Part shown: positions 1-36,107 of the stretch, piece after piece
Layout of the letters: every line of letters starts with the position of its first letter
Numbering within the stretch: position 1 is the first letter of the stretch
Source: Longimicrobiaceae bacterium
GTDB taxonomy: Bacteria; Gemmatimonadota; Gemmatimonadetes; Longimicrobiales; Longimicrobiaceae
Assembly (NCBI GenBank): GCA_035696245.1
Contig: DASRQW010000215.1
Span: forward strand, 1-36,107
Reading direction: 5' to 3'
Length of the DNA: 36,107 bases
Notes under the pieces: model-generated
The model's input: the letters and a program-made list of their open reading frames with translations, nothing else
What the model was told of the DNA's origin: nothing
The model's database searches: none
Made by a program: the position numbers and the translations under genes

Positions 1-1
1 G

Positions 2-109
2 GCCGCCTTGGCCGCCCCTTCCGACCCGCCGGCCCCCTCGCGGCCGGCGCGCACGCGGAGCGCCCCCGCGCCCGCCGAACCACGTGCCGGACCCCTATGC
101 GCACCGTAG
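2..109 (+). CDS. Possible 3' end of an upstream gene (partial)
   Basis: Reading frame 2 is open from the window edge to a TAG at 107-109 and would encode a short Ala/Pro/Arg-rich tail overlapping the surA start by 13 bp. In related genomes another peptidyl-prolyl isomerase often precedes surA, so this could be its low-complexity C-terminus. Another frame is also open here, so the assignment rests only on position and composition. Confidence 0.3.
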   Translation, partial: AALAAPSDPPAPSRPARTRSAPAPAEPRAGPLCAP

Positions 110-1407
110 CCGCACTCGCATTCTCGCTCTTCCTCGCCGCCCCGCTCGCGGCGCAGCAGGCCACGCCCCCGCAGCCGCAGCCCGGCGAAGAGGTGGTGGA
201 CCGCGTGGTCGCCGTGGTGGGCGACACCGTGCTCCTCCTCTCCGACGTGCGCACCGAGATGCAGCGCATGCAGGCCCAGGGGCAGACGATCCCCACCGAC
301 CCGGCCGGGCAGGAGGCGCTCTTCCGCCAGGTGGTGGAGAGCCGCGTGAACGACCTGCTGCTGGTGGAGGGCGCCCGCGCCGCCGGCATCACCGTGACCG
401 ACGCCGAGGTGCAGGACATGGTGGACCGCCAGGTCGAGCAGGTGCGCTCGTCCTTCCCGGACACGGCGGCGTTCACCGCCGCGCTGCGGCAGTCCAACAC
501 CACGCTGGCCCAGTACCGCGAGCAGCTGACGCGGCAGTACTCCGAGCAGAGCATGGTGCAGCGCTTCGTGGGCCAGCGCACGGCCAAGATGCCCCGCCCG
601 CCCGTGAGCGACGCCGAGGCGCGCGCCTACTTCGACGCCGGCAAGGAGTCGCTGGGCACGCGCCCGGCCAACCTCTCGTTCCAGCAGGTGGTGATCATGC
701 CCACGGCCAGCGACTCGGCCAAGGCGCGCGCCCGCCGCACCGCCGAGGACGTGCTGGCGCAGCTGCGCGCCGGCGGCGACTTCGCCCAGCTGGCGCGCCG
801 CTTCAGCGGCGACCCCGGCAGCAAGGAGCGCGGCGGCGACCTGGGCTGGTTCCGCCAGGGCATGATGGTGCGGCCGTTCGAGGACGCGGCCTACTCGCTG
901 CGCCCCGGCGAGCTGAGCGGCGTGGTGGAGACGGACTTCGGCTTCCACGTGATCAGGCTGGAGAAGGTGCGCGGCCCCGAGCGCCAGGCCCGCCACATCC
1001 TCATCGTCCCCGAGGTCGGCCCGGCGGACGTGGCGCTGGCCCGCACGCGGGCGGACTCCGTGGCCGCGGCGGCCCGCGCGGGCGCGTCGGTGACGGAGCT
1101 CGCGGCCAAGTACAAGACGCCCGTGGAGCAGACCACCACCCGGCACCTGGCGCTCGACAAGCTGCCGCCGGCCTACACGCTGGCCTTCCAGTCCGCCGCC
1201 GCGGGCGCGGTGGTGGGACCGTTCGAGGTGGACGCGAACGGCAAGCCCACCTTCGTGGTCGCCAAGCTCACCGAGCGCCAGGAGTCCGGCCCGTACGACT
1301 TCGCCGACGTGGCCGAGCAGGCGCGCGACCGCGTAGTCGAGCAGAAGCAGATGGCCCAGCTGGTGGCCGACCTGCGCCGCGACACGCACGTGGCCGTCCA
1401 GCTTTGA
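97..1407 (+). CDS. surA: SurA-like periplasmic peptidyl-prolyl cis-trans isomerase
   Basis: This 436-aa exported chaperone probably escorts outer-membrane proteins through the periplasm. Residues 1-20 form a signal peptide ending near LAAQQ. A SurA N-terminal helical domain follows at about 30-165. A parvulin (PpiC) domain lies at about 190-290, recognisable from FSGDPGSKERGGDLGWF and the later GFHVIRLEK. A second rotamase-like repeat at about 295-400 is weak, starting with RHILIVPE but lacking the GGDLG loop, so probably only the first is active. The ATG at 97 is directly followed by the signal peptide. The stop overlaps the next gene's TTG start, which suggests one operon with the S4 protein and pdxA. 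The family is clear; assignment to SurA rather than another PpiC-type chaperone rests on the N-terminal domain and neighbours. Confidence 0.9.
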   Translation: MRTVAALAFSLFLAAPLAAQQATPPQPQPGEEVVDRVVAVVGDTVLLLSDVRTEMQRMQAQGQTIPTDPAGQEALFRQVVESRVNDLLLVEGARAAGITVTDAEVQDMVDRQVEQVRSSFPDTAAFTAALRQSNTTLAQYREQLTRQYSEQSMVQRFVGQRTAKMPRPPVSDAEARAYFDAGKESLGTRPANLSFQQVVIMPTASDSAKARARRTAEDVLAQLRAGGDFAQLARRFSGDPGSKERGGDLGWFRQGMMVRPFEDAAYSLRPGELSGVVETDFGFHVIRLEKVRGPERQARHILIVPEVGPADVALARTRADSVAAAARAGASVTELAAKYKTPVEQTTTRHLALDKLPPAYTLAFQSAAAGAVVGPFEVDANGKPTFVVAKLTERQESGPYDFADVAEQARDRVVEQKQMAQLVADLRRDTHVAVQL

Positions 1408-1691
1408 GCGGCGCCGCGGCGCCCGAGCGCATCGACGTGGTCCTGCACCGGCTCTGCCTGACCAAGAGCCGGAACGAGGCCAAGACGGCGTGCGACGCGG
1501 GCGCCGTCTCGCTCGACGGGCGAAAGGCGCGCCCCAGCGACGACGTGCGCGCCGGCCAGCGGCTGGAGGTGCGCTACCCCGGCCGCACGCTGGAGGTGGA
1601 GCTTCTGGAGATGCCGGGCAAGAGCACGTCGAAGAAGGCGGCGAAGGAGATGTACCGCGTGCTGCGCGAAGAGCGCACGCCGCCGCTGTGA
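1404..1691 (+). CDS. Small S4-domain RNA-binding protein (Hsp15/RqcP-like)
   Basis: This 95-aa protein is essentially one S4 domain: ERIDVVLHRLCLTKSRNEAK, then the turn GAVSLDGRKARPSDDVRAGQ and a strand ending VELLEMP, with a basic tail (KSTSKKAAKEMYRVLREE). Small S4 proteins of this class (HslR/Hsp15, RqcP) bind 23S rRNA or peptidyl-tRNA on stalled 50S subunits and support ribosome quality control. The best start is the TTG at 1404, which overlaps the surA stop as TTGA; a GTG at 1437 would cut into the domain. Its own stop overlaps the pdxA start as GTGA, so translation is probably coupled through all three genes. Whether it acts like Hsp15 or RqcP cannot be told from sequence. Confidence 0.85.
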   Translation: MSGAAAPERIDVVLHRLCLTKSRNEAKTACDAGAVSLDGRKARPSDDVRAGQRLEVRYPGRTLEVELLEMPGKSTSKKAAKEMYRVLREERTPPL

Positions 1692-2647
1692 GCGCTCCGG
1701 ACCGCTCGTCCCGCCCGCGGGTCGCCGTCACCCTCGGCGACCCGCGCGGCATTGGGCCCGAGGTGGTGGAAGCCGCCCTCGCCGACCCGGAGATCGCGTC
1801 GCTGGCGGAGTTCGTCCGCGTGGGGCCCGAGCACCTGTGCGCGGCGCCGGGCGACGTGGCGGTCGGGAGATGGATTGCGGCGGACGGCGTCGCTGCCGCG
1901 GGCCGCATCGCCGGCGAGGCGATCCGGCGCGCGACGGAGATGGCGATGGCGGGCGAGGTGGACGCGCTGGTGACGGCGCCCATCGACAAGGCGGCGTTCC
2001 ACGCGGGCGGCTGGGACTTTCCCGGCCACACCGAGATGCTGCGCGACCTGGCCGGCGTTGCCAACGTGTCGATGATGATGGCCGCCGAGCGAACCGCGCT
2101 GGGCGGCCCGCTCCGCGTCGTCCTAGCCACCACGCACCTCGCCCTGCGCGACGTGCCTGCGGCGCTCACGGCCGACCTGCTGGTGCGGCAGACGCGGATC
2201 CTGCACGACGCGCTGCACCGCTTCTGGGACATCGCGGTGCCGCGAATCGCCCTGTGCGCCGTGAACCCCCACGCGTCCGACGGCGGGCTGTTCGGCGACG
2301 AGGAGGAGCGGATCGTGGCGCCCGCGCTGGTGCGGCTGGCGGAGCTTGGCATCGACGCGAGCGGGCCCATCCCGGCGGACACGGTGTTCACGCGCGCGGT
2401 GCGCGGCGAGTTCGACGCGGTGCTGGCGCCGTACCATGACGTGGGCATGGCGGCGTTCAAGACTGCGGCGTTCGGCAGCGGGGTGAACGTGACGCTGGGC
2501 CTTCCCTTCCCCCGCACCTCGCCGGACCACGGCACCGCCATCGGCATCGCCGGCCGCGGCATCGCCGACGCGTCGTCCACGCGCGAGGCCATCGCCCTCG
2601 CCGTGCGCCTCGCCCGCCGTTTTGACACCGCGCACGCGGCGGACTAA
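1688..2647 (+). CDS. pdxA: 4-hydroxythreonine-4-phosphate dehydrogenase PdxA
   Basis: PdxA oxidises 4-phosphohydroxy-L-threonine in the DXP-dependent pathway to pyridoxal 5'-phosphate, in the cytoplasm. The 319-aa product has the family landmarks: VTLGDPRGIGPEV near the N-terminus, VTAPIDKAAFHAGGWDFPGHTEM, CAVNPHASDGGLFGDEE, PADTVFTRA, the metal-ligand segment APYHDVGMAAFK, and LPFPRTSPDHGTA. His residues in GHTEM, YHDVG and DHGTA are the expected metal ligands. The GTG start at 1688 overlaps the stop of the S4 gene. Length is normal for the family. It is the last gene of the surA operon; about 440 bp follow before ftsE. Confidence 0.96.
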   Translation: MSAPDRSSRPRVAVTLGDPRGIGPEVVEAALADPEIASLAEFVRVGPEHLCAAPGDVAVGRWIAADGVAAAGRIAGEAIRRATEMAMAGEVDALVTAPIDKAAFHAGGWDFPGHTEMLRDLAGVANVSMMMAAERTALGGPLRVVLATTHLALRDVPAALTADLLVRQTRILHDALHRFWDIAVPRIALCAVNPHASDGGLFGDEEERIVAPALVRLAELGIDASGPIPADTVFTRAVRGEFDAVLAPYHDVGMAAFKTAAFGSGVNVTLGLPFPRTSPDHGTAIGIAGRGIADASSTREAIALAVRLARRFDTAHAAD

Positions 2648-3083
2648 CTTTCGCCGGTTCCCCCGCTTGCGCCTATTCCGCCGTCCCGTCTTTTTCCGCA
2701 TCTCACGCGATGCGCCCGAGGCGGAACGATGGACGAGATTGTTGGGGGGCGATTCATCGCATCCGAACACTCTCCGGTGCTGCAACGCCGCGGTCGCTAT
2801 TACATCCCGGACGCAGATCTGTCGACGTCGTGATGCATCGAGTCCGCGGAGATTACGCGGACACCCAGCATCGCATCGGCAGAGATGCTGAAGGAGGCGG
2901 GCCGCTTCGCATCGGCGGGGGCGCGGCGGGACGGATGAGGGAGATGCGCATCTACCGAACCGCTCCCCCGATGTGCCGGGCTACATCGACCGAAATCGAA
3001 CGAACGGCTCGAATCGACCGAAACGAACCCGTCTCCGGCCCGGAGCGGGTTCCGCATCACCCCCTCGCAGGTGCTTTCCCAGA
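2648..3083. other. Intergenic region pdxA-ftsE with repeats
   Basis: No convincing gene lies in these 436 bases. The stretch holds a diverged copy of the dispersed GCGATTTATCGC repeat near 2738-2768 and two direct copies of ATCGACCGAAA at 2985-2995 and 3013-3023, 28 bp apart, just upstream of ftsE. The direct copies could be an activator or repressor site for ftsE, but that is a guess from position. Codon use in the small open frames here does not resemble neighbouring genes. Confidence 0.5.
2738..2768 (+). repeat. Dispersed 29-bp repeat, diverged copy 1
   Basis: TTGGGGGGCGATTCATCGCATCC-like sequence resembles the two better copies at 11326-11354 and 30688-30716. It keeps the inner GCGAT(T/C)ATCGC inverted repeat but differs in flanks. 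It lies in the pdxA-ftsE gap. Confidence 0.55.
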
Positions 3084-3773
3084 TTGATCAAGCTGACCGG
3101 CGTCCACAAGCAGTACCCCCGCTCGGGAGCCGCGCTCACCGACGTGAACCTGCACGTCCGCAAGGGTGAGCTGGTGTTCCTGACCGGCCACTCCGGCGCG
3201 GGCAAGTCCACCATCCTGCGCCTGGTGCAGATGGCGGAGATGCCGTCGGACGGCGAGGTGCGCGTGTCGGGCTTCAGCTCGCGCGACATCCGCCAGCGCG
3301 AGATCCCGCAGCTTCGCCGCCGCCTGGGCGTGGTGTTCCAGGACTTCCGCCTCCTGCGCGACCGCACGGCCGAGGAGAACGTGGCCTTCGCGCTGGAGGT
3401 GACGGGCGCCAAGCGCAGCACCATCGGCCAGCGCGTGAACCGCCTGCTCTCGCAGGTCGGCCTCGCGCACAAGGCGCAGGCGTACCCGGACGAGATGTCC
3501 GGCGGCGAGCGCCAGCGCGTGGCGGTGGCCCGGGCGCTCGCCAACGACCCGTTCGTGCTGCTGGCCGACGAGCCCACCGGCAACCTGGACGAGTGGGCGG
3601 CGCGCGGCGTGTTCGAGCTGTTCCGCGAGATCAACGCGCTGGGGATGACGGTGGTGATGGCCACCCACGACCTGGACCTGGTCCGCGCCCACCCGGAGTA
3701 CCGCGTGATCGAGCTGTCGCAGGGCACCATCGTGTACGACTCGGCCGCCACGCTCGAGGAGCAGACGAGCTGA
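3084..3773 (+). CDS. ftsE: Cell-division ABC ATPase FtsE
   Basis: FtsE is the cytoplasmic ATPase of the FtsEX complex, which transmits ATP hydrolysis through FtsX to periplasmic activators of septal murein hydrolases. The 229-aa protein has Walker A GHSGAGKST (about 36-44), a Q-loop VVFQDFRLL, the signature MSGGERQRVAVARAL and Walker B VLLADEPTGNLD, followed by ATHDLDLV. The start is the TTG at 3084, which gives the family N-terminus (M)IKLTGVHKQYPRSG; AGGTG sits about 11 bases upstream. In-frame sequence farther upstream does not look coding. The stop shares one base with the ftsX start (TGATG). Confidence 0.95.
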   Translation: MIKLTGVHKQYPRSGAALTDVNLHVRKGELVFLTGHSGAGKSTILRLVQMAEMPSDGEVRVSGFSSRDIRQREIPQLRRRLGVVFQDFRLLRDRTAEENVAFALEVTGAKRSTIGQRVNRLLSQVGLAHKAQAYPDEMSGGERQRVAVARALANDPFVLLADEPTGNLDEWAARGVFELFREINALGMTVVMATHDLDLVRAHPEYRVIELSQGTIVYDSAATLEEQTS

Positions 3774-4630
3774 TGCCCTATTCGCTCCGCGAGGCGCTGG
3801 CCGCCTTCCGCCGCTCGCCGTTGCTCACCGCGCTGTCGGTGATCGCCATCGGCTTCTCGCTCTTCGTGGTGGGCCTGTTCGGGCTGACCGCCTTCAACAT
3901 CCGCCGCGCGATCGAGAAGGTGGAGGAGAAGGTGGAGGTCGTGGCCTACCTGGACGACGACGCCACCGACGCGCAGCTCGCCCTGGCCCAGCAGGAGATC
4001 AAGGCGCTGCCTGAGGTCCTCGAGGTGCGCTACGTCTCCAAGACCGAGGCGCTGGCGACGGCCATGCGCGAGATGGAGGAGTTCCGCGACGTCTATTCGG
4101 ACCTGGAGACGAACCCGCTCCCCGCGTCGCTCGAGATCCGCCTGAAGCCGGGGATGCGCACGCCCGTCGCGGTGGCGGGCGTGGCGCGCCAGCTCCGCGC
4201 GTACCCGTTCGTGGAGGACGTGCGCTACGGACGCGACTGGCTGGACAAGATCTTCCTCGCCCGCAAGCTGCTGGGCGGCGCGGCCAGCGTGATCGGCGGC
4301 GCGTTCGCGCTGGTGGCGGCCATCGTGATCGCGACGGCGGTGCGCATCGCCGTGTTCGCGCGGCGCGAGGAGATCTCCATCATGCGGCTGGTGGGCGCGA
4401 CCGACGGGTTCGTGCAGCGGCCCTTCCTGCTGGAGGGGCTGATGACGGGGCTGCTGGGCGGCACGCTGGCGGTGGTGCTCACGTACGTCGCGTTCCGCAT
4501 CCTGGACGCGGCGATGTTCCGCATCGACTGGCTTCCCGGCGCGTGGGTGCTGGGGGTGGTGGCGGTGGGTACGGTGTTCGGGTTCCTCAGCAGCGCGGTG
4601 GCCGTTCGCCGCCACCTGCGGGCGGTCTGA
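3773..4630 (+). CDS. ftsX: Cell-division membrane protein FtsX
   Basis: FtsX is the permease-like partner of FtsE. The 285-aa protein has the expected plan: a first membrane helix at about 18-42 (LLTALSVIAIGFSLFVVGLFGL), a large periplasmic domain at about 45-165 with the ECD motif region VVAYLDDDATDAQ and LPEVLEVRYVSKTEAL, then three helices at about 170-200, 220-245 and 255-278. The C-terminal part carries RREEISIMRLVGATDGFVQRPFLLEG, typical of FtsX. The periplasmic loop should contact an EnvC-type coiled-coil protein, and such a protein is encoded next. The start overlaps the ftsE stop by one base. Confidence 0.95.
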   Translation: MPYSLREALAAFRRSPLLTALSVIAIGFSLFVVGLFGLTAFNIRRAIEKVEEKVEVVAYLDDDATDAQLALAQQEIKALPEVLEVRYVSKTEALATAMREMEEFRDVYSDLETNPLPASLEIRLKPGMRTPVAVAGVARQLRAYPFVEDVRYGRDWLDKIFLARKLLGGAASVIGGAFALVAAIVIATAVRIAVFARREEISIMRLVGATDGFVQRPFLLEGLMTGLLGGTLAVVLTYVAFRILDAAMFRIDWLPGAWVLGVVAVGTVFGFLSSAVAVRRHLRAV

Positions 4631-4843
4631 GCGTTGGATCGCATGATCTTCGGATGGCACCGACGGATACGCCTGGCGGCGGTGAAGGCGTTTCCGCAGA
4701 TGGCGATACGCCCGCGGCGCCTGGCGGATGAATCCGCAGCTACGGCGGCACAAAGCCCGCCTGCGCGGGCTGCGGCCGCACGGATGTCGCGCGTCGGAGG
4801 TTCGATCGGGACCGGACGGAACGGCGGCGGAGCGGCGGGACGG
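4631..4843. repeat. ftsX-envC spacer with REP-like palindrome
   Basis: This spacer holds AGCCCGC-CTGC-GCGGGCT (4754-4771), a perfect 7-bp hairpin in a CCGCAGCTACGGCGGCACAA context of the kind seen in dispersed palindromic elements. The envC frame is open through it from a TTG at 4634, but a signal peptide begins only at 4844, so I treat this stretch as an untranslated spacer. Confidence 0.5.
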
Positions 4844-6115
4844 ATGGTCGTCCGCGCCGCTATCGTCGTGGCGTTCGGTGTCGTGATTCCGGGCGTGGCG
4901 CGGGCCCAGCAGCAGCCGGGGCGGCCCGCCACGGCGCAGCAGGAGATCAGCGAGAGCCAGCGGCGCTTGCAGGAGATCCGCGAGGAGCGGGCGCAGCTGC
5001 GCGAGGAGCTTCAGCAGATTCGCGGGCAGGTGCACGACGCGTCTGCCGAGGTGGCGATCATCCGGCGGCAGGTGGGCGCGTCGGCCAGCGTGATCAACGA
5101 GCTGGGGATCCAGCTCGCGGCCAAGCAGGCGCAGATCGACTCCACCACGCGCGAGCTGATCGCTACGCAGGACCGGCTGGCGGAGCGGCGGGCGCTGCTC
5201 CAGCGGCGCCTGCGCGACATCTACAAGCGCGGCCCGCTCCAGGCGGTGCAGGTGCTGCTGGCGGCGGAGAGCTTCGCCGACTTCCTCAACCGCTACAAGT
5301 ACCTGACCCTCGTCGCGCGCCACGACCACAACCTGGTGCGCGAGGTGGACCAGTTGCGCTACCAGCTCACGCTTCGCGACACCGAGCTGAAGCGCGCCCT
5401 GTCCGACATCGAGTACCTGCGCAACGAGCGCGAGCAGGAGCACGCGCAGCTGCAGGGGCTGGCGCAGGACCACGTGGGCAACCTGAACGACCTGCGCCTC
5501 ACCGAGCGCTCCACGGTGCAGCACGCGCAGGAGCTCGCGGCAGACGAGCGGCGGCTGACGAGCCTCATCTCCACGCTGGAGCGCCGCCGCGTGGATGGCG
5601 AGCGCGCCGCAGCAGCCGCCCGCGCCCGCGTGGCCGCGAGCCCCACGGCGCCCCCGGCCGTGCGAGCCGCGGCAGCCGCGCCGCCGCCCGTCGCCTCCTC
5701 GCTCACGCCATCCGACGTCGGCAACCTCGGCTGGCCGGTGGGCGGACGCGTGCTGTATCGCTTCGGCCGGGCGCCGCAGACGAACGGGACGGTGCTGCGG
5801 TACAACGGCGTGGGCATCGCCGCGCCCGCCGGCACCGCGGTCCGCGCGGTCGAGTCCGGCACCGTGGTGATGGCCGGCGCGTTCGAGGGCTACGGGCCCA
5901 CGGTCGTGGTCAGCCACGGCGGCGGCTACTACTCGCTCTACCTCTACCTGCGCGACGTGAGCGTCCGCCAGGGCGTGCAGGTGGCGCGCGGGCAGGTCGT
6001 GGGCAGCGTGGGCGGCGCATCGACGCCACAGGGTTCCCACATCGAGTTCCAGATCCGCTCCCCCGGCGGCCAGGCGGTCGACCCGCTCACCTGGCTCCGC
6101 TCCGGCGGCGGATGA
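4844..6115 (+). CDS. envC: EnvC-like murein hydrolase activator with degenerate LytM domain
   Basis: EnvC-type proteins are recruited by FtsX and switch on periplasmic amidases at the septum. The ATG at 4844 gives a 423-aa protein with a clean signal peptide (MVVRAAIVVAFGVVIPGVARA, residues 1-21). In-frame starts at 4634, 4643 and 4784 would bury it. Residues about 30-245 are a long Gln/Glu/Arg-rich coiled coil. After an Ala/Pro linker (about 250-285) comes an M23/LytM fold (about 295-420). Its zinc ligands are missing: the usual HxGxD is YNGVGIAAP, YxHL is YLYL and HLHF is HIEF. This is the degenerate LytM pattern of EnvC and NlpD, so it should activate rather than cut. It follows ftsEX on the same strand. 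Confidence 0.9.
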   Translation: MVVRAAIVVAFGVVIPGVARAQQQPGRPATAQQEISESQRRLQEIREERAQLREELQQIRGQVHDASAEVAIIRRQVGASASVINELGIQLAAKQAQIDSTTRELIATQDRLAERRALLQRRLRDIYKRGPLQAVQVLLAAESFADFLNRYKYLTLVARHDHNLVREVDQLRYQLTLRDTELKRALSDIEYLRNEREQEHAQLQGLAQDHVGNLNDLRLTERSTVQHAQELAADERRLTSLISTLERRRVDGERAAAAARARVAASPTAPPAVRAAAAAPPPVASSLTPSDVGNLGWPVGGRVLYRFGRAPQTNGTVLRYNGVGIAAPAGTAVRAVESGTVVMAGAFEGYGPTVVVSHGGGYYSLYLYLRDVSVRQGVQVARGQVVGSVGGASTPQGSHIEFQIRSPGGQAVDPLTWLRSGGG

Positions 6116-6488
6116 CGCATCCGATGAGCTCCACCGCCCGCGCTCGGCAGATGCACATCTCCCGCCTCGTCTCGATGCCGGGGCTGCACGTCGCGTCCGC
6201 ATCTCCCGAATCTGCCGAGCCGTTGAGGCGGATTCGAGGCCGTCGGCGCATCTCGTTCGTGCGTAGTGAGATGCGTGTCCAGGTATCCGGGGGTATGAAA
6301 CCCCCGGCTGGGAACGGCGGTCGTCCTGCGGACGAGGTTCGTGCGCGTGCGGGAGATGACAGCGCGCCCATGATCGAGGGAGATGCGGGGCTTGCGATGC
6401 GGTCCGCGCGCATCTTCGCAAACGCATGTGTGTGCGTCGGACACGCGGGTGCGTCGCTCGCACACGCTCGCGGGCGGGAGGGCGTGCG
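6116..6488. repeat. envC-holB intergenic region with hairpins and 9-mer repeats
   Basis: These 373 bases hold no gene I can support. There is a perfect hairpin CCGGGGGT-ATGAA-ACCCCCGG at 6287-6307 followed by an interrupted CGTCC/GGACG hairpin near 6323-6335. The context (a GTATGAAACCCCCGGCTGG string) resembles a dispersed repeat family. CATCTCCCG occurs at 6156 and 6200 and inverted at 6350. Confidence 0.55.
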
Positions 6489-7640
6489 ATGAGCCTGCCG
6501 CCGCTGTACGGGCACGGAGACGTGCGCGCCACGCTGGCGAAGGCGGTGCGCGAAGGCAGCATCGCGCAGTCCATCCTGCTGCACGGGCCCAGCGGCATCG
6601 GCAAGGAGCGGCTGGGTCTGCGGCTGGCGCAGATGATCGTCTGCGAGAACCGGCCGGTGGACGGCGAGGCGTGCGGCGAGTGCAAGTCGTGCCGCATGGC
6701 GCTGCGGCTGGAGCACCCGGACGTGCACTGGTACTTCCCCCTGCCCCGCCCCGACGCGGCGACGCCGGAGAAGCTGCGCGAGAAGCTGGAGGAGGCGCGC
6801 CACGTGGAGCTCGCCGCCCGCCGCGGCGACCCCTCGCACGTGCCGGCCTACGAGCGGGCACCGGCGTACTTCATGGGCATGGTGCAGAACCTCCAGCGCT
6901 TCGCCGGCCTTCGCCCCGCGATGGGCTCGCGTAAGGTCTTCGTGGTCGGCGACGCGGAGGCCATGGTGCCGCAGGAGAGCAGCCCGGAGGCCGCGAACGC
7001 GTTCCTCAAGCTGCTGGAGGAGCCCCCGGCCGACACGACGCTCATCCTCACCTCGTCCAACCCCGGCGCGCTGCTCCCCACCATCCGCTCGCGCGTGCTG
7101 CCGGTCCGCCTTCTGCCCATCGGCGCGGACGAGGTCGCGGCGTTCCTGCGCGACGTGCGGGGGATGGACGGCGGCGAGGCGGAGCAGCTCGCGTCGGTGT
7201 CGCAGGGCGCGATCGGGCGGGCGCTGCGGCTGCTGCCTTCCGGCGGCGGCCAGGGCTCGCTCCAGAAGCAGCGCGAGGCCGGGAAGCAGCTCCTCGTCGC
7301 GGCCACGGCAGATTCGCCCGCGGCGCGGCTCGCGGCGGCGAACGCGCTGCCGCCCGCGGGCGCGCGCGGCGAGTTCACGGCCACGCTGGAATCGCTCTCC
7401 CTGTGGCTGCGCGACCTGCTCGCCGTGGCCGCGGGCGCGCCCGACCAGGTGGCGTACACGACCGAGCCCAAGCTGCTCGCCGGCATCGTCCAGCGCCGCT
7501 CGGTGAAGCCCGATGCGGTCGCGCGCGCGATCCTGCACGTGCAGCAGGCGCGCGAGCTCGCGGGCGGCAACGTGAACCCGCAGCTCATCACGGCCGACCT
7601 GCTGCGCGGCATCCGGCGCGAGCTGGTGGGCACCGCGTGA
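6489..7640 (+). CDS. holB: DNA polymerase III clamp-loader subunit delta prime
   Basis: HolB is the delta prime subunit of the replicative clamp loader. The 383-aa protein starts at ATG 6489, preceded by GGGAGGG. It shows P-loop HGPSGIGKE (about 33-41), a zinc-binding cluster with Cys at about 52, 62, 65 and 68 ([17 protein letters not shown]), VVGDAEAM in the Walker B position, [11 protein letters not shown], and the sensor/SRx segment [16 protein letters not shown]. The C-terminal helical part (about 230-383) suits the clamp-loader collar. A 90-residue stretch between zinc module and Walker B is longer than in E. coli but seen in related proteins. It shares a strand with moaC 62 bp downstream. 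Confidence 0.93.
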
Positions 7641-7701
7641 ACAGGTCCCGAAAGCCTTCCCGGCGGGCCGCCGGGCGCGTACACTGAGCGGGAGGGGCAC
7701 G

Positions 7702-8190
7702 GTGGTGGAGAGCGGCTTCACGCACCTGGACGAGGCGGGCCGGCCACGCATGGTGGACGTGGGCGACAAGCCCGTCACCCGCCGCGTCGCCGTCGCCGGG
7801 GGCAGCATCCGCATGGGTGCCGAGACGCTGGCGGCCATCGTCGCGGGCGACACGCCGAAGGGGAACGTGCTGGTGATCGCGCAGCTGGCGGGCATCACCG
7901 GGGCGAAGCGGACGGCGGACCTCATCCCCCTCTGCCATCCCCTGCCGCTCACGTCGGTGGAGGTGTCGCTGGAGCCCGATCCCTCGCTGCCCGGCATCCG
8001 CGCGACGGCGACGGCGCGGGTGGATGGGAAGACGGGCGTGGAGATGGAGGCGCTCACGGCGGTAACGTGTTCGCTGCTCACCATCTACGACATGTGCAAG
8101 GCGCGCGACCGCGGGATGGTGCTGGAACGGGTGCGGCTGCTGGCCAAGGAAGGAGGCCGCAGCGGAGCCTGGACGGCGCCCGCGGACTGA
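7702..8190 (+). CDS. moaC: Cyclic pyranopterin monophosphate synthase MoaC
   Basis: MoaC converts the MoaA product 3',8-cyclo-7,8-dihydro-GTP into cyclic pyranopterin monophosphate, an early step of molybdenum cofactor synthesis. The 162-aa protein is full length and has the motifs [48 protein letters not shown] and TIYDMCKA; the Asp and Lys of the last motif are the conserved catalytic pair. The GTG at 7702 follows GGGAGGGG. No other cofactor gene is nearby. It may be transcribed with holB, though 62 bp separate them. Confidence 0.96.
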
Positions 8191-8247
8191 CGGGAGACGG
8201 CACAACGCTTGCTTTGGACGGCGGCGGACCCACTAACCGGAGGCCGT

Positions 8248-8910
8248 ATGCAGTCCCTACTGCTCAAGCTGCAGGCCGACGTCGAGGCCCGTAAACAACC
8301 CAAGTCCGACCTGCTGGTGACGCTGCGTAGCGCGGCGCTGGGCTGCACTCTTTTCTTCGCCGCGTACCAGCTGGGTGCGCACTCCGCGGGCGGTGTGGCC
8401 CAGGAGGCGGAGTGGGCCGGCAAGGGCATCGCCGCCGCGTTCGCCCCCGAGGGCGCGCACGACCTGCAGAGCGTTGAGGTGGAGCGCCTTCGCAGCGCCT
8501 TCCAGCACTCGGCCAAGTACCGCATCCCCGCCGACCTGGCCGCGAACATCGAGGACGTGGCGCGCGCCGAGGGGATCGACGTGGGCCTGGCGTTCGACCT
8601 GGTGCGCGCCGAGAGCGAGTTCAACCCCCGCGCGGTAAGCCCCGTGGGCGCCGTGGGATACACGCAGCTCATGCCGGAGACGGCCCGCCTGCTGCGCCCC
8701 GGCCTCACCCGCGACCAGCTCTTCCACCGCGAGACGAACCTGCGGCTGGGCTTCCGCTTCCTGAAGTCGCTGCTGGTGAAGTACCACGGCAACCGCAAGC
8801 TGGCGCTGCTGGCCTACAACCGCGGCCCGGACCGCGTGGACCAGCTGCTGCGTCAGGGCATCGACCCCAGCAACGGCTACGTGCAGCTTGTGACCGGCGC
8901 CAGCCACTAG
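8248..8910 (+). CDS. Membrane-anchored lytic transglycosylase (SLT domain)
   Basis: This 220-aa protein probably cleaves the MurNAc-GlcNAc bond of peptidoglycan. A hydrophobic stretch at about 26-44 (LRSAALGCTLFFAAYQLGA) is likely a membrane anchor, with no cleavage site. Residues about 105-215 form a goose-lysozyme-like SLT domain: VRAESEFNPRAVSPVGAVGYTQLMPETA contains the catalytic Glu (ES) and the GxxQLMP motif, and LALLAYNRGPDRV is the conserved AYN(R/A)GP block. The ATG at 8248 has GGAGG six bases upstream. It is followed by a strong hairpin, so the holB-moaC-SLT group probably ends here. Specific Mlt class not assignable. Confidence 0.9.
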   Translation: MQSLLLKLQADVEARKQPKSDLLVTLRSAALGCTLFFAAYQLGAHSAGGVAQEAEWAGKGIAAAFAPEGAHDLQSVEVERLRSAFQHSAKYRIPADLAANIEDVARAEGIDVGLAFDLVRAESEFNPRAVSPVGAVGYTQLMPETARLLRPGLTRDQLFHRETNLRLGFRFLKSLLVKYHGNRKLALLAYNRGPDRVDQLLRQGIDPSNGYVQLVTGASH

Positions 8911-8922
8911 GGAGCTTCCGTC

Positions 8923-8950
8923 CCACCTGGGGCACCGGTGCCCCAGGTGG
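8923..8950. terminator. Perfect 14-bp hairpin after the transglycosylase gene
   Basis: CCACCTGGGGCAC-CG-GTGCCCCAGGTGG is a perfect 28-nt palindrome starting 13 nt after the stop, followed by AAAGGTTTTC. It is the best intrinsic-terminator candidate in this part of the window, although the T run is short and offset by five bases. Confidence 0.75.
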
Positions 8951-9004
8951 AAAGGTTTTCCGGCCCGCAACCCCGCCGAGCGGGCGACGCGGTTCCGCAA
9001 GTGT

Positions 9005-9045
9005 GACGATCCCGGCCAGGCGCTTCCCCGCCCGCCGGGATCGTC
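9005..9045. terminator. Second hairpin upstream of the rhomboid gene
   Basis: GACGATCCCGGC at 9005-9016 pairs perfectly with GCCGGGATCGTC at 9034-9045 across a 17-nt loop. It may back up the terminator at 8923-8950 or be leader RNA structure of the next gene. Its presence argues against starting that gene at the GTG at 9003. Confidence 0.5.
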
Positions 9046-9149
9046 GCTTGTCGGCATTCTTATCCCATCCGCGCTCGTCCGTCACCGTGGGCTCGCCGCC
9101 GCGCCGGACGCGACCGCATCCGCTTCCCATCTCCCGACCCGGCCCGCCA

Positions 9150-11042
9150 GTGACCGTCTTCGGCCAGCCCGTCCCGTTGGTGCTCGTCGTCTATTTCCTG
9201 ATGCTCGCCGTCTCCATCGGCTATGCGTGGCCGGTGCGGATGGGATGGACGTTGTTCGGCCCGCCAGGCGAAGGCGAGCTGCCCGACCTCGACCCGTACG
9301 AAGCGGCCCTGCTCCGTGCCGGAGAGCTGGCCACCGTGTATTCGGCCCTCGCCGCGCTGACGAGGCGCGGGAGCCTGGCGCCCAGCCTGGGCGAGCGGCG
9401 GCTGCGGGTCACGGGGGTGCGGCCGGTGGATGTACATCCCCTGGAAGAGGCTGTGTACAAGGCGCTCACGTCGCTTCCGGGAACGAAGCTGTACGGCGCG
9501 CACATCCTGGGCGGCGTGCGGGTGATGGTCAAGCCCGCCCTGGCGGAGGTGGAGGAGCGGCTGGACCGGCGCGGGCTTCGCGTCTCCAAAGCCCGGGGCG
9601 ATGGCTTGGCGGGGCGCTCGTTCGCGGCGATGTTCGCCACGGCGTGCGCCGGCTTGATCCTGGGCATGTTCGAGATGGGGCCCAGCGGAACCCTTTCCGA
9701 CCCCACGGTGCTGTGGATGGCCTTCACGCCTTTCGTGCTGGGCGTCGGGCTCGTCCTGTTCCATCCGCGGCTCACCAGCCGCGGTCGCTGGGTCGTACGC
9801 CGGCTGGCGGCGAGCGGGCATCGCATCGGGCTTCCCGCCGCGGTTTCGGACGGCGCGGAGGGGCGCGAGGACGATGAGGCGGATCCGCTCCATGCGCTGG
9901 CGAAGGTGCTCGTGGCCCATCCCGAGCCGGGCAAGGCGGAAGACGCACCGGGCGCCGGGCAGCCTGCGGAAGCGCCGATGGACCTGGGCGAGTACGGCTA
10001 CTACGTGGGTACGGACCCGCGTCCCTGCTCCGCTTCGGAGCTGGCGGTCCTCTGCGGCGGGGGAGAGGCGCCCTCGCTGGTGTGGACGCCGCAGTCGTCG
10101 CAGCCGCAGCATCCCGCGCGTGTCCCGTTCCTCTTCGAGCGCATCCGCGGCCGCGTGGTGCAGGAGCGTTTCCGGAAGCTCCGCTCGGAGGTGATGGGCA
10201 CCGCCGTCTGGCTGGCCTTCTGGGGTTTCGGCGGGTTCGGCTTTCCGTCGTTCTGGCTGATCCTGGTGGCTGTCACGGGCGTGGGCGTCTTCTCCGCATT
10301 CCGCGAGTGGCGGCGCGCGAAGGCGTTGACGCCGGAGGCGGTGTCGGCTCCCCCGCCGCCGGTGGAGATCTCGGAATGGGCGGAGCTCGCCGCGCTCAAG
10401 CGCCCGCTCTACACGCGGTGGCTCGTGGGCGCGATCGCCGCGGTCGGCGCGGTGCAGCTTCTGCCGGGGTACAGCGGCACGGCCGCGGCCGGGATGGTGA
10501 AGCACGCGATCCGTGCCGGCGAGTGGTGGCGCCTGGCCACCGGCGGCATGCTGCACGCCAACCCCATCCACTTCACCATGAACATGGTGGCGCTGCTGGT
10601 GTTCGGCCGGCTGGCGGAGATGTACGGGCGGCGGGCGTACGTGCCGCTGGTGTTCTTCCTGTCCGTCCTGGGCGGCGGCGTGGCGAGCGTGCTCTGGACG
10701 GCGAACGATTCCGTGGGCGCGTCCGGCGGGATCGCGGGGCTGCTCGGCTACCTGCTGGTGCTGGGGTGGAGATACCGGCGCGCGCTGCCGCCCAACTTCG
10801 TCACCAGCCTGCTCTACGTGGTGGGCGTCAACGCGCTGATCGGGGCCGTGGGATACGGGATCATCGATAACGCCGCGCACGCCGGCGGCCTCGTCACCGG
10901 CGCGGCGCTGGGGGTGATCCTTCTCCCGGCGACACCGCCCGACGAAGACGCCGCCGCGCGCATGAGCCCCGCCGGAATCGCCTTCCTCGCCCCGACGCTG
11001 CTGGCATGCGCGGGCGCCATCGCCGCTATCCTGCGCAGCTAG
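9150..11042 (+). CDS. TIGR04222-like membrane domain fused to a rhomboid protease
   Basis: This is a 630-aa polytopic protein with two recognisable parts. The N-terminal half has a helix at about 5-25, then LDPYEAALLRAGELATVYSALAALTRRGSL, the PYExAxLRxG...A...AL..RG pattern of TIGR04222-type membrane proteins of unknown function, and more helices at about 155-205. The C-terminal half (about 415-605) is a rhomboid intramembrane serine protease: GEWWRLATGGMLHANPIHFTMNM, the catalytic Ser525 in GASGGIAG and His577 in NAAHAGGL. The middle (about 280-400) is variable with an extra pair of helices. The GTG at 9150 places the first helix at the N-terminus, but no good ribosome site is visible; ATG 9201 is an alternative. 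Substrate unknown. Confidence 0.8.
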   Translation: MTVFGQPVPLVLVVYFLMLAVSIGYAWPVRMGWTLFGPPGEGELPDLDPYEAALLRAGELATVYSALAALTRRGSLAPSLGERRLRVTGVRPVDVHPLEEAVYKALTSLPGTKLYGAHILGGVRVMVKPALAEVEERLDRRGLRVSKARGDGLAGRSFAAMFATACAGLILGMFEMGPSGTLSDPTVLWMAFTPFVLGVGLVLFHPRLTSRGRWVVRRLAASGHRIGLPAAVSDGAEGREDDEADPLHALAKVLVAHPEPGKAEDAPGAGQPAEAPMDLGEYGYYVGTDPRPCSASELAVLCGGGEAPSLVWTPQSSQPQHPARVPFLFERIRGRVVQERFRKLRSEVMGTAVWLAFWGFGGFGFPSFWLILVAVTGVGVFSAFREWRRAKALTPEAVSAPPPPVEISEWAELAALKRPLYTRWLVGAIAAVGAVQLLPGYSGTAAAGMVKHAIRAGEWWRLATGGMLHANPIHFTMNMVALLVFGRLAEMYGRRAYVPLVFFLSVLGGGVASVLWTANDSVGASGGIAGLLGYLLVLGWRYRRALPPNFVTSLLYVVGVNALIGAVGYGIIDNAAHAGGLVTGAALGVILLPATPPDEDAAARMSPAGIAFLAPTLLACAGAIAAILRS

Positions 11043-11325
11043 GCGGCCTCCGGACGGTGGACGGTGGACGTTGGACGTGGGAATGCGCGAGACGCGAGGC
11101 GACCACGAGCATGTCGTCGGCCGGCACTGCCGCATCGAGTACTGCTTCTTCCCGCCCGCGAGCGTGCCGGACTTCTTGTGGGCGCTGGAAACTGGCGAGC
11201 GCGCGCCACCGCGGACTATCCGCCTGCCATTCGCGAGATGTCGACCTGACCTCGTCCGCCGATTCGCGGGCGGACGGAGCGACGGTGGATGTCTAGCGTT
11301 GCTTCGGCCGCGGCGCATGCGGATG

Positions 11326-11354
11326 CGGCGGATGCGATAAATCGCACCCCTACA
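11326..11354 (-). repeat. Dispersed 29-bp repeat, copy 2 (inverted)
   Basis: Read on the minus strand this is ATGTAGGGGTGCGATTTATC continuing GCATCCGCC, identical over 29 bases to the copy at 30688-30716. The centre TGCGAT-TT-ATCGCA is an inverted repeat. Confidence 0.8.
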
Positions 11355-11404
11355 TGAGGTTGAGGGTGCGCGATCGTTCGTGAGGATGCCGGGGAGGATG
11401 TGAA

Positions 11405-11439
11405 GAAGCACCTCGGGCGATGGATGCCGGAGGTGCTTC
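11405..11439 (-). terminator. Hairpin downstream of the 210-aa gene
   Basis: GAAGCACCTC at 11405-11414 pairs with GAGGTGCTTC at 11430-11439. It lies 35 bases beyond the stop of the minus-strand gene. The stem is 10 bp with a 15-nt loop and no clear T tract, so it is a moderate terminator candidate. Confidence 0.45.
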
Positions 11440-11474
11440 GTCGTTCCAAGCGCGGCTCGCCTGCCCTGCCCGCG

Positions 11475-12107
11475 TCAGACGTCGACGTTGGAGAGGTAGT
11501 TGCCGAGAACGCGGTTGGTGGCGTTCAGGACGGCGAGGGCGGCGGAGCGGTGCGGGTTCTCGGTGTCGAGCGAGGCACCCACCAGGGCCGAGGCCGACGC
11601 GGGCTCGGTGCGGAGAACGACGACCACCACGTCGGTGTCGAAGGCGCGGAAGCTCTTGATGCCCACCAGGTGGAACTTGAGCTGCCGCTGAAGCAGCGCC
11701 TCCAGCGTGCGTAGCGTGGAGAGCGCGGCCAGGCGCAGCTCCATGGCGGGCCCGCTCTCGCCGTCGACCGAGCTGGTGTACGTGACGCCTCCCCACTCCA
11801 GCTCCACGGCGGCGCTGGCGCGGCCGGGCCGCGACTCCACGCGCGCGCTCATGAACTTCACGCGGCGGCGGGGCTGCGGGGCGGGCAGATGGCAGAACTG
11901 CACGTCGGCTTCGCGCTGCGAGAGGCCGTGGTGCACGAGGATGGCGCGTACCTTCAGCTCGGCGGGCTCGCCGTCCGGCTGGTCGCACACCACGTACACG
12001 CCCAGGCGTTCGCCCGGGTCGAAGAGCACGCGGTGCACACCGGGCACGGCCTCCAGCTCGGCGCGCAGCACGGCGAGCGCAGGCGCCTCCAGCGAAGGGA
12101 AGCTCAT
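11475..12107 (-). CDS. Conserved-looking protein of unknown function, 210 aa
   Basis: I do not recognise this family. The predicted 210-aa soluble protein has no signal peptide or membrane helix. The N-terminal part (about 1-85) alternates strands and helices (VLRAELEAVPGVHRVLFDP, RLGVYVVCDQP, ELKVRAILVHHGLSQREADVQF). The C-terminal part (about 95-210) contains RRRVKFMSARVESRPGRASAAVELEW, then VVVVVLRTEPASASALVGASLDTENPHRSAALAVLNATNRVLG. That last block looks like a strand plus a long helix and loosely recalls allosteric regulatory domains such as that of 2-isopropylmalate synthase; I would not assign function from it. The ATG at 12107 has GGAG eight bases upstream. Codon use fits a real gene. 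Confidence 0.7.
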   Translation of the reverse strand: MSFPSLEAPALAVLRAELEAVPGVHRVLFDPGERLGVYVVCDQPDGEPAELKVRAILVHHGLSQREADVQFCHLPAPQPRRRVKFMSARVESRPGRASAAVELEWGGVTYTSSVDGESGPAMELRLAALSTLRTLEALLQRQLKFHLVGIKSFRAFDTDVVVVVLRTEPASASALVGASLDTENPHRSAALAVLNATNRVLGNYLSNVDV

Positions 12108-12425
12108 GGGGAGGGGCTCCGGGGGGAATTTTCGTGTGTTTCCGCAACGTAGGGGCGCGGCGGACACACTGTCAAGAATCGCAACGTCCCATTCGTGCCC
12201 CTCACGCGTCGGATTCCACGCATCGGCCGGGAGAATCCGCCGCGGGCCGGCCGCCGCGCATCTCCCGGAAGGGTGCGGAAACGTGCGTACGGGACGACGG
12301 AGCGCTGCGGAGCCGCATCCGCCCCCTGGGCCCGCATCTCCCGAAAACCGTGGAGCCAGGGACGCGAACGGGCCCGGAGCAAGCGCGCTCCGGGCCCGTT
12401 CGCCGTGCTCATGCCGCGTACCGGC
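12108..12425. other. Intergenic region with two CATCTCCCG copies
   Basis: No gene is supported in this 318-bp stretch between two minus-strand genes. It carries CATCTCCCG at 12259 and 12335 and the hairpin at 12365-12402. Confidence 0.5.
12365..12402 (-). terminator. Perfect 16-bp hairpin downstream of the baeRF gene
   Basis: CGAACGGGCCCGGAGC (12365-12380) pairs perfectly with GCTCCGGGCCCGTTCG (12387-12402) around a 6-nt loop. It lies 23 bases past the stop of the minus-strand gene. There is no T run, so termination may need other factors or the hairpin may protect the 3' end. Confidence 0.6.
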
Positions 12426-13547
12426 TCAGAAGCGCAGCAGGGCGCCGGCGCCCTTCAGGTCCTGCACGTCCTGCGGGTCGGCGAACGAGATGGCGACGCC
12501 CTGGCCCTCGGCCATGCGCACCATCTCCTCCACCACGTCCACGCCCTGGAGCGTGCTGGAGCCGTCGTACGGGCAGGTCTTGAGGTCGCGCGCGAACACG
12601 AAGCCGCACTGGCCGCAGCGCACGCCGTCGCGCCGCTGGTCCGACGCCAGCAGCAGCGTGTCGACCTTGCCCTCCTGGAGCGCGGTGAGGGTTCCCTGGA
12701 AGCCGGCGGTGGCCAGGTAGTCGTGCGCCACCCGGTCGCGAACCTGCTCGATCACCTCGCGGCTCGCGCTCTCCTGCGCCGTGCGAAGGTGGGGTTCCAG
12801 GCGCTGCAGGATCTCGCTGGCCGGGTCGTCGATCTCCATGGGGCCGGTGTGCACCACCTTCTGCAAGATGCTGTCGGGCAGGAACTCGCGGAACGCCGCC
12901 ACGTTCTCGTCGGTGCCCAGGATCACCAGGTCGTCCGGACGGTAGCGGGCCACGAAGTCCTCCACCTCCTTGCAGAAGTCCTTGAAGAAGTGCTTCATCT
13001 CCTCGCGCTTGCGGCGCTGGAAACGCTCCTGCGAGTAGCCGCCGGCGTGCACGTCGTGCGGCGTGGGGATGGGATTGGGACGCACGTTGATCTCGTCCAG
13101 CAGCGTGCCCAGGTACACGCTGAGGATGCGCACGTGCTCGCGGTCCAGCAGGATCACGCCGTAGTGGTGGTAGCTCTCCAGCACCTGCGCGAGCGGCGCG
13201 ATGACGGGCCGCGGGCCCACCACCAGGCGGTTCTGCACCGAGACGGGGAACTGCACGGCCTCCATCCACTCGCCCCCCAGCTCGGCGTAGATCACCACAC
13301 CCCGGTTCGCCTCGTCGAAGTCGTTCTCCAGCCAGCTCCGCACTCGCTCGAAGGTGCTGGCCACCTCCGGGTCGTCCACCCGCAGGCCGCCGTCCAGCTC
13401 CTCGAACTGCGCGCGCTTCTGGTTGAGGAAAACGGTGTGCGTCCGTTTGTTGTTCTCGTTCACGGACATGTCCAGGAACAGCGAGACCACCTGCTTCCCG
13501 CTCTCTTCCCGGCCGAGGAGTCGTTCCAGATCGCCTTTGCTGATCAT
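12426..13547 (-). CDS. baeRF-type protein (bacterial relative of aRF1/eRF1) with zinc ribbon
   Basis: This 373-aa cytoplasmic protein resembles bacterial members of the archaeo-eukaryotic release factor superfamily (baeRF, probably family 10). The N-terminal part begins SGKQVVSLFLDMSVNENNKRTHTVFLNQ. The middle carries YGVILLDREHVRILSVYLG, and then GGYSQERFQRRKREEMKHFFKDFCKEVEDF and DDLVILGTDENVAAFREFLP, the eRF1 domain 2-like fold. Near the C-terminus a four-Cys ribbon CGQC-x8-CPYDG-like element (CGQCGFVFARDLKTCPYDG) has only three visible Cys in this span. No GGQ motif is present, so peptide release by the eRF1 mechanism is unlikely. Family members are suspected to act in ribosome or stress biology. 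ATG 13547 is the obvious start. Confidence 0.8.
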   Translation of the reverse strand: MISKGDLERLLGREESGKQVVSLFLDMSVNENNKRTHTVFLNQKRAQFEELDGGLRVDDPEVASTFERVRSWLENDFDEANRGVVIYAELGGEWMEAVQFPVSVQNRLVVGPRPVIAPLAQVLESYHHYGVILLDREHVRILSVYLGTLLDEINVRPNPIPTPHDVHAGGYSQERFQRRKREEMKHFFKDFCKEVEDFVARYRPDDLVILGTDENVAAFREFLPDSILQKVVHTGPMEIDDPASEILQRLEPHLRTAQESASREVIEQVRDRVAHDYLATAGFQGTLTALQEGKVDTLLLASDQRRDGVRCGQCGFVFARDLKTCPYDGSSTLQGVDVVEEMVRMAEGQGVAISFADPQDVQDLKGAGALLRF

Positions 13548-13827
13548 ATCCGTTGCGGTTCAGGGATCGTGTCGGGCGGGCCGCCCCGCGCAAGGTCCTC
13601 ACCCGCGGCGGCTTGCAAGAACGCTGCCCGCGGCGCCCGCGCGACACGATCCCGCGGAACGACGGAACGTGTCCGGCGCGGTGTTGCGGCGCACCGCCAG
13701 GGACGGCTCCCGGCGAACCAAACGGCGCTCCGGTGGTAATTGGTTCTGTGATGAACGATCGGCTGCACGCGCGCTCGATTCGGGGGATGAAAAGCGGCAG
13801 CCGGGCAACGGCGGATGGACGGAGACA

Positions 13828-14370
13828 ATGGCCGATCTTGACTACGAGGGATACTGGAACCGCGGCTTCTCCTGGGGTGACTACATCGCCCGTGAGGTGA
13901 AGGAGAACCTGTCGCTGTGGGAGGGCGTGTACCGGAAGGCGGCCGTGCCCGGCTGGGCGGTGGATGAAGCGCGGCGCATCGGCGGCGACTGGAAGCTGCT
14001 GGTCATCTCCGAGGACTGGTGCGGCGACGCGTCGAACACGGTGCCCGTCATGGCGCGCCTGGCCGAGGCGGTGCCGGGCGTGGAGATGCGCATCGTGAAG
14101 CGCGACGAGAACACGGAGCTGATGGACGCGTACCTCACCGGCGGCTCGCGCTCCATCCCCCTCGCCGTCGTGCTCGACGCGGATCTCCGCCCGGTTGGCC
14201 GCTGGGGCCCCCGCCCCGCCGAGCTCCAGGCGTTCGTGCAGCGCGAGAAGGCTGCGGCCACCCGGCCGGTGGAGCAGATCTACCGTGACGTGCGCCAGTG
14301 GTACGCCCGCGACGCAGGCGCGTCCACCCTACGCGAGATCCTCGCGATCCTCGCCGCGCACGCCGTCTGA
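13828..14370 (+). CDS. Thioredoxin-fold protein with a single active-site cysteine
   Basis: This 180-aa cytoplasmic protein belongs to the thioredoxin-like group with a WCGDA motif. After an N-terminal helical part (DYEGYWNRGFSWGDYIAREV) comes WKLLVISEDWCGDASNTVPVMARLAEAVPGVEMRIVKRDEN, then the cis-Pro loop GGSRSIPLAVVLD and WGPRPAEL. The usual CxxC is replaced by a single Cys (CGDA), so a dithiol redox cycle is not expected; a monothiol or scaffold role is possible. The ATG at 13828 follows GACGGAGACA. A terminator follows at 14399-14440. The roughly 280 bp upstream, shared with the divergent baeRF gene, should hold both promoters. Confidence 0.87.
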   Translation: MADLDYEGYWNRGFSWGDYIAREVKENLSLWEGVYRKAAVPGWAVDEARRIGGDWKLLVISEDWCGDASNTVPVMARLAEAVPGVEMRIVKRDENTELMDAYLTGGSRSIPLAVVLDADLRPVGRWGPRPAELQAFVQREKAAATRPVEQIYRDVRQWYARDAGASTLREILAILAAHAV

Positions 14371-14398
14371 CGGCTCCGGGGGCGGTCGATGAATGCCC

Positions 14399-14440
14399 AG
14401 CCCCGCCGTGCACTCGCGCGGCGGGGCTCGTCACATCTTT
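14399..14440 (+). terminator. Intrinsic terminator after the thioredoxin-fold gene
   Basis: AGCCCCGCCG (14399-14408) pairs with CGGCGGGGCT (14419-14428), giving a 10-bp GC-rich stem and a 10-nt loop. It is followed by CGTCACATCTTTTCC with TTTT at 14437-14440. Confidence 0.75.
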
Positions 14441-15215
14441 TCCTACGCACGCCTCCCGCTCTCGCAGCCCGACACGTTCGGGCCCGCTGCCAAGTTGAGC
14501 CGCAAAGGTGAGTCGGAATCATGTACCAGCCATAAACCGCGCCGCCACCACGATCCGCCTGCATTGCGCCTTTCAGAGCACCGACCTAAGCCCGTGCCGG
14601 GTGCGTCGCACGCGCTGAATCCGTCTAGTTATCGCAACCATACAACTGCGGTCTTCGATCGAGACTTGGTGCGCGGATGGAATGGATTCGCGGACCTGCT
14701 CCAACCCGGCGACAAGGCGAAAGTGCACGGCCCCGCCCCTGATCCGACGAGTAGCGCAGGAAACCGGTCATGTTTGGCCATCTTGCTATTGCACCGCGAC
14801 GTGCGTTCCTCCGTTTGATGACTCTTTGTATGGCACCGCCTTCATGGAACCTGCGCGCGTTTGTCAACAGCGGAGCCGCGCCGAAATTGTATGCTATCTC
14901 CTAGCGAAACCTCATCTCGCGAACTGTCTGGCGTCAGGCCGAATCGTGGCGTCTTCCGACGCTGGAACCCGCCTCGCGAACGATGCACCTGACAGGTTAG
15001 GGCCGCTATGCGGCGGGTCCCGTTTTGCGGTGAAAAGGGGTGTATTTCCTGCAATCCGGGAGCGCCAGCCGTTTCGCGCGCCCGCCGGGTGCCCGCCGGA
15101 GCCGATACCGCGTGCAGGGCGCGGGCAGGCCACCCCGGCTTCGTCAGCCCCCTTCAGCGCCGGCCGCGTATTGCCGTGGCGGCACCCGCCGCCCCGCCCG
15201 CACTTCACCACGACG
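14441..15215. other. Long, A/T-richer intergenic stretch before the histidine kinase
   Basis: About 775 bases lie between the terminator and the kinase start. From roughly 14500 to 15010 the sequence is visibly richer in A and T than anything else in the window. The kinase frame is open upstream to about 14682, but that part has no recognisable domain or gene-like codon use. I see no tRNA, IS terminal repeats or conserved protein here. It may be a decayed gene or transferred segment and probably carries the kinase promoter. Confidence 0.45.
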
Positions 15216-15221
15216 GTGAAC

Positions 15222-17252
15222 ATGACGCTCCTGCAAGGGCACCCCGACCACCTCGCGGTCGCGTTCCACCCGCACGGCTACTGCTATCTGTGGCGCACGG
15301 ACCTGCTGTGGATGCACGCCATGTCCGACGCCATGATCGCGTTCTCGTACTTCTTCATCGGGCTGGGGCTGCTCGTCTTCGTGCGGCGCGGGCGGCGCGA
15401 CCTGCCGTTCCAGAAGATCTTCCTGGCGTTCGGCACCTTCATCGTGGCCTGCGGGGCCACGCACGTCATCGACATCTGGACCATCTGGGTGCCGGCGTAC
15501 TGGATCGCCGGGATGGTGAAGCTGGTGACCGCGGGCGCGTCGGTGGCCACCGCGGCGGCGCTGCCCATGCTCATTCCCCGCGCGCTCCAGACGCTGCGCG
15601 CGGCCAAGCACGGAGAGCGCAACCGCGAGGAGCTGCGGACGGCGTACGCCACGCTGGAGCTGCGCAACGCGGAGCTGCGCGAAGCCAACGAGGCGCTGGA
15701 GGCCGAGGTGCAGGAGCGGCGCCGGGCCGAGCAGGAGGCACGCGGCCTGGCGGCCATCGTCGAGTCGTCGGACGACGCGATCTTCGGGCGTGACCTGGAG
15801 ATGCGGGTGACGAGCTGGAACGCGGGGGCGGAGCGCCTCTTCGGCTTCACGGCCGCCGAGGTCCTGGGTGCGCGGCTGTGGGACCTGGTGCCGCCGGACC
15901 AGGCGGGCGAGACCCGGGCGTACCGCGACCGGGTGAAGGCGGGCGAGCGCATCCGCGCGTTCGAGACGGAGCGGTTCACCAAGTCCGGGCGGCGGGTGAG
16001 CGTCTCGCTGACGCTGTCGCCCCTGTTCGACGAGGACGAGCGCGTGGTGGGCGTGGCCACCATCGCCCGCGACATCACCGAGCAGAAGCAGCTCGCGGAG
16101 CAGCTGCGGCAGTCGCAGCGGCTGGAGGCGGTGGGCAAGCTGGCGGGCGGCGTGGCGCACGACTTCAACAACCTGCTCACCGTGATCCGCGGCAACGCGG
16201 CCTTCCTCCAGGCCGACCTGCCGGAAGACGACCCGCGGCGCCCGGACGTGGGCGAGGTGATCCAGGCGGCCGACCGGGCGGCGGAGCTCACGCGGCAGCT
16301 GCTGGCGTTCAGCCGGCGGCAGATCCTGGAGCCGCGCGACCTGGAGCTGAACGACGTGGTTCTCTCCACCGACCGGCTGCTCCGGCGGCTGATCGGGAAG
16401 GACGTGGAGGTGGTGACCCTGCTGGACCCCGGTGGCGCCCCGGCGCGGGTGGACCCGGGGCAGATGGAGCAAGTGCTGCTGAACCTGGCGCTCAACGCCC
16501 GCGACGCCATGCCCGACGGCGGGCGGCTCACCATCAGCACGGCGGCGGTGGACGTGGGGCCCGGCCACCCGGATGCGCCGGTGGTACGGCCGGGCCCCTA
16601 CTCCGTGATCGAGGTGTCGGACACGGGCGTGGGCATGACGGAGGAGGTGCGCGAGCAGGTTTTCGAGCCGTACTTCACCACCAAGCCGCGCGGCAAGGGC
16701 ACGGGCCTGGGGCTATCGATGGTGCACGGGATCGTGCAGCAGAGCGGCGGGCACATCGTGGTGGACAGCGAGCCGGGCGGCGGCGCGCGCTTCCGCGTCT
16801 TCTTCCCGCGGCTGCCCCGGCCGGCGGCACCGCACTCCCCCGCCCTGGCGGCGGAGGCGGACCGCGCCCGGGGCGGGACGGAGACGGTGCTGCTGGTGGA
16901 GGACGAGGACGCCGTGCGCCTCCTCGCCCGGCGGACGCTGGTGCGGGCCGGGTACACGGTGGCGGAGGCGAGGAACGGCCAGGAGGGGCTGCGGGTGTGG
17001 ACCGAGTGCGCCGGGGCCGTCGACCTGGTGGTCGCGGACCTGGAGATGCCGCTGATGGGCGGGCGCGAGATGGTGCACGAGATCCTGCGGCAGCGGCCCG
17101 GCGTGAAGATCCTGTACATCTCCGGCTACACCGAGGAGAGCGCCATGCGTGGCGGGGAACGCGAGAACGGCTCGGCGTTCGTCGCCAAGCCGTTCTCGCC
17201 CGAGGCGCTGGCCGCCGCCGTCCGCCGCCAGCTCGACGCGCGGAACCCGTAG
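15222..17252 (+). CDS. Hybrid histidine kinase with ethylene-receptor-like membrane domain
   Basis: This 676-aa sensor has, in order: a three-helix membrane domain (about 30-125), a coiled coil (about 130-180), a PAS domain (about 185-300), HisKA with His313 in GGVAHDFNNLL, HATPase_c (NLALNARDAM, DTGVGM, FEPYFTTKPRGKGTGLGLSMV) and a receiver domain with Asp606 in VVADLEMP. The membrane domain matches plant ETR1 and cyanobacterial homologues: Asp36, Tyr43, Ile46, Ile74, Cys77 and His81 sit where ETR1 has Asp25, Tyr32, Ile35, Ile62, Cys65 and His69. Pro36 of ETR1 is Gly47 here. Cys and His are the copper ligands in ETR1, so copper-dependent ethylene sensing is possible. ATG 15222 or GTG 15216 are the best starts. 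No partner regulator is adjacent. Confidence 0.88.
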   Translation: MTLLQGHPDHLAVAFHPHGYCYLWRTDLLWMHAMSDAMIAFSYFFIGLGLLVFVRRGRRDLPFQKIFLAFGTFIVACGATHVIDIWTIWVPAYWIAGMVKLVTAGASVATAAALPMLIPRALQTLRAAKHGERNREELRTAYATLELRNAELREANEALEAEVQERRRAEQEARGLAAIVESSDDAIFGRDLEMRVTSWNAGAERLFGFTAAEVLGARLWDLVPPDQAGETRAYRDRVKAGERIRAFETERFTKSGRRVSVSLTLSPLFDEDERVVGVATIARDITEQKQLAEQLRQSQRLEAVGKLAGGVAHDFNNLLTVIRGNAAFLQADLPEDDPRRPDVGEVIQAADRAAELTRQLLAFSRRQILEPRDLELNDVVLSTDRLLRRLIGKDVEVVTLLDPGGAPARVDPGQMEQVLLNLALNARDAMPDGGRLTISTAAVDVGPGHPDAPVVRPGPYSVIEVSDTGVGMTEEVREQVFEPYFTTKPRGKGTGLGLSMVHGIVQQSGGHIVVDSEPGGGARFRVFFPRLPRPAAPHSPALAAEADRARGGTETVLLVEDEDAVRLLARRTLVRAGYTVAEARNGQEGLRVWTECAGAVDLVVADLEMPLMGGREMVHEILRQRPGVKILYISGYTEESAMRGGERENGSAFVAKPFSPEALAAAVRRQLDARNP

Positions 17253-17284
17253 CGCGACCCGTCTGCGCCTTGTCCACCGCCGCA

Positions 17285-17325
17285 AATCGCCGGTGCGCCT
17301 TCCCAGCGAGGGCGCACCGGCGATT
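17285..17325. terminator. 15-bp hairpin after the histidine kinase gene
   Basis: AATCGCCGGTGCGCC (17285-17299) pairs perfectly with GGCGCACCGGCGATT (17311-17325) over an 11-nt loop, 32 bases past the stop. No T run follows; CATCTCCCG starts at 17328. Confidence 0.6.
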
Positions 17326-17623
17326 CGCATCTCCCGGCCGAAATCCATCTGCATCTAAGGTCGTGCGCTGCCAGGAATCCACCGATCTACGTCAGCCCGA
17401 AGTCACGGGAGATGCCATGCGTCCGGCGTTCCATCTGCCAATCACCGCATGAAATACGAGATCCGGGAGAATCGGTGCGGCCAGCATCGCCCTAGCGGCT
17501 GAAGCCGCGGGGCTACGACAGTGCGGAGCCTCCCCCGTGGGCCGCTACCGATGGTCCGAACCGCTTCGGCGAGACTCCGCGAAGGCAAGCCGGTCTACCC
17601 GGATTCCGTTATGATGCGCCCGG
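17326..17623. repeat. Intergenic region between convergent genes with REP-like palindrome
   Basis: There is no gene in these 298 bases. GCGGC-TGAA-GCCGC at 17495-17508, followed by GGGGCTAC, resembles a palindromic repeat family. CATCTCCCG occurs at 17328 and inverted at 17406. Confidence 0.5.
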
Positions 17624-18688
17624 TCACTGCTGCGGCCGTGCGGTGGGGCGGCCCCCGTCCGCGAGGTGCTGCTCGGCGCGCGTGCGGTCCGGCGAGGGGG
17701 CGAGGGTGCGCAGCGTCTCGTCGTATGCGGCGCGGACGCCGGGGTCGCGGAGGCAGCCGGCGGGCGCGGCGAGGAGCACGCTCGCCCGGTCGGCCGGCGA
17801 GCGGAGCGCGCGCGCGGCACGGATCGCATCGGCCTGCATGACGAGCGGCGCCGGCCGCGCGAAGAGGCCGAACAGCACGCGCACCTTCTGGTCTTCGGTG
17901 GGCAGCGTGCGCCAGGCGCGCAGGAAGGCTTCGCGGCCGCGGGGCAGGCTCAGGCCGGGAAGCCACGCGAAGGTGCGGAGCAGGTCCACGCGCATCTCCG
18001 GGTCGGCCACGCGCGGCACGGCGGCGGCCGCGACGGGCAGGCGCATCGCAGCCATGGCAGGCACGTTTCGCACGTGGTCGCCCTCGACCGCGCTCCGCAC
18101 GACCGATGCGAACGCGGGCCCGCTGCCCAGCACGCGCCCGGCCTCGCGCAGCACGCGCTCCGCGTCGCGCGGCACCAGCGCGGGGTCGTCCAGCAGCATC
18201 GCGTATTCGTTCGCGCGGCGGCCTGCCACCGAGTCAGTGCGGATGGTCTCCAGCACACGCGGAAGGCCCAGCTCGGCGCGCTTCCGCAGCAGCAGTGCGC
18301 GGTCGCCCAGGCCGGAGCTCCGGTACTCGCCGGTGAGCAGGCGCCGCACCCACGCTCGCGCCTGGTCGTCGAACGCGTGGGCCTGGCCGTTCACGCGGAA
18401 GTCGCGCTCCACGGCCCCGTCCGTCCCGGCGCGCCACGACATCTGCACCGTCGCGCCGTCGGGCGTCATCTGGCGCAGCCACACGCGCTGGCCCGGCCCC
18501 AGCGCCACCACGTCGGAGCGGTCGGCGGAGAGCTCGGCGTCCGCCGGAACGTCCAGCGAGGTGAAGTTGCCCTGCGTGTCGTAGGACCGCTGCTGGCTGG
18601 AGTGCTGGAACTGCGCCCCCGCGGCGTCCGGCCAGCACACCGCCGCCAGCGCGGCGAACGCGACGACTGCTGCCCGATTGCGCATCAT
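17624..18688 (-). CDS. Exported protein, second paralogue of the M56/BlaI operon
   Basis: This 354-aa exported protein has no function I can name. Its signal peptide is MMRNRAAVVAFAALAAVCWPDAAGAQ. The region about 30-120 is strand-rich (RSYDTQGNFTSLDVPADAELSADRSDVVALGPGQ) and ends FRVNGQAHAFDDQARAWVRRLL. The rest (about 125-345) is helical and repeat-like, perhaps HEAT-type, ending LRDPGVRAAYDETLRTLAPSPDRTRAEQHLA. The same plan and several identical segments occur in the gene just upstream (18753-19793), so they are tandem duplicates. The start is the first of two adjacent ATGs (18688 and 18685), preceded by GGAGGTG. It lies 64 bp from its paralogue and is probably in the blaI operon. It may bind or report to the M56 peptidase. 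Confidence 0.78.
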   Translation of the reverse strand: MMRNRAAVVAFAALAAVCWPDAAGAQFQHSSQQRSYDTQGNFTSLDVPADAELSADRSDVVALGPGQRVWLRQMTPDGATVQMSWRAGTDGAVERDFRVNGQAHAFDDQARAWVRRLLTGEYRSSGLGDRALLLRKRAELGLPRVLETIRTDSVAGRRANEYAMLLDDPALVPRDAERVLREAGRVLGSGPAFASVVRSAVEGDHVRNVPAMAAMRLPVAAAAVPRVADPEMRVDLLRTFAWLPGLSLPRGREAFLRAWRTLPTEDQKVRVLFGLFARPAPLVMQADAIRAARALRSPADRASVLLAAPAGCLRDPGVRAAYDETLRTLAPSPDRTRAEQHLADGGRPTARPQQ

Positions 18689-18752
18689 CGGCACCTCCCC
18701 GGAAGGATGTTCTCGGAAGAATCGGTAGATGGATTCGGTGGGACGGAGGATG

Positions 18753-19793
18753 TCATGCGCCCGGGGCGCTGCCGGCCAGGCGGGCTTCCGCGCGGCTGCG
18801 GTCCGGCCCGCGCGAGAGCGTGCCCAGCGTCGCGGCATAGGCCGCGCGGACGGACGGGTCGCGCAGCGCGTCCGCCGGCACCGCCATCAGCACCGCCGCC
18901 CGCGCGGCGGGCGATGCGAGCCGCTGGGCGCCCAGGACGATGCCGGCCTGCTCTTCGGGAAGACGCCCGTCCGCCCGGAGAGCCTCGCCCAGGACGTCGG
19001 CGCGCTCGGAGTCCAGCTCCAGCGTGCCCACCGCGGCGAAAAAGGAGGCCCGTGCGCTGTCCGAGAGCAGCGCGTGGTGCGCCCTGGCGGCGGCGCGGAG
19101 CACACCCGCCTTCTCCTCGCCGGGCGGAAGGCGGCCGGCCGCCTCCAGCGCCACCATGCGCTTGGAGTCCGGGAACCACGGCGAACCGGCGCCCACCAGC
19201 CGCTCCAGGAGGTATGCGAACGCCCGCGGCTTGGTCAGGCGCCCTTCCGCCATCCGCAGACCTCGCGCGAAGTCGGCCGCGGAAACCGTGGTGTCGAGCA
19301 GCGCCGTCACGAACATCTGGGACTGGTCGAAGGACGACGTGTCGCGCGCCGCCTCGGCCAGCACGCCGTCGAAGCCGAGGCGGGCGACGGCGTGCTCCAT
19401 CCTCAGCCAGTCGCCGATGCCGGCCTTGGCGAGCGCCGCCGGGAGGAACTCCGCGAGCCAGCCCGCGGCCTCGGCGATGGGGCGGCGGGTCCCGTTCACG
19501 CGGAACGTCCGCAGCACCTCGCGCGACGGGCCGTCGCGGAACTCGATCTGCCGCGTGCTGCCGTCGGGCATCAGCTCCGTGAACACCAGCACGGCCTCTT
19601 CCGACATCCGCACCACGTCGCGGCCGTCGGGCGACAGCTCGGCGTCGCCGTTCACGGTGAAGAAGGTGCCGTGCCCGCTGTCGTCGTACGACATCTCGCC
19701 GCCGGACGAGTAGGCCACCACCTGCGCGCCCGCGCCGTTCGCCGCCGCCAGGGCGAGCAGCACCACCGGAAATCCGAGCCGCATCTTCGTCAT
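18753..19793 (-). CDS. Exported protein, first paralogue of the M56/BlaI operon
   Basis: This 346-aa exported protein is of unknown function. The signal peptide is MTKMRLGFPVVLLALAAANGAGAQ and the start has GGAGGGACG just upstream. Region about 30-115 contains SYDDSGHGTFFTVNGDAELSPDGRDVVRM and FRVNGTRRPIAEAAGWLAEFL, matching the paralogue residue for residue in position (RVNG at 98-101 in both). The C-terminus (SPAARAAVLMAVPADALRDPSVRAAYAATLGTLSRGPDRSRAEARLA) also matches. The RVNG...AxxWL segment recurs at the C-terminus of the M56 protein encoded 64 bp upstream. I infer a sensing or regulatory partner of that peptidase in the periplasm; an enzymatic role is not visible. Confidence 0.8.
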   Translation of the reverse strand: MTKMRLGFPVVLLALAAANGAGAQVVAYSSGGEMSYDDSGHGTFFTVNGDAELSPDGRDVVRMSEEAVLVFTELMPDGSTRQIEFRDGPSREVLRTFRVNGTRRPIAEAAGWLAEFLPAALAKAGIGDWLRMEHAVARLGFDGVLAEAARDTSSFDQSQMFVTALLDTTVSAADFARGLRMAEGRLTKPRAFAYLLERLVGAGSPWFPDSKRMVALEAAGRLPPGEEKAGVLRAAARAHHALLSDSARASFFAAVGTLELDSERADVLGEALRADGRLPEEQAGIVLGAQRLASPAARAAVLMAVPADALRDPSVRAAYAATLGTLSRGPDRSRAEARLAGSAPGA

Positions 19794-19857
19794 CGTCCCT
19801 CCGCTGCCGGGGTGGAAGCTCGCCGGGCGCGGGCCGCGCGGCGAAGGTGAAGCACAG

Positions 19858-21591
19858 TCACCGGTTGCGCAGCACGTTCGCGAGCCACGCTCGGGCCGCC
19901 GGGCCGAACTCCGCCGCGGTGCCGTTCACGCGGTACACGTAGCGCGGCTGGCCGTCCGGAGCGGGCAGCGCGACCAGGCTGCGCGTGGTGGAGCCGACCG
20001 TCTCACGCACGTCCAGCCATCCTCCCGGGCGAAGGGCTGCCACCTCTCCGCGCCCCGGCGCCAGCAGCACTCCGCGCGCGTCCACCAGCCTTCGCGTCCC
20101 GTCCGAGGTGCTCACCCAACCGCCGGACCTGAAATCCTCCCATTCTTGCCCCGGCGCCACTGGCTTCGCGACCGGCGCAGCGGCTTCCGGCGGCGGCGCG
20201 GGCGCAGAGGACGACACGCTTCCCTGCCCGCCCGCCAACGGCGCCGCTCCGTCCGCCGGCACGCCGTCCGTCCGGCTGGACGTCGCGTCGGATGATCGCG
20301 CCGGGAGGGTCGATGCCGGGATAATGGTCGATGCCGGGATAGACGACGCGGATCCGGCCGACGGCGGGTTGGACGATCGAGATGCGGCCTCTGACGCCAA
20401 ACCGTAGTCGTCCGATCGCGCGCTACGGTCGGCCCTCGGCGGGTGCGCGGCGGTCGCGGGCCCGGCAGGTCCCGGCGGGTGCGGGAGAAGGGCAGACGGG
20501 CGGGAGATGCGGGAAGCGGCGCGCACGTCCGCCGGCTTCAGCGCAGCGACGGGGACGGCCGCGGCGAGGCTCGCCGCCAGCGCCAGCGAAGGCGTCCGCC
20601 GTCCGGGGTGCGCGCGGCGGCGGACGGCGAGGATTGCGTCGACGCGGGCGGAGATGCGGGCACGACGGGCCATGGCGAGCGCGGCGACGGGGGCGCGGCG
20701 GCCGGCGAGCGCGCGGGCCACGTCCAGCAGGTGCGCGGCGTATGCGGACGGCCGCGTGCCCAGCGCGAGCACCGCGTCGTCGCAGGCGCGCTCGCTCTCT
20801 TCCGCCAGGGCGCGCGCGGCCATCCACGCCAGCGGGTCGAACCAGTGCAGCGCCACCACCGCGTGCGCCATCCACCGCGTCAGCACGTCGCGGCGGCGGA
20901 CGTGGGCGAGCTCGTGCGCCAGCACCACGCGCCGCCGCTCGGCGCACCACGCGTCGCACCCGCCGGGGAGGAGGAGGACGGGCCGGAGCGTGCCCCACGT
21001 CATCGGCACTGCCGCGTCATCGAGCCGAAGCAGCGTCACCTTCCGCCGCACGCCGAGCCGCCGCGCCACGTCGGCCGACAGCGCCAACCATGCATCGTCC
21101 GTCACCGCCACCGCCCGCCGTCGCATCTGCCGGAGCGCCCACGCTCCCCCGGCCAGCCAGGCGAATACCGCCGCGCATCCCGCTCCCCACACCAGTAGCA
21201 CGACGACGCTCCACGGCACCTCCACCGGCTGCTCGCAGGCGAGGACGAGGTCCGATCTGGACCGCGTCGAGCCGCACCCTGTCGCCCCGTCCGCCTCGTG
21301 CCTGTCCACCAGCATCACGACGGTCTTCATCTCACGCCCTGCAGCCGCATTCGGTGCAAGCGCGGCGGCGGCGGGGATGCGGACGATGCGTGCGGCGGGG
21401 ACGACGGCGGAGAGGGCGGGCAGCGCGAGCGTGGCCGAGATGGCCGCCGCCCAGGCCACGTGCCGCGACGCGGCAGACGCACGGCGAAGCGCCGCCGCCG
21501 CGAGGCCGCCAAGGGCGAGGAGCAGCGCGCCTTTCGCGGCGAGCTCCGCGAGGGCGGGCGTCAGCACGTCCGCGGCCGGAAACGCGATCAT
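19858..21591 (-). CDS. M56-family (BlaR1/MecR1-like) membrane metallopeptidase
   Basis: This 577-aa membrane protein is the likely sensor-protease partner of the BlaI-like repressor. Helices lie at about 8-30, 40-60 and 110-140, and another at about 320-335. The cytoplasmic zinc site is LAHELAHVRRRD with His226, Glu227 and His230, followed by WFDPLAWMAARALAEESERACDDAVL, both standard for M56. Instead of a penicillin-binding domain, the C-terminus has a Ser/Pro/Ala-rich linker (about 370-480) and a short domain of about 95 residues ending YRVNGTAAEFGPAARAWLANVL. That ending resembles the two exported proteins downstream. The ATG at 21591 overlaps the blaI stop (ATGA). In this family, signal binding triggers cleavage of the repressor; what is sensed here is unknown. 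Confidence 0.85.
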   Translation of the reverse strand: MIAFPAADVLTPALAELAAKGALLLALGGLAAAALRRASAASRHVAWAAAISATLALPALSAVVPAARIVRIPAAAALAPNAAAGREMKTVVMLVDRHEADGATGCGSTRSRSDLVLACEQPVEVPWSVVVLLVWGAGCAAVFAWLAGGAWALRQMRRRAVAVTDDAWLALSADVARRLGVRRKVTLLRLDDAAVPMTWGTLRPVLLLPGGCDAWCAERRRVVLAHELAHVRRRDVLTRWMAHAVVALHWFDPLAWMAARALAEESERACDDAVLALGTRPSAYAAHLLDVARALAGRRAPVAALAMARRARISARVDAILAVRRRAHPGRRTPSLALAASLAAAVPVAALKPADVRAASRISRPSALLPHPPGPAGPATAAHPPRADRSARSDDYGLASEAASRSSNPPSAGSASSIPASTIIPASTLPARSSDATSSRTDGVPADGAAPLAGGQGSVSSSAPAPPPEAAAPVAKPVAPGQEWEDFRSGGWVSTSDGTRRLVDARGVLLAPGRGEVAALRPGGWLDVRETVGSTTRSLVALPAPDGQPRYVYRVNGTAAEFGPAARAWLANVLRNR

Positions 21592-21974
21592 CGCCCCTCC
21601 TTCCGCGCCTGGTCGATGAGCGCGGCCAGGCGGTCCAGCTCGTCCGGGGCGATATCCTCGTCTTCCAGCAGCGCGTGCACCACCTGCTCGGGGCTGCCGT
21701 TGAAGAACGTGCGCAGCAGGTGGTGGAGCGCCGTGGAGCGCGCCCGGTCCGGCGGCGTGGTGGGGAGGTAGACGTAACGCTTTCCGTCCATGTCGTGCGC
21801 CAGCAGGCCCTTCTCCTCCAGCAGGCGCAGGGCGGCGCGCACGGCGGAGTACGTGGGCGGGTCCGGCAGGTCCGCCAGCACCTCCTGCGCGCTCGCGCGC
21901 CCGCGGCGGTACACGATGTCCATCACCTGCCGTTCGCGGCGGCTGAGCTGGCTCGGAGCTGGCGAGACTGGCAT
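21588..21974 (-). CDS. BlaI/MecI/CopY-family transcriptional repressor
   Basis: This 128-aa winged-helix repressor is the first gene of a minus-strand operon. LSRRERQVMDIVYRRGRASAQEVLADLPDPPTYSAVRAALRLLEEKGLLAHDMDGKRYVYLPT is the DNA-binding domain, with the PTYSAVRAALRLLEEKG recognition helix typical of BlaI. The C-terminal part (about 80-128) is the dimerisation region. The family represses its own operon through palindromes over the promoter and is inactivated by cleavage by the M56 partner. A perfect palindrome at 22018-22037 fits this. The ATG at 21974 has GGGATG nearby. Confidence 0.92.
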   Translation of the reverse strand: MPVSPAPSQLSRRERQVMDIVYRRGRASAQEVLADLPDPPTYSAVRAALRLLEEKGLLAHDMDGKRYVYLPTTPPDRARSTALHHLLRTFFNGSPEQVVHALLEDEDIAPDELDRLAALIDQARKEGR

Positions 21975-22017
21975 GGGGCATCCCGTGCGGGTGGGACCAT
22001 CTGCTGAAAAAACTGCA

Positions 22018-22053
22018 CGTGCTGAATATTCAGCACGCCCCCGCTTCCGTCAA
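22018..22053 (-). promoter_or_regulatory. Predicted blaI promoter and operator
   Basis: CGTGCTGAATATTCAGCACG (22018-22037) is a perfect 20-bp palindrome 44 bases upstream of the blaI start. On the minus strand TTGACG (22053-22048) could be a -35 element with AATATT or GAATAT as -10 at 16-17 bp spacing, so the palindrome covers the -10. A second TGCTGAA half-site lies at 22002-22008 with an imperfect CTGCACG partner at 22013-22019. Binding by the BlaI-like protein is inferred. Confidence 0.7.
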
Positions 22054-22383
22054 GACTTTTCTTCACGAGCGTTCCCGGAGCCTTCGATTACCGTCTGCCG
22101 ACGCTCGACCTCCGTTCACCCGCTGGCCGCCGATCGAGCTTCTCCCGATTCGCGGTCCGCGTCGGGACTGGAGATGCACGCCGAGCCGGCGGATGCACGC
22201 ATTGTCTCGCCATCGCTCCGCGGCTGCCGCACGCTCCACCCGCGCGCCGCTGACCACGTCGGACGCTGTGCATCTCCCGAAAACACGACGGGCGCGGCAG
22301 ATGGATGCCGCGCCCGTCGTGTTTTTCCGTTCTCCGCCACCCGATCCAGCCGGACCGAGGCGCCGGGATGGTACGGGCGCCCG
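22054..22383. other. Intergenic region between blaI operon and the broken hydrolase
   Basis: No gene is supported in these 330 bases. The stretch contains CATCTCCCG at 22271 and the strong hairpin at 22280-22325. Small open frames show no family resemblance. Confidence 0.5.
22280..22325. terminator. Perfect 20-bp bidirectional terminator hairpin
   Basis: AAAACACGACGGGCGCGGCA (22280-22299) and TGCCGCGCCCGTCGTGTTTT (22306-22325) pair perfectly around the loop GATGGA. The A run on the left and T run on the right (TTTTT to 22326) make it work on either strand. On the minus strand it lies about 60 bases beyond the hydrolase stop. Confidence 0.85.
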
Positions 22384-23384
22384 TTAGCGCGCGATGTACG
22401 GCTGGAAGAATGTCCAGATGTCGCGCCACATCGCGGGTGTGATGTCGTGCGCCACGCCGGGATAGGTGCGGAAGACGGCGCGCGGGAGAACCGGCCGGTA
22501 TAGCGCCTCCGCGGCGGGCCAGCGAGCCACCGGCGTCGCTCCGAAACGCAGCACCTCCGCCCGCTCGCGGGGATCGTAGCTGTCGTCGTACGGCACCGAA
22601 TCGTTCGTGTCGTCCGAGCCGAGGAAGAGAAGAGCGGCACCTCGGCCGCCTTCGCGCGGTCGAACACGTGGCCGGAGATGGCGCGCATGTCCGCGACGCC
22701 GGCCGGGTACGTCAGCGCGTGTCCGTGGTGCGACGCGACCGGCGCCATGGGCCACGCGCCCGGCGCGCCGATGGATGCCGCCTTCACGCGCTCCGGGTGC
22801 AGCATCACGAAGCGGCTCACGAACATGCCCGCGGCGGAGTGGCCGTGCATCAGCACGCGCGGCTCGGCGGCGATCCCGTCGGCGGCCAGGCGGCGGCAGG
22901 CGTCGTCGATCATGGCGGCGAGCTGGAGGTCCGGGCGGCGGAGGGCTGGCTCCGGCGACAGCATGGCATCGCGGTCGAGCGCGTGCGTGTACACGCCGTC
23001 GCGCGACTTCGGCCGCGGGAACGCGGGCATGAGCAGGATAACGCCCTCGCGCCGGGCCGTGCGGCGAAAGAGCCCGGCCAGCTCGCGCACCCTGGCCTCG
23101 TGGACGGCGGGGTCGTCATCCACGATGCCGGTGTTGTTGGGCAGCACCAGGATCGTGCGGGTCCGCCCGAGCGCGCTGTCGGACCGCAGCGCCGGCGGCG
23201 CGTACAGGTAGTACGGCGACGAGAAGCCGTGCGCCGGGTCCGCCGCCACCCGCTCCGCCGGGGGCAGCGAGTCGGGCGCCGGAGCGGACTGCGCGCGCAG
23301 CGGCATCGCGGCGAGGGCGATCGCGGCGAGTACGGGCGCTCCGCCGCGGATCGCACGCGCGGTGAAGTCTCTATTCGGGTTCAT
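22384..23384 (-). pseudogene. Exported alpha/beta hydrolase (PHB depolymerase/esterase-like), frameshifted
   Basis: The N-terminal part (ATG 23384) has a signal peptide (APVLAAIALAAMPLRAQ) and then an alpha/beta hydrolase: ILVLPNNTGIVDDDP, GVILLMPAFPRPKSRDGVYTHALDRDAM and the nucleophile elbow LMHGHSAAGMFVSRFVMLHPERV. The frame breaks near 22625-22637, where the minus strand reads CCGCTCTTCTCTTCCTCGG. Dropping two bases of this CT-rich run joins it to LGSDDTNDSVPYDDSYDPRERAEVLRFG and GVAHDITPAMWRDIWTFFQPYIAR, which supply the acid and His. The restored protein would be about 332 aa. The rest is intact, so this is either a recent mutation or a sequencing error. Without repair the product lacks the catalytic Asp and His. 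Confidence 0.78.
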
Positions 23385-24145
23385 CTGCAGGTCGTATGTC
23401 GGATGCACACGGAACATCGGAAGGTCGGACGCCGGTGCGATACGCATCCCCCGCCGCGGCGGTTTCGCTGACGGCCGACGCATCCTCGGACGTCGTCCAC
23501 GAAACGGATCGCCTCGTCCTCTGCTCCCTTGCAGCCCCGCTGACGCGCCTCGTACCGTCGGCGCCCGCGAGGCGGCCTGGGTGCGGTGTCGGCCGCGGTC
23601 ATTCACGGGCCGCTCGCTGCCATCTACCTCTTCGATCACCACCCCTGCTCGTCCCCGCCGTCATTCGTCCCGCATCACACGCCCCTGAGCCAGCTCCCCG
23701 TCCGCTCGTCCCTCCCACACGCGGTTCGCCACGCCACAGACGCTTTCCGCCACTTCACAGTTACGGCTGCGCGAGCCCCGCCGCATCCTTCACCAGCGAT
23801 GAGGCGCACCGTTCCGCATCCAACCGGCCCCGAAGCCCGGCAGAAGAGAGGCTGGGCGCGGCCGAGAGCCAGCGCATTCGCCGGCCGGGCGCGCCGCGAA
23901 CGAGGAATCGGAGCGGGCTACGGAACCGGCCGGTTCGAGAGGATCGATGGGACGAGGGTGCGGGGAGAAACCGGCCAGGGAGGACGAAATCGGCCGATTC
24001 GGACCATCCGCCAGCGAGAAGACGGACGACCGCGCGGATGGCGGTCGGACGGCGAGTAGGGAGAGTGGATCGCGCTCGGAGGAATCGGGGGCGAGGTGCC
24101 GGCGCCATCACCGGCTTGCAGGTGACCCAAGCGAGGGAGCGTACC
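23385..24145. promoter_or_regulatory. Long region upstream of the RiPP operon with repeated AACCGGCC boxes
   Basis: No gene is supported in these 761 bases. The plus strand is pyrimidine-rich to about 23800 and then purine-rich up to the first precursor. AACCGGCC occurs at 23822, 23924 and 23969; the middle copy is part of the 14-bp palindrome GAACCGGCCGGTTC (23923-23936). A related palindrome AATCGGCCGATT is at 23988-23999. These may be operators for the RiPP operon. I could not place a convincing -35/-10 pair. Confidence 0.45.
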
Positions 24146-24304
24146 ATGAAGAAGCTGGAATCGCTCGACAGCGACCTGTTCCGGCCGCTCGCCGCGGCTG
24201 AGACGCTGGAGGTGGTGGGCGCGAGGGGGACGAGCGCCGTGTTCACCGGCCCCAGCCGTAGGGACGACGGCGACGGGTGGGACGGCGTGCCGCCTCCCGT
24301 CTGA
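24146..24304 (+). CDS. RiPP precursor peptide 1 (grasp-with-spasm type)
   Basis: This 52-aa peptide is a likely substrate of the ATP-grasp ligase encoded downstream. The leader has KLESLDSDLFRPL and ends VVGA at residues 23-26. Leu15, Glu19, Val23 and Gly25-Ala26 fit the -12, -8, -4 and -2/-1 positions of a double-glycine leader cleaved by C39 peptidases. The predicted core is residues 27-52. It holds Ser/Thr at 29, 30, 34 and 37 and Asp at 40, 41, 43 and 46, the donor and acceptor side chains needed for ester rings. It has no Lys, so amide rings are unlikely. GAGGGAG lies eight bases or so before the ATG. The leader matches precursor 2, 110 bp downstream. Confidence 0.85.
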   Translation: MKKLESLDSDLFRPLAAAETLEVVGARGTSAVFTGPSRRDDGDGWDGVPPPV

Positions 24305-24324
24305 CGGGCGCGGCGAAGTGACCC

Positions 24325-24392
24325 GCTCCCGCCCGGGAGCAGCGCGGGGGTTCCCGCGATCCAGACCGATGCCCGCCGCGGAACCCCGCGCG
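24325..24392 (+). promoter_or_regulatory. Competing RNA hairpins between the two precursor genes
   Basis: GCTCCC-GCCC-GGGAGC (24325-24340) and CGCGGG-GGTT-CCCGCG (24343-24358) are adjacent perfect hairpins. The second can instead pair, with single-base bulges, to CGCGGAACCCCGCGC at 24377-24391. Such alternatives could affect translation or stability of the second precursor; function is inferred. Confidence 0.4.
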
Positions 24393-24414
24393 GGCGACCC
24401 ACGGAGATCCGAAG

Positions 24415-24576
24415 ATGAGCAAGCTCGAGACGCTGGACCAGGCGCTGTTCCAGCCGCTGCCGCAGTCCGGGACGGCCACGCTGGTGGGCGCGATCAACAT
24501 GACGTACCGCGGCGGGACCGTCGTCAACAAGCAGATCGTGGACGGCGACGAGACCAACGACAACTTCGTGTACTGA
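24415..24576 (+). CDS. RiPP precursor peptide 2 (grasp-with-spasm type)
   Basis: This 53-aa peptide shares with precursor 1 the leader pattern M(K/S)KLE(S/T)LDxxLFxPL and a Gly25-Ala26 ending at the same position, with Leu15 and Leu23 at -12 and -4. About half of the 26 leader residues are identical. The predicted core is residues 27-53, with Thr30, Thr35 and Thr47, Lys39, and acidic Asp43, Asp45, Glu46 and Asp49. The DGD motif aligns with DGD in precursor 1, while the rest of the core differs, as expected for a precursor family. Lys39 would allow an amide ring as well as esters. GGAG sits eight bases before the ATG. A perfect palindrome follows the stop. Confidence 0.87.
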   Translation: MSKLETLDQALFQPLPQSGTATLVGAINMTYRGGTVVNKQIVDGDETNDNFVY

Positions 24577-24582
24577 CCACCC

Positions 24583-24620
24583 GCGGGAAGGCAGGCGCGG
24601 CGCCGCGCCTGCCTTCCCGC
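24583..24620 (+). terminator. Perfect 38-nt palindrome between precursor 2 and the ligase gene
   Basis: GCGGGAAGGCAGGCGCGGC (24583-24601) and GCCGCGCCTGCCTTCCCGC (24602-24620) are exact reverse complements with no spacer. As RNA it would form a very stable stem 6 bases after the precursor stop. There is no T run, only C-rich sequence, so it probably acts as a partial terminator or 3'-end stabiliser that yields more precursor than enzyme mRNA. Confidence 0.7.
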
Positions 24621-24654
24621 ATCCCCCCATCCCCCCCGGCCCGGCCATCCGCCC

Positions 24655-25644
24655 ATGATCGTGCTTCTCAGCCAGCAGGACTACGAGCACTCCACCGAGG
24701 ACGTGCTGGACTGGATCGCTGCACTGGGCGGCCACGCGGTGCGGCTGAACGGCGAGGACGTGAACGAGGACGACCCGTTCGTGCTGGAGTGCACGGCCGA
24801 CGGTGTGCGGGGCGAGCTCTCGCTGGGCGGCGTGCCCGTGCGCACGGGCGAGGCGGCGGCGGTCTGGCTGCGGCGAACGCACGCGCTGCACAACGTGGAG
24901 TTCGCGGCCGGGGTGGAGCCCCCGTCCGCAGGGCGGATGCTGCGCGGCTACCTGCTGACGGAGCTGCGCGCCACGCACCGGGCGCTGCACGCCGCGCTGG
25001 CGGGCACGCCCTGGCTCACCCGTCCGTGGCAGACCGACGTGGACAAGCTGCACACGCTCACGCTGGCCGCGCGCGCCGGGCTGGAGGTGCCCGCCACCAT
25101 CGTCACCAACGACCGCGCCCGGCTGGCCGAGTTCAAGGCGCGCCATGGCCGCGTGATCACGAAGAGCGTGGGCAACGCCGTGTCGTTCGCGCTGGAGGAC
25201 GGACGATACCCGCTGTACACGGCGGAGCTTTCGGACGAGGACGTGGCGGCGGCGCCCGAGCGCTTCTTCCCGTCGCTCGTGCAGGAGATGGCGGAGAAGG
25301 CCTTCGAGGTGCGCTGCTTCTACCTGGACGGGCGATGCTGGAGCATGGCGATCTTCTCGCAGCTCGATGCGCAGACGGCGGTGGACTTCCGGCGCTACAA
25401 CGACGAGCGGCCCAACCGCACCGTGCCGTACCTGCTGCCGCCCGAGGTGGAATCGGCCGTGTGCTCGCTGATGCGGTCCATCCCGCTCGACACGGGCTCG
25501 CTGGACCTGGTGTGCACGCCGGAGGGCCGCCACGTCTTCCTGGAGGTCAACCCGGTCGGCCAGTTCGGGATGGTGTCTGCCCCCTGCAACTACTTCCTGG
25601 AGCGCGAGGTCGCCCGCTCCCTCATCTCCCGCGCATCGTCATGA
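24655..25644 (+). CDS. gwsG: Grasp-with-spasm ATP-grasp peptide ligase (GwsG-like)
   Basis: This 329-aa ATP-grasp enzyme should activate Asp/Glu side chains of the precursor as acyl phosphates and join them to Ser/Thr or Lys side chains, as in microviridin-type (graspetide) synthesis. The N-terminal IVLLSQQDYEHSTEDVLDWIAALGG and the C-terminal GSLDLVCTPEGRHVFLEVNPVGQFGMVSAPCNYFLE match the grasp-with-spasm ATP-grasp family. The NP within EVNPVGQF is the Mg-binding segment, and VITKSVG and FFPSLVQEMAEKAFEVRCFYLDGRCWSMAI contribute the ATP site. The ATG at 24655 lacks a clear ribosome site; the palindrome lies just upstream. Its stop overlaps the next gene's ATG (ATGA). The product is cytoplasmic. 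Confidence 0.92.
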   Translation: MIVLLSQQDYEHSTEDVLDWIAALGGHAVRLNGEDVNEDDPFVLECTADGVRGELSLGGVPVRTGEAAAVWLRRTHALHNVEFAAGVEPPSAGRMLRGYLLTELRATHRALHAALAGTPWLTRPWQTDVDKLHTLTLAARAGLEVPATIVTNDRARLAEFKARHGRVITKSVGNAVSFALEDGRYPLYTAELSDEDVAAAPERFFPSLVQEMAEKAFEVRCFYLDGRCWSMAIFSQLDAQTAVDFRRYNDERPNRTVPYLLPPEVESAVCSLMRSIPLDTGSLDLVCTPEGRHVFLEVNPVGQFGMVSAPCNYFLEREVARSLISRASS

Positions 25645-25868
25645 GCCACGCCACGCCCGCGGGCCAGCCCCGCACGCTTCTGGAAGCCCTGCCCGCGCAG
25701 GTGCGCGAAGGCGGGCTCCTTCCCCTGCTCTTCTCGGTCTCGAACCGCGACGACGCGGGCCAGCCGCCCCAGCCCCGCGGCGCGCCGAGCGACGTGTACC
25801 ACGCGGCCAACGCCTTCTGCGAGCACTCGCCCAAGCCGCTGACGCGCTGCTTCGCGGGGGGCTGGTGA
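25641..25868 (+). CDS. Small unrecognised protein within the RiPP operon, 75 aa
   Basis: I do not recognise this protein. It is translationally coupled on both sides: its ATG overlaps the ligase stop (ATGA) and its stop overlaps the GTG of the SPASM gene (GTGA). That placement and normal codon use argue that it is real. It starts RTLLEALPAQVREGGLLPLLFSVSNRDD and ends with a Cys-containing tail, NAFCEHSPKPLTRCFAGGW. It lacks the precursor leader motif and a Gly-Ala site, so it is probably not a third substrate of the same kind. Possible roles are a leader-binding adaptor, a chaperone for the SPASM protein or an immunity factor; these are guesses. Confidence 0.72.
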   Translation: MSHATPAGQPRTLLEALPAQVREGGLLPLLFSVSNRDDAGQPPQPRGAPSDVYHAANAFCEHSPKPLTRCFAGGW

Positions 25869-26965
25869 GCGCCCCGGTCCTGCGCCTGTACGCGCAGTGC
25901 GTGCCGGTGCGCGGTGCCCGCCGCAGCACGATCTGCGACCTTCAGCGCGGGACGTACCGCCTCATCCCCAACGGGCTGTTCGACGTGCTCACGCTGCACC
26001 GCGGGAAGACGGCGGACGAGGTGAAGGCGGCGTACGCGCCGGACGAGGCGGACACCATAGACGCGTACTTCCGCTTCGTGGTGGAGAACGAGATGGGGTT
26101 CTGGACCGAGACGCCGGAGCGATTTCCCGATCTCGCCCTGTCGTGGGACGCCGCGGAGCGCATCACCAACGCGGTGATCGACGTGGGCCGCTCGTCGGCG
26201 CACGACTTCGCGTCGCTCTTCCGCCAGCTCGACGGGCTGGGGTGCAGGCACGTGCAGGTGCGGTGGTTCGCCCCGGTCTCGCCGGGCGAGGTGGATGCGG
26301 CCCTGGCCGGGGCGTCGCGCGGGCGGCAGCGCTCGGTGGAGGCGCTGGTGCCGTGGAGCGCCGAGTGGACGGACGATGCGTGCATCGCGCTCTGCGGCGG
26401 GCATCCCCGGCTGATGACGCTGTTCGTGCACTCGGCGCCCCAGGCGCGCGTGGCGGACGGGCCGGTGCACGTGCGCATCCGCTTCCGCACCGAGCGGGTG
26501 ACGGGGCAGGACCACTGCGGGCAGGTGCATCCCATGTACTTCACGCCCGCCATCGGCCACTTCACCGAGTCGCAGGGCCACAACACCTGCCTCAACCGGA
26601 AGATGTCGGTAGACGAGCACGGCGAGATCCGCAACTGCCCGTCTATGCCGCGCTCGTTCGGCAATGCGCGCGGCACCACGCTGGAAGCCGCGCTGATGGA
26701 GCCCGGCTTCACCGACGCCTGGAAGGTCACGAAGGACCAGGTGGAGGTGTGCCGCGACTGCGAGTTCCGCCACGTCTGCACCGACTGCCGCGCCTTCACC
26801 CGCGACGCCGCGAACCCGCTGTCGAAGCCCGCCCGCTGCGCGTACGACCCGTACACCGCCACGTGGCCGGGGCTGGGAGACGCGCCCGCTTCCGTCGGCG
26901 TGCACGCCCCGGCCGACGCATCCGCATCTGCCCACGCATCCGCCTCCGCCGCGGCCGCCGCATGA
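25865..26965 (+). CDS. gwsS: Grasp-with-spasm SPASM-domain peptide maturase (GwsS-like)
   Basis: This 366-aa protein matches the SPASM partner of grasp-with-spasm systems. The N-terminus LRLYAQCVPVRGARRSTICDLQRGTYRLIPNGLFDVL is characteristic. No CxxxCxxC radical-SAM motif is present. The C-terminal SPASM region is intact: Cys242-x10-Gly-x4-Cys258, then Cys296-x2-Cys299-x5-Cys305-x2-Cys308 and Cys325, able to bind auxiliary Fe-S clusters. The Cys-rich DHCGQVHPMYF segment lies just before it. From the family, its role is maturation of the same precursor, but the chemistry is not established. The last 30 residues are an Ala/Ser/His-rich tail of low complexity. The GTG start overlaps the small gene's stop; its stop overlaps the transporter ATG. 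Confidence 0.9.
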   Translation: MSAPVLRLYAQCVPVRGARRSTICDLQRGTYRLIPNGLFDVLTLHRGKTADEVKAAYAPDEADTIDAYFRFVVENEMGFWTETPERFPDLALSWDAAERITNAVIDVGRSSAHDFASLFRQLDGLGCRHVQVRWFAPVSPGEVDAALAGASRGRQRSVEALVPWSAEWTDDACIALCGGHPRLMTLFVHSAPQARVADGPVHVRIRFRTERVTGQDHCGQVHPMYFTPAIGHFTESQGHNTCLNRKMSVDEHGEIRNCPSMPRSFGNARGTTLEAALMEPGFTDAWKVTKDQVEVCRDCEFRHVCTDCRAFTRDAANPLSKPARCAYDPYTATWPGLGDAPASVGVHAPADASASAHASASAAAAA

Positions 26966-29193
26966 GCGCGGGGGTGGCGGAGCGGGTGCGGGCGCGGATG
27001 CCGTTCCCGGCGTACCGGCAGCTCGACAGCATGGACTGCGGGCCCACCTGCCTGCGCATGGTCGCCCGCCACCACGGGCGCACCTGCTCGCTGGAGGAGC
27101 TGCGGGAGCGGTGCGCGCTCACCCGGCAAGGCGTGTCGATGCTGGGGATCGCCTACGCGGCGGAGAGCATCGGCTTCCGGACGCTGAGCGTGAAGACCGC
27201 GTGGGAGCAGCTCGCGGGCGAGGCGCCGCTGCCGTGCATCGCCCACTGGGGGCAGGACCACTTCGTCGTGGTGCACCGCGTTCGCCGCGGTCGAGTGCAC
27301 GTGGCCGACCCGGCGCAGGGCCGCCGCGTGATCGGCCGCGACGAGTGGATGCGCGGCTGGGCCGGCATCCACGAAGACGGCCGCCGCATGGGCGCGCTCC
27401 TGCTGCTGGAGCCCACCCCCGCGTTCTACGCCGCGCGCGACGGCGAGGCGGAGCCGGGCCGGGCACGCGAGCGGCCGGCGCTGCTGCGGCCGTACCTGCG
27501 CGGCCACGGGCGCCTGTTCGCGCAGGTCGGGCTGGGCATGCTGCTCGGCAGCGGCATCTCTCTCGTCATCCCCCTGCTGGCCCAGGCGCTGGTGGACCGC
27601 GGGATCGGCGACCGCGACGTGGGGTTCGTGTGGATGCTGCTGATGGCGCAGGTGGCGCTCGTCGTGGGCCGCACCGCCATGGAGCTCATCCGCGGGCGCA
27701 TCCTCTTCCACGTGGGCAGCCGCGTCTTCCTGTCGCTCACGTCGGACTTCCTGCTCAAGCTGCTGCGCCTGCCGCTGTCGTTCTTCGACACGCGCAACGC
27801 GGGCGACATCCTGCAACGCGTCAACGACCACCAGCGCATCCAGCAGTTCCTCACCGGCACCACGCTCAACGTGGTCTTCTCGCTCGTGACCTTCGCCGTC
27901 TTCTCCGCGGTGCTGGGCATCTACAGCCCGCTGGTGCTGGGCGTGTTCCTGGCCGGCAGCGCGGTGCACGCGGCGTACGTGCTGCTCTTCCTGCGCCCGC
28001 GGCGCGAGCTGGACCACCTGCGCTTCTCGGAGATGGCCCGCAGCCAGGGCGCGCTGGTGGAGCTGGTGGGCGCCATGCCCGAGGTGAAGCTCGCCAACGC
28101 CGAGCAGCAGAAGCGCTGGGCGTGGGAGCGCATCCAGGCGCGCGTCTTCCGCTTCAACCTGCGCGGGCTGGCGCTGGACCAGGCGCAGGAGGGCGGCGCC
28201 GTGCTCGTCAACGAGCTGAAGAACGCCGCCGTGCTCTTCCTCTCCGCCAGCCTGGTGGTGGACGGCAAGCTGACGCTGGGGATGCTGCTCTCGGTGCAGT
28301 ACATCCTGGGCCAGCTCAGCCTTCCGCTCATGCAGCTCGTGGGCTTCGCGCACGCGGCGCAGGACGCGCGCATCAGCTTGCAGCGCCTGGCGCAGGTGCA
28401 CGAGCGCGAGGACGAGGAAGACCCGGACGCCGTGCTTTCCGCCCTGCCGGCCGACGGCACGCTGGAGCTGCGCGGCGTCTCGTTCACCTATGGCGGCCCG
28501 CTGGCCGAGCCGGTGCTGCGCGGCGTGGATCTCGTGATCCCGCAGGGCAAGGTGACGGCCATCGTGGGGGCCAGCGGCAGCGGCAAGACGACGCTGCTGA
28601 AGCTGCTGGTCAAGTTCCACGAGCCCACCGCGGGGCAGATCACGGTGGGCGGCACGCGGCTGCGCGCCGTGTCCAACCGGCTGTGGCGGGACCGCTGCGG
28701 AGTGGTGATGCAGGAAGGGCAGCTCTTCTCCGACAGCGTGGCGGGCAACGTGGCCGCGGGCTGCGACGCGCCGCAGACGGAGCGGGTGCTGCACGCCGTG
28801 CGCGTGGCCAACGTGCACGGGTTCGTGGAGGCGCTGCCGCTGGCGTACAACACCCGCGTGGGCCGCGAGGGGCTGGGGATGAGCCAGGGGCAGAAGCAGC
28901 GCCTGCTCATCGCCCGCGCCGTGTACAAGGACCCCGCGTACCTGTTCTTCGACGAGGCGACGAGCGCGCTGGACGCGGAGAACGAGCGCACCATCATGGA
29001 GAACCTGGAGGAGTTCTTCCAAGGCCGGACGGTGGTGGTGATCGCGCACCGGCTGAGCACGGTGAAGAACGCGGACCAGATCGTGGTGCTCGACGCCGGC
29101 CGCGTCGTGGAGCGCGGCACCCACGCGGAGCTCACCGCGCTGTGCGGGGCGTACTGGCGGCTGGTGAAGAACCAGCTGGAGCTGGGATCGTGA
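26962..29193 (+). CDS. Peptidase-containing ABC transporter (C39 peptidase, PCAT)
   Basis: This 743-aa inner-membrane protein should cut the leader from the modified precursor and export the core. The C39 peptidase (about 14-145) has Cys26 in SMDCGPTC, His100 in WGQDHFVVVH and Asp116 in VADPAQG. The transmembrane region spans about 165-450. The ATPase (about 490-740) shows Walker A GASGSGKTT at 536-544, signature GMSQGQKQRLLIARA (MSQGQ in place of LSGGQ) and Walker B YLFFDEATSALD, with an H-loop IAHRLST. Both precursors carry a Gly-Ala site at residues 25-26 as C39 enzymes need. The ATG overlaps the gwsS stop (ATGA) and the stop overlaps the next GTG. Confidence 0.95.
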   Translation: MSAGVAERVRARMPFPAYRQLDSMDCGPTCLRMVARHHGRTCSLEELRERCALTRQGVSMLGIAYAAESIGFRTLSVKTAWEQLAGEAPLPCIAHWGQDHFVVVHRVRRGRVHVADPAQGRRVIGRDEWMRGWAGIHEDGRRMGALLLLEPTPAFYAARDGEAEPGRARERPALLRPYLRGHGRLFAQVGLGMLLGSGISLVIPLLAQALVDRGIGDRDVGFVWMLLMAQVALVVGRTAMELIRGRILFHVGSRVFLSLTSDFLLKLLRLPLSFFDTRNAGDILQRVNDHQRIQQFLTGTTLNVVFSLVTFAVFSAVLGIYSPLVLGVFLAGSAVHAAYVLLFLRPRRELDHLRFSEMARSQGALVELVGAMPEVKLANAEQQKRWAWERIQARVFRFNLRGLALDQAQEGGAVLVNELKNAAVLFLSASLVVDGKLTLGMLLSVQYILGQLSLPLMQLVGFAHAAQDARISLQRLAQVHEREDEEDPDAVLSALPADGTLELRGVSFTYGGPLAEPVLRGVDLVIPQGKVTAIVGASGSGKTTLLKLLVKFHEPTAGQITVGGTRLRAVSNRLWRDRCGVVMQEGQLFSDSVAGNVAAGCDAPQTERVLHAVRVANVHGFVEALPLAYNTRVGREGLGMSQGQKQRLLIARAVYKDPAYLFFDEATSALDAENERTIMENLEEFFQGRTVVVIAHRLSTVKNADQIVVLDAGRVVERGTHAELTALCGAYWRLVKNQLELGS

Positions 29194-30635
29194 CGCCGCC
29201 TCCCGTTGCGCCCGCCGCGACCGTGACGCCGCACCCCGTGGGCCCGGCGCCCGGTCCGTCGCCGGAGGGCGGGATCGCGCTCGCGCCGGGGCTGGCGGTT
29301 CCCGGCACGCCGCCGCCCGCTGCCGGACGGGGCTTCCAGCTGCGGAGCGACGAGGTCGAGGAGGTGATCGGCTACGTGCCCGGGCGGCTCGTCAGATGGG
29401 GGACGGGCGCCGCGTCGCTCGTGGCCGCGGGAATGTGCGTGCTCGCCTTCGTGGTGCATTACCCGGAGGTGGTGCACGGCCGCGCGACCGTGACCACGCC
29501 CGACCCGCCGGTCCGCGTGGTCGCCCCCGCCGGCGGAGAGGTGCAGCGCCTGGCCGTGAGCGACGGCGATGCGGTGCCGGCGGATGCCTACCTCGCCGTC
29601 CTCCGCAGCGCGGCGGACTACCGCGACGTCGCCCGCGTGCAGGCGGCGCTGGACGCGATGCAGCCGGCGGTCTCGGGCGGCGCGGTCCCGGACGGCGTGA
29701 GCCTCCCGCTGAATCCGGTGCTGGGAGATGCGCAGTCCGCGTACACCGCGCTCACGCAGGCCGCCGCCGCCTACCGCGCGTTCGCGGGAGACGGGCTGTA
29801 CGCCGCCCGCGCGGCGGCGCTGGACCGGGAGGCGAACGGCTACCGGGCGATGCGGTCGGCGCTCGCGGCGCGCGTGCGTCTGCTGGAGAGCGGCCGGGCG
29901 CTGGGCCTGCGCGAGCGCGACCGCGGCCGCACGCTGGCCGCCGCCCGCGTGCTCTCGCCCGCAGACGCGGAGCGCGCCGAGGCGGAGTACGTCCAGACGG
30001 CGCAGGCGCTGGAGGCCGGCCGCGGGGAGGCGGCGGCCAACGAGGTCCGGATCGCCCAGGCCGAGCGCGCCGCGCTGGAGCTTCGCCAGGCCCGCGCGGA
30101 CGAGGACGTGCGCCTGCGCCTCGCCGTCCGCGCCGCGTACGACGGGCTGCGCCAGGCCCTGCGCGCATGGGAGCAGCGATACGTGCTGCGGGCGCCCGTG
30201 GCCGGCCGCGTCTCGTTCTTCCGCCCGCTCCAGGCCGGCCGCTACCTCGCGGCGGCCGAGCCGGTGCTGGCCGTGGTCCCCGGCGGCCGCCGCCCCGCCG
30301 CCACCGTCGTCCTCTCCGCCGCCGATGCCGGCCGGGTGCGCGCGGGGCAGCGCGTGGTGCTGCGCTTCGACGCCTATCCCGCGGACACGTACGGCACCGT
30401 GGAAGGCCGCGTGGAACGCATCTCCCTCGTCCCCGACCGGCTGGACGGCGGGGAGGACCACGCCCCGGCCTACCTCGTCTCCGTCTCGCTGCCGCGCGGG
30501 CTGGCGGCCTCCGGCGGGCGCGCGCTGGACTTCCGCCAGGAGATGCAGGCCCGCGCCGACATCGTCACCGGCGACCTCCGCGTCGCCGACCGCCTCCTCG
30601 CCCGCCTCCGCCCCACGTCCGCCCGCGGGAACTGA
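29190..30635 (+). CDS. HlyD-family periplasmic adaptor of the peptide exporter
   Basis: This 481-aa membrane-fusion protein links the peptidase-containing ABC transporter to the outer membrane. An unusually long, Pro/Ala-rich cytoplasmic N-terminus (about 1-55) precedes one membrane helix (about 72-92, ASLVAAGMCVLAFVVHYPEVV). Next come a lipoyl-type half motif (VRVVAPAGGEVQRLAVSDGDAVPAD), a long coiled-coil region (about 145-325), the second half RYVLRAPVAGRVSFFRPLQAGRYLAAAEPVLAVVPGG, and beta-barrel and proximal domains to the end (VVLRFDAYPADTYGTVEGRVERIS). The GTG overlaps the transporter stop (GTGA). No TolC-type channel gene lies nearby, so an outer-membrane partner must be elsewhere. 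It is the last gene of the operon. Confidence 0.9.
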   Translation: MTPPPVAPAATVTPHPVGPAPGPSPEGGIALAPGLAVPGTPPPAAGRGFQLRSDEVEEVIGYVPGRLVRWGTGAASLVAAGMCVLAFVVHYPEVVHGRATVTTPDPPVRVVAPAGGEVQRLAVSDGDAVPADAYLAVLRSAADYRDVARVQAALDAMQPAVSGGAVPDGVSLPLNPVLGDAQSAYTALTQAAAAYRAFAGDGLYAARAAALDREANGYRAMRSALAARVRLLESGRALGLRERDRGRTLAAARVLSPADAERAEAEYVQTAQALEAGRGEAAANEVRIAQAERAALELRQARADEDVRLRLAVRAAYDGLRQALRAWEQRYVLRAPVAGRVSFFRPLQAGRYLAAAEPVLAVVPGGRRPAATVVLSAADAGRVRAGQRVVLRFDAYPADTYGTVEGRVERISLVPDRLDGGEDHAPAYLVSVSLPRGLAASGGRALDFRQEMQARADIVTGDLRVADRLLARLRPTSARGN

Positions 30636-30687
30636 ACCCGCCCGCGCCCCTCGCTCGATCCTCCACCCACCCACACAACCTAACCAT

Positions 30688-30716
30688 ATGTAGGGGTGCG
30701 ATTTATCGCATCCGCC
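30688..30716 (+). repeat. Dispersed 29-bp repeat, copy 3
   Basis: ATGTAGGGGTGCGATTTATC continuing GCATCCGCC; 29 of 29 bases match the inverted copy at 11326-11354. The centre TGCGAT-TT-ATCGCA can form a small hairpin. Confidence 0.8.
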
Positions 30717-30979
30717 CCTTCCGTATGCTCGATATATCCGACCCGCGACCCTGATCCGCCGTCCCCGCTCCGCATCTCCCGACCCATCTCCGACATGCCA
30801 GCGGACCCCGCCGTGGCTGCCGCGTCGCCAGCATGGTAAGGCCATCCGTCAGCCAAGACGCGATGACGGGAGCCCCGGCGATCGGGCGAGGGTGACGGTA
30901 TGGAGATGATCTCGCGCACGGCTGGCGGATGGACCGTCGAGAAATTCCGGGCCGGGTTGGTAGATGCGATGGATGATGA

Positions 30980-31016
30980 AAAGCCGGGCCGCGGATGACT
31001 CCCGCGGCCCGGCTTT
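30980..31016. terminator. Perfect 15-bp hairpin downstream of the NHL gene
   Basis: AAAGCCGGGCCGCGG (30980-30994) pairs with CCGCGGCCCGGCTTT (31002-31016) around a 7-nt loop, 31 bases past the minus-strand NHL stop. The A run on the left gives TTTTC on the minus strand, so it should terminate that gene and may also serve the RiPP operon from the other side. Confidence 0.75.
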
Positions 31017-31047
31017 CTCGCGTCGCCTTCGTCCCCCGGAATTCGCC

Positions 31048-31995
31048 TCAGCGGCGCGGTGCCGGGACGAACTTCTGCGTGCGCCAGTCGAGGATCTCGG
31101 CCGTGTAGACCTCGCCGTGCGGGCCGACGGCGAGGCCGTGCACGAGGTCCATCTGCCCGGACGCCTTGCCCGTGCGGCCGAACGCGCCGAGGACGCGGCC
31201 CTGCAGGTCCATCTCCAGCACGCGGCCGTTCGCGCCGTCCGCCACGAACAGACGGCGCCCGTCGGGCGAGAGGTCGAGCCAGGCGGGCTTGCCCACGCCG
31301 CCCCACTGCGCCAGGAAGCGCCCATCCGCATCGAACACTTGGATGCGCCCGTTCTCGCGGTCCGCCACGATCACGCGGCCGCTCGCGTCGATCACGACCG
31401 AGTGCGGGACGTTGAACTCGCCTGGCCCGGTGCCCTTCGTGCCCCACGCGAGCAGGAACCGTCCGTCGCGGTCCAGCTTCACCACGCGCGAGTTGCCGTA
31501 GCCGTCCGCGACGTAGATGTCGCCGTTGGGCGCGACGGCCACGTCGGTGGGACGGTTGAAGAGCATCTCGCCGTAGTAGAGCGAGTCGCCGGACTTGCCG
31601 CGGCGGCCCAGCACCATCCGCACGTGCCCGGCGGGATCCAGCTTCAGGACGTGGTGCGTCTCGTCGTCGGTCAGCCAGATGTTGCCGCCCGCGTCCACCC
31701 GCACGCCGTGCGGGTGCGTCACCAGCCCCTCCGCGTACGAGCGCACGAACCGCCCGGCCGCGTCGAACTCCGCCAGCGGCTGCGCGCCGCGGTGGAAGAC
31801 GAACAGGTGCCCGTCCGGCGTCGCCTCCACACTCGACACCTCGCCGAAGTTCAGCGACGGCGGCAGCGTCGGGAAGCCGGGCACCGGCCGATAATCCAGC
31901 GCGGGAACGCTGTCGGCAGCCGGCGTCGTGTCAGCCGGGACCGGGCGTGCTGGCGCCGGAGCGGCGGAAAGAGCGAGGATCAGGAGCGGGATCAT
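31048..31995 (-). CDS. Exported NHL-repeat six-bladed beta-propeller protein
   Basis: This 315-aa protein has a short signal peptide (MIPLLILALSAAPAPARP) and about six NHL-type repeats, e.g. PHGVRVDAGGNIWLTDDETHHVLKLDPAGH, PTDVAVAPNGDIYVADGYGNSRVVKLDRDGRFLLAWG and PHSVVIDASGRVIVADRENGRIQVFDADGRFLAQWG. The repeat pattern resembles the propeller of peptidyl-alpha-hydroxyglycine alpha-amidating lyase, but a lyase role would need its metal and catalytic residues checked. It is more safely a periplasmic or secreted binding propeller. The ATG at 31995 has no strong ribosome site. It is convergent with the RiPP operon; I see no evidence that it belongs to it. Confidence 0.82.
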   Translation of the reverse strand: MIPLLILALSAAPAPARPVPADTTPAADSVPALDYRPVPGFPTLPPSLNFGEVSSVEATPDGHLFVFHRGAQPLAEFDAAGRFVRSYAEGLVTHPHGVRVDAGGNIWLTDDETHHVLKLDPAGHVRMVLGRRGKSGDSLYYGEMLFNRPTDVAVAPNGDIYVADGYGNSRVVKLDRDGRFLLAWGTKGTGPGEFNVPHSVVIDASGRVIVADRENGRIQVFDADGRFLAQWGGVGKPAWLDLSPDGRRLFVADGANGRVLEMDLQGRVLGAFGRTGKASGQMDLVHGLAVGPHGEVYTAEILDWRTQKFVPAPRR

Positions 31996-32034
31996 CTATC
32001 TGCTTGCGACGATAGGGTTTGGGGTGGCGGAGGG

Positions 32035-32291
32035 GGTGCCCCCTCCCCCAACCCCTCCCCCGCAAGCGGGAGAGGGGAGCTTGTTCCACGGTGGAGGCGG
32101 CGGTGTGCGCGGACCGGGCCTCGGGCGGGCGACGGGTGCATCGTCGTGAGAGGCAGCCGGAAGGCGGCGTCGTGACCACGACACGGCGTTTAGCGGGATG
32201 CGCGGAGTTTACCGATCCTCGCTAAACCAATCGCCCGCAAGCAGTTCTCCCCTCTCCCGCTTGCGGGGGAGGGGCCGGGGGAGGGGGCACC
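32035..32291. repeat. 257-bp element bounded by 45-bp inverted repeats
   Basis: 32035-32079 and the reverse complement of 32247-32291 match at 43 of 45 bases (only an AA/GG difference). Each arm contains the palindrome-like CTCCCCCGCAAGCGGGAGAG. The 167-bp interior has no gene but holds GTTTAGCG (32188) and CGCTAAAC (32220), another inverted pair. The arms resemble a widespread GC-rich repeat; two facing copies may be chance insertions or a MITE-like unit. Confidence 0.7.
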
Positions 32292-32402
32292 TCCAGCCCG
32301 CGCCGCATCTTCCGCCCCGCATCTGATGAAGATGAATCCCCGAACGGAGCCCCGGTACACTGAGAACCCCGTCCGCTCGTCATCTACCGTGTCCTGCCCC
32401 GC

Positions 32403-33758
32403 TCACTCCGCGAGCGCCGGTAGCGCGGGCAGCGCCGGGACGCGGTCGATGTGGCGGATGATGAGGAAGAAGGAGATCGCGCCCAGCGGCCCCATCAGCC
32501 CCACCAGCAGGTAGACCGGCGTGTACGAGTAGTGGTCCACCAGGTAGCCAACCAGCAGCGTGAAGAGCATGCTCGCGATGCCGGCCGCCGTCCCGCCGAT
32601 GCCCGCCACCGAGCCCACGTCCTGCCGCGGGAAGCAGTCCGACGGGATGGTGATGAGGTTCACGTTCCAGCTCTGGAAGGCGAAGGCGATGATGCTCACG
32701 CCCGCCAGCACGCCGAAGTTGCCGGACGAACTCACCACCGTCGCGACGCCCAGAGGCAGCAGGAACGCGCTGGTGATCATCACCACGCGGCGCGCGCGGT
32801 CCACCGCCCAGCCGCGGCGAATGAGCAGGCTGCTGATGGCGCCGCCGGACAGGTTGCCCACGTCGGCCCACAGGAACGGGATCCACGCCAGCAGGCCGAT
32901 GAGCGCCAGGCTGAAGCCGCGCGCGTTCTTGAGGTAGTTGGGCAGCCACGAGATGAGGAACCACCAGACCGGGTCGGTGAAGAAGCGCGCGGCGATCATC
33001 GCCCACACCTGCCGGTGGCGGAAGAGGCCCAGCCAGGTGTGCCGCGGCCCCGCGGCCCCGCCGTCCTGCGGCTGGTCGCTCATGATCAGCGCACGCTCCT
33101 CGTCCGAGAGCGTGGGGTGCTTCGCGGGCGTGTGGTAGAAGAAGAACCACAGCAGCATCACCAGGATGGACAGCGCCGCGCCGATGAAGAAGGCGTAGTG
33201 CCAGCCGAAGGTGAGCGCCACGTACACGATCACCGGCGGCGCGACCACCGCGCCGATGCTGGCGCCGCTGTTGAAGATCGCCATCGCGAAGGCGCGCTCG
33301 CGCACCGGGAACCACTCCGCGACCGACTTGGCCGCGCCGGGCCAGTTGCCGCCCTCGCCGATGCCCAGGAGGAAGCGGAACGCGGCGAGCTGCACGGCGC
33401 TGCGGGCCGCGGCGTGCAGCATGGACGCGACCGTCCAGATGCCCACGAAGAGCATGAAGCCCACGCGCGTGCCCACCTTGTCCAGGATGCGCCCGGAGAT
33501 GGACTGCGAGATGGTGTACGCCAGCAGGAACATGGTGACCACGCGCGAATAGCTCACGTTGGTCATGTGGAACTGCTCCATGATCGTCGGCGCCAGCACC
33601 GACAGGGTCATGCGGTCTACGTAGTTGACCACCGTGACCAGGAAGATCATCCCGATCATCAGCCAGCGCAGGCCCTTGAACCGCCCCGCGGGCGACGCTC
33701 CCGCGCCGGTGGACGCGTGGCCGCGGGCGGCCTGGGCCGTGCTCGTCGTTCTCGCCAT
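32403..33758 (-). CDS. MFS transporter, hexuronate/oligouronate (ExuT-like) type
   Basis: This 451-aa inner-membrane protein has twelve predicted helices. It starts its first helix with RWLMIGMIFLVTVVNYVDRMTLSVLAP, where NYxDR is typical of the anion:cation symporter group that imports hexuronates. LLGIGEGGNWPGAAKSVAEWFP and the loop ILDKVGTRVG are also family features. The cytoplasmic loop after helix 6 contains HPTLSDEERALIMSD. Context supports uronate uptake: a reductase and a PL17 lyase gene lie upstream on the same strand, so the likely cargo is an unsaturated uronate or its oligomers from alginate-like polymers. The exact substrate is inferred. The ATG at 33758 is the natural start. Confidence 0.87.
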   Translation of the reverse strand: MARTTSTAQAARGHASTGAGASPAGRFKGLRWLMIGMIFLVTVVNYVDRMTLSVLAPTIMEQFHMTNVSYSRVVTMFLLAYTISQSISGRILDKVGTRVGFMLFVGIWTVASMLHAAARSAVQLAAFRFLLGIGEGGNWPGAAKSVAEWFPVRERAFAMAIFNSGASIGAVVAPPVIVYVALTFGWHYAFFIGAALSILVMLLWFFFYHTPAKHPTLSDEERALIMSDQPQDGGAAGPRHTWLGLFRHRQVWAMIAARFFTDPVWWFLISWLPNYLKNARGFSLALIGLLAWIPFLWADVGNLSGGAISSLLIRRGWAVDRARRVVMITSAFLLPLGVATVVSSSGNFGVLAGVSIIAFAFQSWNVNLITIPSDCFPRQDVGSVAGIGGTAAGIASMLFTLLVGYLVDHYSYTPVYLLVGLMGPLGAISFFLIIRHIDRVPALPALPALAE

Positions 33759-33854
33759 CTCGCTCCGTGGATCTCCGCCGCGGGGGCGGGTGTGGATGCG
33801 CGCGGGCGCCGCGTCCGCCGTCGTTTGGCCGACGGACGGGCGCCGCGGTTGTCG

Positions 33855-34613
33855 CTAGATGAAGTACGCGCCGCCGTTGATCTCCAGCGACTCACCGTTC
33901 ACGTACGACGAGGCGTCGGAGGCCAGGAAGAGCACGGCGTTCGCCACGTCGCCCGCCTCGCCCTCGCGGCCGGCGGCGGTGCGCGAGGCGACCACCTGCC
34001 GTACCTCCGGCTTGGTGAAGGTGTCGTGGAACGTGGTGTTGATCATCCCCGGCGACACGGCGTTCACGCGGATCTTGCGCGGCGCCAGCTCCTTGGCCAG
34101 CCCGCGCGTGAGCGTGAGCACGCCGCCCTTCGCGGCCGAGTACGCCAGCGCGCCGCCCCCGCCGCCGTCGCGCGCCGCGAGCGACGAGACGTTGACGATG
34201 GCGCCGCCGTCGGCGAAGTGCGGGAGCGCGGCCTGCACGGCCAGGAAGACGCTCTTGAGGTTGAGGTCCATCACCGCGTCCCAGAACGCCTCGTCCATCT
34301 CGTCGATCTTCTTGCGGGCCAGGATGCCGCCCGCGTTGTTGACGAGGACGTCGATCCGCCCGCCGAACGCCGCCAGCGTCTCGTCCACCAGGTGCTTCAC
34401 GCCCTGGGCCGTGCTCACGTCCGCCTGCACGGCGACGGCCTTGCCGCCCGCCGCCGTGACCTCGCCCGCCAGCGAGTTGGCGCGGCCGGCGCTGCTGTTG
34501 TAGTTGACGACGACGGCCGCGCCGCTCTCCGCCAGCTTCCGTACCACCGCCGCGCCGATGTCGCGCGCGCCGCCGGTGACGATCGCCACCTTCCCGTTCA
34601 GGTCCACTCGCAT
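33855..34613 (-). CDS. Short-chain dehydrogenase/reductase of the uronate cluster
   Basis: This 252-aa NAD(P)-dependent SDR has the cofactor site TGGARDIG near the N-terminus, NNAGG, VNVSS and the catalytic Tyr158-x3-Lys162 in YSAAK. PGMINT follows. The ATG at 34613 is preceded by GGAAGGGAAAGAG; a GTG five codons upstream at 34628 would place the ribosome site inside the gene. With an oligoalginate lyase and uronate transporter beside it, it likely reduces 4-deoxy-L-erythro-5-hexoseulose uronate to 2-keto-3-deoxygluconate, or acts like KduD. SDR substrate choice cannot be read from sequence alone. It is 58 bp from the lyase gene, probably in one operon. Confidence 0.88.
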   Translation of the reverse strand: MRVDLNGKVAIVTGGARDIGAAVVRKLAESGAAVVVNYNSSAGRANSLAGEVTAAGGKAVAVQADVSTAQGVKHLVDETLAAFGGRIDVLVNNAGGILARKKIDEMDEAFWDAVMDLNLKSVFLAVQAALPHFADGGAIVNVSSLAARDGGGGGALAYSAAKGGVLTLTRGLAKELAPRKIRVNAVSPGMINTTFHDTFTKPEVRQVVASRTAAGREGEAGDVANAVLFLASDASSYVNGESLEINGGAYFI

Positions 34614-34671
34614 CTCTTTCCCTTCCACGAAATGTCGATAGATGTCGTAATCCCGTCCGCTCCCGTGCGCC

Positions 34672-36107
34672 TCAGCGAGGCGCCTGGAGACCCTGGACGG
34701 AGTAGTTGCCGGTCCACTCGTACGTCTGCCCCCCGAAGGCCACGCGGTGCCGCGCGGTATCCGACGCGGGGCCGTTGCTCACCATCACCGTCCAGCGCAG
34801 GCCGTCCTTGCCCGTCACCTCCACCACGCTGGCCTCATCGCTCTGGCCGATCACGCGGACGGACTGGATGCTGGGCCGTGCATCTGCCGAACGCTCCTCC
34901 AGCTCGCTGAAGAAGCCGTGCGGCTCGATGGCGCTGGCGAAGAGCTGGTCGCCCGCCCGGCGCCGGAGGATCATCGCCGGCTCCTGGATCAGGTTGAAGC
35001 TCGGGTCGCCCGCCCCCGTCCGCGCGAAGATCACCTGGGTAGACGGCGCGCCCGCGGTGGTCACCGAGTAGTAGCGGTGCCCGTCCAGCCAGGTCATGCG
35101 GACGACGGAGTCGGTGGATGCGGACGCCTCGTTCCACAGGTGCTGGTATCCCGCCGCGGTGCCCAGCGCGTCCTGCCGCGCCGTGTGCGCCTCGTACTTC
35201 ACGTTCGAGGCGACGAGCTGCCCGCGGAAATGCACGGGATAGTCGTACGTGTGCTGCGCCGCGCTCTTGAGGCGGTACAGGTCGAGCACCACGGGGTACG
35301 GCAGCCGCGCGTCTCGAACGAGCAGCATGGTCCGCTGCATGGAGACGCCGGGGTAGAAGCCGTCGGCCTTCGCGCTCATCGCCTGCGCCGCGGGGTTCCG
35401 CGCGTCGAAGAAGTGGCGCGTGGCCCACTTCTCCTCGTCCGCCCTGTAGCTGCCCGCGCTCTGCGACTGCCCGTCCACCGTCACCGTGTTGTGGGCGATG
35501 GTCTGCTTGGCGTACGAGTCGTTCTCGGGCAGGTACCGGCCGCCGAACTTGGGCTCGATGTTGATCCACCGGCTGAACCCGTAGTCCGGCACCACCTCGT
35601 TGCCGCCGTCGAAGAAGATGAAGTGCAGCTTGTCGAAGTGGCCGTGACCCTGGCCGTGCACGCCGTACTTCATCAGCAGCATGGTGGCGTCGGTGCCCTC
35701 GCCGGAGCGGAGGATGCCCAGGCCGCCGCGCGCGCCGTCGGCCCCGTCCGTGAACTCCACGCTGCCCCAGCGGGCCTTCGGCGTTCCCGCGTGCGCCGCC
35801 ATGTCGCGGGCGACCTTCAGGCCCGCTCCGTTGAGGATCACGTCGCCCTGCATGGCCGCGGCGGCGAGCAGGCTCTCGTCCGCGCCGTACTGGCCGTAGC
35901 CGAGATCGACCGCCACCGTCGCCTCGGGCGAGGTCACGTCCATCGTGCGCGAGGCGTCGTTGATGGGCGCGAAGACGCCGTTCGGAAACGTGGTCTGCAT
36001 GGCCGAGTACAGGGCCTTCTTCAGGATCCCGCCGCGGTAGGCGTAGATGCCCACCTGCGGCTGGTTGCGCTGCACCGCGTCCGCGAGCTGGAAGAACGGG
36101 AGCAGGG
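34672..36107 (-). CDS. PL17-type oligoalginate lyase (partial, N-terminus beyond the window)
   Basis: The frame is open to the window end, so only the C-terminal 478 residues or so are present. It looks like a polysaccharide lyase of family 17 with the heparinase II/III-like fold: an alpha/alpha toroid end (GIYAYRGGILKKALYSAMQ), then a beta-sandwich with YGVHGQGHGHFDKLHFIFFDGGNEVVPDYGFSRW, IAHNTVTVDGQSQ and several strands. The HGHFDKL and HNTVTVDG segments carry metal or active-site residues in this group. PL17 enzymes release 4-deoxy-L-erythro-5-hexoseulose uronate from oligoalginate exolytically. The downstream reductase and MFS genes agree. Activity on another uronan cannot be excluded without the missing part. 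Confidence 0.85.
   Translation of the reverse strand, partial: LLPFFQLADAVQRNQPQVGIYAYRGGILKKALYSAMQTTFPNGVFAPINDASRTMDVTSPEATVAVDLGYGQYGADESLLAAAAMQGDVILNGAGLKVARDMAAHAGTPKARWGSVEFTDGADGARGGLGILRSGEGTDATMLLMKYGVHGQGHGHFDKLHFIFFDGGNEVVPDYGFSRWINIEPKFGGRYLPENDSYAKQTIAHNTVTVDGQSQSAGSYRADEEKWATRHFFDARNPAAQAMSAKADGFYPGVSMQRTMLLVRDARLPYPVVLDLYRLKSAAQHTYDYPVHFRGQLVASNVKYEAHTARQDALGTAAGYQHLWNEASASTDSVVRMTWLDGHRYYSVTTAGAPSTQVIFARTGAGDPSFNLIQEPAMILRRRAGDQLFASAIEPHGFFSELEERSADARPSIQSVRVIGQSDEASVVEVTGKDGLRWTVMVSNGPASDTARHRVAFGGQTYEWTGNYSVQGLQAPR

Follow-up and report, generated by a model that had tools for sequence, protein, structure and literature searches.

The operon at 24146-30635 of the window (the whole 36,107-nucleotide stretch of DNA analysed here) holds, by its predicted products, the full complement of genes for the synthesis and export of small cross-linked peptides, and the profile matches given below make its family-level assignment as a grasp-with-spasm graspetide locus a strong one. 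The explanation that we favor for the operon as a whole, with a probability of roughly 60%, is that its SPASM protein serves as a non-radical Fe-S partner carrying a leader-binding domain (RRE) in a two-peptide graspetide operon.

Gene content of the operon and its two precursors

A preliminary description of this DNA had proposed that two precursor genes are followed by genes for a ligase, a 75-aa protein, a SPASM protein, a C39 ABC transporter and an HlyD adaptor, with 4-bp overlaps from ligase to adaptor. All of these genes were found as claimed [Table 1], and the overlaps are present at 4 of 4 junctions, with ATGA shared at 25641-25644 and 26962-26965 and GTGA at 25865-25868 and 29190-29193, the SPASM and adaptor genes both using GTG start codons. 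Neither a sigma-70-type promoter nor a convincing terminator was found at the locus, a result that carries little weight for Gemmatimonadota. A PADLOC search returned no match, and a role in defence is therefore not argued.

Table 1 Genes of the operon and extended HlyD adaptors of related loci
Feature	Coordinates	Strand	Size and basis
Precursor peptide 1	24146..24304	+	52 aa
Precursor peptide 2	24415..24576	+	53 aa
ATP-grasp graspetide synthetase (ligase)	24655..25644	+	329 aa; TIGR04192
Small accessory protein, LPL-type	25641..25868	+	75 aa; position and motif
Grasp-with-spasm SPASM protein	25865..26965	+	366 aa; TIGR04193
Peptidase-containing ABC exporter	26962..29193	+	743 aa; C39 peptidase, transmembrane and ATPase domains
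HlyD-type membrane-fusion adaptor	29190..30635	+	481 aa; PF13437
Extended HlyD adaptors (related loci)	L031 12215-14614; L032 12933-14981; L033 12552-14792	oriented along operon	

In NCBIfam profile searches the ligase scored 270 bits against TIGR04192 (cut-off 230, E 2.7e-80) and the SPASM protein, whose gene adjoins that of the ligase at a distance of 0.2 kb, scored 311 bits against TIGR04193 (cut-off 175, E 8.8e-93). The check named in the preliminary description, a search with the grasp-with-spasm models, thus placed both proteins over the curated cut-offs. The closest solved structures to the ligase are graspetide synthetases (AMdnB 7m4s, 4e-28; 5ig8; 5ig9; CdnC), and by reading it retains both ExNPxG (EVNPVGQ) and the DFR stretch (VDFRRYN), the latter being critical for graspetide synthetase activity according to Carter et al. 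(PMC13097080). The exporter fuses a C39 peptidase domain (PF03412, 1.4e-33) to ABC membrane (PF00664, 3.7e-28) and ATPase (PF00005, 1.7e-28) domains, the architecture of peptidase-containing ABC transporters, and the adaptor matched PF13437 (HlyD_3, 1.1e-14) and also TIGR01843 (5.1e-31), yet under the cut-off of the latter model. A candidate extra gene between the ABC and HlyD genes of relatives, where a gap of 0.2-1.1 kb is seen, was rejected, as the gap corresponds to a longer N-terminal extension of the HlyD protein. This extension is long, harbors repeated 'VDDxGRRxLxxGxxRIxLP'-like units and is absent from the window's adaptor.

In almost all 34 loci, a small gene lies between those of the ligase and the SPASM protein, directly upstream of the latter. 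Its product in the window carries an N-terminal LLPLL and a C-terminal KPLTRC, and its coding sequence overlaps the SPASM start. A KPIS(K/R)-like C-terminal motif was present in 22 of 27 small proteins versus a shuffle mean of 1.1, a difference that is somewhat flattering because the motif was picked on the same sequences. Makarova et al. (PMC8939145) described an 'LPL family' of small proteins with an LPL motif and no GG leader site, which may resemble PqqD and are always encoded immediately 5′ of the SPASM gene; on the basis of position and motif, the 75-aa gene fits this auxiliary family. Both this reading and the missing radical SAM motif of the SPASM protein (see below) go beyond the preliminary description.

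The two precursors each combine a short leader ending in a GG-type site with a position upstream of the ligase, and a purine-rich, ribosome-binding-like stretch precedes both genes. Precursor 1 consists of a 26-aa leader, MKKLESLDSDLFRPLAAAETLEVVGA, and a predicted 26-aa core, RGTSAVFTGPSRRDDGDGWDGVPPPV, with four Ser/Thr, four Asp and no Cys; precursor 2 consists of the leader MSKLETLDQALFQPLPQSGTATLVGA and a predicted 27-aa core, INMTYRGGTVVNKQIVDGDETNDNFVY, with three Ser/Thr, one Lys, four Asp/Glu and no Cys, candidate donors and acceptors for cross-links being present in both. A leader profile built solely from precursors at other loci and genomes yielded 42.5 bits for precursor 1 and 21.7 bits for precursor 2, versus -4.7 for the best background among 56,634 six-frame windows of the window DNA, a gap indicating that exactly two precursors with such a leader occur in the window. 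Precursor 2 also matched a precursor of the relative G016 (L031:15683; tblastn E=5e-6). The leader common to relatives reads xLESLxxxxFxPLxxxEAxxVxGG, with cleavage predicted after residue 25-26 in most; nearly all relatives end in Gly-Gly, and the window leaders in VGA (Gly-Ala). The cores are rich in Ser/Thr and Asp/Glu, and Cys is absent from 21 of 22 of them, so that thioether chemistry is not the general step. The microviridin P-h-h-x-h motif was found in 0 of 22 leaders, which makes a different leader reader plausible.

The Gly-Ala ending of the leaders, together with the odd composition of the C-terminus of precursor 1, could be taken to mean that the locus is decaying or silent and that its precursors are no longer modified. 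We consider this very improbable, since the five genes for enzymes and export all have uninterrupted reading frames and overlap tightly, the leaders match the family profile, and the DFR and ExNPxG stretches of the ligase, like the C39 and Walker motifs of the exporter, are intact by reading.

Taken on its profile matches (TIGR04192 and TIGR04193), the locus is a grasp-with-spasm locus, that is, Branch 5 of Makarova et al. 2022 (PMC8939145), and apparently it is also candidate graspetide group 14 of Carter et al. 2026 (PMC13097080). Both grasp-with-spasm as a named kind and the large graspetide branch were already known; no member with an experimental test or a characterised product was found in the literature searched, nor was the exact phrase 'grasp-with-spasm'. 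That such systems are known mainly from bioinformatic work on Bacteroidota, as stated in the preliminary description, agrees with PMC8939145, where Branch 5 is described as highly specific for Bacteroides. The window shares with it the ligase and SPASM protein over their cut-offs, the C39 exporter and HlyD adaptor, short precursors with MKKL-like leaders 5′ of the ligase, and an LPL-type gene adjoining the SPASM gene upstream. In contrast to Branch 5, its host belongs to the Gemmatimonadota, its leaders end in Gly-Ala, and its precursors are devoid of Cys, a residue reported to be typical of many Branch 5 precursors (PMC8939145). The microviridin and chryseoviridin systems (MdnB, MdnC, CdnC) have homologous ATP-grasp ligases but neither a SPASM nor an LPL protein, and the P-h-h-x-h motif of their leaders is absent from those of the window.

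Sequence and predicted fold of the SPASM protein

Three regions may be delineated in the SPASM protein, namely an RRE-like region (residues ~5-81), a reduced barrel (102-189) without CX3CX2C, and an eight-Cys SPASM domain (218-325). The CX3CX2C motif was missing, anywhere in the sequence, from the window protein and from all homologues (0/34), as well as from the further readable family members of later searches, a check that left out three weaker Bacteroidota matches. The same test applied to ordinary radical SAM/SPASM proteins of related genomes as a positive control detected the motif in 17 of 19. Residues C218, C242, C258, C296, C299, C305, C308 and C325 are conserved in 33-34 of the 34 homologues and are the predicted ligands of two auxiliary [4Fe-4S] clusters, the usual SPASM complement being seven or eight Cys for two such clusters (PMC10352776). 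Against TIGR04085 the window protein scored 24.2 bits, slightly below the cut-off of 27. Pfam yielded no match to the protein itself and no PqqD match for its RRE-like domain; PF13186 matched 19 of 25 of its relatives.

Since PDB sequence searches gave nothing usable (no match with an eight-member SPASM profile, and a weak match to 7uek, chain named OT3, plus chance-level ones with a wider profile), fold comparison was used instead. The AF2 model of the full protein (pLDDT 88.6) comprises a beta3-alpha3 N-terminal domain, a barrel of four parallel strand-helix units and a Cys-rich domain. A full radical SAM barrel has six strand-helix units. The sole PDB fold matches of the full model below E 0.001 were two CteB structures, matching along its length. 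Modelled alone (pLDDT 94.9; elements E5-8 to H59-74), the N-terminal domain displays the three-strand, three-helix winged helix of an RRE, and its top 14 PDB fold matches are all RRE-bearing RiPP proteins, including CteB, TbiB1 with leader, PbtF, TigE, ThcOx and McbB, several of them solved leader-bound; E-values of these 14 are modest (0.007-0.5), with a fold probability near 1 for most. The N-terminus of the SPASM protein thus models as a leader-binding domain (RRE).

By sequence, the SPASM protein falls outside the canonical radical SAM enzymes, and the radical SAM label attached to its family by Makarova et al. (PMC8939145) is without support at this level in any member examined. The NCBIfam name omits 'radical SAM', which suggests that the authors of the model knew of the missing motif. 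With CteB and other RRE-bearing radical SAM/SPASM maturases the window protein shares the order RRE, barrel and SPASM domain, CteB being the best PDB match of the model; it differs from CteB in the lack of CX3CX2C, the reduced barrel and an identity of 10%. Nine of 25 members also resemble the pseudo-radical SAM family TIGR04150 (best 7.8e-9), whose name implies the lack of a working radical SAM site, but this is another family and the full-length match of the SPASM protein is to TIGR04193.

Alternatively, the SPASM protein might be a true tailoring catalyst, relying on its two auxiliary clusters, and possibly on an unusual mode of SAM binding or other redox chemistry, to introduce a second modification besides the rings. 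Such a role would agree with the conservation of all eight SPASM Cys, with the thioether-forming activity of the enzyme closest in fold, CteB, and with the names given to the family (peptide maturase in NCBIfam; radical SAM enzyme in Makarova et al., PMC8939145), but it sits poorly with the loss of CX3CX2C in 34 of 34 homologues, a barrel cut down to about four strand-helix units and cores without conserved Cys, and we regard it as unlikely. Thioether formation by the SPASM protein was set aside, the precursors being without Cys.

Proposed role of the SPASM protein

In the explanation that we favor, that of a non-radical, RRE-bearing Fe-S partner, the ATP-grasp ligase would phosphorylate core Asp/Glu residues on their side chains, which Ser/Thr (or Lys) side chains would then attack, forming ester or amide rings, as expected from the family. 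The RRE of the SPASM protein would grip the LESLxxxxFxPL leader and present the core to the ligase, with the 75-aa LPL protein as a putative further adaptor within the same complex. The C39 domain of the exporter, again by analogy with its family, would cut after Gly-Ala at leader residue 25-26 during export, and the peptide would exit via the ABC/HlyD channel. The lack of P-h-h-x-h in the leaders and of a canonical radical SAM gene in the window fits such a mechanism with the SPASM protein as leader reader. The retention of all eight cluster ligands suggests a role for the clusters beyond maintaining the fold; the SPASM protein could both read the leader and catalyse something, and the ligase may bind leaders on its own.

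In the rosaritide system (group 21; MirA/MirB/MirC/MirD; PMC13097080), MirB is inactive without MirC, ring formation requires MirC, and the N-terminal domain of MirC weakly resembles an RRE. Common to rosaritide and the window are a synthetase with a strictly co-occurring non-ligase partner bearing an RRE-like N-terminal domain, and a peptidase-containing transporter. MirC, however, is SurA/PpiC-like, with a main domain unrelated to the SPASM protein, and dependence of the ligase on its partner was shown for MirC whereas we infer it for the SPASM protein of the window.

The two conserved cluster sites might instead point to an electron-transfer or scaffold partner of a canonical radical SAM enzyme whose gene lies at another place in the genome, and some family genomes, G008 among them, do encode canonical radical SAM/SPASM proteins. 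This we consider improbable, as the window is devoid of a canonical radical SAM gene, the co-occurrence of the SPASM protein is with the ligase, and a plausible radical SAM gene was found nearby in only 2 of 33 other loci (L037, ~5 kb off; L055, QueE-like) in a scan that picked up 13 of 18 controls, an earlier strict motif scan having been dropped at 5 of 18.

If the SPASM protein is indeed a non-radical, RRE-bearing partner, there is, contrary to expectation, no additional radical modification, failure of ligase-only expression is explained beforehand, and the right set to express consists of the SPASM protein, loaded with Fe-S, together with the LPL protein, the ligase and a precursor. For such tests the loci of Gemmatimonadota are handy: their cores are short and free of Cys, and they encode as many as eight precursors. 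More tentatively, and with odds that we place somewhat short of even, the SPASM protein may throughout the family (Bacteroidota, Gemmatimonadota and Acidobacteriota) have started out as a radical SAM enzyme, lost the SAM cluster and turned into an Fe-S leader-binding partner essential to the ligase, such that ring formation could follow the state of the clusters.

Distribution of the locus and other features of the window

New here is the occurrence of grasp-with-spasm in one Gemmatimonadota family (8 loci in 6 genomes), in Acidobacteriota and in an Aminicenantes record. In the window's family, 8 of 8 ligases over the cut-off adjoin 8 of 8 SPASM proteins over the cut-off, in 6 of 21 genomes, and among 298 genomes sampled across the phylum matches were confined to this family. 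A scan of named genomes revealed relatives in Gemmatimonadota, Acidobacteriota, one Aminicenantes record and many Bacteroidota, although distant relatives are undercounted because the scan was seeded with Gemmatimonadota protein motifs. The SPASM tree groups the eight Gemmatimonadota-type rows into one clade (98/94), which joins the two Acidobacteriota rows (100/100) beside Bacteroidota lineages. Support for the Gemmatimonadota-like host suggested in the preliminary description comes from L035 and L043, two of the closest loci, both of which are from 'Gemmatimonadetes bacterium RYN_364'.

Another contig of the same genome harbors a second complete grasp-with-spasm locus (L034, G000:C201:3000-17537; genes at ~6657-13965), the core of which is longer and different: ADIYFASYKLVSVEVWGIVDESGFTPILEIDTYKLFDVGVIYDV. 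Locus L031 of G016 (7246-7452 and 14953-16522) encodes eight precursors with one leader type and different cores, one located 5′ of the ligase and seven in tandem after the HlyD gene. Three TIGR04193 genes (L068, L071 and L073) were found in one Acidobacteriota genome (G316), and the Aminicenantes copy (L056/L070/L072) is broken up by stop codons or a change of frame.

About 2 kb upstream of the precursors, the window encodes a BlaI/penicillinase-type repressor on the minus strand (21588-21974; PF03965, 8.9e-27). A hydrolase-like frame with the motif HGHSAAGMF and no Pfam match is apparently continued in a second frame in a frameshift-like manner (22116-23642 and 22384-22755, both on the minus strand). 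Downstream of the operon, genes for an MFS transporter, a short-chain dehydrogenase and a heparinase II/III-like (alginate-lyase type) protein follow one another on the minus strand (32403-36075), in what looks like a cluster for polysaccharide or uronate use.
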